Below, piece after piece: positions 1 to 64,000 of a stretch of 64,000 bases of DNA. The notes under the pieces are model-generated. The model was not told the DNA's origin. It ran no database searches and saw nothing but the letters and a program-made list of their open reading frames with translations. The DNA comes from Agrocybe praecox (Eukaryota > Basidiomycota > Agaricomycetes > Agaricales > Agrocybaceae), in assembly GCA_964017145.1 (NCBI GenBank), contig OZ024849.1, forward strand, positions 248,001 through 312,000, written 5' to 3'. The number at the start of each line of letters is the position of its first letter. Position 1 is the stretch's first letter. The position numbers and the translations under genes were made by a program.

Positions 1-1
1 G

Positions 2-301
2 TCCCTCGAGCACGCAACCGAGCATTTCGTAAGTCACCATCGCATCAAGAGAGGAAATGACGGTCCAAAGGACAAGAAGGCGAAGGAGAAAGTGGTTTGC
101 CAGTGGAGAGGATGCAGGAAATCAATGAGTAGGTCGACGTGTTTCCGTCATTTGATGGAGCACATCAGGATGTTCCACTGTCCCGTTAAAGGATGCTCTT
201 ACCATGGGAGGCGTCGCGACCAGCTGCGGAATCATTTAGAAACTTCCCACAACCGAAGATTAGATAGAAATTTTATATCTTGTGTTCTCAAGGGATCGTA
301 A
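2..301 (+). CDS. C2H2 zinc-finger protein, 3' part (copy 1, cut by window edge)
   Basis: The frame is open from the first bases of the window to TAA at 299-301 and has no in-frame ATG, so the 5' end lies outside. Two C2H2-type fingers are visible: C-x4-C (CQWRGC) followed by HLMEH, then CPVKGC followed by HLETSH. A short basic linker (KDKKAKEK) precedes them. The protein is clearly related to the reading frames at 29225-29602 and 39796-40623. C2H2 fingers usually bind nucleic acid, but the irregular spacing and small size leave the role open. It lies tail-to-tail with the HET gene that ends at 754. The family assignment is good; whether this copy is functional is unknown. Confidence 0.6.
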   Translation, partial: SLEHATEHFVSHHRIKRGNDGPKDKKAKEKVVCQWRGCRKSMSRSTCFRHLMEHIRMFHCPVKGCSYHGRRRDQLRNHLETSHNRRLDRNFISCVLKGS

Positions 302-753
302 TAATGTGTTTAAATCGCAATTTTAACTGAATCATAATAAGAAAATTGCTACTCTGATCAAAACTCAAGGAATGTAGATATTTTCAAGAAAATAGACCTT
401 AAATAGCAGACGATACATAGACTCACGATAGCTTTATTTCAGTTAAATACAGTGTCATAGTGGATGGTAAAAATGACGACAATTCCAATGGTTTCCATCA
501 TTGAATGAAAATGACCTCTGCGTCTGGTGGCCGCGTCACGGAATATAAATATGAATTGTCTGAGCTGATTGAGATAGCCGACCATAGCATTTGCAGTAGG
601 CATTACCGAGCTTCCAGTGGCTAGATTGCTCACGGGATGCGCGTAATCGAGGCTAACAATAAATTTATTATATAAAGGTGTAGGATAATTTTATTGAAAA
701 GAAGTCCAAGTTCATAGTACTACTATATGGTAAGGATCACAACGAAGCTTTCC

Positions 754-2831
754 TCATTGGATGAAAATGACCTCTGTGTCCGGTGGTTGTGGAATATCAA
801 TACGGACCTCTTTAACTGATTGAGGTAGCCATCCATGTCGCGTGTAGTAAGTATCACTGAGCCTCCTGTGCTTGACTAGAATCATATATACCGGCGAATT
901 GGTTTTGTCGTACCCAAGCACTGCCAGCCTGTATTTTTTAACCCGCTTTGTAGCCAGGCCGAGCTTGTAACCATCTCCTGCCACTGTGTTTGCCCATCTG
1001 ATTGTTTCGGTATTGTCATACAGCGACACCGTGATTGCTAGACCATGGTTCGTCAAAGTGAAATATGGTTGTGGTGAGAAAGTATCGTTAAGAGGTGTAT
1101 TCCTTGTTAATGCGTCGTAGTTGCATTTGAAACACTCTGGCGTGCTTGCGAGCATGGATGACTGCGCTGAAGCTTCCCCATCCCATAAGAACAGACCTCG
1201 ATCGCTCGACTTCTGCATGATAGCTTCCTGCAGTCGGTAAAAGGCGTTATCACCCTCTCCATAAGCAATCGGCATTGTGATCCCAAAAATGCCGAGAAGT
1301 GAGTACGCTCTATCTTCTATGCGGGTAGTCTCTCTGTCTGCTGCCCATTGAAGTCGACTTCGGATGTTCTTCAACCCAGGCTTAAAATGGAGTAGATCGG
1401 CCAATGGGATGCGTGTAATTGACGCTACATCTTCTATCATCCTAACGTCGACGTGCTGCTCGTGTACACTGGCCTCATAAGTTCTCGGTATCTTGTTTCC
1501 GTATGTCTCTCGCAGGAACAGGTAATTGATTCGAGTACGGTCACCTGTGGTGATGGTGGCACCCCCATTTGCAGCTTCATCTTCATCCTCGGTTTCTATT
1601 TCTTCGTTACTGCTCTCGGAGTCCGAGTCGTCAGCACACGAGTATCGGTCAATGAGCTTGTCATTTTTTACTCTTGGCCCAGTGAAAGGAAGCCAGTTTT
1701 CGTCGTAAAACTTGGCTCTTCTGGGCGCAAGAAGCTCCTGCAAAGTCCAACCCCTGTTGAACCATGGGTCGTATTTAATGCGAGCAGCTCCTTTCGAGGT
1801 TGAACCAAGGTGGATTATGCATATCGCCGAGTTTCTGTACCATTTGAACATCGAACGAATAGACTCGTCCAGCTCGGCGCTGCTGGTCTTGTCGATACAA
1901 CAGGTATCCATCCAGGCAAATTCGCAGCCATGTCGAAAGAGGGCCACATAGCAGTAATTCACGAGTTTTACGAAGCCAGTGTTGGCATCGTTTTCTTCGA
2001 GTTCGATGGAGTTGACCAGATCAAACAGAAGCTCGATGATATGATTCTCGGGGTCCAATTTGAGCTCGGAATTTTTACTTTCTGTGATTAGTGTGCCGAG
2101 GATGAGTTTATCCTTTAAGTATTTATGGTTCTTCCGACATTCCCATTTCACGCCCAGTATGCCGCCGCTAAGGATATTCGAACAAAGATTAATATCGTCG
2201 AACGTCACTTCGCCTACGTCCCAGCGATGAGAGAGAATTGCATAGAGCCCCATTTTTCCTACGGCTTTCTTGAGGTATTTGACGATGTCATCCAAATCGA
2301 TACCAAGGACCAAGTTTTTTATGTCCTTTTTGGCGAGGAGGTGGACCTCTTCTGAGACTATAGCGGAGATCTCGGGTGACTGTCCTGATACGAGTGTCAT
2401 GGTACGAATTTTTATGAGCCTCGATGGAAGGCTGTTCCGTATATATGTTGGTACAAAATGCTTGATCACGAAATTCGCTTGAAAAGGGACGTTTAGTACC
2501 TTGCGTTCCTGTTACGAATGCCACAGGCTTACACGCCCTAACTAAACCTATTCCATCGATGTTGAGAGTTAAGTCTCAGGTATATAAGATGACCGATAGG
2601 TGACCTAGGACATACGATAGACTCCTAATTGTACCATCCTTTCCAAGTCGCACTGGTATTTAAGAGTTAGCTATCTTCTATACCGGATCGTATGCAGGGG
2701 CACTTACTGACGGCAGGGATGCAAGCGTAACCTTTCCGTAAGTGGTCCTGACTGAAGAAAGGTGAACTGAATAAAATTGGGAGCGTAGGAGCAATTAGAG
2801 GCTACTCACGATTATCATAGTAGTCCCCCAT
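754..2831 (-). CDS. HET-domain heterokaryon-incompatibility-like protein (copy 1)
   Basis: The main exon is 754-2508, whose coding is open for 585 codons. It has the HET (PF06985-type) signatures YAILSHRW, EVTF, WMDTCCIDK, RSMFKWYRN and RGWTLQELLAP, followed by the C-terminal block typical of mushroom HET proteins (ETTRIEDRAYSLLGIFGI, IAYGEG, RLQEAIM). HET proteins in filamentous fungi trigger cell death after fusion of incompatible strains; this is family knowledge. No ATG opens the main exon. Short 5' exons at 2810-2831 (ATG, ending GATAATC before gtgagt) and about 2712-2770 join in phase, giving about 611 aa. The upstream exon resembles those of the two paralogues here (phase-1 end after a YYD/FYD motif). 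The core is certain; the 5' exons are inferred. Confidence 0.85.
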
Positions 2832-5409
2832 AACAAGAGGTGTGACACTATCGTACGACGCAGAAGTTTGGATCGAATTCATTATTGCAGGCATGATTGA
2901 TACGCAGATATGAGGAGTTTCTGTAATCAGAGAAAGGGACTTGGATGTATGTCAGAATCATTTATATCTTGCACCAACAATAAAATACCTACAGGCGCAG
3001 CAAAGGGCGATATTCTCTATGCATGAGGCTGTTATAACATGTCTGTCAACGCTATAGTGCTTGCTGCGGCTCCACGAACGTGTGACCTGAGTTGCATTGT
3101 TTTTAATTGATGAAGCAGACCAGACAGGGTGTGTATGTACCGCAGCAATGGAAACCGGTGCTTCCAAAAAGAAGTTTCTCTCCCCAAATGTGTTGATTGT
3201 AAACTAGAGAGTGGTGGAGAACGAAAGTTTCGGACCTGAGCACTACACATCTGAGATCATTGCACAAGTCACACTGCCAAAGATCATCATTATTCAACCG
3301 TCCGGGTCAAGCCTATACATGAGGCTAAGGTATTCAAGTGAGTGACAGGCACGTACGGCTTGCCAGAAAGGAATGATTCGGAATCTGTTTGTATGAGAAT
3401 GGATCAATATCTGCACCTAGTCATTTGAGATTTACTGCAACTTACACCATAATCGAGGAATCTGTGCCAAATACTCTTCAATGTCTTCCTCGGAGCGGAT
3501 GATCGTACTGTTGATTGACGACAATAAAAGGGACCAATAGGTGGCGGTGGTGATCCCGATCCGAACCTCAACTCAAAGCAGACACCCCCTAGACGAGATC
3601 CTTGATGAATCTGCGAGGCTTGACAACCTAAATGGAACGTAGTCCTGCTGCTCTGAGCCCAGGATAGTTATTGATATTGATCAACGAAGAAGTTGGTGTA
3701 TGTTGGGTGTATGGTCCGATGACCAGGCTGTGCGTAACTTGATGTGACCGTTACCGGCGATGTCCGTACATCATGGGATCTAATCTATATCTTATCAGAC
3801 ATTAGTATGGGGGATAAACGTTAACGTGAACACGTTGGAGCAGTCCAGTATGCAGCTGTATGGCGTAGCTGGGCTCGGAAGCGCGTCGAGCAGCCTCGCA
3901 CGATGGCAGTAATGGGCAAAGGATGATCTGGATTCAGCTATGTACGCGTCGGGGTCGCATAGAGCCTGTACACGATCTAATCTAATCAGACCGGTTGCAC
4001 TGCCACAACGTTAACAAACGTTCGTGACTATCAACTTCAAATTTTGGTAGGTTATCAAACGGAAAAATGCATCGATTGGAAACTGTATGTATCATAATCT
4101 AATTTTTCTAGTTCAACAAACTTTATATCAATATTAAGACTTGGTTCAACCCCGCGTGATAAGTTGTGAGATGATTCTCGAAGAAGTCGTTTCGCGAAAA
4201 CTTGTGCCCATATGTATTCCACTATCTGGACAGTATGCCCTCGACATATACAACCGTGCATGGTGGAGAATGATGTCTTCAGATTCTTGCTGCAGCAACT
4301 CCACCGGCATTGGTGGCGGTGTCTCTCCTCGTTGTTTCCTCTCTTCACTCCGTGACATTCAACAAAGTGAACCTCAGCAAGAGTCTTCGATATGAGCTTC
4401 CGACCGCATATGAAGGGTGGATTGTCGGGAGAGAAGTGGGGGATGATAATTTGGCGAGTCAGGCAGCATAATTATATTCGAGCGCTTCGTGGACGTAAAG
4501 CGTCAAAATTCTGCAAGTTTCTGAACCAACACACTGAGTGATTCCATCGTCGATCCCATTGATCTTATTTATGCTTGGGGATTACTGATATAAGCACTGG
4601 GGCAAAGGATATGTATCTATTTATATTTCCTTCAAATCGAAGAGCCACAATAATTTCTAAGATTACATTGTCCATTCAAACATAGAGATGTATTCGTGCT
4701 GCAAAATTCAAAGCACAAGGCGCTGGGAGCTGGCACTAGGCTCGAGTAGGGCCTTCAAAACTCAGTAACTGTCAGGTTGTTTTATTTTTCAGAGATTTGG
4801 AGGGATTTTATCTTCGGATCCGGCACTCACAAGCCTGTGCCGACGACCAGGCTATTAAGCGCACAGACCACGCCCCGGGGCTACTTACTAACTAGGATCT
4901 CTTTCTAATTTTAAACCACAATCGGTCATTATGCATTGATGTTTATTCATGAAATTTTTTACTTAGTGCTCCGAAATTACATTTCCCCAAGAAACATATG
5001 ATACCACACAATAACTCAACTTTCAACTTCAAGCTGTATGAAGACTAAATTTTCCCCATGACTTGACCTCCAGATCATATGGCGTACCGTGTTTAGATGC
5101 TTGCGAATATGGTGATGGAATTCCCACGCCCAATGTGTTTTGCATAGAATTAGTACGGCCAAAAATAAGCATACGATTACTTATCAACATAGTTGATGGC
5201 GGTATACGCGGTAGATCTGCAAAGGCATCTAGTGAGCATCGCGCGTTTGGGAGCTAAATAAGGTGTATAGAGCTTTAAACTGGTACGTATGTTCTGGGCT
5301 GGCATTTTATGATTTGCTATGTAAATGTCCATAAGATAGAATGAACAGCATAAGAAGGAAAATCTACATTCATAAAATTAGGAATAAATTGGTATGGTAG
5401 TAATGGTAC
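2832..5409. other. Intergenic stretch without a supportable gene
   Basis: Short open frames occur on both strands but lack start context, splice structure or recognisable motifs. The only recognisable content is one copy of a dispersed repeat (3835-4007), listed separately. Confidence 0.5.
3826..4007 (+). repeat. Dispersed repeat family, full-length-like copy
   Basis: The stretch contains gtagctgggctcggaagcg, then gatctaatctaatcag, and ends ttgcactgccac. The same order of blocks recurs at 57058-57234 (plus) and, inverted, at 40863-41038. Partial 3' copies lie near 39345-39410 and, inverted, at 55240-55335. No coding capacity is visible. The conserved 3' terminus suggests a SINE- or MITE-like short mobile element; no clear terminal inverted repeat was found. 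Confidence 0.55.
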
Positions 5410-6735
5410 TTAAACAGCATTGTTTTTTGAATAAGGACGTCCCTCTTGCTTTGGAAAGTCCAGACTCTCGTCTTCGTGCTTCCGAACCCTGCCAGTATCA
5501 GGCAAGGCCAGAGTCGACTGTGTGTCGAAAGCATCCAGTGGTCGGCTTTGTCTACTGTTCCTGAGTGTGGAGAGGTGAATTGAATGGCCATTAGAAATTG
5601 GCCCCCGAGAGCGATGATGGCTGTGTGACAACGCTCTGTCCGAGCACAATCCCTGGCAATAACCATTAATTCTAAACCATGTTTCCCGGTACATGCGGCA
5701 TGCCATAATATTCATGAGCATAACGTTGAGTACATTTACCATCGGTTGGTATGTCGCCGGAGCGGAATCTATAAGGGGCAATACGGATGCTAGCAGACTG
5801 AGAAGGACAGTTGATCTAGAGTGAGTGATATGTCAGGATATGTAGGAAAGTGGCTTAAATAAACACTCACATATAGTAGACTTGGATTTCCCGCAGAGCG
5901 GAGTGCATTGATGGGTGTAAATGACGACCAAAAATGATCATATTAGTAACTTTTCGTGCTGTTTCACCCGCATGCGATTTTCGAACGATTTGAGTAGTGA
6001 TTGCAATGGCACCCGAGGTGTTATAAATAAAAATAAGAATCGCTGCAGCAGAAACATAATCTTCAACCTGCGAGACCATGCAATACTTTGTCGGGCCAAT
6101 GTTGGTCCCAGTTCTCCCCTGAGTGACCGCTGAAGATCCTGTTAGTACGGACAGAAGCATCAATCTAAAAAAATTGTTAATAAGGCTACTTAAGAATTGC
6201 GCTTTGATCCGGGGTAGGAGAAGGACTAGGGTTAAGGAGACTGCCAGGGGCTGCAGCCAACTGAGAGACTTCTCAAGGAAATGACAGTTTCCCGTAGGGA
6301 ATACTAGAAGGAATATCAGTATAGCTGACGAGTAGCAGTCCTTAAACGCAGACTTACCATAATATATGGTGCTACTAAGCACATATCCTAGAGTAGCGAT
6401 CCTATTGATAAAAGCGGAGTAAGGATGGAGGATATATCATAATTGATAGGTATACCCTACCTGGACATAATGTATAACACCATAGGTAGAGTGTCTATCG
6501 TCCTTAACATACGGCTGTCAACCATAACGTTACAGAAGACGTTCCAAAATAAAACCTGTATTGTTCAGAAGGGAATTTATTAATGAGCGTAAAGGATCCA
6601 TGGTAGTTATTCACGTACCGCAGACGATGCTGTCAAAGTATAGATTGTAATTGTCACTGTGTTTGCCAGCTGTGGCGATAGATACGCCAGTGGCGTGTTG
6701 GGATTCAATATCCCCAATGTCGCGTTGGAAGACAT
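5410..6735 (-). CDS. Orphan seven-transmembrane-type membrane protein (copy 1, intact)
   Basis: Five exons join in phase: 6619-6735, 6461-6555, 6358-6401, 5871-6303 and 5410-5815, giving 364 aa. Introns are GT-AG (donors gtacgtg, gtagggt, gtaagtc, gtgagtg). The exon lengths 95, 44 and 433 are identical to those of the paralogue at 41152-42457, which strongly supports the model. The protein is very hydrophobic with several membrane segments, and has the family landmarks STIYYG, VFPTGNCHF, NIGPTKYC, and MVNVLNVMLMNIMACRMYR before a polar cytoplasmic-like tail. It matches the widespread Agaricomycete orphan 7TM family known from multicopy hypothetical proteins; ligand and role are unknown. A second copy, broken by a retrotransposon, lies at 9878-26908. 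Confidence 0.82.
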
Positions 6736-8240
6736 TATTAAGTAAAGCGACTCGGCGATGAGTTGAGGTATCAAGAATAGATGATGGATCCTACCGGTTT
6801 TCTAAATGACGATCGAATTGTTGAAGCTCCCCTTTATATCGTACAGTCCAAGGGGTCGCACGTTACCCTCGCACTGCATTGTGAAGATCTCCCATTGAAA
6901 AAATTCTAACAATCATTTTTTTTTCCATTATGTTCTAGGACGGCGCGTCATCAATACGTGTGGTTCAATGGCATATCCCACGTCCTCTGAGGCTACGTAT
7001 TTTGGGAATGGTCATAGGTATGCATGGTAACAGAAAAGCGCTTGAGCCCCACACCGCTGGCGCTGAGCGCTGATCTCTTTCCCTAGGAAAATGTATTTAT
7101 CTAATAACATTTTTCCCAGCGAAAAAGAAGTCAGCGCCAGCGCCGAGCGGTGCCAGCTTCACGAGGGGTCACGACTAGACTTGTGGAAATGGAAACGCAA
7201 GTAACAAGTTATGTTTCCACTTTCCACTAGGAAGCCATGCGGCCCCTCGGACATGTTTTTGTTTTTTTCGACTCCCAAGTGGCAAACCCCCTTCCTGCCT
7301 ATAATTTCCATCAGCTGTTTCTGCGCATTGCCACTAAGCATATTGCCGGTTTCCACTTCCACAAGTCTAAATATACTCGTGGGCATTGATCAATGCAAGA
7401 TGATGCGCCAGATCCGCCCCGGTGTCCGGGGTCTACAGTACGGCGTTCGGATGCTTAATATGCTGACAGCTTGCCGAGCCTCAGATAAGATAAGATGTCA
7501 CTTACTTCAGGTTGATAGGGGCTACATTTTCTCGAATATCAGAGAATACGCACAAAACTTTGAAAGTACATAATAGGTACGGTCTACGGCGACTAGAGCT
7601 ACGCTGGAGCCCTGAGAAGGCTGGAATAATGCTGGCTTGTCCCAAAAGAGACTTTCCAGATGTGGGTTGAATAATATGACTCGCACTATAATCGGTCAAC
7701 TAAGCGTTACAAGGGTCTGCTGAAGTGATTATCGAGTTTCCGACAATAGAAATGATGTGCAATTAATCTAAGTAGACCGATAATACAATATATGAGGTCC
7801 AGATTATGTACATAATACCAGCATCAACAATAATAAGTGTAAATGTAACTCCGCGTCGTCACAAGAATAAGATCTGTTATATCTAAAATTGAGATATCAG
7901 TAGGTGAGATTATGAATGAAATCTTCCCAGTATTAGTTAACCCAGTATCAACTCGTCGTCCCGATTGTTCCTCCCAGGATGTTTCTCACTTCTCAATCCA
8001 TGACATACCGAGTTCCAAGTCTATCACTCAAAATATTTCGCATCAAGATGAATCTAAGCCTTCATTAATCCCTGAATATCATTAGACCCTACGCTTCACC
8101 GCTCGACACGATCAACATTGGAACATCAATACTGAGTTCTATAGCAAGACAACCCATATCATATCACATAAGTACATTTTTCAACGTCGTCGAATATTTC
8201 GCCTGAAAATTCCAGTACAAAAAGAATTGAGGTCATCAGG
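5665..8240. repeat. Segmental duplication, copy A
   Basis: From the last exon of the 7TM gene through its upstream region to about 8240, the sequence is repeated at 9878-10185 plus 26104-29907, the second copy being split by the retrotransposon. Shared landmarks include the block from the 7TM exons, a block with cttgtggaaatggaaacgc (about 7180), a block at 7480-7700, and one at 7970-8240. Copy A lacks the TIR element at 27958-28544 and about 570 bp holding the zinc-finger frame at 29235-29800. Confidence 0.75.
7047..7157. repeat. Imperfect inverted repeat (small MITE-like hairpin)
   Basis: The left arm begins caccgctggcgctga and the right arm ends cagcgccagcgccgagcggtg; between them the arms stay complementary with mismatches down to ggaaaatg/catttttcc, leaving a short A/T loop. 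Copy B keeps only the right part. Confidence 0.4.
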
Positions 8241-8568
8241 AAGATCACAGATTTGTAGGCGCGCTTGTCCAAGGCCGACGAGTATGCCAAGTAATGCCAA
8301 CGACGCCAAACACACCAAATATTTTGACTTGGCCAGAAAAAGAAGCCGGATCCTAGACTGCCGCCAACGACACCAAATCACCCCAAGCACATTACATTAG
8401 ACCAATACATAGACACTTGGGAAACGCTTGCAAGGACTTGCGCGTAGAGAAAATCATTTTTATTGTGTATTATATATACATTCACATTCTAGACTACAAA
8501 TATAACGTACACATACTAAACTGAATAACAAATGTTGATAAAATCCGCTTTCCTTGAAAACCGCTACC

Positions 8569-8768
8569 NNNNNNNNNNNNNNNNNNNNNNNNNNNNNNNN
8601 NNNNNNNNNNNNNNNNNNNNNNNNNNNNNNNNNNNNNNNNNNNNNNNNNNNNNNNNNNNNNNNNNNNNNNNNNNNNNNNNNNNNNNNNNNNNNNNNNNNN
8701 NNNNNNNNNNNNNNNNNNNNNNNNNNNNNNNNNNNNNNNNNNNNNNNNNNNNNNNNNNNNNNNNNNNN
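8569..8768. other. Assembly gap (200 N)
   Basis: Exactly 200 undetermined bases. The round number suggests a scaffolding gap of unestimated size. It lies just before a palindrome-rich island, which may explain the break. Confidence 0.95.
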
Positions 8769-9361
8769 GAGAAATGGGGGGAAGAATTCAAGAAGCAAAG
8801 TTTCGTTGTCACTTATGCTCGCAAATACGATCACGTGGCTGCGGGAATTTTCCGACGCACATGGTTTTGTTGATTCTCCGGTCCTGTGACAATTGTACGG
8901 AGTTTCAAACTCAAAACACAGCCCGCGTTTGCCGCGGTTGTACCTTGGCTGTTAAGTTCAACCTCCACCAACGTTCCACCCTTTCCCACCGCCATTGCCA
9001 TGCCCGCGTCCACCAACGCGATCCTCTGGCAACATTAGCAGCAAAAACAGCGACACAATACCAGTATCAGTCTGATCTGACCACTCAAGTACTCACTGCC
9101 CACCAGGGCGCTCGGTGATGAACGCGATGGAATGGGATCGTTCTGTGCCGTGGTGTTACAAAAAAAAAAGGAATAACAGGTAGGTATATCCTACGAAGAT
9201 ATGTGGCTCTTCCATCCACGTTGTTTGTGTGCTGACCACTTCTCTTCCATTTAGGCTCTCCACTCTCAATCCTCCTTCCATTACCTGCTGTCCCTTCCCT
9301 CCCCTTTTGTGATTTGAACTAGTATAGTAAAGCTTTCGCCTTCTTTTTTTTCCCTCTTGTT

Positions 9362-9870
9362 CTGAAATTTCAACGGCATTCAACCGTTGATCGTGTTTAA
9401 TGCCGTTTAATCATTTGTCTTGATTAAACGGCGTTGAACGCAGTCAACTGTTCAACGCCGTTGACTTTTTTCTTTCGGATTAAACGGGATGAAATGTTCA
9501 ATCCCGTTTAATGATTCAATCAAGGTTGAACAGTGTTGAACAGTTCAACACGGTTGAACCTTGATTGAATCATTAAACACGTTCACTCTCATTCAGCTGT
9601 TCAACGCGGTTGAATTTCATTTTTTTTCGGGTGTAATAGTAAGCTTTAATTTCTTTTGGTATTTGGTATTAGTCTGCTGTACACATAGCTACGATTTTGT
9701 GTTTTTAATATAATATATGTTTTGCTCTGATTATAATTGTGTTTAAGAAAATATATCATTTAAACACTCGTTTAAGAGGCTTGACCGTTTAAACACCCGT
9801 TTAAGATTCTTCACTGTTTAAACGGATTTCTATCCGAAAGGCGTTTGTTTAATCGAAACAGAGTGGGTTA
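9362..9870. repeat. Palindrome-rich island
   Basis: Multiple nested inverted repeats are built from gttcaac/gttgaac and gtttaa/ttaaac words. The best is a 73-bp palindrome at 9506-9578 with 26-bp perfect outer arms, a 9-bp inner arm pair and one mismatched pair. A second hairpin has attaaacgggat facing atcccgtttaat (about 9479-9512). From 9740 on, repeated gtttaa/tttaaac words continue. The island ends where the truncated second 7TM copy begins (about 9878). Confidence 0.75.
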
Positions 9871-10180
9871 CGGGAGAACGATCCCTGGTGATAACCATTA
9901 ATTCTAGGCCATGTTTCCCGGTACATGCGGCATGCCATAATATTCATGAGCATCACGTTGAGTACATTTACCATCGGGTGGTATGTCGCCGGAGCAGAAT
10001 TTATAAGGGGAAATACGGATGCTAGCAGACTGGGAACGACAGTTGATCTAAAGTGAGTGATATGTCATTATATGTAGGAAGGTGGCTTAAATAAACACTC
10101 ACATATAGTAGACTTGGATATCCCGCAGAGCGGAGTGCATTGATGGGTGTAAATGATGAGCAAAAACGATCATATTAGTA

Positions 10181-10185
10181 ACGTT
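10181..10185. repeat. Target-site duplication, left (acgtt)
   Basis: The five bases acgtt before the left LTR recur directly after the right LTR at 26104-26108. Joining the flanks with one copy restores the sequence of the paralogous 7TM exon, which confirms the element's borders. Confidence 0.9.
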
Positions 10186-11935
10186 AAGGTGCTTGCTGCG
10201 GGGTTGAGTGTGTATGTACGATTTGTACTTTGTATATACTCCGAAACAAAACCCAATCAATGTGATTAGTTCTTTCGTGGGAGGGATACGCGATACACGT
10301 CGTTAATTATGTTTTCTCTCTAAAGATACGCTCTCTAATGCAACAGAACGTTTCCTAGGATCGAAGATCACAAGTGTTTGAGTAGCTTACGCACAAAGCG
10401 AAGTTCCTCGGAAAGTGTAAACGTAGATTTAATGTGTTTCCACAAGATGTAGTGTGTAGGTAGTTCGCCACTTAGGCTGGATACTTAATCCAAAGTCTTT
10501 TAATCACTTAGAAAGGGGACTCAATCCTAAACGGGCCACTTAGGCGTCACTTAGACTATTTGCCACTTAGGCAGGGAACTTATCCCTCGGAACGGGCCAC
10601 TTAGGCGTCACTTAGACAATTTGCCACTTAGGCAGGGAACTTATCCCTAGGAACGGGCCACTTAGGCGTCACTTAGACAATTCTTGCCACTTAGGCGGGT
10701 ATTAAGCTTTATGTCACTTAAGACAGAGGAAACTTTATCCCAATACGTTTATTTAGGTTCCTCGAGAACTCTGCAAGTTAACTCAAGTCGCTCAACTAAC
10801 GCCAAGATGCTCAAATGACACGGTAGGTAGTCTGTTCAATAAAACCAACTCTCGCGGAGATTTATTAGGTACAAAAGGTCGATCCTAGGAGTTTGCAACT
10901 CAATGCGCGTTCCTCGAATGTGGACAACTGGGTTCTAGTTTATCTGGGGTGCTACGGTAATTTACAGGCTGCTTATATACTGCTAGGTTTCGGAAAATAC
11001 AGGAATACTTGGAGCGGATCGGAAATGCTCGGAAAATACAGGGAATAATATTATTGGTTAACGCTAGGTAGCTCCACTCGATGCATAAGCAACCAGTAGG
11101 TACCATGCGTGTTTTTGTATACCCTCGGAAGGGTTCGTATGGTTGGGCAAGTCGCTGACTCGAGCATGACACTCCGAGGGCGCTTATTCGCATTAGCCGA
11201 CGATCATTGATCGACGTCGTAGGGTCCGAAGCATCGGAGTACCGTGGTATCGTATGGATCTACAATCCTCGGCTCCACAACTGCCGTTTAAGGTAACTGC
11301 GCATATCCGAGGGTCTTAAGACCATGTGTAAGCGTTCCTAGGAACTTCTCCTTTTAGGTTTATCGGCAATCTGACTCGAGCAGACGTCGGCAAGTCCTGA
11401 TTGACATTACTAGTGCTTGTCTCGTCGTTTTGCATAGTGCCCACTATGTTCCTAGGGACCAGTAATGTACTTTTGTTAATGCTAGGATCAGTCCTACCGC
11501 CTTGAGTTAGCGTTCCTAGGAACGTTGGCAGTAGTTTACATGTACTTTCATATGGTGGGAACTTTCCATTTCCATATTAGGTAGATGTGGACGCATCGCG
11601 CACTGCGTAATAATAAGTGGCTATAGCGCCGTTTAAGCTTATTATCAGCAGGCTCTAGCTTACATTCCTGATGGTTGAATATTATCCTAGGAGCCTTCGA
11701 TCCTGCTGCATCGCTGTTAAAGCGCTCCACGCATTTCCGAGGAACTACTATAACTAACTCTAGCATTCGTAAGGTTCGTCCTAGGGTTCGTAGAATGGTT
11801 TCCCCTAGCCAAACATGTAGCTATCCTCGCTCTGTACTTATGTAGACTTAATAATAAACGTGTTTATTATGCCGAAAATTAAGTAGGATAGATACTTGGT
11901 TAAAGTTCAGTCACAGCCGAACACCGGTCGTATCA
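10186..11935 (-). repeat. LTR (left; 3' LTR of the element)
   Basis: The repeat of 1,750 bp matches 24354-26103, with no difference noticed by eye. In element orientation it starts TGATACGACCGG and ends GCAAGCACCTT, so the 5' end is canonical TG but the 3' end is not CA. It holds a 61-bp tandem repeat rich in CACTTAG (10531-10713) and about 15 copies of CCTAGG, CCTCGG or CCGAGG. Antisense transcription for the plus-strand gene cassette would have to start here or just inside. Confidence 0.93.
10531..10713 (+). repeat. 61-bp tandem repeat inside the LTR
   Basis: Units begin acgggccacttaggcgtcac at 10531, 10592 and 10653; the third is partial. Each has three CACTTAG words; about 11 occur in 10470-10730. 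The same array is in the right LTR at 24699-24881. It could be an enhancer-like array; that is inference. Confidence 0.8.
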
Positions 11936-11947
11936 TCTCCCCCCAAC
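11936..11947 (-). promoter_or_regulatory. Polypurine tract (plus-strand primer) of the element
   Basis: On the minus strand, GTTGGGGGGAGA directly abuts the LTR start TGATACG. This is the expected position and composition for the plus-strand priming site of an LTR retrotransposon transcribed on the minus strand. Confidence 0.75.
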
Positions 11948-12296
11948 TTATAATTCGGACTGTCCTCAGTCATACTTCGAGTTTAGGCCTCTGCCGTTTT
12001 CTGGTTTTTGTTTGCCTATCAGATAAAAACTCTCGTCTCATCTTTCTCTTTGACAGGTCTTTTACTATCGGACTTAGCCATATTACTTGTAAGCTTTTCT
12101 TTATTGATTACAAGCTCATGCTATTTATAGTTTCAAGTTCTCCGCGCCTTAAGGCCTCTGCGAATAACGAAACAAACTTTCGCGAAGCTTGACACGGGTC
12201 ACACCGTATTCGCTTCTCGTTCAGGGTCGACTTTTCCTAGGATAAAGGTCGGTCAGGGTTCATCCACGCTAGTAATCCCCCTTCCTTTCCCCCCTT

Positions 12297-14383
12297 ATGT
12301 CTACCTACGGAAAGGCTACCTATCCTGCCGGTTTTATCGAATACGAGGTCGACTCTCTGACTCGTACCGAGGCTGAGAAGGTTCATTTTCTCCTCCAACT
12401 AGAGTCTGGTACTCTGGACGACCTCGTAAAGCCTTTCCTTCTTGCCGTCAGTGCCAAGCAGGGATATCTGGCTATCGCTGGTCTGGCGGTGCCCATCCTT
12501 GAGGCCATGCAACCTCACGTCGTATGTTTTTTTTTTTTTTCTTTCATACTCGTTCTGATTTTTATTATTATTTATTATGCCCATTTCTCTTTCTTAGAGC
12601 GGCTCTTGGACTCGTATCAGTGCCCACAAGCTTTTATGCCGATTTCGCCTTCGATGGTCTACAGTCGCCACCCTCTGTCTCAACTTCTGTCCCCCTGCGC
12701 ATCCGATAGTAGATTCCTTCGACGACTTTGCCGTTTCTGGTACCCCCTCGATTGCCAAGACCTCTGATTTGTGGAACCGATGCGACGTCGGGTCAGACGC
12801 TGACGAATTCTTAAGCGAGTACAATAGGATCCAAGCGTTAATAACCGCGAGGAACGCCAAGAAGACGAAGGATGCAAACGATGCGAAGAAAGCAAGGGAC
12901 GCGAAGGACGCGAAGGCCGTAAAAGAGACGAAAGGCGCCAAGAAGACCGTTCTTAGGAGGTCAGGCCCCAAACCCGGTTCCAAACGTCAATCCACTTCAA
13001 AGGCTCCGCCACCCGTCGTCGAGTCCGGTTCTGAGGGAGAAGAGGATGAAGAAGGAGATCCTCCTGTCGAGCCCCTTATCGACGAGCTCGAGGGAAGGTC
13101 AGAAGACGGCGCTACGCCTGCTCCTGCCCCCAGCTCCGACGGTGTCGAAGTCAGTGCCCCTCTCCATCCTCCAATTACGACTCTTACTCCTATTACCCGT
13201 TCTTCCGTTCGCAAGTTCGTATCCGAGGTCCTCCTTCCCGCTCCATCCCGTATTGACACACTACGCAGTAAGCGTGTTCGCACTTCCTCGGAAGCTGCCA
13301 ACGACGACCCTTCCGCGAAGCGTCCCAAACGAGGCGGTAGCAAGGTGGCCCAGGATTTTATCAAGAGCGAGCCTCCTGTGCTCCCCAAGGTCTTTCGTCT
13401 CTTTTTAATTTCGATTTTTCCTCGCGAACTGATTTTTCTCTTTCTCAATTCTTAGTCAGGCAAGAAAGCAGCCGCAGAACAGCGCGCCGCCAACCTTTCC
13501 GCTCATTCTGCCCCTCTGTCCTCTGTTATACGATGGGACGACGTTCTAGGGTTCATCCCTCATGTTGAACCTGTAAGTCTTTCTTTTTGACTACGTTCTT
13601 TCCTTATGCTAAGTATTTTATTTTTCATAGCGTGCAACCGAATGTAGTGTGTGCGTTGGCCAGCTCCTCGAATGTACCCCCGCCGTCTTCGGACAACTCT
13701 GCGGTACTTGCGACACTCGTCACATTACTTGCTGCGACCACAAAGCAGAGGGTACGGTTCGTCTCGCTCACCGCAATGCTGCCTACGAGCGCGGCGCTTT
13801 CTCTATACACCGTATGTCTTGGTTTTTGATCTTAACTTTTTCTATCTTTCTGACGGACTTTCCAGACCTCAAAGATCTTGTCGAGCGTGGCCGCGAGTCT
13901 CGTGAACAGGAGCGTCGTCTCTTGGAACTTTTTAGATTTCAGCAAGCGATCTCTATCGACCTCGAGGTTCAAATGCAGCAGTTCATCCGTGACACGGTCG
14001 CCCTGTCCCCCGAAGGTCCTGGAGCTCTCATTCGCTCTGCCTTCGAAGATGTGCACGTCTTCCAAGCCTTCTGTCGTCAACTTTCCGGCTTGAATTTCCC
14101 TGACGCGGACAATCGTACTCAGACGCTCGAAATCCTTCTTCGTCGCATGCCTGATGCAATCAAGTCTCGTTTCCCTGCTCATCTTCGTACCATGCTCGAC
14201 TCGTCGCTCCCCTTTTTTCATATCCCCATCGACGCACCTTCTACCATCGTCAATACCTCTGCTAGCACCGCCGGGTTGCCTCCGGATCAGGATGACTTGG
14301 TTATAGAGGTTCCTCGGGCGGAAGAGGACGTGGTCATGGAGCCAGTCGTTGCGAATGATGACGCAAGCGCCCCCCCTGCTTAA
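12297..14383 (+). CDS. Element-borne antisense gene A: 610-aa protein with Zn2Cys6-spaced cysteines
   Basis: Five exons, 12297-12521, 12598-13389, 13456-13572, 13631-13811 and 13866-14383, join without a stop to 610 aa. Donors are gtatgt, gtcttt, gtaagt and gtatgt. Residues about 160-195 are a Lys/Ala/Asp-rich repeat, 200-310 are acidic and Ser/Pro-rich, and about 313-317 (KRPKR) looks like a nuclear localisation signal. C383, C386, C393, C402, C405 and C412 have the spacing C-x2-C-x6-C-x8-C-x2-C-x6-C, that of fungal Zn2Cys6 DNA-binding clusters, though fewer basic residues surround it than usual. The C-terminal part is helical and charged. It is transcribed against gag-pol. A DNA-binding regulator is a reasonable inference; it is not proven. 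Confidence 0.78.
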
Positions 14384-14909
14384 CTCTCCTAGAAAATCTT
14401 TTCGGTTCTATTAAATTAGAACACTGTCTTATTCATTTTCTAGAGTAGCGTTTTCGTAGGTCGGGGTTCTTTATATTTTTTTACAACGCATATCCCTTTT
14501 TGCGGGTTCTTTGCCCCAACGAAATTTATAATCTTTTTCTTGTTCGTTTACTTTGCACAACATTTCTAAGAATCTCCCTTAAGTATTTCAAGAAAACTTA
14601 TAAACCCTTGAGAGACTTTAAAAGAAGACGGCTCTTCCAAGTTGCTAGGATATCTCTGTTGGCTGGTAGGCAGGCTCCCCCCAACTTAAAGAAGCGACCT
14701 CCCGGTCGACCCAGGAAATTCCGATATGCCGGAGATGCCCGTGTTTCGCTTAGCAGCACAACCAAAAACGGCTAATCACCTTCCAGATTGGAAAAAAATG
14801 ATGGCCTAATTCCGTGTGGCCGCGTGCAACAAAAGTATCCAGCGCGATCTTCCAGAGGCCCATAAAAGGTGTGACAAACGAAAGGCTGAACCTCGACGGC
14901 TCCTTGGCT
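14384..14909 (+). other. Spacer with an AT-hook-like coding remnant
   Basis: A plus-strand frame ending at 14775 lacks an ATG but contains KKRPPGRPRK (about 14690-14719), an AT-hook-like core. A second frame, from ATG at 14735, reads LPDWKKMMA, meets TAA at 14807-14809, and continues protein-like (DLPEAHKRCDKRK) to about 14990. These may be remnants of an upstream exon of gene B or of another gene. No complete model could be built. Confidence 0.35.
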
Positions 14910-15632
14910 ATGTCTGTCTACCCACCCCTAGGAGTCATCTTCAACCCCCAAGCATTGTCAGATACCATGGACCAGTATCAAACTGAGGCTATGTTGTATC
15001 TGGACATACTTGACGATTTGCTAGAGACGCCTATCCAGGCTAATCCTGCTCGAGTAACGTTCCTAGGAACTGATCAACGATGGTTCGCACTTGTCAGCGC
15101 CAAACAACGCCTGGACGAAGCACTTTCCAATCCTGCCAACGGTACCGAGGAACTCCAAAAGGAGCGTAACTTGCCTCCCCTGGAGCTCATACTCAAGGTA
15201 ACCGCTGCCTTGGTAAGACCAACCCGTCGTCCTTATGTTGTATGCGAGGAGAACTCACTCCTCTTAGATGCAGTTCCATCCTGACGACATCAAGTACGGC
15301 ACAGAGCTTGGACACATATTCATTGACATTAGCTTTCACTGGGTGGTCATATGGTACATGAACTTCACTGCCTCGCCGATGAACGCCTGGATATGTCGTG
15401 TTTTATTCGACCACACACTTCCTAGGTGTTCCGAGCGTACTGTAATGGTACGTTATGATCCCAAGAACTGTCCTCGGATTAAATTATTAATGCAACTGGG
15501 TTTCAGTCGCGCGGCGGTTCGTGGGGGGATCGCCTTGAATCGCTCCTCGCATCCAACGCTCCACTCGCACTAACCAGCAAACTTCAGCGCATTTTCAAGT
15601 TTCGCATGTGGCACCAAGGCCAAGTATCTTAG
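14910..15632 (+). CDS. Element-borne antisense gene B: 197-aa protein of unknown function
   Basis: Three exons, 14910-15197, 15268-15447 and 15507-15632, join in phase 0 to 197 aa. The introns (gtaacc...cttag and gtacgt...tttcag) are 70 and 59 bp. The N-terminal part contains an acidic helix (LYLDILDDLLETP) and RWFALVSAKQRLDEAL; the middle is aromatic-rich (ISFHWVVIWYMNF), and the end is basic. No family is recognised. It lies between genes A and C on the same strand, against the pol direction. Codons are clean across three exons, which argues for a real gene; the true start could be upstream, because the frame is open to 14814 without an ATG. Confidence 0.6.
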
Positions 15633-16001
15633 AAGAGGTTTTCCAGAGCAGGCTTCATTCCTAGGGTCCCAAATGCGCTTCATCGGAATGGTGAAGTTTT
15701 CATTCGATCAGTAGAGCAGCGTTTGTACTGTACCCTTTTTAGATCGATCCACCATTGCCCATATGCAGTCATTATGCTCCAACTCGATCCTTAATACAAT
15801 TCCCACTTCCGCTCTCGCAGTCCGAGTAAAATTTTTACTGTTGTGTTTCCTCGCGCACATGTCCTCCCGAACGGGGCCACATGGTTCCTCGGAATGACGA
15901 CTCTGTTAAATTTTACCACAGCACTATAAAGGCGGGTCGGTTTTCGAGGTCCTAGGATTCAACACCAAGGTGCTATCTTCCCAGTACACACTTTTTCTTG
16001 C
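15633..16001 (+). promoter_or_regulatory. Spacer between genes B and C, likely holding the promoter of C
   Basis: No coding frame is supported here. The stretch has three copies of the element's recurrent motif (CCTAGG at 15660 and about 15952, CCTCGG at about 15890), and gcactataaagg at about 15921-15933 is TATA-like, about 70 bp before the ATG of gene C. Confidence 0.45.
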
Positions 16002-17362
16002 ATGCCCGACCTTTCTCCCAGCGTCCTCGAGGTGAAAGCTGCGGTAGGTGTGCAATACCACCTTGCCAAAGCCGAAACCATTTCCTCGGAGAAAAATGGC
16101 GAGTCAGCCTCCGCTCACTTGGCTCTCATCTGCGAGAAACTTGTAAGTGACCTTCCTAGGACTGCTCTTCTCTGCTTAACACGCTCCCCTCGACATCGCT
16201 CAGGCTCCCTGGTTCGAACAGTCAGACAATGTCTGGCTCGCTGGACAAGAGGCGTTTGACTTGGTGTTCAATCTCCGAGATTCTCTTGCAGCACTCGTAC
16301 GCTTAGGCAGCGAGTATTCCAGGAGGTTCTCCAAGGAGGCCCAGTCCGTTAGCCTTCTCATCAAGTTCATCTATGCCAAGCGCACTTCTACTGGTCTCTA
16401 CTGCCCCGGCGGTCCTCCATTCATGAATCTGAAGAAGAAGACTTCGTCCGAAACTGTCGAAAAAGCCACAACTGCGGACCCTGAGGTTGCAGATAATGGA
16501 GCACACACCGCGGTATGTCCATTCCTTTTACTTCCTCGGATCGTTTTGACTGACGCCTTTCGTTAGAACAAACAACGCTCTGGTCGTTTGTATAAAGAGA
16601 AGGTTGACTCGGAAGAGGTAGAGGTCGTATCTTCTACTACCTCTAATTTTGAGCTGACTTCTGACGAGGTAATGAAAACCCTATCCCCTTTCCTTATGAA
16701 CCTTATTCACGCGGTGCAGGCTATGCAAGTCGACGACGACATGGTGGAGGTGGCTTCTATTGTCAGCGCTCCCCCCGCGTCGCAGAGCCGCAAAGGTAAA
16801 GGATCTAAAAGAGAGGTCCTCTCTCCCAAGGCAAGTACCTTATTTCTCTTCCTAGGAAATTGGGACTGATTCATTACTCGTACCAGCCGGAGGCTTCCTC
16901 TTCCTCGAAACCTTCCAAGGCCGAGAAACGTGCTGAAACTCGCATGCTCGAGTTCGAGGACGTTCCTGGAATTGCTACAGACTCTGGATCTTACAAGAAA
17001 GCGTCCAAGTCGGTCAAGAAGAGCAAAACCAAGGATACTGTGGACAGTACGTTTTGATTTTCTCTTATGTGTTTTGTTCCTCGGATACTAATTTTCTTGC
17101 TTTAGTTACCCTCGAGAACACTATTCTTCCAAACACCTTCTCGCCTCAATCTACAGCCGTCGCTATGAACATTGCTGAGAGCATCACTGCGAAGTTCCCT
17201 CAAAACCGCGATGTCGCTGCACTTGAGCGTCACCTTAGGTGTCTCCGGGACAGTGCTCAGGATGTTGACTACCAGATCTGGCAGTCTGTTGGGCAGCGTC
17301 AATTCATTCAGCGCCAAATTGTCTCCCTCGAGAAAGCTCAGGTTGACGCTAAAAAGGACTAG
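16002..17362 (+). CDS. Element-borne antisense gene C: 376-aa charged protein
   Basis: Five exons, 16002-16142, 16204-16512, 16567-16830, 16887-17046 and 17106-17362, join without a stop to 376 aa. Intron 3 uses GC-AG (gcaagt...taccag); the others are GT-AG. The N-terminal half is helical (VFNLRDSLAALVRLG), the middle is Lys/Ser-rich with possible nuclear signals (KGKGSKREV, KSVKKSKTK), and the end is probably coiled coil (ALERHLRCLRDSAQDVDYQ). No family is recognised. The stop is only 58 bp from the pol stop on the other strand, so the transcripts converge and probably overlap at their 3' ends. A role in nuclear regulation of the element is possible but inferred. Confidence 0.72.
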
Positions 17363-17420
17363 TCTTATCCTTCCTAGGGTACAAGCTATATTCGAGTAGA
17401 CTCATAATATATTTGTCTTT

Positions 17421-20400
17421 TTACTCATTTTCATTTTCGTTTTCTGAAGTCGATCCTCGGAGAGTCACTTCTCCTAGTATCGGGTCGTACACATCCTCGG
17501 GTCCATTCTCAATCAAATCTAGTGCCGAAGTTGGCATATCTATCAGAGTCTGAATCGACTCAGGTAGTTCTAGATGTTCTCTAGCATAGTATGGTACTAC
17601 TCTGAAGGCTCCAATTTTATTCTGTAAGACCGCTCCATTCATTTCGGCGACTATATAGGACCCTCCCCGAGTTCGTCGTATGACAATCATCGGTCCTAGG
17701 TACCTAGGTTTCATTTTCTTATCCAAGGATTTTTCTATGGTAGTATTCCGTACCAAAACCAAATCTCCTGGTTTAAAAACGTAGTCCTTGATGACAGCTT
17801 TGTGGTCTTGCTCATATTTCAATAGACGCTCGTATTTATCTTGGTCTACCCTTTTGCGCATCTCATCCACATGAAGTTTATGTTTGGCGAGCGCTTTTGC
17901 TCGGAATCCAATTAACTCTTCATCTGATAAAATTCGCTCAGGAGGTTTAACCAACCAAGTAGCTTCTTGGGCGTCTAAAGGTAGAATTGGTGATGCCCCT
18001 GTTACCATGAAGAAAGGTGAACATCCTAGACGTTTCCTGACCGTTACTCTATCTGCCCACTTAATGTAAGGAAAGAACCAGAACCACTTGTTCACATCGT
18101 CTTTTCCTAGCATTTTGTACAGCATTTGTCTGACATCCCAATGTGGTCTTTCTATAGCGCCATTGGCCTTCGAGTTATAGGGTGAAATACGAATTCCCTT
18201 AATCCCATATTTTTCCTCGAGCCATCGTGCAGCAGCTAAGAATGGTCCCCCATTGTCTGTTATGAACTCCACCATACAAGCCCATCTACAAATGATGTCT
18301 TCCCAGATCCATTGACCGATTGACTTGCCATTTTCCTTTTTCAAGGGTCTCCCTTCCATATAAGAAGATAGAGCGCACCTCCCATGGACAATATACGAGC
18401 AACCGTTCGATGGAGGAGTCATGTTGATACAGTCCGCATGCATACTTTGAAATATGGAAGGAGTATGTGTAATAGATGGTTTTATTCTTATTAATGTCTT
18501 TTGTCTTTCCTGACAATTATGACATGTCTTAACGAACCAGTTCACATCTTTTTCCATTTCTGGCCACCAAAATCGTTCTACTAGCAACTGATTAGTCGCA
18601 TAGAATCCTCGGTGCCCCACATGATCATGCGCAGCCGTCAACATGTACATCCTTTTATCTTTGGAGACCACTAATCGGTGCTTGGTTCCATCTCCCCTTC
18701 GATACAAACGTTCCTCGAATAATATGAATCGTTTTGCTAATGTTATAAAACGTCTATACTGTTTCTCGGACATCCCTATCGGTCTGAAGGATCTATCCTT
18801 GTGCCATTCCATCACCCAATCTAACTTGTGGTCTTGTGCTTTAGCTGTGTCCGACCTATGTTCCTCGGGATATCGTATTTTCTTAAATTCGTTTTCCTCG
18901 GGTAACATAAGTGTAGATACTAGCTGTTGCACATAAGCACATCTCTCTTCTCCTAGAGCCTCTTTATTTCGACTGATGTGTTCTTCTAGGAAAGCTTTTT
19001 CCGACATACGAAACTCATCTGCTTTAGCAAGCTCCTCTGAAAAGTCCTCGACGTCTCTAGCAATGCCCTCGTACTCATCGTCTTTTTCTATTAGACTAAT
19101 GAAAGATTCTAATGGTAATGGTTCAGAAACCTCCTGTAGATATCCTCCTCGGGAATCTATCTTATCTTTGAAGGTCTCGGTTTCCAACGGCATAGGCCCA
19201 TTAGGATCCGCAAACTCTATTTTGATGGGCGCTTCTGGCTCCATTTCCTCGGAACCAGCTTCCCTTAAGGGTGGATCATTGGGCTGCCTTGGCCTCCTAG
19301 AGAGTCCGTCAGGCCCGAATGTCTTTCCTGGTACATGCCTTAGAGTAAAATGATACATCCCAATTTGGTCGATCCAGCGATTGATTGTAGCATTAGGCAT
19401 AAGGTCGGGATTGCGAAGCATTCCAGCGATATACTTAGCATCTGTCTCGACAATCAACTTTCGGACTCCAATTAAATGTTTTCTATTTTTCTCAAGTGCT
19501 AATTTGAGTCCGTAGAGTTCTCGTTTGGGCTGAGAGTATCTAGCTTCGTGTTCTTCCAAGGACTGAGATCCAAAGGTAACATAGTAGCGTTTCCTAGGAT
19601 CTTGACTATCCTCTTGGTAGATGTACCAGCCTGCTGCAATATAAGAAGTGTCCACTGCTAGTACTATATCTCCCTGACCATGATAGTCTATAGGCTTTAA
19701 GCACTGAGCATCTCGGACCCCTTCCTTCATTAACTGCATACTCTTTTCTTGATCCGGACCCCATTCGAAAGGTACTCCTGCTCGCATTAGCTTGTGGATG
19801 TGTTTTGCACGATCTGCAAACCTAGGAATATATGCTCTCAATACTCCGCAAGTTCCATAGAAGGAGCGCACATCCGACACATTTTTCAAAGGTCCCCAAT
19901 CGAGGATAACCTTAACTCGACTCTCAGTAGGCTTACGTCCATCCGAGGAACATAAATGTCCTACTACCTCTACAGCATCTGCGCATATGACGGTTTTATA
20001 CCCGGAGAAAGTTCCTCCAGAGTATTTCATCCGTTGTATAATTCGATTTACATTTTGCAAGTGTTCCCAAACGAATTTCCTAATGCCAGGATTCTCGGGT
20101 AACACTTCGTAGGTCCCATCCTCATTTTGGTAACGAGAGGCCGGTCCTCGGAAACCTACGTCGTCGATATATGGACTTGTGTACTCAGGAATTTCATCCT
20201 GTAAGATATGGGTTACATCGTCATGGAATATAGGTACTGAGTTTGTCCAACCCATTGGTAAGGTGGTTAACCTAAGCGCTCCAAAGGGTGATTGGAAAGT
20301 GGTAAGATCCCTAGAGCTTTCAGCTAAAGTTCTCTCATCATATCCAACGTACAAATCTCCCATTCCAACACAAGCACGTCCACAAAAGTGAATAGCAAGT

Positions 20401-21238
20401 TCTTCCGCAGCTGGTGGGACTCCTGAGTGCGCTATAGTAACCGCGTTCAAAGGTTCCAAGCTTTGGACTATTCGAAGACTTTTCCCATCTTTCTTTAATA
20501 CAGCAAACCACCTCGAACGATAGGACGAACACGAAGGTTCCATTACTCCACTTTTCAACTTGGATCGGATTAATTCGCAAAGTGGCTCGTATAACCCTGG
20601 TGAAATCGGAATATTTTTAAATACCCAAGGAGTGTGTTCTACCGTAGGCATAATGACTGGCGGAAAGAACTCTTCCTTGAATTTTCCTCTTTCCGAATCA
20701 TCCCAAGCGAAAGCTTCGTTCTGGTTCATAAGTAGCTCGTGTATTGATTTCCGTTCCTCGGACCACAGAAAGTCCCCTTCGTGCTTAGCGTCAAAGGCTT
20801 TCATGCGTTCCTCGGTGTACCTTCCTGTTGGTTGGAAGTCTGGTGGATTAACACTTAAGGGCGGCATATCCTGCAATGGATCCCCTTTAATATTTCGATG
20901 GATTCTCAAGTTTTCTGGAAGTTCAGTGTAAACCGGTCGGACTTTCTTGTCTACCGGTTTGTACTTTTTTCCTAGGAAAACTGAAGCGGAAGGTTCATTC
21001 TCTTTAACCTCTGGTTTAATATCTTGTAGATAAATCTGGAACTTTCTTTTGTCCGCAGTCTCTACATGCTCGCTATCTACTGCTCTTGACAAGAAAACAT
21101 TTCTTAGGCCATCCTTGGAAAATGCTTTCTTATCCACCTGTGTCGTATACGATTCTATTTTTATTTCTCCGGTTTTATGATCATATTCAAAAACAACTGC
21201 CGCCTCTCCCTGGTCTTCCAGTTCATTAAGGCAATTTA
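17421..21238 (-). CDS. Pol: reverse transcriptase, RNase H and integrase of the retrotransposon
   Basis: A single open frame of more than 1,238 codons. Counting from the GTG at 21137: the RT active site YIDD is at 323-326 with GDLYVGYD near 260; RNase H acidic residues are D495, E540, D566 and D610; the integrase zinc site has H837/H839/H842 and C872/C875; the catalytic triad is D902, D961 and E996; a GPY/F-like segment (RYLGPMIVIRR) lies near the end. No ATG opens it. The frame extends upstream to the protease stop and is in -1 relation to it at CCCTTTT, so it is probably made as a Pro-Pol fusion by frameshifting. It ends 58 bp from antisense gene C. All catalytic residues seen are intact. 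Confidence 0.93.
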
Positions 21239-22486
21239 AAAAGGGTCGTCTGGAGACTTAGGCGGTAGTTCCACCACTTTCTCGTCAAACTTTTCTTTTT
21301 GCAGCTCAATCGGTCCCTTTCCTCGAGCATAAGTAGGAATTACTACTCGCCTTTTGGAGTTAGGATCAGTCAAGAGAACCTCCACATATCCGTCCGTCAT
21401 AGTCTTTACTACACTCGTCGTAACCGTGTCAAAAGGCTTTCCTAAGAGCACCCTGTAAGGCGGGTTCCTGACGATATGTATCTGTAGATAGACCACTATC
21501 CCTCCAACCATTATTTTTACGTTCTCTGCGATTCCTAGAGTCCGTTCTAACTGGTTGTTGGCACTTTGCATATTTATGCTAAGGGAAGGGTTCCAGGATA
21601 ATCCCATCTCTACAGCGACTTGTTGTGACATAGATACAATCTGAGATCCACTGTCTAAGATAGCATTTTCGAATCCTACATTATTAATTTGCACTTGAAT
21701 CTCCCGAAGACTTTCAGCGTTCCTAGCACGGTCCCTATAAGGTTCCTTGGGTACGGCTCCGTTATGTTTGAGCGCAAACTGATAATAAGGGTCACTGGCT
21801 ACAATGGCGTCTGCAGGAAGGTTACTCAAGCTTGGACAATCTTTTGCTAGGAGAAATTGAGAAACCGGCAACTGTTCTACAGCTAAGCCTGTCTCGATTT
21901 CATGATACAGGGGAAGTTCCTCGTGTCCCTTGGAACACATCTCTGTTTCATGATCATCTTCTAGGATCTCCTCCATAAGCACTGCTTGTCTAGTTTTCGT
22001 AAAATTCTTTCTTAACGCCTCTCGTATGTGTGGCGCACTTCCCACTAAGTGTTTTAATGGTACTGATATGGACATATCCAATATGTCGTCCACCATTTTA
22101 TTTCCGTCCGTGCTATCTTCCACAGGTGCCCTAGTACGGTACGCAGGCACGGGTCTTTCCTCTTTCTTCTCGTCCGAGGAAGTATTCGTAGGCCTCGATA
22201 CTCTAGACATAGGCGGTACATCTATGTAAGGTAACAACGGTCTTTTGGGCTCGCTCTTTTTATTATTTTCTGGTTGTGTCTCTTCTCTAGGAACTTCTGG
22301 TTCCTTATCGAATCTGACACTTTTCTTTTCCTTACTAAACATCCCTTTACTCCTGCTGTTATTGTTCTCAAGGTTCGTAGCTGTTCTCGGACTTATTCTC
22401 TTAGCCCCAGCTGCAGGTGGTCCTATCCTTGAACTTAAGGAAAATTTTCGAAAGCATCTACCGCACCTTCGCCAAAGAGTACTCAT
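21236..22486 (-). CDS. Retroviral-type aspartic protease with long N-terminal extension
   Basis: The 416-codon frame starts at an ATG (22484-22486) that overlaps the gag stop as ATGA. Residues 1-260 are polar and low in complexity. The catalytic motif ILDSGS is at about 276-281 (Asp278) and a flap/C-terminal motif YRVLLGKPF follows about 75 residues later, as in gypsy proteases of the DSG type. The enzyme cuts Gag and Pol precursors and acts as a dimer. Its last codons form the slippery heptamer before TAA. A separate pro frame is less common than gag-pro or pro-pol fusion. Confidence 0.88.
   Translation of the reverse strand: MSTLWRRCGRCFRKFSLSSRIGPPAAGAKRISPRTATNLENNNSRSKGMFSKEKKSVRFDKEPEVPREETQPENNKKSEPKRPLLPYIDVPPMSRVSRPTNTSSDEKKEERPVPAYRTRAPVEDSTDGNKMVDDILDMSISVPLKHLVGSAPHIREALRKNFTKTRQAVLMEEILEDDHETEMCSKGHEELPLYHEIETGLAVEQLPVSQFLLAKDCPSLSNLPADAIVASDPYYQFALKHNGAVPKEPYRDRARNAESLREIQVQINNVGFENAILDSGSQIVSMSQQVAVEMGLSWNPSLSINMQSANNQLERTLGIAENVKIMVGGIVVYLQIHIVRNPPYRVLLGKPFDTVTTSVVKTMTDGYVEVLLTDPNSKRRVVIPTYARGKGPIELQKEKFDEKVVELPPKSPDDPF
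21239..21245 (-). promoter_or_regulatory. Putative -1 ribosomal frameshift site (CCCTTTT) between pro and pol
   Basis: On the minus strand, the codons GAC CCT TTT TAA give the X XXY YYZ heptamer C CCT TTT directly before the protease stop. A slip by -1 reads CCC TTT TTA AAT and enters the open pol frame without a stop. This matches the geometry of known retroviral frameshift signals. A downstream stem-loop was not worked out. Confidence 0.7.
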
Positions 22487-24165
22487 TCGAGAGCTTCTTT
22501 TCCATGCTCTCTTACTAAGTCGTCTAAGCGCCTAGAGATGTCTTCCGTGGGAGGGCAAACTTCCTCGGATTGAACGAACATCTCACAATCTTCTTCATAC
22601 TCAGGATAATACCCTTGCATGGCTTGGATTTTGGCGTTGGGAATAATCCCTGGTTTATTACGATACATGTTTTCTACTGCTTCTCTCATAGACCTGAATC
22701 CTTGGAGAGGTATGGGCTGTCCAGACGCTAGCGCATACTTTCCCTCGGAATTCCTTTTGATCCAATTCGACTTTACATGTTTATCTGCTGCCGCACAGTC
22801 AGCTAGACGATGTCCAGGCTCTCTACAATAATAGCAGTGACTGGGTTGGAACCCATTTGAATTATTGTAGGAAGACCTATCATAAGGCCTAGGGTACATA
22901 GAAGACGGTTGCGTTGGTTGAGGGGCCACGGCTGATTGCTTCCAACTTACTAGGGTAGATTGTAGGCTTTCAAACTTCCTCTCCGCAGCTTCTGCTCGCT
23001 TTTCCTGTACCTCTGACTTCTTTAATAGAAGATTTAAGCCATCCGAGAGCCTAGCCACGGTCTCCTCCATTTTAGGGAAGAACTCAGGAGTTTCCTCGGG
23101 TTGAGTTTCCATCGTTCTCCTTCTCGAGGAAGGTTTTTCAGAACGAGTTTCTTTATCCCCTTCGTTCAAAATAGATTGTGACCTTCTCAAAGCCATGTTT
23201 ACAACAATTTCCATGACTTTGGCGACTTTGAAATCGGTTCCTAGACCTAGACTATCTTTATTTTGAGCCATGTCGATGACATGTAGTGCCTGCGAGATTT
23301 CGTCTCTGAAACCTCTTTCTAAACAGCTCAAGAATCGTTGTATTAGATCCCTTTCAGACACTTGACCCGCTAGCTTTCGAGATAGAGTGGTAAACTTGAG
23401 TTTCAGCGCCATGATTTCCTCTAGGTCTGTTTTCATCAAGCTATTCCTGTCTACATATCTCGAGCATAGTTTATCAAGGTCGTGTAGAGATCCTTTTTGT
23501 AGGCGCATTGCCGCTGGATACGAAGCGATCAATTCGTCTTTAAACTTTGACCAGTCTTTCCCGGTATATGCGTTAAAAGACTTCCAATCATCCTCGCATA
23601 CTGGCGAAGCATATTTTCCTAACATAATAATTTTCTTTTCATCCGTATCAGCTTCAGTAGGATATTGAACCCAGAGGTCTTCCATTCGCTGTATGAAGCG
23701 GAGGAGTTCCTCGGGACTCTTTTCATCGAACTTCGGCGCATCTCTGCTCATAGGAGAAGGGAAACCCATCTTTGGTGATACCGGAGTAGTTGGTCTACTT
23801 GTAGTAGGTTGTGTTGGTGAATTAGGAGCTAGATTCAACTTGTCTAATAGACTAGCGATGACTTCTAAGCTATCTGATTCTGAAGTTGTCTCCCTAGGAT
23901 CTTCGAGAGAACTTGTATCGATAGTAGGTCGATTAACCGGTCTCTGAGGTGCACTCGGAGGTCTGATTAACTGCCTATTTTCTGGAGTTGTAGGTCGCTC
24001 TCTGCTTGGTTCAGCTGGAAAGTCTCCTGGAACTCTTTGGGAGGGCGTACTCGCTCTGGTTTGTCTTTTCCTAGGAACCCTAGTAGGTAATTCCGCAAAA
24101 CCTGCTTGTCTCGAGTTATTCGTTTGCCTAACTCGTTTAGCCTGTCCTGCCGGTTGATTATCCAC
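22483..24165 (-). CDS. Gag-like capsid/nucleocapsid protein of the retrotransposon
   Basis: The open frame encodes about 560 aa. The N-terminal 130 residues are Pro/Ser/Thr-rich; the middle resembles retrotransposon gag helices (FIQRMEDLWVQYP, SRKLAGQVSERDLIQRFL). A CCHC zinc knuckle is at C444-x2-C447-x4-H452-x4-C457 (CYYCREPGHRLADC). Gag forms the particle and packages RNA. The frame begins with GTG at 24163-24165 shortly after an in-frame TAA, and no ATG occurs between the right LTR and the frame; the true start may come from splicing of an LTR leader, a non-AUG start, or an internal Met near residue 134. The frame ends as ATGA with the protease. Confidence 0.85.
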   Translation of the reverse strand: MDNQPAGQAKRVRQTNNSRQAGFAELPTRVPRKRQTRASTPSQRVPGDFPAEPSRERPTTPENRQLIRPPSAPQRPVNRPTIDTSSLEDPRETTSESDSLEVIASLLDKLNLAPNSPTQPTTSRPTTPVSPKMGFPSPMSRDAPKFDEKSPEELLRFIQRMEDLWVQYPTEADTDEKKIIMLGKYASPVCEDDWKSFNAYTGKDWSKFKDELIASYPAAMRLQKGSLHDLDKLCSRYVDRNSLMKTDLEEIMALKLKFTTLSRKLAGQVSERDLIQRFLSCLERGFRDEISQALHVIDMAQNKDSLGLGTDFKVAKVMEIVVNMALRRSQSILNEGDKETRSEKPSSRRRTMETQPEETPEFFPKMEETVARLSDGLNLLLKKSEVQEKRAEAAERKFESLQSTLVSWKQSAVAPQPTQPSSMYPRPYDRSSYNNSNGFQPSHCYYCREPGHRLADCAAADKHVKSNWIKRNSEGKYALASGQPIPLQGFRSMREAVENMYRNKPGIIPNAKIQAMQGYYPEYEEDCEMFVQSEEVCPPTEDISRRLDDLVREHGKEALE

Positions 24166-24333
24166 TTTAGCTTCCTCGGAACTTTAGAACCGATTTAATT
24201 GAGCTTCAGCCAAATGTTTTTGTGTTTTTGTTTTTAATAAACCTCGTCAAAGTTTATTCACTCGTTTAATCTGGACACTAAGATGCAATCTCTCACTTCG
24301 AGACTCGTAACTTTAGTGAAAGAAAACACCCTC

Positions 24334-24350
24334 CCTCGCGGTGGGCTCCA
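24334..24350 (-). promoter_or_regulatory. Putative primer-binding site
   Basis: On the minus strand, three bases after the LTR end (ATC), TGGAGCCCACCGCGAGG begins with TGG, as expected for pairing to a tRNA CCA end. The tRNA was not identified; the base before CCA would be U. Confidence 0.6.
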
Positions 24351-24353
24351 GAT

Positions 24354-26103
24354 AAGGTGCTTGCTGCGGGGTTGAGTGTGTATGTACGATTTGTACTTTG
24401 TATATACTCCGAAACAAAACCCAATCAATGTGATTAGTTCTTTCGTGGGAGGGATACGCGATACACGTCGTTAATTATGTTTTCTCTCTAAAGATACGCT
24501 CTCTAATGCAACAGAACGTTTCCTAGGATCGAAGATCACAAGTGTTTGAGTAGCTTACGCACAAAGCGAAGTTCCTCGGAAAGTGTAAACGTAGATTTAA
24601 TGTGTTTCCACAAGATGTAGTGTGTAGGTAGTTCGCCACTTAGGCTGGATACTTAATCCAAAGTCTTTTAATCACTTAGAAAGGGGACTCAATCCTAAAC
24701 GGGCCACTTAGGCGTCACTTAGACTATTTGCCACTTAGGCAGGGAACTTATCCCTCGGAACGGGCCACTTAGGCGTCACTTAGACAATTTGCCACTTAGG
24801 CAGGGAACTTATCCCTAGGAACGGGCCACTTAGGCGTCACTTAGACAATTCTTGCCACTTAGGCGGGTATTAAGCTTTATGTCACTTAAGACAGAGGAAA
24901 CTTTATCCCAATACGTTTATTTAGGTTCCTCGAGAACTCTGCAAGTTAACTCAAGTCGCTCAACTAACGCCAAGATGCTCAAATGACACGGTAGGTAGTC
25001 TGTTCAATAAAACCAACTCTCGCGGAGATTTATTAGGTACAAAAGGTCGATCCTAGGAGTTTGCAACTCAATGCGCGTTCCTCGAATGTGGACAACTGGG
25101 TTCTAGTTTATCTGGGGTGCTACGGTAATTTACAGGCTGCTTATATACTGCTAGGTTTCGGAAAATACAGGAATACTTGGAGCGGATCGGAAATGCTCGG
25201 AAAATACAGGGAATAATATTATTGGTTAACGCTAGGTAGCTCCACTCGATGCATAAGCAACCAGTAGGTACCATGCGTGTTTTTGTATACCCTCGGAAGG
25301 GTTCGTATGGTTGGGCAAGTCGCTGACTCGAGCATGACACTCCGAGGGCGCTTATTCGCATTAGCCGACGATCATTGATCGACGTCGTAGGGTCCGAAGC
25401 ATCGGAGTACCGTGGTATCGTATGGATCTACAATCCTCGGCTCCACAACTGCCGTTTAAGGTAACTGCGCATATCCGAGGGTCTTAAGACCATGTGTAAG
25501 CGTTCCTAGGAACTTCTCCTTTTAGGTTTATCGGCAATCTGACTCGAGCAGACGTCGGCAAGTCCTGATTGACATTACTAGTGCTTGTCTCGTCGTTTTG
25601 CATAGTGCCCACTATGTTCCTAGGGACCAGTAATGTACTTTTGTTAATGCTAGGATCAGTCCTACCGCCTTGAGTTAGCGTTCCTAGGAACGTTGGCAGT
25701 AGTTTACATGTACTTTCATATGGTGGGAACTTTCCATTTCCATATTAGGTAGATGTGGACGCATCGCGCACTGCGTAATAATAAGTGGCTATAGCGCCGT
25801 TTAAGCTTATTATCAGCAGGCTCTAGCTTACATTCCTGATGGTTGAATATTATCCTAGGAGCCTTCGATCCTGCTGCATCGCTGTTAAAGCGCTCCACGC
25901 ATTTCCGAGGAACTACTATAACTAACTCTAGCATTCGTAAGGTTCGTCCTAGGGTTCGTAGAATGGTTTCCCCTAGCCAAACATGTAGCTATCCTCGCTC
26001 TGTACTTATGTAGACTTAATAATAAACGTGTTTATTATGCCGAAAATTAAGTAGGATAGATACTTGGTTAAAGTTCAGTCACAGCCGAACACCGGTCGTA
26101 TCA
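24354..26103 (-). repeat. LTR (right; 5' LTR of the element)
   Basis: 1,750 bp, matching 10186-11935. In element orientation it drives gag-pro-pol. Both copies carry the same short frames and tandem array. No mismatch was noticed on reading; a base-by-base alignment would date the insertion. Confidence 0.93.
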
Positions 26104-26108
26104 ACGTT
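26104..26108. repeat. Target-site duplication, right (acgtt)
   Basis: Direct copy of 10181-10185. Confidence 0.9.
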
Positions 26109-27957
26109 TCGTGCCGTTTCACTCGCATGCGATTTTCGAACGATTTGAGTAGTGATTGCAATGGCGATCAAGGTGTTATAAATAAAAATAAGAATCGCTG
26201 CAGCAGAAACATGATATTCAACCTTCGAGACCATGCAATACTTTGTCGGGCCAATGTTGGTCCCAGTTCTTCCCTGAGTGACCGCTGAAGAGCCCGTTAG
26301 TACGGACAGAAGCATCAATCTAAAAAAATTGTTAATAAGGCTACTTATAAATAGCGCTTTAATCCGGGGTAGGAGAAGGATCAAGGTTAGGGAGACTGCC
26401 AGGGGCTGGAGCCAACCGAGAGACTTCTCAAGGAAATGGCAATTTCCCATAGGGAATACTAGAAGGAAAATCAGTACAGCTGACGAGTAGCAGTCCTTAA
26501 ACGCAGACTTACCATAATATATAGTGCTACTAAGCACATATCCAAGAGCAGCGATCCTATTGATAAAAGCAGAGTAAGTATGGAGGATGTGTCATATTTG
26601 ATAGGTATACCCGACCTGGACATAATGTATAACACCATAGGTAGAGTGTCTATCGTCCTTAACATACGGCTGTCAACCATAATGTTACAGAAGACGTTCC
26701 AAAATAAAACCTGTATTGTTTAGAAAGGAATTGATTAATGAGGGTAAAGGATCCATGACAGTTATTCACGTACCGCAGACGATCCTGTCAAAGTATAGAT
26801 TGTAATTGTCACTGCGTTTGCCAGCTGTGGCGATAGATACGCCAGTGGCGATAGATACGCCAGTGGCGTGTTGGGATTCAATATCCCTAATGTCGCGTTG
26901 GAAGACATTATTAAGTAAAGTGACTCGACGATGAGTTGAGGTATCAAGAATAGATGATGGATCCTACCGGTTCTCTAAATGACGATCAAATAGTTGAAGC
27001 TCCCCTTTATATTGTACAGCCCAAGGGGCCGTACGTTACCCTCGCACTGTATTGTGAAGATCTCCCATTGACAAAATTCTAATAATTTTTTTTTTCATTA
27101 TGCTCTAGGACGGCGCGTTATCAATGCGTGTGAATCGATGGATGTCCCACGTCCTCTCTACCCTTTGTCGATATCCGGAGGGAAAAGGTGTCGGGCTTGC
27201 CGTTTTAGAAATCTACGAACCCCTTTCTCATTGTTTATTTCCCCGAAACAGACAAAGGATACACAAATATATATGTCATGGAAGCCAGAATACAGTCGGT
27301 TAAATGATATATTTATCTCCAAGGAAAGAGATGAGACTATATGTGACTATTTCCGTGTCAAAAAAGAGGCGCAGATCCTCTGTCTTCCGAATTTATCTCA
27401 GGGATAAAGGTTATAATTTTCTGAAAGAAAAAGGTTTTTGATTCTAGGCGAAATTTATCTGATAACCTTTTCTCCAGGGAAAGAGAAGTCAGCGCCAGCG
27501 GTGCCAGCTTCATGAGTGGTCACGACCAGACTTGTGGAAATGGAAACGCAAGTAACAAGTTATGTTTCCACTTTCCACTTGGAAGCTATGCGGCCCCTCG
27601 GACATGGTTTTTTTTCGACTCCCAAGTGACAAACCCCCTTCCTTCAGCAGAATACCGCAGTGCAGAATAATGGATACAGCGTGATTGAGGAAACAACGAG
27701 AGAACACTTGACGCGGACGCGACCAACCGCGCACGCGTGATCGGCTGCGCGATGCCGAGTAGTGACCCCGGATTTGGCCGATGCCAATTTTTGCCACTCG
27801 TATAGTATTTTCACCAGCCGTTTCTGCGCATTGCCACTGAGCATATTGCCAGTTTCCACTTCCACGAGTATGAATATATTCGTGCGCATTGATCAGCGTA
27901 AGACGATGCGCCAGATGTGCCTCAGTGTCCGGGGTCTAGTACAATTCGGATACTTAA

Positions 27958-28544
27958 CACGGCGGACAATTTGATGTTCAGTCGGACCGAGAGGGCTAAT
28001 GTTCATTCAGGTGTTCATTTTGCCGCTTATGGCGCTAAGGGGTGACATGTGTGACGTACCTCACCAATGCCGCTATGCCGAAATAGTAGCTTGTGCTAAA
28101 GCTAGTATTTTATCGTGTTCACGTACCGTAAGGCCTTCTTACAGAGTATATAAGCCTCAGAGTATTTGAGGTACAACCTTATACATTTATGTATATAAAA
28201 TCCTTATACGTGGCAATGAAATGAGCTGACAAAAAATAAAAAATAATAAAAGCTAAGGGGAGGTACATAAACAGGAATTCTTAACTCTTTAGACATGATA
28301 TAATACTTAGTATCTACCGACAATATGTTCTAACCCATATGCCATTGTTAATTGTACAGAGACTTCTTAAAATGAATCTACTTGCGCAATTGGGCTGCGA
28401 AATTTTAGCCCCCAGGGCAAAAATGTGACACAAATATTGTAACTCCGAATGAACACATAAATGAACAGCTGTGATGCCATCAAACGCCCGCGTGAATGAA
28501 CATTAGCCCGCTCGGCACGAATGAACAGTTGAATGTCCGCCGTG
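27958..28544. mobile_element. 587-bp TIR element flanked by TAA (MITE, PIF/Harbinger-like)
   Basis: The ends are cacggcggaca and tgtccgccgtg, and the inverted similarity continues inward for about 50 bp with gaps (blocks around ccgag and gggctaatgttcattc). TAA flanks both sides (27955-27957, 28545-28547), and duplication copy A near 7460 has a single TAA at the empty site. A 3-bp TAA duplication is typical of PIF/Harbinger elements. There is no transposase frame, so it is non-autonomous. Confidence 0.8.
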
Positions 28545-29224
28545 TAATATGCTGACAGCTTGCCGAGCCTCAGATAAGATAAGATGACACTTACTTCAGG
28601 TCGATAGGGCCTACATTTTCTCGAATATCAGAGAACAAGCACGAAACTTTAAAATTATACGATGGGTACGGTCTACGGCAACTACACTGAAACCCTGAGA
28701 AGGCTAGAATAATGCTGGCTTGTCCCCAAACAGACTTTCCAAATGTGGGCTGAATAACATGACTCGGACTATAAACTAAGCGTTACAAGGGTCTTCTGAA
28801 GTGAATATCGAGTTTCCGACAATAGAGATGATGTGCAATTAATCTAATTAGACCGATAATACTTGAATGTATGAGGTCCAGATTATGTACATAATACCAG
28901 CATCAACAATAATAAGTGTAAATGTAACTGCGCGTCGTCACAAGAATAAGAAGATCTGCGATCTCTAAAATCAATTATCTCAGATCAATTGAGATATCAG
29001 TAGGTAAGATTATGAATGAAATCTATATAAGCTCCCACTATTCGTTAACCTAGTATCAACCCGTCGTCCCGGTTGTTCCTCCCAGAATGTTTCTCACCTC
29101 TCAATCCATGATATACCAAGCTCCGAGTCCATCACTCAAAATATTTGGCATCAAGATGACTCTAAGCCTTCATTAATCCCTGAATATCATCCGACCCACG
29201 CTTTACCGCTCGACACGATCAACA

Positions 29225-29602
29225 TTGGAAAAATACGAGGACTCTAACGTGAACTGCAGATACACCCATATCAGAACACACGGGATAGAGGGCGGCGAGC
29301 GTCTAGCATTTCTAGAGCACGCCACGGAGCACTCCGTGAGTCGGCACCGGACGGTGAAGAGAGGCAACGATGGACCAATGGACAAGAAAGCGCCAAAGGA
29401 GAAGGTCGTGTGTCAGTTGAAAGGATGTAGAGAGACAATAAGCAGTTCAACGTTCTACCATTATCTGATGGAGCATATTAGAATGTTCCGCTGTCCCATT
29501 AAAAGATGCTCTTACTATTGGATGCGCCAGGATCAGCTAAGGGATCATTTAGAGACTTTCCACAACATAAAACTATATAGAATTTCGTCAATGATTCTTT
29601 AA
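29225..29602 (+). CDS. C2H2 zinc-finger protein (copy 2), probably incomplete
   Basis: The frame is open from 29225 to TAA at 29600-29602. Its first in-frame ATG is at 29378 (MDKKAPKEK). Two fingers correspond to copy 1: CQLKGC with HYLMEH (first finger residue changed) and CPIKRC with HLETFH. The upstream part (FLEHATEHSVSRHR) also aligns with copy 1, so translation probably began further 5' in an exon not recovered here. It sits in a segment missing from duplication copy A. It could be functional from the internal ATG or a decayed copy. Confidence 0.5.
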   Translation: MEKYEDSNVNCRYTHIRTHGIEGGERLAFLEHATEHSVSRHRTVKRGNDGPMDKKAPKEKVVCQLKGCRETISSSTFYHYLMEHIRMFRCPIKRCSYYWMRQDQLRDHLETFHNIKLYRISSMIL

Positions 29603-30113
29603 ATTTCTTATCGATCAGGCCTTCACGGACGACTTTATTATATTCTGAAGACAAGCCCAGATTATTGTTCATAGCTTCAGTCCCTGTTACGAAAGTTCTG
29701 ACATCAGGCAAGCCTGCTACTTCGCTCATGTATTTGTTATCCTTCTTTCCCTCAAATCTCAGTCAATTCAACCTGCTGTGTATGTTGGATTGACTGCAAC
29801 CAATACTGAGTACTATATCAAGACAACCCATATCATATCATATAAGTACATTTTGCAACGTCGTCGAATATTTCGCCTGAAAATTCCAGTTCAAAAAGAA
29901 TTGAGGTGCTACGTGTGTTGAAGTAGCTTTACACTACGCAGGGGTCTTGACAAGTCATGACTTTTTTCCGTTTTCCCTCCTAATTTATGGTCAAAAGAGG
30001 GAAACCTCAACAAACCATAAATTCGGTGTTTTTAATTTTAATTCATGCATTTACAGGGCCCTTAGTGCCCTTCTCCCAAGAATCAGGACTTTTATCTCTG
30101 TGTCGGCGCTACC

Positions 30114-31854
30114 TTACTCCTTATTAAAAGGTGTATAGCCTCGCAGCCAATCATGCTCTAATGCTTGAGACACTGATAAGCGCCAGGTAGGATGAATCTT
30201 GAGCAATGCTCGCATGAAGTTTAAAACTGCAAAGGAAGGATCTCAGTCAATCGGTAAAAATATACAGGAGACCCCTCAAGCAACATACCCGTGGAAGGCA
30301 CACAGCCACTGAATTTCGACCAATCGACCTTCCTGCAGTTTCTATCCTATACCCTTGCTAGCGCATCTAGATCTGGGAATGGGTGGCATCCTGCTAGCCT
30401 AGCATAAATACAAAAGTAACATGAGGACAGATGGAAGCACTGGAAGGAGGCAAAATTACATGTAAAATACGATCACCCCAATGTTCCAGCTGTCAATCTT
30501 CTCGTTGTAGGTATATCTATCTTTATCTTCTCGTAGCTCAGGAGCCTGATAAAAAGGTGTGCCCCACGCGGCCTGTATATTTTAGACGTATATTAGCGGA
30601 TTAAAATTGGGATAATAAACGGTACGCACCAACTGCAATTCAGTGTTATCGTTTTGTCCAGCATTTACAAAGCCAGCTATCTTTACCTTCGGGTACTTCT
30701 CAGTGGTCAAGAGGATGTTAGTTACTTTGAGATCCCGATGGAGGATTCCTTTAGAGTGCATGTACTACAAACTTGTTAGTGCACCCGGTTCGAAGGATAG
30801 GGATGAATACGGCTTACTGATGCAGCTTTGCATACCTGGTAGGTAATGTCCTTCGCCTGGATCGGGGCTAAATACAAATGGAGATTAGATGTCAGACCAA
30901 TAAGAACGGAAAAGGTATACAGGCACATACATAGACCTTCCTCTTCTGAAATCCGATCGAGCAAGTTTCCACCGTCTACATATTCTAAAATGATACCTTC
31001 GTGTATACATATCAGTGGAGGACACAGAAATTAGTAATCAAAAACCCTCTTACACATCATTTCAATCCCGTCATTAAAAACAGTGTATTCTGCCTCGAGC
31101 CGCCCACAGATATTTGGATGATGCAACTGGTCGATGATCTCCATTTCATGGGCGTAAAATCTCCGATCTTGTGAGCCCTCAATGGCTTGGACCCTGGGAT
31201 ACTTTACTGCATAAACGCGTCCTGTGTCTTTATGTATCGCCTTTCTGACAAGCAATCGGTAACCCTCTGCGAAAACCTCCTGAACGCAGAAGTCCTTCAA
31301 ATCGGCTTTTGTGGAGCCGTCAACCATTTCACGAAATACATATCCTGCCAGATGAAGGGTTAGTATAAAGTGATAATCGTCAATAAAGTAAAAGATTTAC
31401 TATAGTCCTCACGACCTCCCTTCAGGTGATCCTCTGATGCCATTGCAAACGATATGATGTTTCCATCACGTAGCCTACATATCTCGTTTCGACTGATTCT
31501 CTTACCATTTATCTAGAGCACATATATGCATAAGTAGGATGGCCTAGGAGACTTAATCACGGGTACTCACGTAGGTTCCATTTTGCGAGATGTCGCGTAC
31601 ACTGAAGATCGAGTTTTGCTGTTTACGACCCCAGTAAAGGAGACAGTGCTGGCGACCTATTAAATGGGTAATTAAACAATGTCCAATGATAAGGAAAACA
31701 TTTGTCACTTACAAACCTTCATTCCAGGTAGTGCAAAATCGTTGGATTCTATATTTCTTCCAATGGAAAATTGTGGTGCGTCTTTTGGTAAGTAAATTTG
31801 TGTCAAGAGAGCGGTGAGGTTGACCGGTGCTAGTCTACCCCAGAGATAGTCCAT
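30114..31854 (-). pseudogene. FHA-domain Ser/Thr kinase, CHK2/Rad53-like, degenerate
   Basis: Nine exons join in phase from ATG at 31854: 31713-31854, 31571-31656, 31401-31512, 31054-31344, 30931-30996, 30818-30867, 30630-30764, 30460-30572 and 30347-30398, giving 348 aa to a TAG at 30347-30349. An FHA domain is first (FSIGRN, RQHCLLYWGR, DISQNGTYINGKR), then a kinase with VYAVKYP, HPNIC, HRDLK, WGTPFYQAPEL. The DFG motif reads AGF, so the metal-binding Asp is lost. Beyond the stop, a reading frame with the expected kinase C-lobe end (ALLKIHPTWRLSVSQALEHD) runs to 30114. It is either a truncated pseudokinase or a pseudogene. CHK2-type kinases act in the DNA-damage checkpoint. Confidence 0.72.
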
Positions 31855-32738
31855 TTTATCGTGTCTACCGTTCGAGAAGAGAGCTTAGAGGTCTGAATAT
31901 CTATGGCGGGAGAATGGGAGGATCTAGCTCTGAAAGGGATTTCGTCCACTGGTTAAGTACCTTTCCGAGTGATTGTAATGCGTACCCACTGAAACAATAG
32001 ATCATAGCACTGCAGTGGCCACTCCGTACAAACAGAGATCTTTCCGGACAATGCCACATCTTTATATTTCTCCAAGGCAGTATCGGCGGTATCCACAATA
32101 CAGGTCCCACTGAACAGGTCCTATATGTATATACCTGCGCGCCTATTTGACCATTAAGCCTTATCCATGGATACACACCTCATAGTATCTTGACAACTGA
32201 TCGATGATCCAGCACATGATGTACGGGTTAGCCTTTCGGATGAATATGCGGCCGGTGTTTGAAGCCGAGCCTGCTATCTGAAGATGCCACTGGGTTTTCG
32301 TACAATGCCCCCGCAACCGTTGAACATAATTGGTCCCAGCAAAAATATGGCTGGTGTAGGATACGCCTTGCTATACGCGTCCTGTCGGCTCGTGTAACGA
32401 CTCATCCGTTCCAAAATATAAGAGCTGAAGCTTTGAAGCGCAGCCAGGGTTTGAATTGATCGTGATAAGAACGACCAAGTAGGGGCATGGCCACAGCAAA
32501 GCAAATAACTGCCTTTGCAACAGAGCATTGTTCGCTCAGTGTGTTCAGCGTTCAAGAAATGCCGGTGACGATCAAAGTTTTGAGAGCTGCGCATGGTAAC
32601 TCGTCGCAGAATTTAAGACATCACAGGATAATATGCTATTGATGTGATTCACACTTATACATGAGGTTGTGGGCATAGGGTAGCATATCGAGATCCCACA
32701 ACGATTCACCGGTTTGATCCTCAATTCTCTCGAGCTCG

Positions 32739-35700
32739 TCAGCGAATATATATAACTTCAATGTTTGATGGTGCAGGGAATTTGGCATGAGACATCGCCC
32801 TAGGTGTCCAGGAATGTCGGCGATAGTAAATGTGCCCACGTTCCCTGTGTCTCGTAAGAAGCATGAAAATTGGAGTAAATGAATCCTCGTGCTGCGCATA
32901 GCCCAGAACGGCCAACCTATACTTCATATCTGCATCACGTTCAACTATGCCTTCCATCCATTTGTCCGTGGATTCTTCATCGTACATTGACATAGCAATG
33001 CTGAGGCCGTGATTGGTAAGGGTAAAGTGAGGAGGTGGTGGATTAGAAATTGACGAATCATTGTCGAGCTGCATATCCTCCTCTATAGTGTCATATCCAG
33101 ACGCGAAGCATCTGGGACCACCAGCAAGCAGCGATAGGCCAAACGACGCAGTACCACTCCACAAGAACAAGTTGCGATCGTTGGACCTTTGCATAATAGC
33201 TTCCTGTAAGCGATAAAACGCGTTCTTTCCCTCTCCATATGCGATAGGTATGTTGATATCAAAGACACCAAGAAGCGAATAAGCCTGGTCTTCGATACGC
33301 GTAGTTTCACGTTTTGAAGCCCATGCAAGACGACCACGTATATCCTTGAGCCCAGGCTCGAAGTTCATAAGTTCGTTGAGAGGGATTTTAGTGATCTTGG
33401 AAACTTCTTTCATTATATACGCATCATCACCCTCGTCGGGAGTGGCGTCTGAGCTCGACAATGAATCGCTGCATTGGGACTCAAGGTCAGATGAGTTGGC
33501 TGCTTCGTCATCATTGACTAACTCGATCTTGTACTCTTTCTGACGAGCTCTAGTAATTGGCGTCCACTCGGCGTCGTAAAATTTGAGCGCCTTGGGAGCA
33601 AGCAGCTCCTGCAAGGTCCATCCTCTCCTGAACCATGGGTCGTGTCGAAGGGGATCAGTGTCGGAAGTCGCACCCAGGTGAATGATGCAGACGCTAGAAT
33701 TACGATACCAGAGAAACATCGACCGGATGGATTCATCAAGTTCGGCGCTGCTTGACTTATCGATGCAGCATGTATCGATCCATACCAAGTCGGTCCCATG
33801 TCCAACGAAAGCCACGTGGCAAAATTCGACGAGTTTCTTGAAGCCTGCGTTTATGTGGCTCTGGTAGAGGTCCGCTGTTTTGATGAGTTTAGCGAGGGCA
33901 GCTAGTATATCGCCTCCATTAGCCTCAACAGTCGACGGTCCCTGATGACTTATTTCCACCAACTCCGAAAGAATGGACGTATTCTTGAGATAATGGTTGT
34001 TGCGCTCGCAATGGTGTATGAGCTCTTCGACAGCATCAAGAGTGACATCTTCAAACCGTTGAATTTCCGTGAACGTCACTTCGCTGCTACACCATCGGTG
34101 CGACAGGATAGCGTATCGCCCTTCTTCTTCGACTGCCTTTTGCAGGTGCGATACAATATCTGGCATCTCCATTTCCATCAAAAGCTGGATTTTTTCCCTT
34201 GCGGCTCGACGAAGCTTCGCAGAGATAATACTAATAGCGGCCTGAGATTGCATGGAGAGAAGCTTCATTGTGCTGATGCGTAGAAGCCGGGTGGGAAAGT
34301 TATTCCTGACATACGAGGGCAAAAAGAACTCTTCCAAGTAAAACACTAGTGTGGGCTACGTCAGAAAGATCTTCAATGAAGTCAATAAAGAAAGATAGGC
34401 ATACCTGCTTGGTGAAAAATTTCTGTTCAGGGGAGTAATGAGTGCGCGTCGGACAGATTGCCAGATAGAGTCAAATTAGCACCCACCACGAATTTTTACG
34501 ATCTCCCAATATTCTAGCCCAAAAGTCTCCTATAAGAAAATCGTTCGGTTTTAGGACATGAAGGGAAGGTAGCATCTGATTAATAAACACTTACGTTGGA
34601 AGATCCTGACGCACGAGAAACTATGGAAAAGGTCAGTCCTGAAACATACGCATGCGAATAAATACTTACTTTCATCGTAGAAAAGCTGCATTTGCAATAT
34701 TCTGTCCAACTCTTCGGGGGGATTTAGAGGCGACAAGAGGCCCTCCTCATCAGAATTGGATAGAGATGGAGGGACAGGAGGGGGTGGAAAAAGACCATGG
34801 TTCAGCGCTATAGAGCGCGTTTCCTTCGGATGTATATCATGTGAGACGGGGTTGTGGGCGGAACTTGCATCATGAAAATATTCTGCAGCAAAAAATGAGA
34901 AATCAATCGTCTTAGACGACCTCTGGTTATCAATGGGCATAAAAACGTACCTGCACTTCCTCTTATATTGTCCATCCCCTCTCGGTCACTAGCGTGGAGA
35001 TGGATCAACGGTGACGAAGTAGACACATTATCGTCACAGGACAGATATTCTTCAATAGACACGGACGGTATGTCGGGACTGGTTGGAGGAGAATATACGT
35101 ATCTCCATTCATGAGCTGCGGCAGCATGTCTATCCCTATGCTCTGGGAGATTCCGGTGGTAGTCATCGTCTCTTGTCCTTGATGCCGATGCAAATGCTGA
35201 AGTGCTCGGAATTTGGTCGTAAATTCTTCTATCCGATGCTGAAGTAGCCTAAGTAGTCAAGCTAGTCAAGTTTAATGACCGGACATTGCTTGGAAATTGA
35301 AACTCACCTCGACATCAGCCTGATGAGGTCGTCTTCCTCTGGACCTTCCACTGCGCCACAGGTGACTTGAATCGTGCGCGCCCAGACGACTACGATCCCG
35401 GGTGTGATGTTGCGGAGGGTACGTCAAGGATCTTTCAATCTCTTCTTGAGGATTAAGAAAGTCCCGATGGTCATTGATTGGGTACGAGTAGTGAAAGTGC
35501 CGAATTGGTGGTGGTGGTCTAGTGGACGAAATCTCGGGGCCGCGAACTTGGGAGGGTGGAGTTAGGTTCCTTGATTCCAAACGAGTATTTCTTGGGTATA
35601 ACATCCTATAATTCTCGGGCTCTTGATACCCTCCATTGAATGCTATCCTTCTGGGGTTCGATTTCGATGAATAGTGGATTGATTGTGGGTTGTTGTCGCG

Positions 35701-36003
35701 ATTTGACAGATTTTGGTCATAAGAGATGTCCGTTGAAGGAAAGTACGACGGTCGAGCTTGTTCCGAGTAGTTTCTATGCATATTGGAAGGGGGATATGTG
35801 TATGAAGTAGTCTGTGGAGGTCCTGTTGTAATTACGGTGAATCCAGTGCGGGCCGTGGTGACCTATAATAAGACGACGTACAAGTTCCCCTACTAGTATG
35901 AGGTTATGACAACAGGCCATATCTGATTGTTCGTATGCCTATCGTAAGCAGCGAGGTTCGATAAGTCCATATCCATAGAAATTTGGTCGAATAACATGGG
36001 CAT
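32739..36003 (-). CDS. HET-domain protein with long disordered N-terminal region (copy 2)
   Basis: Eight exons join exactly in phase: 35914-36003, 35308-35862, 34951-35248, 34670-34882, 34595-34620, 34487-34529, an 18-nt exon 34405-34422, and 32739-34345. The total is 2,850 nt or 949 aa. The first 400 residues are Pro/Ser/Arg/His-rich with no recognised domain. The junction region (EYWEIVKIREIFHQAVFYLE) aligns with the N-terminal exons of the HET paralogue at 36269. The HET signatures are YAILSHRW, EVTF, WIDTCCIDK, RSMFLWYRN and GWTLQELLAP, followed by the C-terminal block with RIEDQAYSLLGVFDI and IAYGEG. It may be two genes if the transcript ends at the TAA at 34476 after intron retention. 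The HET role is family knowledge; the fusion is inferred from the phases. Confidence 0.8.
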
Positions 36004-36268
36004 TAAAATTTGAAAATTTGACCTCCAGTGGCTCGTCCGAAATCGCATCGTTGCTAGTTATTGGTTGGTTTCAATTGTGCTCCGTCGTCCGAACAGTGTG
36101 ACTAGTTATTGTTACTGTCACAGTGACCCGGTGATTCCCATATTGATCTTATCTGCCTTCTTGTTATCTAATCGCAATATCTGGGGTGTAGTGCCACAAT
36201 AAGTACAGCAGAAAGCTCATCCGCATCGTAAAAAAAATCAATTCATATTCCAAGAAAAGGCCTTCCAA

Positions 36269-38361
36269 CTAACGGATATATACAATCTCAGGGCTTGGTG
36301 GATCTAGGAAAGAAATAAAGGGCGTAACTCTTGGACGCCATGGATAACGTCTAAAATATGTATTCCCGCGAATCTTGTGCTCGGTCAAGATCATAAAAAT
36401 GGGGAATAATACCCCCTCCAATTTTGCATATCCAAGGACCGCTAACCTGTAGATGTCAATCTTTGCTAGAACCCCCGATTTGGTGACTGCGTCGATATTT
36501 TTCACCAATGTCTGAATTATGTGATCGAATTTATGGTCAGGATCCTTAAGCCATTCCATCGTATAAGTTGTGTCGTAAAGCGATATTGTAATGGCTAGTC
36601 CATGATTTGTAATATTGAAGTGTGGTGGGGGAAGGTTTGATGGCGATGACAAGGCGAGTTCATTGAATTGGACATCTTCTTCACTCGCATCGTAGTTTCC
36701 AGAGAATCCCAAGAGTGTTCCTGAGAGCATAGAAGACCTAACGGACGCATCCCCATCCCAAAGGAAGAGGTTTCTGTCGTTAGAAAATTCCATGATTGCT
36801 GCTTGAAGACGATACATTGCATTGTCTCCTTCTCCATATGCAATTGGTATGGTGATGTTAAATATTCCGAGTAACGAATAAGCCTGATCTTCAATGCGGG
36901 TCGTTTCTCTCCTTGAAGCCCACTTAAGGCGCTCGCGTATATTGATTAAACCAGGCTCAAAGGTAAGCATGTCGGATAATGTTATGCGAGTTATAGATGC
37001 AACAGTTTTGATGAAGGAATCGTCGTTGGATGTGGTCAAAGCGGGCGTGGTACCCGCAGTCATCGCGGAGGCAAGGATTTTGTCATTCTTCTGCGAGGTC
37101 GATGTGAGCGGGCTCCATCGAGAGTCGTAAAACTTGATAGCCCTAGGAGCGATGAGCTCTTGGAGAGTCCACCCGCGAGCAAACCAGGGCTCATATGCAA
37201 GCCCCTCGGCCTGATGAGGATCCTTGGAGGTAGACGCTAGATGCACGATGCAGATATGCGAGTTGCGATACCACCTGAACATTGAGCGTATTGATTCATC
37301 CAGCTCGGCGCTGCTGGATTTGTCTATGCAGCAGGTGTCCATCCACCCAAATAGACACCCATATTCCTGCGATGCCGTTTGACAGAACTTGACGAGCTTG
37401 CGAAATCCAGAGTTTATGTCGACCCCAGACCCGAGAAGCTCCAAATCATCTAGGAGGGATGAAAGAGCGAGCAAAACTTGGTCATCATGACTGTACTCGC
37501 TCGTACGCGATATTTCCTGCCCGACTAATCTGGCCAACTCAGACAGGAGATCTCGCCGGTTGAGGTAGTTTCGATCCGCCATAAGGATATCTTGCATTGC
37601 GGATATGGCGTGTGGCGTGATTGTATGTATGCGATGTATGTCTCCAAAGGTTACCTCGCTCCTTCCCCATCTGTGAGAAAATACAGCGTACCATGGGAAG
37701 TTTGCGAAAGTTTTCTCCACATATGTTGAGCAATAGGCATAGTCCTGGGTATCAGCATCTCCGAATCCACTTGTCAGGTCCCTATCAATCCACTCTTCTA
37801 TGTTGTATTTGATGATTCCGTGAATGGTATCTCCGACGAGGGTCATTCCTTCCGAGGATAGGATCGGTATTACTTTCATGCTATCAAGCACGATAAGACG
37901 CGTCGGCAGGAACTTCTGCATCAGTGAAGGCACAAAGCCCTCAAGAAGTTCGTTCACTTTGAAAAAGCATTTCAGTATCTTCTAAATATTAGTCTGTGAC
38001 AACTTACCGTTTACTATCATTCCTACAGAATACAAAGAATACAAGTCACTCGTTGACTCATATCACAATTTTTTGTGCTAACCTAATATCGATGTTGTTT
38101 GGGCGGACGTCAGACTAGACGAATATCGCTAATCGCCCAGATCGTCATTTAGGAAACAATAGATATCTGAATAGATTTCACACCTCGGCTATTGAGGTAA
38201 GTGTAGAATTATTAACATTCCCATGAGTTAGAACTAAGGTTAATCTTAAATTAGTTCAAGTAAACGAACGGATTGATTTAACCCATACCTTGATCGTAGA
38301 ACTGTTGAAGTTTTTTTACCCTGGAGTTATCTGCAGCGATTGCAGAATTAGGGTCTTCCAT
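36269..38361 (-). CDS. HET-domain heterokaryon-incompatibility-like protein (copy 3)
   Basis: The main exon is 36269-37981 (571 codons including stop). It has the HET signatures YAVFSHRW, SEVTF, GWMDTCCIDK, RSMFRWYRN and RGWTLQELIAP, then RIEDQAYSLLGIFNI and IAYGEG in the C-terminal block. An upstream exon at 38289-38361 begins with ATG and ends, like copies 1 and 2, after an FYD motif in phase 1. An 8-nt exon (GAATGATA, before gtaaac) would join both in phase, for 597 aa. That micro-exon is speculative; the main exon is secure. It differs from copy 2 by lacking the long disordered N-terminal region. Confidence 0.85.
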
Positions 38362-39795
38362 GCAAGGCGTGGAAGATGCGACGTAATTTTATGTGCCAAG
38401 AAATACCGTTGGTTGTACGTTGTTGATCAAAGAACGCGTTAGTGGAAGAAGGAACAGTTGCGATAACAAGCCTTGTTTTGATCTCATGAAATCGTGAGAA
38501 ATCACACGTGGGAACCTATATCAGGGCGTGGGGCGTGCATTTAGATCAAGAACACATCCGACTTGGGCCTTGTACAAACTCCCCAAGCTCCAGATTTTTC
38601 AAGAAGACACTAATATATTACAGGGTAATTGAATACATACTCGTACTGCGTTTTACCTGCCACAATAAACGAACTAAGAAAATAAAATTCAATTAGTTGT
38701 ACCTAGTTAGGGAGAAAAGAAGTTTATCAAGGAGCCGGCATCACACAGATAGAAGAAGAAACTCTGGGGTAATGTCAAATTTTGATGGGTATATGAGATA
38801 ATCGAATAGAGACCTGCTCAGAAAAAGGACGACAAAATATTAATCAACATTTTTAAGCACTGCGGCATTGGGCTTTCCTGGCACTGAAATGGCCGGACGA
38901 ACACGAGCTGGATGGGCTTGGAGACAATCCTTGCGTAGAGGCTCCTAAAAATGAGCGTCTAGTTCTAAATATGAGGATCGTAGTCATATGTCGCAGCAGC
39001 GACATCCGTTTCACCGAAGAGCAATCCCCCGATCCGCACGACTGGATTCCTTTATGTCGTGCCACTCCTTGGGGCACTCTGCGACCTTCCACCAGATGTA
39101 CATCAGCATGATATATTGAGTAAAACAACCTATTTCAGAGTGTTGGCGTTTTTCTTTCAGTGATGATCGGGTAGATCATCTTACAATCGACAACTCGTTC
39201 GCCATATCGTCGTTGAAGGTATGTTGATTAATGAACTGCGCACTCTTCGTCAATAAGATCTTCGAAGGCAACAGAGATAGGACTGATAGCTTTCTGCTCG
39301 CGTGTGCATTTCATAGAGTCAAATTTCGCGTCATTTCGTGTCAAGCTCCATACAACGCGTCAAAATAGAATATGTAGACGATCTAATCTAATCGTAGCAG
39401 AACAGTTTGCACTGCCACGATGCGACATATCTCGACACAGACGCATTGACTTAAAGACCTTTTAATCGACTTCAATACAATGCGTACACTTTTCATTGCA
39501 CAGTACGTATACCGTCTTTCCACGGTTGCATTTACAAGATAAGGTATAAGCTCTTGGCCGCCACAATGGATCTCAATGCACGTTTAATTCGTTCATTCTC
39601 TGATCTACCTTTCTCAATTTATAGGTCAATTCACATTATATCGTTTTGTAAAGCCACAAGACTTCCTACCTTGACTCATTGTCTGTTTTCAACAACGAGT
39701 ATTTAATCTGATATCCTCTACCTGATCATACTTCTAGACGTTCCTTTTGTGTTGGTTGCAGCCACTCTCGATATCGCCACTCTCCCCCTCTTAAA
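38362..39795. other. Intergenic stretch without a supportable gene
   Basis: Opposed frames overlap at 38853-39128 on both strands without motifs or splice structure. A partial dispersed repeat copy lies at about 39345-39410 (gatctaatctaatcg ... ttgcactgccac). Confidence 0.45.
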
Positions 39796-40623
39796 ATGCT
39801 CTTAGACATAGTCTCCATAATCTGCGAAATGTCGGAGATGATAGAGCACGGGGAATATCAGCAACATTGGGAAGAGGACGAGGAGCTCGCTGCCATCCTA
39901 AATTTGGTACCAACATCGTCCAAACGTCCTGTTGCATATTCCAGTCGCGATCAAGGGCATATTCGAGATGTATTGCCTCAATCTGGCTCCACAGCTTCCT
40001 GTACGCCTCAATCTTCAACTCCGTTACTGTCACATTCCAACGCCAGCTCTCCAACAGTAAAACATGATGTTGATACCCCTATGCCTACGAATTGTGCTCT
40101 TATACAGACAGGCCACGGTATAATACACCTCGATGATTACAAAGAGAACTTAAATTGCGAGGGAACACCAGCGCTGGACAACGACGGAGTTCTCTGCCAG
40201 ATACAGGTTCTTGTGGGAGTTGACGAGATTCCTACCGGACAGAGGCGTAATTATACGAGGAGATCAACATGCAACGCACGTCTGCGGACGTACGAGGAGG
40301 TGAGATATCACCTTAGCACTGCTCACTCGACACCGCACAAGACCTATGACGAAGAAAGCGGTCGATGCCACTGGAAGGGCTGTGACGCCGTCGTTACAAA
40401 TGTCTTTAGACATGTCGTAACTCATATTGGGTATAAATGGTATTGTACACAAAATGGATGCACGAGCTCATTTAGTCGGGATGAAGAATTGAGGACCCAT
40501 CTCGAAGATCATGGTGTTCGCATTCCGGCTGGACATTACTTGGACGGATGTGCTAGAACCTTCAAGAAAATAATTAAGGGTAGAGTAATAAATCAGAGTC
40601 GTAGTAGGACCATGTTAAGATAG
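39796..40623 (+). CDS. C2H2 zinc-finger protein (copy 3), 275 aa, apparently complete
   Basis: Single exon from ATG at 39796 to TAG at 40621-40623. The N-terminal 150 residues are acidic and Ser/Pro-rich. Three finger-like units follow: a degenerate CNARLRTYEEVRYHLSTAH, then CHWKGC with HVVTH, then CTQNGC with HLEDH. This is the fullest member of the family seen at 2-301 and 29225-29602 and suggests what the others have lost. It probably acts as a DNA- or RNA-binding protein. It lies tail-to-tail with the 7TM gene at 41152. Confidence 0.75.
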   Translation: MLLDIVSIICEMSEMIEHGEYQQHWEEDEELAAILNLVPTSSKRPVAYSSRDQGHIRDVLPQSGSTASCTPQSSTPLLSHSNASSPTVKHDVDTPMPTNCALIQTGHGIIHLDDYKENLNCEGTPALDNDGVLCQIQVLVGVDEIPTGQRRNYTRRSTCNARLRTYEEVRYHLSTAHSTPHKTYDEESGRCHWKGCDAVVTNVFRHVVTHIGYKWYCTQNGCTSSFSRDEELRTHLEDHGVRIPAGHYLDGCARTFKKIIKGRVINQSRSRTMLR

Positions 40624-40862
40624 ATATACTGCATGCCGTCATATCGGTCAATTATATATTGGAATAGAAATCTAGACGATATAGAAATCCAATCTGCTTA
40701 ATTATTCAGCTTCACTATCCTTAACTTCAAGAAAACATATATAAAACTCTGTTGATTAGATTGTTAGGGTACGACTCTTAACACACATGTATAGCGAGTT
40801 TTTTCTGATAGTTTTCTATTGCTCTGAGACCCGAAGGATAAATGTGATCATGGACGCTGTTC

Positions 40863-41038
40863 CACCGTGGCAGTGCAATATTGTCTAATCCGTACTGGTA
40901 GATTAGATTAGATCCCTTGCCTGCATGACAGCAACGCGTCCTTAGCCGAATAGCCATCCTTTGACCACTACCGCCATTGTGTGAGTCTGCTCGACGCGCT
41001 TCCGAACTCAGCTACGCCATCCAGCTGCATCCTTGACT
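40863..41038 (-). repeat. Dispersed repeat family, inverted copy
   Basis: On the minus strand the blocks run in the same order as at 3826-4007: gtagctgagttcggaagcgc, then gatctaatctaatc, ending attgcactgccac. It sits in the short space between the zinc-finger and 7TM genes. Confidence 0.55.
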
Positions 41039-41151
41039 TCTCTACCACAAGGTCCTACACTGCGAGGGTTACAATTTGACATATTTATATGGAAATAAAA
41101 TTTTACTCAAAGCATGAGGAGATGAAGTCGTTTATCTATGTTAATAACTAC

Positions 41152-42457
41152 TCATGAATCATTATCAGCTACATTTAAGCCTTCTCCATTGTCTGTATCT
41201 ACGTCGATGTCATGTTTTATGAGTGGACCTGGGTTGCCTGCTGCCAATGTTGATTGCGATCCGAGGGCACCAAGTCGTTCCAATTGATTACTAAGACCAT
41301 TAAGGGTAGTTAGCTGGATGGAATTCCTACGAGGCATAGACTCGGAGATAACGGAGGGATGATAATCTGCGGCCTCATGATCTGGAAACGAGTCCGAGGG
41401 GGCATGATGAGCTGCCCAAGTCGCACGGCACATACGGGATGCTGAAATGGTCATAAGCATGACATTGAGGACCGTGAACGTCATTTTATACGGTGCTGCA
41501 GCAGATTTTACGAGGAGGATTACAGCTGTTGAGATATGAGCAAAGAAGGTCGTTCTATCATGTGGGAAGGTAGTATATGTGAGAATCAAAAAGTTGGTGA
41601 ATAAAACTTAGAGAGACTCACAAGTAGTATGTCTGAATCCCACGGAGAATGACTAGCATTGTTGGTGGCACGTGGCTTCCCCAAATAATTGTCTGCATTT
41701 GCAGGCGTAAATTGAATTCTACATGAGTCATTCGGAAAACTTGAAGAGACACTGCAAAAAGAACGAACGTGCTGTTCGCAAGTAGCATAATGGCTGCTAT
41801 TGCGACATAACTTTCCATTCCTGAAATGAAACAGTACTGCGTGCGGTTAATTTGCGATCCGGTGGCACCCAAGATAACTGTTGATGAGGCTGTGATCACA
41901 GCAAACCACATGAGCCAGAAAAAAATGAGCACAATTGTATCCCGATATAATGCATTTATCCGCAATACCAGCAGCAAGGTAGTAAAAGCCACTGCGACAG
42001 GGTAGATAGAAGTGACAACCTTCTGCGTAAAATAACAGCTCTCAAATGGTACCACTAAGAGGAAGGTGAATCGCACGCAAAATAAATAGTAAAAATATCT
42101 AAACCCGGCACACCTTGATATAGCATGTTTGAAATTACGTAGGTGACCGATGCCAACCTAGGATCAAAGACGGTGAAAGCAAAGGTCAGGAGACACGAAA
42201 GAAAAAAGAAAATGCTGATGTCTTACCTGGAAATCATATAGGTGAGTCTTGGTAGGAAGCGACTTGTCTGTAGCATTCTGTACTCCGTGCATATATGGCT
42301 CAGTACATCCCATACCAGCACCTTAATTGAAGCATAAAATTAGCGTCCAGTTTGGATGTACACATAGACCTTGAGCTCTACATACGGCACTCAATGCCAC
42401 CAGGATATATGCGGAGATGTTGATTGAGAAGGCATTATCTGGCGAAGTGCCATTCAT
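41152..42457 (-). CDS. Orphan seven-transmembrane-type membrane protein (copy 3)
   Basis: Five exons, 42386-42457, 42227-42321, 42114-42157, 41622-42054 and 41152-41554, join in phase to 348 aa. Internal exon sizes (95, 44, 433) equal those of copy 1 at 5410-6735. Landmarks are VWDVLSH, the YVISNMLYQ segment, VVPFESCYF, INRTQYCFISGMESY, GIQTYYL and the KMTFTVLNVMLMTISASRM helix, then an acidic tail. Hydrophobic segments fit about seven membrane passes. It is more diverged from copy 1 than copy 2 is, so it is an older duplicate. Function in this Agaricomycete family is unknown; a receptor-like role has been suggested only by topology. Confidence 0.85.
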
Positions 42458-45400
42458 GATGGCGCGAGGTCTTGGTATATTGAGCACAGGATGGTAGTAA
42501 AACGAGTGGTCTGTGGTATGGCCAAGAGGTACAGAAGGAAAGGAATAAAAATTGTTCATTTAACGACGTCTTCACCTTCGCCTTTCCGAGAAAGCAACAA
42601 TGGCCAAATTTCAAGAAGCCGTATACTACCCCATCAGAAGTGCAGATCCCTTTGAAGATCTCTACACAGCAGAATCTCAACAATCTCGCCCTGCCATGAT
42701 GCTACGGTGCCCTTATTGATACGCGTCGCCTACACATGTAGCAGACAAAGCCATTCATTCTTCCCATTGCTGCCAGTACGAATAACAGTTGCGCTAGACT
42801 GATACGTTAACTTATCTACTTTTGACGCGTTCATCGCGCTTCTTTGAACTATAGAATATGTAGAATACGTTCCTAAAAACATAGAATTTCCTAAGCACGG
42901 TGCGTTAATTCTAAATATACATATTTTCTCGAAAGGGCACCTTTGTATATCAATTTCAATAGAATTTCTGTGGATCTATCATATAAGCTAACCTTTGGGT
43001 AAGGTATTTCCATGAAGTATCATTACGTCGTTCTACCTAGGCCTTATTTGCCGTTCTTCAGTGCATCGTTATTAGGCTATTTACTTTTTTACACATCGAT
43101 GTATGTACCAGCCGTATTCGAGGAAAAGGAAGACCAAAAAAATTACAGGAAAGAAAGAAAAGAAGAGAAAAAATATTAGAGACCCAGACACCAAAAAGTG
43201 AGTTCAGAAACCATCGACGCAGACGAGTCTGACGTCGTATCTGCGATAACGAAAAAAACAAAAAACAAAAACGGAAATGGTGAAAGAAAAATCGTACGCT
43301 TGGGGTCCCGTAAATGGGTCAACACAGACGGATAAGAGAAGAAATTAATAGAGATAATACAACGTCGCTACGCCATTCTGTGAGCGGCGAGCGGCGTTGA
43401 GGCTCGAGGGTGGCATAAACAGAATGCATCACCGATAACACCCATCCACCGAGCAGCAGTTAGTGAAACATCAAAATTCGGTTGAACAAAGTTTACGAGA
43501 CGATTTCATTAAAGCAGAGGCGATACGATTGAAAGGAAGAGTGGACAGAAGAAAGAACAAAAAAAAAAGGTCACGCCGTAGAACAAAAAGGCAGCAGGAC
43601 TTCGTTCGGATATGCAAAAGGTTCCAATTCAAGAAGAAATTGAAACAGAATATGCCAATCGACGATGTCCAGAAGAGGTTGAGACACGGTACACAGAGAA
43701 GTCAGCCTGCCCCTTCCCCGTCATGTTTTTGGAAATCAAAGATGGAAAAAATAGAGCGTACAATGTACGTTTGATTTAGAATAACAAAGGCTAACACATT
43801 CTGCATCTGCAGATAATTGTCGAGTATCGCAAGATGGAGAGAGAGCCGCATGGGAGCAATCAAATAGTAAAAATGGAAGAATTAGAAAAGAGTCGTTGAA
43901 GAATCAACACAGAAGTAGATTGTGACGTTAACGGGGGTAGAGGAAGGTGAACAAGTCAGGGGTTGGGAGGCATGGTGTATGCCGTCGCAGATCTTCATTT
44001 TCAAGAAATTTCTGCTGCTACCAACGATACCTCGCTGGAATGCGAATATACGCAAACAAACGCGTAGAGCTCAGCGCTCAGGCTCGTTAAATGATGCAAC
44101 GAAGTTTACAACGTATTTGGGAGGTGGCGGGCCGGTCATTGAAGAACCCTGCGGCAAGAACTAAGAGGCACAACGATGCTCTTTTCGTGTAAGTAATCCC
44201 GGACGAGTTCGTTCTTCACGCTCCTGCTGCTGTGGGTGCTTCGAAATAGCACAAGGCTGGGTGAAAGCCAAAGAGTCATACTGTTCGTTATTCTGAGCAC
44301 TCTACGCACAGATGCGGCTTCGTCATTTCGGCACGGAGAAGGTCGTGGGCGTGAGGCGTTGAAAATTAGATAGCCGCGCGGAGGTCCTCCGTCTTGAGGA
44401 TCAGAGCGGCAGGAGGGCGAAGCTAACGGTACGCAACCTTGACTTAAAGGAAGTAATTAACCGTCTGGGTGTCGGGAAATTCAAGGAGCAGAGCCATCGA
44501 GGAGGACAGAAGGGACGATCGACGGTTGAGTTCACGGAGTTGTGGAGAGTTCATTGTTCTTGACAAATCCACGACAGAAACAGGAATGCACAGTTTCTTC
44601 TCGTCCCGTACTGTTTTCCTCGTCGTTTCGTCCTGTATGGGATTCCAGAGCCTTGGTTGGAGTTGCAACCATTCCTAAGATGGTGACATGACTTTGGTTG
44701 AGCTGCTTGTAGCACGAGAGATGAAGGTTTCAGCGACCTCTTCGTCGGTGGCTGGAAAAGGGGGACTTGAGACTAGTCGGAGTAGTATTGCACTAGCCAG
44801 ATAGATTCGCCATTGGAATTCGAATCGATGCAAAGTTTGTGCTCGATATAGCATATTGTCCTCGACTCGTCCGCTAAGCCATTGACGTGAATCCCAAGGG
44901 TCGTAGGTTTCTTTCTGCTCATGAACGTTGCTCCCGGACCCTTCCGTTGACGGACTTGGTTCCAAACTTCCAGCTTCTTTGAGGCCCATGTCGTTATTTT
45001 AGCTCCTGATTGACGGTACAAGTCTCCATAACGTCCCTTATTCGCGAGCTCAAGCTCCCCATCCCCGGCGCAGCACGACTATACGATGGGAAGTAATGGC
45101 GGCATATCCATAAAGCAGCTCGTCATGCTTGTTTTCCAAGGAATGGATCCTACGGTCTTCGGATACCAATGAACCCGGAAAAATCGAGTGGCCGCGACGT
45201 TCGAGAAACAGCGAGCAGGACGCTAGAGGACGAGGAGGACGAGGTGGTGGTGGAACAGGGAGACCAAACATCGAACAGTTACGTTGGCGACGAGAGGTGT
45301 TCGGGGTCCGGCACTCGGCATCCGGGTTCTGATTATTCACTGTCGGTTATAACGGTTGCCTTCTGCTTTCGATCGACTTTTGGCACGCCAAAATGAAGTT

Positions 45401-45737
45401 ATTAACGATATATGCTTGAAAGGAACCCCCTATCGTGATTATAAACATACCTCGGTCACGTTCGTTTGATAGTGGAGCTCATGGTAACAGGAAACAGCTC
45501 AACGAGAAATACAGTCAATCAATATTTACAATTTTGCTCTTCACCCAACCACCAATTTATTCAATTTAATAGAAATTAAATTTATTATGACGCTTTTCAT
45601 TATCAACTAAACAAGTTGCGGCCTCGCTCCGCTTCGGCGTTGGGGCCCGGGGCATGATAAAGATGCAATGAACACGATTTAAATTGGATAAAAATTAAAA
45701 TACATTCGTTTGTCGATGTACACAAAAAATAGCATAT
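42458..45737. other. Long stretch with no secure gene
   Basis: About 43080-43900 is strongly purine-rich on the plus strand, which creates Lys/Arg-rich frames without convincing structure. On the minus strand, frames at 44675-44989 (including YDPWDSRQWLSGRV and FEFQWRIYLASAILLRLV) and 45050-45340 (Pro-rich) look partly protein-like and could be exons of one unrecognised gene, but no consistent splice model was found. Confidence 0.35.
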
Positions 45738-46263
45738 CTAGTCGGATTCATGCTTGATCACTAGCTTCACGTTCTCGCCAGTGACGTCTAACCTTGACAT
45801 GTCACCTACCTCATAATGGCTAAATTCATCCAGCTGATCATACCAATCTTGGGAGAATCCGGCTCTCTTCCAATCCTGTAAGTGAGAAATTCGTAGATCA
45901 GTATATCACATCGAAAATGCATCAATCAAATTAACTTACATCTTCAGTCATACCCTTGATAATCTGATCCAACCCATCAATTATCCTCTTCGTCTCTTGT
46001 TCATCCAACTTGGACTTTGCCTTGACAATCTCTACCGGTGTCATCTCCATGTCCTTCGAATTATACAGAGCCGCTATCTTCTCGCATTTCTCCCTTTCTT
46101 CCGCCGATTCGTTATCTCAGATCTCCATAAACATACCGGCTCCACTGGGTATGTGCTCTCTGAAGAAATGCTTGATAAGGAAGTATATTTGGATAGGGAA
46201 TATTTTTTGTGTCCTTGGGTGGGGAAGTTGGACTTCTTCACGTTCTTGTTTGATTTTAGGCAT
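45738..46263 (-). pseudogene. Small unknown protein gene with one in-frame stop
   Basis: ATG at 46261-46263 opens a frame (MPKIKQEREEVQLPHP) that meets TGA after MFMEI, continues in the same frame (DNESAEEREKCEKIAALYN, then SKDMEMTPVEIVKAKSKLDE), crosses a clean intron (gtaagt...cttacag) and ends with DWKRAGFSQDWYDQ ... VKLVIKHESD at TAG 45738-45740. The second exon and the acidic C-terminus look like real coding sequence. No family is recognised. Either the stop is a mutation or assembly error, or the true start lies after it. Confidence 0.45.
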
Positions 46264-48251
46264 TTGAGTAGTGGTGAAAGGTTGGGGCGAAGATAAATGT
46301 GCGTTGTGAGCAAGGGGAACTCATGTCGCTTTTTAAGGAGTGAAGGTCGGCGCGTTGATTTTGATTTATGGATTGTAAACTTCTACTATTTCCTATTTTG
46401 GCAGAAAGTCTAATTCGCGCGTTGTCAGTGGCAGTCACAGTGACTCAAGGGGGCTCGATAAGCCACTCTTGTACCACTCTTGTATTTAATGCGAGAGCGT
46501 TTGTGATGAAGGCTACACCAATAAGGTGTTATTGTTCTGTGGGATTGTCACCCATCATTTTCGCAAAAGGGTGGGATTGGATGTTGTCGGAGCTTGTATT
46601 TTGCACCCGCTTCGGCCATTTCCGAACAACGCGTCCGCATCTGCAATACGCGCCTATCCCGCCTCCCCGCCCCCCCTTGAAAATTTCATTCATTATCTGC
46701 ATTGCTATCCAACTCCAATGGTTACGGTACCAGGGGTTGACAAGTTCCCGTGGCTGAGGAGTCCACAAGAATAAGACATTGTCAAACAAGGACTGCTGGG
46801 TCCAGAATGAACGTTTTCTTGAGGATTATGACACGGTTGGATCAGTACATCCGAGAAGATCATGGACTCAGCACTCCAGACTTTCTACGGGTCTGGTATT
46901 TTATTTTATCATACACAAGATGTAATTATTTGTAAACTCGACCGCAATAGACATAAACTGTATGGAAGTGGCAAAGATCGCGCAACGACGGCGGGCAACG
47001 GCCACGTCACCACGTGATGCCCGCCTCCCGACGCCCATGCGTAAAACAGCCCCAATGCCGTGCACGGCACTACACGGCATGTGTTAAAAAAGTTCTATGC
47101 CGCAGAAATGCCGTGGAACGCAAAAGAGTGGGATTGACACACAAAAGGGTGGGATTGCAATCACATACCACCCTTTTGGGTATCCCTCGTTTGTGATACC
47201 TATTTCTGAAGCACTATTTTGACCAAAAATTGCCATTCTCGCCAGCAGGGTATTGTCACTTGTGCTTTGACGACAAGGCGGACATGATACAATGCAATGC
47301 TCAAGCGATGTCCTATCACACCAACGCTACTAGTACCTTATGCCAAATATTTGAGAGTCCCACACATATTATCCGATTTACTAAACGTGAACAATAGTGT
47401 GCGTACCAGTGGCGGCAACACTGACATTTGCCAACACTTCCAAACGGCAACTTGACCCTACTAAGTGACATATCGCTACGGTCATGTGGTGTCAGCGTCA
47501 TTGGACGGCTGAGCCTCTCATAGCAAGCAGCAAAGGTAGAGATCGATGAAAAGGCAATACTACGACACACCATCCTCGCTGATAGAATTTGTATGCAAGG
47601 AAAACAAATAATGTATTGTGCAAATGCATTCGCCCTGCACATGGGAATTTGTCAAAAGTGAAAGTGAAACTTGAAAGTGGGCACTTTGACTTGTGCGACG
47701 AATTTCTCCCCCATGAACGTATTTTGAGACGTAAAACTTTGATAATTACATATTTTTTTAAAAAAAATCTTTCCGGAAGCTCTTGATTTTAGAGTACACA
47801 CATATTATGCCACGATTATTTTACGCAAGTGTGTCCGAATAGAAAGACGGAAAAAAAGTTTGGACTCATATACGCCATGCGCAACATTGGCCCACTTTAT
47901 ATAGGTATGACCATGTGCATCATGATATATCAAAACCTTCCAAGTGGAGTCCAACCTGTGACTTTCAGTGGAGTTGGAGGGGCTGCATAAACAAGCGCTC
48001 GACCAGTAGCGTCCACCCCCCCCCCCCCCCAAGTCTGCTTCTACATGAAACACGACAGAGATCTCCCTTTGCGTACTTCCATTTATGAAAAGAGTCCGCG
48101 CTATGACACTATCGTATAGTATTCGTATCACACTGAACGTTCGTTGATCGTATGTTACAGGCTACAGATCTCTAAAATAAAAAAAGACAAACCATCGCTG
48201 CCTGGCCAGCCTGATCCGATTCAGAACATTAAGCAACTTGGCAAGTGAAAA
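46264..48251. other. Intergenic stretch without a supportable gene
   Basis: Repeated words such as gtgggattg occur near 46540, 46570, 47127 and 47150, and a run of 15 C lies at 48016-48030. Frames on both strands lack motifs or splice structure. Confidence 0.45.
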
Positions 48252-49306
48252 ATGCCGCCCATTCCACCATCCGGACCTCAGACGCTTGACCTCGATGTCT
48301 CCGATACAGCAGGTTTCTTTGGAAGAGAAGAGGCGTTCGCTGCCATGTCGAGTGTGCATCTTGCTCGAGGAAGGCGCTGGCTAGGATGGTACAACTCTTC
48401 AGGAAGCTATGTTGTCGCAAAAAAATATGGCATCCTTGCAAGTTCGAGAATATAGAACGGACTTTTCCCAGGAGTCAACGTCGATCCAACAAAGATGCTC
48501 GAGCTGGATGGTAAAGAAGGTCCTCGATACCTCGGAATCCATTCGGGCACGGATATCGACAAAACCGGGCCTGCAGAAGCTGACCAGTTCCTCACAATCG
48601 TTCAATTGCACGACTATCCGCCAGAGGTCCAAAAAGCAGACGGGGCACTCCTATCTGTCACTCTTTCCCCCTTTTATCCCATCGCTATCATCTTCATATT
48701 CGTCAGTGCCACAGCAGCAGCATTATGTGCTATCTATGGCGGCTGGTTCAGCTTCGCCATGATAATTGTCGGCATTCTCAGCAACGGTGCCTCCTGTGCC
48801 GCGATCGGTTCTGGGATCCTCCAGGTCAAGGACCTTCGCCATCTCCTCGTTCACAACCAGGAGATGGCATTTTCCTCGCAAATGGCGACAACAGACAAGT
48901 CATCCTCCTAAAGGGTAGAGAACATATTGTCAGCACCCTCTTCAGAGGCCGTTATTTCCTGCACTATGCAAGTCAACAACGAAAGCTCTTCAGGCAAACG
49001 TCTCCTGGGTGTACAATGCCTATCTGACCTAGATAGACAGAAGCTTTGCAGAAACATATCTTGCTCAGCGGACTCCTGAAAACACCCAAAGTATGGAAAA
49101 CACGCGTACCCAAGTACACTGGAGTTGCCGCACTTCTGGCCACGAGTCAAGCTTTTGACGTAGCAAGGATGTACAGAAGTCGTGTTTCCATCGAATCGAA
49201 TGGCCCACATGTTCATGGACTTCATCATGTCGGCCGATTTTCCGTATTCTCCGTTCCTCACAGTGGACTTATCAAAGCCCGAGAATCTTCTTCCTTCTGG
49301 CTTTGA
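48252..49306 (+). pseudogene. Decayed multi-pass membrane protein gene
   Basis: ATG at 48252 starts MPPIPPSGPQTLDLDVSD. The frame meets TAG at 48453-48455, then continues in the same frame with RYLGIHSGTDIDKTGPAEAD and membrane segments (AIIFIFVSATAAALCAIYGG, FAMIIVGILSNGASC). Near 48855 it must shift by one base to continue with PGDGIFLANGDNRQVILLKG and FRGRYFLHYAS. Later codons again change frame (ILLSGLLKTPKVWKTR, about 49057). The order of parts recalls a common mushroom membrane-protein family with a C-terminal pair of TM helices, which here are largely lost. The stop plus shifts make it a pseudogene. Confidence 0.65.
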
Positions 49307-49501
49307 TGTTATTTCTTTTCTTGCTTATGATCGCACCTATCTGTGTAGTTAAATAAAATGTATTGTAGTTAAGTAGGCTTTCAGGCAAAAGCAAAACTGT
49401 ATTATCAGAACTTCGACCTCATTGGTATATACGCATCGCAGCGAATTCGAAATAAGCATTCTGGAATGCCGAAGGATTGCTATTGACATAATCTATGACC
49501 A

Positions 49502-50963
49502 TCAGTCAGCAATGTTAACAGGAACAATATCTCGGAGCAAAGACCCACCAACACATTGGCCAGGGCAGCCTTGTTTTGAAAATAACGACCCAGCCCAACC
49601 GCCACCTTTGAAAACAACGATTAGTATCACACCAGCACCCGTTGGAGGAACATGATCTTACAAAGAGTTAAATTAATGATTATATAATGCTGCGAAAAAT
49701 GCTGCGAAAAATCGCATGATGTATTGGGAAAATATGCAGCCGGGGTCCCCTGGAGATGATTCGGAGTTAGTTAATTACTATATGTCGTACTAGTGGGGCT
49801 TTTACATACCCAATTATCAGGATCGACATTTGAATAACCATTCTTGACTTCCTCTGGGACCGAACCGTCATATCGCGACCAAAACCGCATCTTCATATGA
49901 TCCGGAGAACGTTCAAAAGCATACCTATAGAGGAAGGAGAGGATTTCAAATCAGATTACATTGTCAGAGGCGAGATGAACATACCATCCACCACCAGCGT
50001 TGTTAAATGCTGAACCAAAGCTGTTTGCAGCTGGATAATGGACGGTGCAGCCAGTATGGTTCTCTTCAGTGGTATTGCAGTCCAATTGTCCCGAATACCT
50101 GCGAGAATATCAGTTAGACTTCAAACACTCCGATTCTAAAATGTTGTATTACCCGGACTGGGCCCTCGAAGATGGCATTGTACAGCCTAAATTTTGTATT
50201 AATGTACGTCTCCATACTGCAGAGAGACCCACCAGCGTTGGTATGCAAGGCAGACAAGTTGGGACCATGGTCGTTGATACCCTCCACGATATCGACTTCT
50301 CCCTGTAACGAAGAACCAAGGTTGAGCCCAACAGAAATAAGGGGCACAATGACAGCGAACGACGTACATGGTCAGGCCAATCCGGCCCCCTCATCACCTC
50401 CCAGATAGCTGGCCACGTCCTTCACAGAAATAAATCCTTAAACGTTGCTAGGAGGAAGCCGCCGAAACCTACCCGCATCCTTGAGGCATATGTCGAATGT
50501 CAAACCTACAAAAAACAGAATAAAAAATAAAAAAGAGTCGATCCATCGTTTGAATTCGTCGAGGATAAATGGGCTTACACCGCGACATGAGTAGTGTAGG
50601 TATTCTTGCTCATTATTCTAACTGAATTTCGCCCAGGACCATTCGGATTCAGAACCGTATGAAAGTCGGTACGAAGAACGAAAGAATCAGATGATGCATA
50701 TGTCAAATTTTGATTTCTCGAAGTTTGTTGGTCAACGTAGTTCCTATGCGATTGATTTGCTCGTCAGGTAAGAACTCGGTCACATTGACAAAAGCAGGGA
50801 CAACATACACTCGTCCGGCCGAAGGATCCTTAATTGCCTCCCAATCAAACGCATCGTAGAAGTCGAACCCAACCAAGTTTTCTGATAATGCATAACCCGC
50901 GAAAGGTGTAGCCAAAGACCCAACAGCAGTCAGAGAGAGACAAAGAGTCGTTAAAGCTTTCAT
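49502..50963 (-). CDS. GH16 family endo-beta-1,3(4)-glucanase-like secreted protein (1)
   Basis: ATG at 50963 begins a signal peptide (MKALTTLCLSLTAVGSLA). Exons can be followed down to TGA at 49502-49504 with about seven introns: VNYVDQQTSRN, SVRIMSKNTYT, RHMPQGCGTWPAIWEV, then the catalytic motif GEVDIVEGIND (E-x-D-x-x-E), LSALHTNAG, YAFERSPDHMKMRFWSR and WGTPAAYFP, ending GWAGSLFSKQGCPGQC. The two Glu act as nucleophile and acid/base in retaining hydrolysis of mixed or beta-1,3-glucans. It is a close relative of the gene at 55619-56767. The exon with GEVDIVEG joins by introns of about 60 bp; exact borders near 50480-50580 are uncertain. Confidence 0.8.
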
Positions 50964-51137
50964 TACGTGGGTCGTGGATCGTTATTTGTTGAACGTGAGC
51001 GGAAGGGAGGTAGTTCCAAGCACGGTCATTCAGGAGGTCTGATGTTTTTGTACTTCGTCCCATTAACGTAAACCTCAGTTAGAAGGGTCCAATTTGCGCT
51101 AGCGTGATGGAATGGAAGACAGGGCCTCGATATGCTA

Positions 51138-51983
51138 TGGTGCCACTCACCTAGTCACCACCAAAAAGTGACAAAGTTTATGGCGTCGGCAAAATTTTCC
51201 CTTTTTCTTATTCCTTTGGGAAAAACACTCCATTTGACAAGGGGAACAAATCTGCTAGACCATTTTTTGATTGGTCAAAAACTGACGGAGTTATAAAATT
51301 CGGTGTCACCAAATTGGCCAGATAAGATAAGATAGTCCATATATAGTAATTTAGACTATTTATAGTGACACCTATAGGCTATTACTTAATCAAAATTGCC
51401 TGTAACCAAGATGTAGATTGCTCTCGGCCTTCTTCCAGTCCATTTTTGTGAGATTTTCGCCCGTAATCAACTCGATTTCATTCACGGTCGGATTTTATTT
51501 CACCGCCGTGATGATGTGCTTGGCTATTTGAAACTGCTCATGCTCATATGCCATAGACTTCAAACTCCTGAATAATGCATTGTCCTTCAACTCTTCTATT
51601 TCTTCGTCGCTTGAATCACCCCACCCTGACCAGTCTGACTGCATACTCACAATTTTTCACACCTCCAGCCCACGATTTTTCGAGTTCGTCATTTTCTGAA
51701 ATTTCTCTTGTGCTTGTGCTGCTTGCAATTGAGATTTCTTATGATGGGTCATGATTATTCCTGGACTTGCTCAGCAATTTTCCTCCCTAATGTTTCTGTA
51801 TACCCCAAAAATTGCTAGAATACTTTTTTACAAATAAAACATATAGACTTGATTGACTGAACCTTGTTGGTGCTTGAAAATATTGTCGTACCCTCCAGTA
51901 TAGTGGGGTTAGTGGTAGTCAATTTGTACCCCAACCAATTTGGCCGCTGTCATTTTTTAGTGGTGACTAGGTGAGTGGCACCA
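51138..51983. mobile_element. 846-bp TIR DNA transposon, TA-flanked
   Basis: The ends begin tggtgccactcacctagtca and form inverted repeats of about 35 bp with two mismatches. TA flanks both sides (51136-51137, 51984-51985), as for Tc1/mariner-type elements. On the minus strand the interior has a broken frame starting MTHHKKSQLQAAQAQ, with SDWSGWGDSSDEEIEEL and, after two stops, MDWKKAESNLHLGYRQF. That pattern recalls the N-terminal part of transposon-encoded proteins common in basidiomycetes. It is a non-autonomous, internally deleted copy. Confidence 0.82.
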
Positions 51984-53603
51984 TAGACCAGAAAGAGCTT
52001 GTTCGGCTTGAGATCCCCTCGTGTTGCTTAAGGTCCTTCAAGAAGCTTGGGACTGCCACAGTTGAGTAAGAATCCCACTACAATGAGAAAGTTAACGCCG
52101 TTCGAGATCGTTCTTTGAGATGGTTACCGTCCAGCCGGCGTTCTGAACGACCAGGCGATCCTTAAGGGAAACGTTAGTAAAGCTGAAGCAGCTATGCGTG
52201 AATTCGATGGACTTGCAGATCTCCAGGATGGTGTAACAATCTCATCCCAGCCCCATTGGTCGATCTTGAACAAAGGTGTTCCTATGAAGAGAAATCGTTA
52301 GCGATAAAGCAGAATGTTAATGAACGCAGTAGTTGGGACATTTCATCCCTGGAAAACATATATCGATTAATTGACGTCGACGTCAGCTCTGGATCGGACA
52401 CACGAAGTTTGTTGCAAGTCAGATCCCATAAACAAGCGTGTATCAAAATCATGATAGTGGACGCTGAGGAAAGTTGGGTATACAGGAGATGTGACGTCGG
52501 TAACAGGTCCGTTGTCTGTGATTCTGCGTTCGACTTCGGAGGCAAGTATGTCGAACGGAAAAGAGAAGTTAGGACGTCAAATTTACTTACCACAGACAGG
52601 TACAGGAGTCAAATATCTACAAATTGTGATCAGCACTGCACTGGTTCTGCGAACAGAAGAAAAAACACTTACTGATCCGTGAAAGGTACCCAGCCTGGGT
52701 AAACCTACAGGGTTTAAATAAGTCAGGTAACCCTACAACGTCAAAATCAATGGACCCACTGAAATAAATGCTCGAATATCTCCGTCGTGGAGCTTGTGGA
52801 CTAAAAATTGACTAAATGTCATGCCAACCAAGACAGAATCGTCTGAAGCTGCTACAGATGTTGTGCTGAAGCCATATTTCTACCAATTGATTGGAGACGC
52901 AAAGAGGTTGACGGGGATCTAAAGGAGTCTCATTGTTGATTATTGTGCGCAACAAAGTCTCATGATTGCTTCGTTCGTTTAAGCTGTAAGTAGTTGAGTG
53001 TATCTGGCTGCACAGCCGGTAGCATAGGTGTACAAATTATCGTCTAGAAATGATCAACAAAAATAAAAGCACGAAAAAAGGGCCATGCATGACATACCTG
53101 AAAGTCTGTTTAACCAAGCAAGAAAAACACATCGGATGTGATTTATATTCCTTTCTCTCTTGGTTGTTGGCGTTTCAGTTGTCCAGACTAAATTTGGGCA
53201 CAAAAGAGATAAACAAGCTGAATTGTAAAGACGGAGGTCATGGTTGCGGATTAACAGCATCGCCAGAAATGGGGTCCGGAACGTTCGGCAATGTCGCGTA
53301 ACGCGTAAATTACACAGCAAATTTTTGTTCTTGGTTAACCACCAAGACAATATTCCGTGTCATCGTGGGGAGAGCTTCAAGGTCATACTCGACGTCACCC
53401 ACGATGTCGAGACTCCAAACTTGTCGGTTTTCATTGACCGCAAGGCTTTCGCAAGCAGAAGTCGATACACTTCTTGACAGCAACGGACCTACGCCAACGG
53501 ACCAACGGGAAAGATACGAAATATCGCTATCCTTGCCCATGGTGGGTGAGCTCGTCACTATCTGTGATCTTGAGAACTAATCTGACTATGTATCTTTCTA
53601 CAG
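51984..53603. other. Intergenic stretch without a supportable gene
   Basis: A minus-strand frame with IPLFKIDQWGWDEIVTPSW (about 52210-52275) looks protein-like but could not be built into a gene. Other frames appear incidental. Confidence 0.4.
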
Positions 53604-53604
53604 T

Positions 53605-55235
53605 TGAGCATGGAAAGACCACCCTCGTCGACCAGATACTGCCAGTCTGGCACCATCAAACAGCTTACCGCGACGGAGAACTGTTGTACACGCCCGCGTA
53701 CAGCACTGGCGCAGCGGCGACTGGTGGAAACATGAATTCCTACAGTCAGATTGAAGACGGACTCATCTCAACAAGTTGAAAGCGATTTATTGGACCTCTT
53801 CGCAACACTGGGCACTACGGACAAACAAGCAGACTATCCGCTTCTTTACGCATCTGCAAAGCAAGGATGTGCCCAGGAGTCACCTCCTCAACTTCTCACT
53901 GCATCCGAATCTCTGAACCCAGCGTTAATGGTCACCTCGACTTCTATGACGCCTCTTTTCGACTTAATCATGTCGCATGTACCACCTCCGACACATCTGT
54001 CGCGTTCGGATTCTTTCTCCGTGCCTACGGTGCAGATAGAAGCAGACCCATACGTTGGAATGCTCTACCTCGGCCGTATCCAGTATGGTATTCTTCGAAT
54101 TGGAGACACCCTTCACGCACTCAACTCTGAAGGATTTAAAGTGGGCGACGGCAAAGTCAAGAAACTCTTCGGACGTAGAGGCTCAGAACGCGTCGAAAAG
54201 GATGTCGTTGGTGCTGGAGAAATTGTCAGCATTGCAGGTATCAAATTGGGTACGACCAGTAACGGCTAAGGTGTCAGTGTTAACATGACGCTCGTTCATC
54301 CGGATGGGTGGGGTGCTGAGGGACCAAAAGCTCTTCCCGTAAGTTTTCAACTTGATTTCCCTCCATATATTCAAATGACAGCCTTTATAGATGATGCCTA
54401 TCGACCCACCACCATCTCTATCCACGTACACGCCAATGACACGCTTCTCGCTGGTAAAGAAGGCACTAAGCTCACTTGCCAAGTCATCTGCGAACGTATC
54501 CACAGAGAAGCCGAAACCAACGTCGCTTTCCGAGCTTCGTGGGTGTGGTGTCCTCCACCTCAGTTTCTTGCTCGAAATCATGCGCAGAGAAGGGTTCGAG
54601 ATGTCGCTGGGCCCACCCAAGGCTGTCATGATTCCCAACCCGGAACTGAACCCTCAAAAAAATGAACGGACCAATGTCAGAACCTATCGAAGAATGTACA
54701 GTTGTCGTTAGAAAGGAATATGCAGGCGGCCTTGTTCAGAAGTTGACGACGAGGAAAGGCGCGATGAAGCGCTACGACTCCAGCGCTCCTAAAGAAGATT
54801 GTGGTGGATGTTCCTGCCCAGAGGCTTAATTGGCTACGTGGCTGGAGAGTTCGGTAACAATACCCATGGACAAGGGTAAACTTTTCTTGTTTTTTTTTTG
54901 TTTTTGTTTTTGTTTTTGTTTTTGCCTTCGAAACACTTACATGCTTCCTTTAATTAGAACTATCAATCACATTTTCAAAAGCTACGAACCATGCATAGGA
55001 GTCGTTGACACTGATCGTAACGGCGCTCTCATTCCAATGGCATCCGGCGAATCATCAGTATACTCCACGGCTCTTCTCCAGGCCTGTTCATTTGACATTC
55101 ACCATCGGACGCAAGGTATGTCACGCCGTTATCTCTTCCCTCGTATTTATCTCACTTATCTGTTGCCCAGTGTACCCCGGAATGGTCATTGGCGAATCTC
55201 CAGTGGCTGGCAATGTCAGGCGGTATCTGCCTAGG
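53605..55235 (+). pseudogene. TypA/BipA-type translational GTPase, decayed
   Basis: Successive segments match the order of TypA/BipA: the P-loop VEHGKTTLVDQ, then (after loss of switch I and the DTPGH region) VESDLLDLFATLG, YPLLYASAKQG, MTPLFDLIMSHVPPPT, DPYVGMLYLGRIQYGILRIG, KVKKLFGRRGSERVEKDVVG, AGEIVSIAGIK, then in other frames LVHPDGWGAEGPKALP, AGKEGTKL, GFEMSLGPPKAVMIPNPE, NHIFKSYEP, RNGALIPMASGESS and VYPGMVIGES. Stops and frame changes occur at about 54267, 54340-54400, 54600-54830 and 55090. In fungi this bacterial-type factor is thought to be mitochondrial. Missing G-domain motifs mean no functional GTPase. Confidence 0.78.
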
Positions 55236-55239
55236 TGAC

Positions 55240-55335
55240 CAACGGTGTGGCAGTGCAATCTGCAGTAGTCGGATTTGATTAGATCTTGTACGGTTCGCAG
55301 CGCGACGCGTCCATAGCCGAATGAATCCTCGCTTT
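55240..55335 (-). repeat. Dispersed repeat family, partial inverted copy
   Basis: Minus-strand gatctaatcaaatccgac followed by gcagattgcactgccac matches the 3' half of the family at 57058-57234, directly after the GTPase pseudogene. Confidence 0.5.
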
Positions 55336-55618
55336 TGAGAGCAATTGCCACGATCGTATTCACAGCACGTATTCACGGCAATACCACAAAGACAATTGAA
55401 TAATACACTCGATAGTTGCGTTTAGACATAAGACTTTTATTAATTACACAAATCAGATCTAAGGAGCACATAAAAGGACCAGTATTTCCAGAAATAAGAG
55501 TAGAAAGTTAACACAATAAGCGAGGCACCGAGAGTACATGTTTAATAACATATCACTGATATACAGACAAATAATTGATCCTCCATTGCGCGACTAATCT
55601 AACATAATCAGCTTAGTG

Positions 55619-56767
55619 TCATAAATGCTTTCGAACGACGGACTTACACTTGAAATTACTAGGATCGGCTACGGCCTGATCACACGTTCCTGGACAACCA
55701 GCACCAGAGAAAGTGGGACCTCCCAAATCACCACACAAAGTCGTGTCGATGACTAGATTATGATCGAAGAAATGTGTCACCATATCACAGTTATCTCCTG
55801 AGGGGAAGAAAGCAGCAGGCGTACCCCAGAGATTTGGGTTCGGGGCACGATCAACAATGTCCATCGGGATATTCGATCGAGGGAATCGCCAAATTCTAAT
55901 GCCATTATTATCCCACAGATGTGCAAACACTCCACCAACGTTTATGTTGAACAAAGATCCGTAGCTCAGCGGGTCGGGGTCGGAGAATCCGCACCCACGG
56001 TTATCAGCACCACTTGACTCACATGTCGGGTTGACAAGCTTAGACAAAGATTTGAAGTTGGATGCGACAGACGGGTTTGATAATTGGGCCATCGAACATC
56101 CTGTTGATGTGTGGAGTGTGTATGAGTTTGTCGGTCCTTCGTGTACGCCTTCGAGAACGTCTATTTCACCCCCTGATGGCCAGTCAGGACCGACAGACCA
56201 GTAGGCGGGCCAGATGCTGCATCCGTGAGGCATAGTAAAGAAGTCAGCAATGAATAAACCTCCGGTGTATGTCTTCTTAGAGGAGATGCGAACTCTAAAT
56301 TCCACATGTATCAGTCTTTCTATTTGCGAAGCTCCTGATTGCACGATGACTTACGAATCTCGGTTGGAACCCAAAGCCAAAGTGGAGAAGCTGTCGACTG
56401 AGAGGACCATCGATCCACCTTCAATGTAAGCCAATTTCTTCGCGATTGCATTCTCTCGTGTTTGATAATTGACTAACCCGTTTGTTGGGTCGGCGTCAGA
56501 GAAAAAGTCAAAGTCACTGATAAAAGCGACTGGTCAATCATTCAATGGCACAGAACGACATAAATAGAAAAAATAGACCCACTCAAAGAATGATTGACCC
56601 TGATAAAAGTCCTTCAGTACGAAAACACGCGATGTAATGTTGGCGTTCGTGGCGCGTGCCACTCGAGAGTGTGCTTTGTGACGCGGATGTATAGGTGATT
56701 CGTAGAACTTGCCAGCAAGAGCAGAAAGAAAGAGTGTTGACAACGTGAGGAAATAAATCATACGCAT
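55619..56767 (-). CDS. GH16 family endo-beta-1,3(4)-glucanase-like secreted protein (2)
   Basis: Three exons, 56583-56767, 56355-56516 and 55619-56294, join in phase to 340 aa. The first donor is gtgggt, which restores FFDDFDFFSDADPTNGL across the junction. A signal peptide (MRMIYFLTLSTLFLSALAG) is followed by a basic stretch that may be a propeptide, then SVRISSKKTYTGGLF, MPHGCSIWPAYWSVG, the catalytic GGEIDVLEGV (E-x-D-x-x-E), TLHTSTGC, WRFPRSNIP and WGTPAAFFP. Paired cysteines near the end (CGDLGG, GCPGTC) also occur in the gene at 49502. It should hydrolyse beta-1,3(4)-glucan outside the cell, in wall remodelling or nutrition. Confidence 0.9.
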
Positions 56768-57057
56768 AGTAGTTAGACAGATTTGTCGATGTCAATAATA
56801 TGGAAATGAGTGGCAATAACCTAGACCACAGGTAAGGCGAGAACAGGGTGAATATGAAAAATGCTCACTCTTTTTAAGTACCAGCGAATTTAACAATGCG
56901 TTGTTATGGAATCCTGAGACTCGAAACAAATGAGCGTTAAAGCCCACTTTCTATAACTTGACAATATTGTGCATTGTATTTCTGAATCATTGTACAGAAT
57001 GCGTGGCGCGTCTCATGTTGCTTGGATCAATGGGCTTCGTACGGTATAGCTCCACAC

Positions 57058-57234
57058 GTATGAACACGATGGAGCAGTCAATAATGCAGCTGGATGGAGT
57101 AGCTGGGCTCGAAAACGCGTCGAGCAGCCTCACACGATGGTGGTAGTGGTCAAAGCAAGGATGTACGTCGCGCTGTCACGAACTATGTATAGTACAAGAT
57201 CTAATCTAATCCGACTGGTGCAGATTGCACATGG
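57058..57234 (+). repeat. Dispersed repeat family, full-length-like copy
   Basis: The copy runs from tatgaacacgatggagcag through gtagctgggctcgaaaacg and gatctaatctaatccgac to gcagattgcaca. It is the best match to 3826-4007. Confidence 0.55.
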
Positions 57235-57319
57235 CTTATGTAGCTATTTATAATACACATTACACAAATGTCTATAAACTCTATGGTATATTTAATCGGA
57301 TACGACGTTCGGCAGTTTT

Positions 57320-58167
57320 TTAGTGTTGGGAATTAAAACAAAACCCTTCGATCTGCGGTACCTCTGGGACGTTATCGTACATACTATAATTGTAGGTCTC
57401 ATTCAGGTGCGCTGAGAAGTCCAATATCAGGTTGTCGTGTTCTTGAGTATCCTGTAGCTGATGATTTGCAGGTGGGAGAAAGGTAGGCTCAGTGGTCGGC
57501 GGGTAAGGAAGTTGATGATATCCTGAACTCTCTAATGGGTATTGGTTAAATGTTGTGTCGCTTAATGGGTGTAGATTGCTATTATCCTGAAATGTACTTC
57601 TCAGTACGTTTTACATTCTCAGTGAAGTGAAGTGCGCACCGGTAATCCTTGGGTAGAATTCTGATGTTGATGACTCTGAGGCGATTCACGGTGAGAGTGT
57701 AACGCGGACGTGTATGGAATATCAACGTCTGAGATCCATTCATGAGAGGAAGGACTCTCCTTCGACGGTCCAGCTTCCAAGCTCTTTATCTCAGAAGCGC
57801 CTACTTCCACACTTCTCTTCCCCCTACGAGATGCTTTGTCTGTTCGCTCTTTATTGCCTTCCTTTCTTATCGGCCGAAACTTATAATAAGGGTACATGAC
57901 CTTATGCTCCGCCTTCAACCTCTCCGCCTCTCTCTCAAACCAAGCGCGAACATCCTGATCCTCATTCTTCCACATCTCGGCTATCAGCTTTGAAGACTCT
58001 TCCTGTTTCCCCTTTACCTTTCCAGACTGATCCAACGCGAGCTGCTTGAGCTTCCACCTTCGATATAGAATCCAGCGATCACACGGTCGGGGTGGTTGAT
58101 CGGTATGCACACCTGAGGGTGTACGATCTTTCCTTGACACGCTTTGGTAGTTTCGTACTGCAGGCAT
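57320..58167 (-). CDS. HMG-box transcription factor (MATA_HMG-type)
   Basis: Two exons, 57640-58167 and 57320-57586, join in phase 0 to 264 aa (donor gtgcgc, acceptor tttcag). Residues about 27-100 form an HMG box of the mating-type class: RPCDRWILYRRWK, KLIAEMWKNEDQDVRAWFER, KAEHKVMYPYYKFRP. A basic stretch (KASRRGKRS) follows, then a Ser/His-rich region and a C-terminal Pro/Tyr-rich, acidic end that could activate transcription. The canonical RPxNAF start is altered to RPCDRW. HMG-box factors of this class control mating and fruiting genes in basidiomycetes. No homeodomain or pheromone-receptor genes are nearby, so it is not evidently in a mating-type locus. Confidence 0.85.
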
Positions 58168-61100
58168 ATTTTCGTGAATGGAGAATCCTTGTAAGGAAGG
58201 ATAAGAAGGGATGAATGAGTGGACAGAACAAGCTTAAGGGTATAATGCCACCAAAGGACGACGCGCTCCGTTTTTATAATGCGCATATTTTTGTTTATTT
58301 GTAAAAGTAATCCACGCTCAATGCAAGCTGGCGCACAAAATATAACGTGACTGGATACCTACCAGCGCCCGATACGGTCTATGCCTCCCACAATCAAGTC
58401 ATTTGACAAGGAAAACGAGGGGAATAATGAGATTAACAAACTTAAAATACATGACTATGAACTAGACAATGTCTTCCACGTGCGTAATCGAAGGGAATCA
58501 TGTGTCCAAAGCCACATTGCGACCATTGTAGCTTCGGCCACCTTGATATCTACAATGACCGTGATCGTAGATGTACCAGGTCGACGAAGAACCACAGGTG
58601 GGCAAAATCAATCAGGAATAGGATTATATATCGAAGGAATATGAGCCATCGAGCCAATGTTCAGCGAGATTCCCGAGGAGCATCGGGATGGATGATAGGA
58701 AGAATCTGGGCCGACGAGATGGATGGACAGAAAAACACAGAGAGGTAGGGCTGAGGAGGAAGATCGAGATCAAAGATATGATCTACGCAAGTAAGGAAGA
58801 TCGAAGATTATCGATCATCGATCAAATCTATATGGTTTTCTCGCTGTCGGTGTATAGGAACACTCAATATTAGATAAATATAGCTGTACGTACTACCCAT
58901 CCTGAGCGAGCCATTTCCGTCATAAGTTATTGGGCTAGTTTCGATTATGGTGGTGCAAAACCTGGATGGTTCGCTTGGATCGGAACCCGTCCGTTCGCGT
59001 GAAAGATAGATTGGGCCAGCAGAGTAGCGTGCCCCCACAAGCGATTGTGTGGGTAGTACGGTTGCAAGTTGACAACACGTAAAGGTATCACAATGCCGTT
59101 TATCAGGAAAGCGGAAATGCTACATGAGCATAATCGAACGATAGTTATGGGGAAAGGCAAAAATGCAGAGGATGTAGTAGTCAAGAACAAGGAGGCTCGA
59201 GGAAGTTTGACGCGGCGACTTTCCCATCAATTTGCGCACATGCCCAATTTGGCAAGCGATGACGTACATAGGCGCACCTGGGGCGCCTGACGATGCGACG
59301 AGTTCCAATCCCTGCCGTCGACCACGTTTCTTATGAGGCTTGCTGAGCGCCAAATAACATGCCTTACATATATGATACGGTTTTTCACGAAAATAAGTGG
59401 GGGTTATGGTGAGCAGTGTTGTTGAACGCGGTTATTCCTCAGTACTCAGTGTTTGTCTGAAGCCAGGTGGCAGGCATCCCAGAGTGCATGCATACATTCT
59501 ACACACCATCGACTTATATATTTTGATATTGAGTTGTATGTGGAAGGTAGACGCTTTCCGCGGAAAGTCCTTTGACAAAGTAAACTCAGATACTTTCATC
59601 TTCCAAAATTCAAAAAGGCGCATGTACCTATAAAGATATTGCAATGTAGCCATGCTATTGGATTGCATAAATTGGCGGGCGTTCGTAGGCATTAGTATAT
59701 ATCAAGTGTTTAGAGATATCATCGAGATTAATATAATTAGGTGAGCACCAATAATTGTTGAATTTGCTGATAGTAGTTCCTTCGGCAGAAAGCGGCATCT
59801 GTGACTACTGAACGTCACAGTACTTTGTGATTGGCCAGGTAACTGGAGAGCGTTGGATCGACTGGGAACGAGGTCCATGGACTGTACCTGTACTTGGACT
59901 TTGTACCACACATGATATATAGATGTTTATCTAATCATTTCCCCTCAGTCTTCGTCGGGTGCAACATCGGTCGCCACTTCGATTGTTACCGCCATGCGAC
60001 ACCGGCACCGCATTGCAGTGGCTAGTGGTCACGTCACCACCGCCATTTGATCGAACCTGAAGTTCAAGTTGAACGTTGAACGTTGAGGCCTTACTAGGAT
60101 ACACTTGTCGTCATCATGTAAACGTTTTTGACTGTTAATTGTCTCCAATCCTCTATAGATGACAAGAAATTCCCATATAGCATTTACCGGTGATTACCTT
60201 CTATATCGTGTGTAGTACGCAATGTGTACGGTGTATAAACTACAAAGGGATGGTTTGTTTATATATATTTACCCATTCCTTTGGAATGCCGGCTAAGCCG
60301 ATATGCCACTGGATTGGCCGAGGTCTACGGCAAGTCCAAAATGAGTACATCTCAAGGTTCAAGGAAAGTACAAGTCCAACCGAGGTTCATACATTGTCAC
60401 GCGCAGGTTTTGGCTCGGAAAAATGAGGTGCATACACGGTCTAATGGGGGTACAGGGTTTGGGTCTAACCTCAGTGCATTGTGAGTCAAAATCGCATTGG
60501 CCGGTCCAAAGCTCGGGTTCAAGGTACAAAGTCCAAGGTACAAGGTACATTTCGACCTGTGACCCGATGGACCCAACTTTCTGCAACAGACGGGATTCCC
60601 TGTCACGTCGCGCCAAAGAAGCAATTCTTCCAGGAAATTTACGTGGGACTGCTTATCCAATAGTTTGGGCGGACTGGGTTGTCCAACTTTGCTTGCTTCC
60701 ACGAGGGTATACCATCCAGGTACCCATCAATCGCTTCTTAATGAGATTTTCTCTCATTGGCGAGCTGCACCACTATCCACACAGAAATTCAGCGCAACGC
60801 GTCAATTTCTATTGGATTTAGACCTATAGGAACATAGATTTCTCCTGGACATGACCCACCTTCATAGGTTTCAAAAACAGCAACACCGAGGCAAGTCTAC
60901 TTGACCCACAGGATACCAATCAAACTTTGCTCTAAATCTTATTCATGATCCATTTCGCTCTTCTTCGCTTCTGACTCGACACGTTGCGAAATACCCGTGG
61001 CGGGTGTCCATGCGAACGTACTTGAGGCGTAAGGCCTGAGGGAGCGTGCTACAATAAAAAAATTAGAATATAATTTCGGGCATCCCATACTTGACATCCC

Positions 61101-61190
61101 CGATGCCTCATGGATTTAAACCACGCCGAGGTGCTACCCCATCGTACCAGTACGATACAAACGTTGAACTGAACACCAATCCGTGCTTAC
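58168..61190. other. Long intergenic stretch without a supportable gene
   Basis: Short frames only. Between 60360 and 60550 the words aaggtacaa and caagtccaa recur, and their inverse (gtacctgtacttggactttg) lies at 59886-59905, so a decayed inverted-repeat element may lie between about 59700 and 60560. Confidence 0.4.
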
Positions 61191-62852
61191 ATGCCTTCCA
61201 CCTCGCCAATCTCAAACGTCGGGGATGACATTCTGTGGAATATTTTCAATCTTATCGTGTCTTCAAGGCCAGAGTTCATTTGCGGAGAACAACCCCTCAC
61301 AACGATAAGAAAATCTTCGCATGTCTGTCTCAGTTGGAGACACTTGATCCTGGAGTCGCCGTCGCTGTGGGGAGGGATGATCGATATCGCCATTATAGAT
61401 CGAAGTTCTGAAGAGTGGTGCTCTCTGATCATGAGCAGGACCAAAGACGCACCCTTACGCGTATACGGCTCGGTTCACGGGTATAGAGAGGGGACACGAC
61501 GGTTTTTCAATGCTCTGCTGCCCAGTAACTGGCATCGGATTTCGGAGCTTAACATCCGGGTATACGCTATCAAGGAATTTGATCGTCAAATATGGAGCGT
61601 GTTTTGGGAACGACCCGCCGTAAATCTCGAGCTCTTGTCGGTCAGTTTTGGAGAGCCACCTTCAAGTTCGTTTTGGCCCCTAAACGCAGACCAACAAGGT
61701 CGGCTCCTTTTCAACAATTGCGCACCCAAATTAAGGGCATTCAATTTCCCGGAGCTCAACTTCCCATCCAAGGCATCGTGGATTCGTGGGTTGCGTAAAC
61801 TCACACTCTGCGCACACCTTTCTCCCTCTCAAGTGGTCGAGATTATGTCTCGAGTTCAGCATTTGGAGGTTATACATATTCAGCCATACGACTCCTGTAA
61901 TCACTCCCACACATCTATTCCTGTTCAATCAAGTCAAATTAGCCTACCCCGTCTTCGCGAGCTCGATATTCGCTCAACACTGCAGAGCTCTTTGACTTTA
62001 TTATCTCTAATTTCATTTCCCGGAGATGCGCTCCGCAACATGCATGTAGTTGCCACAGACTTCACAGGCCTTGCCCGTCTTCAAGACATCGAATCATTTA
62101 TCCCCATCATCTTTACATATGTCCGACGGTTTCTCGCACTTAATGATGCGACGCGGTTCGGCATCTCTATAGACGATATGGACGACTCATCAGTGGAACT
62201 TTCACTTCGACCTCACGAATTCACTCTTGCCAACGGCTTCCCAACACCTCACCTTCGTATTCAATTCGATAGCGAGACCTTCCTTCCAACTCTAACGTCT
62301 CATTCGCGGCTCGTGAGAGCCCTTACCACCTGCCCTTTTGCCTCTGTGAAGATGTTATTACTCTCAATGTCTGACTCGGCCGCTTCTTCGATCACTTCGC
62401 ATCCTGATTGTCACAAATTCCTTTTATCCTTCTCTGGCGTTGAAACACTTATCATTTCCGACCAATTGCTGCGATACCTCAATGCCGTGGATACTTTCGA
62501 CTCCTGGGTATTTCCATCTCTCCATCAATTGCAACTGCGATCTTATCTCCGCCCCGAATATTTTGATGATTTGAGACTTTTTCTGTCGCGCAAGGTCGAT
62601 ATCGGCTATCCGGTACTAGTTCTAGATATGTCGCACATAGACCTGGAGTGCTATCAGGAACAAGATCCGTGCCATTGGCAACAAGATTGGAGCTTCCTTG
62701 ACTCTATTAAGAGTCTTAAAGTTATATATTGTCGCAAGGTAGTCCCGGAAATTCGGCAATATGTTTGCGGCACCGGTTCTCCAGAGGTACTGAACTTGTC
62801 TCTATCCCTAGAGGCTCAGGCATGTCGGCTTCACTCTGCACGTCGTACATAA
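61191..62852 (+). CDS. F-box-like protein (553 aa)
   Basis: Single exon from ATG at 61191 to TAA at 62850-62852. Residues about 10-60 read as an F-box (DDILWNIFNLIV, then HVCLSWRHLILESPSLWGGM), the form common in mushroom F-box expansions. The rest is Leu-rich and irregular, with LRR-like stretches (LRKLTLCAHLS, LPRLRELDIRSTL, LHQLQLRSYL). F-box proteins bring substrates to SCF ubiquitin ligases; the target is unknown. Pro and Ser start residues (MPSTSP) and the upstream region are consistent with this start. Confidence 0.85.
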   Translation: MPSTSPISNVGDDILWNIFNLIVSSRPEFICGEQPLTTIRKSSHVCLSWRHLILESPSLWGGMIDIAIIDRSSEEWCSLIMSRTKDAPLRVYGSVHGYREGTRRFFNALLPSNWHRISELNIRVYAIKEFDRQIWSVFWERPAVNLELLSVSFGEPPSSSFWPLNADQQGRLLFNNCAPKLRAFNFPELNFPSKASWIRGLRKLTLCAHLSPSQVVEIMSRVQHLEVIHIQPYDSCNHSHTSIPVQSSQISLPRLRELDIRSTLQSSLTLLSLISFPGDALRNMHVVATDFTGLARLQDIESFIPIIFTYVRRFLALNDATRFGISIDDMDDSSVELSLRPHEFTLANGFPTPHLRIQFDSETFLPTLTSHSRLVRALTTCPFASVKMLLLSMSDSAASSITSHPDCHKFLLSFSGVETLIISDQLLRYLNAVDTFDSWVFPSLHQLQLRSYLRPEYFDDLRLFLSRKVDIGYPVLVLDMSHIDLECYQEQDPCHWQQDWSFLDSIKSLKVIYCRKVVPEIRQYVCGTGSPEVLNLSLSLEAQACRLHSARRT

Positions 62853-63012
62853 ATTTCAGTAGTATAGCGTCCGTAGCTTTACGAGAGATTTGTTCTACGA
62901 AAAGTCAGTTCGCGACTACTATTATACTGAGAAGCTTTTGGCGATTTGATGCAAGAACCAAGTTTGAACATAAGTGTTGTCCTCCAGTGTGTGATCTTCT
63001 TTGTGGTTTTGC

Positions 63013-63411
63013 TTAACCCATACCCTGGGCCGTCCGCCGACAAGCATAACTTACGAATAACGCCAAGTTTGATAAATGACTCAGCTCATAACTTTCTATC
63101 GATGGGCAGAGTCTAGCGGATGTCAGAATTCGGGGTTTACGCTCTTGCAGCGTTCGGCCGTTGCCGCAGATCACGGGATCGTGCGATTGTCCATTAGAAT
63201 CGAATCGTCGCGTACCTATGCTTCTTTCCTTTACCCGCAAAGACCTGTTTAACATCAGTCTGCTCATGTTGAGTCTCTCCGGCAACTGAGGATGTTCCCA
63301 AGCGAACTTAACCGGTTTTCTGTCACCGGAATCAATGACATAGCATGAGAAGGGTGAAGATGATACCCCAATGTCGTTGTCGTTGTCGTTAGCAGCAGGT
63401 GCTGGTTCCAT
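63013..63411 (-). CDS. Possible small unknown protein (132 aa)
   Basis: ATG at 63411 opens MEPAPAANDNDNDIGVSSS, followed by SFSCYVIDSG-like and VKFAWEHPQLPERLNMSRLM segments that look like real protein; the C-terminal third is less convincing and may be an intron (donor candidates near 63248). It is divergent from the partial gene at 63461, with about 50 bp between starts. No family is recognised. Confidence 0.3.
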   Translation of the reverse strand: MEPAPAANDNDNDIGVSSSPFSCYVIDSGDRKPVKFAWEHPQLPERLNMSRLMLNRSLRVKERSIGTRRFDSNGQSHDPVICGNGRTLQERKPRILTSARLCPSIESYELSHLSNLALFVSYACRRTAQGMG

Positions 63412-63460
63412 TCCAGGTAATATTAATATTTCATCTCTCTATATATTTCTCTAGGTAGTA

Positions 63461-64000
63461 ATGAACGCAGAACCTCAAGATACATCAGGACCATCCGTAC
63501 CACGTCTGGCATCAAGCGGAGCAGCACCGGCGACGGGGGTATTACCCGCCATACCTGCACCACCTGCACCAACGACGGAACCATCTACAGAACTAGCACC
63601 ACCACCAGCACCGACAAAAGTGAAGCTGACCCTGAAAGACTTTGTGGCGCGTCGGAAGATGATACGCGAGGGCTGGCTGCTGCTGCTGGGTCACCTGCTA
63701 CGTCTGTTATGGGTACGCCTGCGACGCCAGTCTTGGGTAGGGTTGCGAGCAGGAGAGGGTTGAGAAGGGGGAGGTTGGAGTGATGGAGACGGCAGGAGAC
63801 AAAGAGGAGGAAGGAGAAGTAGACGTTGATGTGGATGTGGTTATGCACGTCAGGAAGGTGGACGAGGAGGAGGAGGAGGAGGAACAGGATGGAGCACATC
63901 TCCTTCTACGAGTCCCACAGGCAGCGAGCACCACTTACTCATCGACTGCTTCGACGCCGAGGATGCGGTTGTTTGATTTGGATGCCGAGTTGTCGACGTC
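63461..64000 (+). CDS. Partial gene at right edge, low-complexity N-terminus with KVKLTLKDF motif
   Basis: ATG at 63461 opens a Pro/Ala/Thr-rich region followed by TKVKLTLKDFVARRKMIREG. From about 63665 the best protein-like reading changes frame (SPATSVMGTPATPVLG, then METAGDKEEEGEVDVDVDV from 63783, and STASTPRMRLFDLDAE at the edge), so an intron or small sequence errors are likely. K-V-K-x-[ST]-L-x-D-[FY] motifs occur in low-complexity parts of fungal SET/PHD-domain chromatin proteins; that link is tentative. The gene continues beyond the window. Confidence 0.45.

Follow-up and report, generated by a model that had tools for sequence, protein, structure and literature searches.

A complete Ty3/gypsy-type element of ~16 kb occupies positions 10185-26103 of the window, the 64,000-nucleotide stretch of Agrocybe praecox contig OZ024849.1 that we analyzed, and carries three spliced genes (A, B and C) antisense to gag-pro-pol, between pol and the 3' LTR. 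Gene A encodes a real protein under purifying selection, and element lineages swap it as a module; a short word, TTCCT(C/A)GG, recurs through the element far above chance. The best overall explanation, to which we assign a probability of about one half, is that A acts as a self-recognizing DNA-binding regulator or anti-silencing factor, similar to the antisense ORFs of plant Retand elements and to VANC of the VANDALs.

Structure and insertion sites of the element

Features of the element are as follows (window positions; exon structures of A, B and C are splice models built from the sequence).

10181..10184, no strand: left target-site duplication ACGT, with the NCGN pattern of other copies
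10185..11935, minus: 3' LTR in the gag-pol sense, TG...TA, 1751 bp
10530..10699 and again 24698-24867, no strand: 61-bp tandem repeat units in the LTR, carrying CACTTAGGC boxes and CCTMGG sites
10354..24179, either strand: 59 CCTMGG cores, 36 of them full TTCCTMGG, in LTR, B, C, C introns, spacer, pol and gag
11936..11949, minus: polypurine tract (PPT), AAGTTGGGGGGAGA in the gag-pol sense, read from the sequence; a similar LTR-adjoining tract occurs in three related families
11958..11972, no strand: short inverted repeat GACTGTCCTCAGTCA, which three related families retain with minor changes
12186..14240, no strand: swapped module, 65-78% identical to nine of the 10 other copies (500-bp steps)
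12297-12521, 12598-13389, 13456-13572, 13631-13811, 13866-14383, plus: gene A, 610 aa, 5 exons
13643..13732, plus: Cys cluster CX2CX6CX8CX2CX6C, residues 383-412 of A, exon 4, Zn2Cys6-like spacing
14673..14687, minus: putative second PPT-like tract AAGTTGGGGGGAGCC
14910-15197, 15268-15573, plus: gene B, 197 aa, 2 exons
16002-16142, 16204-16512, 16567-16830, 16887-17046, 17106-17362, plus: gene C, 376 aa, 5 exons
21137-17421, minus: pol, 1238 aa when counted from GTG, the first start listed; Pfam RNase H (5.1e-13) and integrase zinc domain (4.4e-17)
22486-21236, minus: protease ORF, 416 aa; Pfam gag-asp_proteas (1.8e-8)
24165-22483, minus: gag ORF, 560 aa, with a CCHC knuckle (Pfam CCHC, E 1.1e-3, below the Pfam cut-off)
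24333..24350, minus: primer binding site (PBS), TGGAGCCCACCGCGAGGG in the gag-pol sense, separated from the 5' LTR by 2 nt on its inner side
24353..26103, minus: 5' LTR in the gag-pol sense, identical to 10185-11935
26104..26107, no strand: right target-site duplication ACGT, pairing with 10181..10184

The two LTRs (1751 bp each) are 100% identical in a self-comparison of the window, and an uninterrupted empty-site paralogue at ~5841-6060 of the window matches the joined flanks of the element. The terminal T is assigned to the LTR on the basis of the target-site duplications of other copies, which places the start at 10185, 1 bp before the 10186 given in an earlier note on this DNA.

The paired LTRs with target-site duplication, the PBS and the PPT are those of a Ty3/gypsy element, as is the domain order protease, reverse transcriptase (RT), RNase H, integrase. 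Within pol, RNase H spans residues 459-593 and the integrase zinc domain 825-880, while the RT part is recognized by its YIDD box (residue 323) alone, the Pfam RT model giving no match on pol at E ≤0.01. No ATG is present near the start of the pol frame, and pro ends in CCCTTTT-TAA, where a -1 frameshift into pol may take place. A pol frame of 1274-1278 aa is open in 10 of 11 family loci, and gag in 9 of 10 scored copies (gag and pro of an interrupted copy were left out). The element belongs to a young, autonomous-looking Ty3/gypsy-type family. An Rfam scan of the window and a search of IMG/VR with a piece of the RT gave no match.

The family integrates at NCGN, a pattern found in all 20 matched target duplications (20/20); this suggests that the integrase is drawn to CpG centers. 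Eight of 18 further LTR cases lie outside that count: flanks are unequal in four LTR cases (GCGT/GTGT, CCGT/CTGT, CCGA/CCGG, CCCT/CCGT), one is flanked by GTGT/ACAA and three have no right end at the expected place. The single LTR at C9:1338489 was left out of the survey.

Conservation of the cassette and of gene A

The 11 near-complete copies detected in this genome all carry the A-B-C cassette between pol and the 3' LTR. Besides the window copy these are nine full-length copies and one interrupted copy, in which B is split by ~30 kb, with A, B and C at the same antisense place. The earlier note had described minus-strand gag-pro-pol and plus-strand genes of 610, 197 and 376 aa inside one LTR pair, an arrangement confirmed here by LTRs, ORFs, Pfam and splice models, and had read the cassette as a likely accessory module rather than a random capture, as the copies in this genome bear out. 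It allowed for two contrary outcomes, that other copies might lack the cassette or that A, B or C might match ordinary host genes; the 10 others all carry the three genes, and no ordinary host gene matching A, B or C was identified in this genome (the place at C4:0.38 Mb being left out).

Genome searches with gene A gave 58 matches, comprising family copies and places at C2:2.36, C5:3.02, C8:2.46 and C4:0.38 Mb. Those on C2 and C8 are close to a family LTR, and that on C5 is a diverged relative without B, C and pol. The 22 matches to gene B are exclusively family copies, and the 60 to gene C are family copies, apart from a single relic at C13:2.08 Mb. CpG decay is seen in a relic copy of C, with 27 of its 56 substitutions at CpG (p 3e-11).

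Outside the swapped A module, full copies are 93-100% identical (500-bp steps). Within it, gene A occurs as two diverged types, and the module has sharp borders near 12.18 and 14.24 kb. In every one of the 11 copies the frame of gene A is open and its GT..AG splice sites are retained. Between types its dN/dS is 0.134 at a dS of 0.94, falling to 0.02 over residues 341-440, the part with the Cys cluster; the cluster itself does not differ between the type 1 and type 2 proteins. Introns are only 38-69% identical between types, yet their splice sites are kept; this scrambling of introns beside a low dN/dS and retained splice sites identifies A as a real, selected protein. Gene C, in which intron 3 is GC-AG with its acceptor ending at 16886 (giving the 376 aa), is open in 11/11 copies, and selection on it is indicated (p 0.013). 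Of 10 scored copies, nine have gene B open and one has a stop in it; since a test for selection on B also falls short of significance (p 0.08), B is the weakest of the three genes. The selection on the cassette suggested in the earlier note is shown for A, indicated for C and not significant for B.

The Cys pattern of A is that of Zn2Cys6 (Gal4/Pdr1-type) fungal regulators. Among such regulators, Pdr1/Pdr3 bind TCCGCGGA and Lys14 binds TCCRNYGGA, a form close to TCCTMGGA. Residues 383-412 have the six-Cys spacing of the Zn2Cys6 family (PF00172), but the PF00172 profile does not match A and few basic residues lie within the cluster; the middle of the protein is basic and of low complexity. Pfam searches recovered no family at E ≤1 on A and C and nothing at E ≤10 on the Cys exon, while exon 5 of A has a sub-threshold TMV_coat match (E 0.02). 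A collection of 5.8 billion proteins, of undefined fungal coverage, was queried with A and with the antisense protein of a related family (below). Whole A had no homologue at 1e-3 among the 8000 candidates sharing most words, nor had residues 355-560 at 1e-3; a 104-residue piece of A found nothing significant among PDB sequences.

The dispersed word and how it may be read

The word TTCCT(C/A)GG, in its 8-10 bp form TTCCT(C/A)GGA(A), is dispersed through the LTR, C introns, spacer and coding DNA. Counting each site once, on either strand and with one LTR, there are 36 full words in 14,168 bp of element (~2.5 per kb) versus 2 in 68,578 bp of other sequence. As 8-mers, TTCCTCGG occurs 20 times against 0.9 expected and TTCCTAGG 22 times against 1.1 expected, counts that take palindromic TTCCTAGGAA sites twice (42 counts for 36 sites; in the LTR 9 for 7). 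The CCTMGG core is common outside the element too (34 in 68,578 bp); the contrast resides in the full word.

Coding DNA of pol, gag and B holds more cores than any of 500 codon-preserving shuffles (pol, 16 vs. mean 2.3, max 8; gag, 7 vs. mean 1.2, max 6; B, 5 vs. mean 0.9, max 4), an excess beyond codon constraint. There is no enrichment in the coding sequence of A, C or pro (C exons, 1 core vs. 1.3 expected; pro, 1 core); cores are few in gene A and pro and absent from the A-B spacer. Each of the four C introns holds one TTCCTMGG (4/4), the A and B introns none. In gag-pro, comparison with the diverged C5 relative finds 2 cores in common and 4 private to each side, differences that amount to site turnover.

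A further family in this genome (C6; 62% in RT) carries an antisense Cys-cluster gene of its own, with the pattern CX2CX6C-25-CX2CX6C, and a different enriched word, ACGTTCG, modestly above shuffles (z 8.0 vs. 6.8 for the largest of 30 shuffles, in one 3.6-kb stretch). No homology is detectable between its antisense protein and A, which leaves common ancestry of the two genes without support, and the protein had no match at 0.01 in the 5.8-billion collection, among 7999 candidates sharing most words. In two other relatives (C7 and C10) the 3' LTR is estimated to lie 0.11 and 0.16 kb from pol, a gap that cannot fit such a gene, and there is no clear word in the 2.4 and 2.2 kb covered of these partly seen families. 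A 52% relative (L051) shows no A, B or C match in a stretch whose 3' LTR stays undelimited.

We propose that A would be a nuclear DNA-binding protein with a Zn2Cys6-like Cys cluster, made from an antisense promoter adjoining the 3' LTR, that recognizes the element's own dispersed word. Many A molecules could load along family members and so maintain their activity. The likeliest means would be to counter silencing of the CpG-methylation type, which the CpG decay of relics favors, and direct activation of the LTR promoter may or may not be added to it. B and C may be partners of A. The introns would survive owing to the antisense placing, being reversed and unspliceable in gag-pol genomic RNA. 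A more specific version, which we hold tentatively and at less than even odds, is that a spliced Zn-cluster protein reads the self-word, coats the family and prevents silencing, and that new pairings of protein and word arise in related lineages, which exchange the gene as a cassette, in an independently evolved fungal retrotransposon counterpart of VANC.

The word could instead be bound by a factor of the host, whether activator, insulator or chromatin protein, with the cassette acting otherwise, e.g., by exporting genomic RNA from the nucleus or by handling it, the part that CERV plays for Cer1; LTR elements with such RNA-export accessory proteins exist (PMC10309623). A is not directly tied to the word, and no co-variation of word with A type was seen among family copies, since both types occur in elements with the same word. 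We nevertheless regard a host factor as somewhat unlikely: the full word is rarer in other sequence than a common regulatory word of the host would be expected to be, C7 and C10, the partly seen families that have no antisense gene, display no comparable word, and the DNA-binding-like Cys cluster sits in the most conserved part of A.

The cassette might also be a classical activator/repressor module (Tat/HBZ-like) working on the LTR only, with all other words as by-products. The LTR has 15 cores, 7 of them full sites, and all seven distinct full sites are kept in the diverged C5 LTR (7/7, p 0.027), although the LTR cores taken by themselves are not significantly conserved (13/15 kept, p 0.07); a regulatory role has been proposed for plant Retand antisense proteins in the account cited (PMC11963269). 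The 29 cores in pol, gag, pro and B coding sequence make this reading unlikely, as by-products are not expected to be selected there and the codon-preserving shuffles yield fewer cores than pol, gag and B contain.

A role of the word in RNA, i.e., in packaging, export or dimerization of genomic RNA, would fit the way in which the C-type word favors one strand across the element (TCCTCGG 23 vs. CCGAGGA 4), a bias that a simple double-strand site would not be expected to show. Such a role is improbable given that palindromic A-type and C-type words are mixed, that the LTR holds both orientations without bias (4 vs. 3) and that words lie in four C introns, with no obvious role for opposite-strand RNA.

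Origin of the cassette and comparison with known systems

The cassette may descend from a separate mobile element that came to lie within an ancestral Ty3 and now moves with it. The second PPT-like tract, the modular exchange with its sharp borders and a sub-threshold Pfam Mu-transpos_C match in B (E 0.088) point this way. However, no transposase domain passes the Pfam cut-off, self-matches over 80 bp include no repeat bounding the cassette and its place is identical in every copy, so that we give such an origin a low probability. One-off capture of a host gene, or functionless ORFs, would agree with the missing A homologue in the large protein collection but is scarcely credible with the cassette in 11/11 copies, purifying selection on A (indicated on C) and no host-gene match identified in this genome (C4 place left out), and for A it is rejected by the dN/dS of 0.13 between types.

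Antisense accessory genes in Ty3 elements are already documented in plants. In the Retand lineage of Ty3/gypsy, all recently active clusters surveyed are described as having antisense ORFs in the region from pol to the 3' LTR (PMC11963269); maize Grande and rice RIRE2 are examples, and TRP28 is the domain of the antisense ORF in this lineage; the same accounts treat the function of these genes as unknown and their DNA-binding capacity as predicted only (PMC11963269, PMC7264820). The present element resembles them as a Ty3/gypsy element with a long pol-3' LTR region, antisense ORFs and a predicted DNA-binding product (PMC11963269, PMC7264820), and in its tandem repeats, reported there for many Retand elements (PMC11963269). 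It differs in its fungal host, its three antisense genes, for which nine introns are predicted in total, the Cys cluster, the dispersed self-word and the module swap, and A, B and C have no match to the TRP28 domain (PF04195) at E ≤1 in Pfam.

VANDALs are not counted among LTR elements. In Arabidopsis, their anti-silencing protein VANC is proposed to read a short word repeated many times in its own family (PMC5735166, PMC10398659), and the present element likewise repeats a short word within its own family. Related VANDAL families have different words, as the C6 family may have here, and in both systems introns and further non-coding DNA hold copies of the word. VANC21 words are mainly non-coding, whereas the word here is in coding DNA too; binding is proven for VANC and predicted for A. 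HBZ of HTLV-1, an antisense retroviral gene, yields a nuclear regulator (PMC11963269), and HTLV is reported to have an antisense promoter (PMC7264820); the HBZ and A proteins are unrelated, and HBZ is a single antisense gene.

As far as this genome goes, the results support the earlier interpretation and add to it the dispersed motif, the two A types and the CpG target site. The element offers a testable candidate target, a 10-bp word with a candidate protein in two divergent types, and the same genome holds related families with and without an antisense gene. If the proposed role of A is true, sequence-specific self-recognition by transposons would extend from Arabidopsis VANDALs to a fungal retrotransposon.

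Element structure, family copies and target sites

The window element is by its structure a member of Ty3/gypsy, with gag, pro and pol on the minus strand and 1751-bp LTRs without differences between them. Read in the gag-pol sense, the LTRs run TG...TA, the primer binding site lies 2 nt inside, and the tract AAGTTGGGGGGAGA lies directly before the LTR. Pfam matches cover protease, RNase H and the integrase zinc domain, while reverse transcriptase (RT) is seen solely through its YIDD box. The antisense region, from pol to the 3' LTR, spans ~5.5 kb and contains the plus-strand genes A, B and C, with 5, 2 and 5 exons, respectively.

Features in the window (nucleotide positions; strand where assigned)
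10185-26103: Ty3/gypsy-type element
10181-10184 / 26104-26107: target duplication of the element, ACGT (4 bp)
14673-14687: further PPT-like tract between A and B, a candidate central polypurine tract
21225-21260: protease terminus, CCCTTTT-TAA, with pol in the -1 frame and without an ATG near its start; likely a -1 ribosomal frameshift site
5642-6988, 9874-10182, 26103-27157: duplicated host stretch, 91-93% identical
8569-8768: 200 N, either withheld sequence or an assembly gap
754-2469, 32739-34346, 36269-37957, minus strand: related ORFs (535-571 aa) with common DTCCIDKSSSAELDESIRSMF-like stretches, which we take to look like HET-domain genes

The element is inserted in one copy of the duplicated host stretch, and the second copy, ~4 kb off, is uninterrupted. 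The empty site is visible in this paralogous sequence near 5841-6060, with ACTT in place of ACGT.

An LTR probe of the whole genome (59.2 Mb, the window being C10:248001-312000) identified at least 41 places, 40 near-full and one a fragment; this is a lower bound, as 40 of 104 candidates were scored. Ten elements have two LTRs ~14-15 kb apart (start to start), and these full copies are young, because their paired LTRs differ by 2 substitutions at most (0 in the window copy, 0-2 in the nine others). An eleventh copy (C8:2.932-2.978 Mb) is stretched over ~46 kb, with GCGC at both outer flanks. Inserted DNA widens this copy (C8:2931860-2978480), with ~30 kb of insert inside B; A and C remain open. 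All 11 copies carry the A, B and C cassette, with B of the eleventh split by ~30 kb. Gene A is open with GT..AG sites present in 11/11 copies, and C is also open in 11/11. B and gag are each open in nine of ten scored copies (for gag, the ten full copies), both stops occurring in a single copy at C10:0.96 Mb.

The target duplication is NCGN in 10/10 full copies. Eighteen further cases (17 of the 18 single LTRs and the interrupted eleventh copy) include 10 with equal 4-bp flanks, NCGN in every instance, and 8 with unequal or missing flanks. Since CG makes up only 4.9% of the flank dinucleotides, 20 NCGN among 20 matched duplications is far from chance, and integration of the family prefers CpG centres.

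Gene A is a swapped module encoding a selected protein

When compared with the window element in 500-bp steps, eight of the nine other full copies show 65-77% identity across gene A only and 93-100% elsewhere; the ninth (C2:3.32 Mb) shares the window's A type (type 1). The swapped module has sharp borders, at about 12.18 and 14.24 kb. The interrupted copy is 67-78% identical to the window across A and 72-88% just past it; it has type 2 A to ~14.18 kb and is then unlike either type, and therefore at least two exchanges occurred. Between types 1 and 2, dS is 0.94 and dN 0.126 (dN/dS 0.13), with dN/dS falling to 0.02 in residues 341-440 (the part with the Cys cluster) and 0.07 in the C-terminal residues 441-575. 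The four A introns are only 38-69% identical between types, with splice sites retained. Gene A thus encodes a selected protein and is the module that was swapped.

Within the family, changes were compared with a neutral replacement:silent ratio of ~3:1, ignoring kinship among copies. On this measure replacement changes are below the neutral ratio in A type 2 (16/34, p = 3e-4) and C (16/29, p = 0.013), while B does not depart significantly from neutrality (16/26, p = 0.08). The window A and its same-type copy differ by too few changes for this measure (2 silent, 5 replacement).

A word dispersed through the element

Over the 14,168 bp made up of the internal region and a single LTR, with both strands counted, TTCCTCGG occurs 20 times against 0.9 expected and TTCCTAGG 22 times against 1.1. 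Counting each site once, the element has 59 CCTMGG cores, 36 of which are full TTCCTMGG sites. The comparison DNA (window flanks and loci L049, L051, L052 and L053; 68,578 bp in all) has 34 cores, of which 2 are full sites; overlapping counts of full sites are 42 and 2. Across the genome, with family copies and the rest pooled, each strand has 198 occurrences of TTCCTAGGAAC; the reversed control word has 14 and 12. The 61-bp LTR repeats (window 10530-10699 and 24698-24867) bear a second enriched word, CACTTAGGC; here GCCACTTA is found 8 times against 0.2 expected.

Full TTCCTMGG sites per part of the element
LTR: 7
A: 2
A-B spacer: 0
B: 3
B-C spacer: 2
C: 5
pol: 9
pro: 1
gag: 4
remaining short stretches: 3

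In pol, gag and B the cores outnumber those of codon-preserving shuffles, so codon use does not account for them; the coding sequences of A, C and pro show no clear excess by the same measure. Each of the four C introns contains one word site, in the same number and order in 11/11 copies. The word is recovered from gag-pro-pol alone (CCGAGGA, z 12.5; largest of 30 shuffles, 7.0) and from B-C alone (CCTAGGA, z 13.8; shuffle largest, 6.7), while two 6.7-kb host flank stretches have no word above shuffles. An older, diverged relative on C5 (L050) retains 7/7 distinct LTR full sites (p = 0.027); its LTR cores (13/15 retained) fall short of significance (p = 0.07), and in gag-pro it and the window have 2 cores in common and 4 private to each side.

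Relatives, silencing and a possible role for A

Among the 110 of 209 RT candidates scored, 11 family loci match at 98-100%, five at 60-62%, three at 51-52% and others lower. Relatives inspected (three of the five at 60-62%, one of the three at 51-52%) include those at C6:1.98, C7, C10:1.3 and C13:0.24 Mb; their pol ends are estimates that assume a post-RT stretch as long as the window's. So estimated, ~2.0 kb separates pol from the 3' LTR at C6:1.98 Mb, a region holding a different antisense gene, spliced by eye, with CX2CX6C-25-CX2CX6C. The C6 protein and A have place and Cys pattern in common, with no detectable sequence similarity between them, and the candidate C6 word, modestly above shuffles, is also a different one (ACGTTCG, z 8.0; shuffle maximum 6.8). 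The estimated gap is 0.11 kb in C7 and 0.16 kb in C10:1.3 Mb, where an antisense gene cannot fit; such a gene is therefore not universal in the clade. Neither has a clear word: the top 7-mer of C7 (CGACGAC, z 6.7 against 6.5 in shuffles) resembles a simple repeat, and that of C10:1.3 Mb is under shuffle values. Retention of the PPT and of the inverted repeat is in keeping with sister families. L050 (C5:3017000-3026000) consists of an LTR, an A fragment, pro-gag and an LTR, without B, C or pol, and is possibly non-autonomous; two 6149-bp units lie head-to-tail, and the 2.85 kb examined from the second unit is identical to the first.

In a C relic at C13:2.08 Mb, 27 of 56 substitutions fall at CpG, with 27 of 118 CpG bases changed; the 430 C/G bases outside CpG carry 12 changes of the types C-to-T and G-to-A. 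CpG O/E is 0.58 in the C5 relative and 0.95 in the window element. The CpG loss in the relic and the C5 relative is of the kind expected from CpG methylation. A study of the mushroom Marasmius oreades (PMC9674265) describes CpG methylation on repeats, with less on active transposons.

Among the papers listed by searches of an open-access library, outside which most subscription papers fall, no title or abstract described an LTR element of a fungus that carries a cassette of antisense genes. The antisense ORFs of Retand are similar in place and presumed DNA binding, and VANC in having a self-word. Membership of the window element in Retand is ruled out by the absence of TRP28, and membership in VANDAL is rejected.

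To the observed structure, copies, selection on A, word and target site we would add a link between A and the word, suggested by their co-occurrence, the Cys-cluster pattern and analogy; we give the whole statement roughly even odds. An antisense spliced mRNA would produce the A protein, which would enter the nucleus and bind the word. Loaded along the element, A may prevent or remove silencing, or activate the LTR; a role in chromatin is favoured over one at the promoter only, because word sites lie not just in the LTR but also in the coding body.
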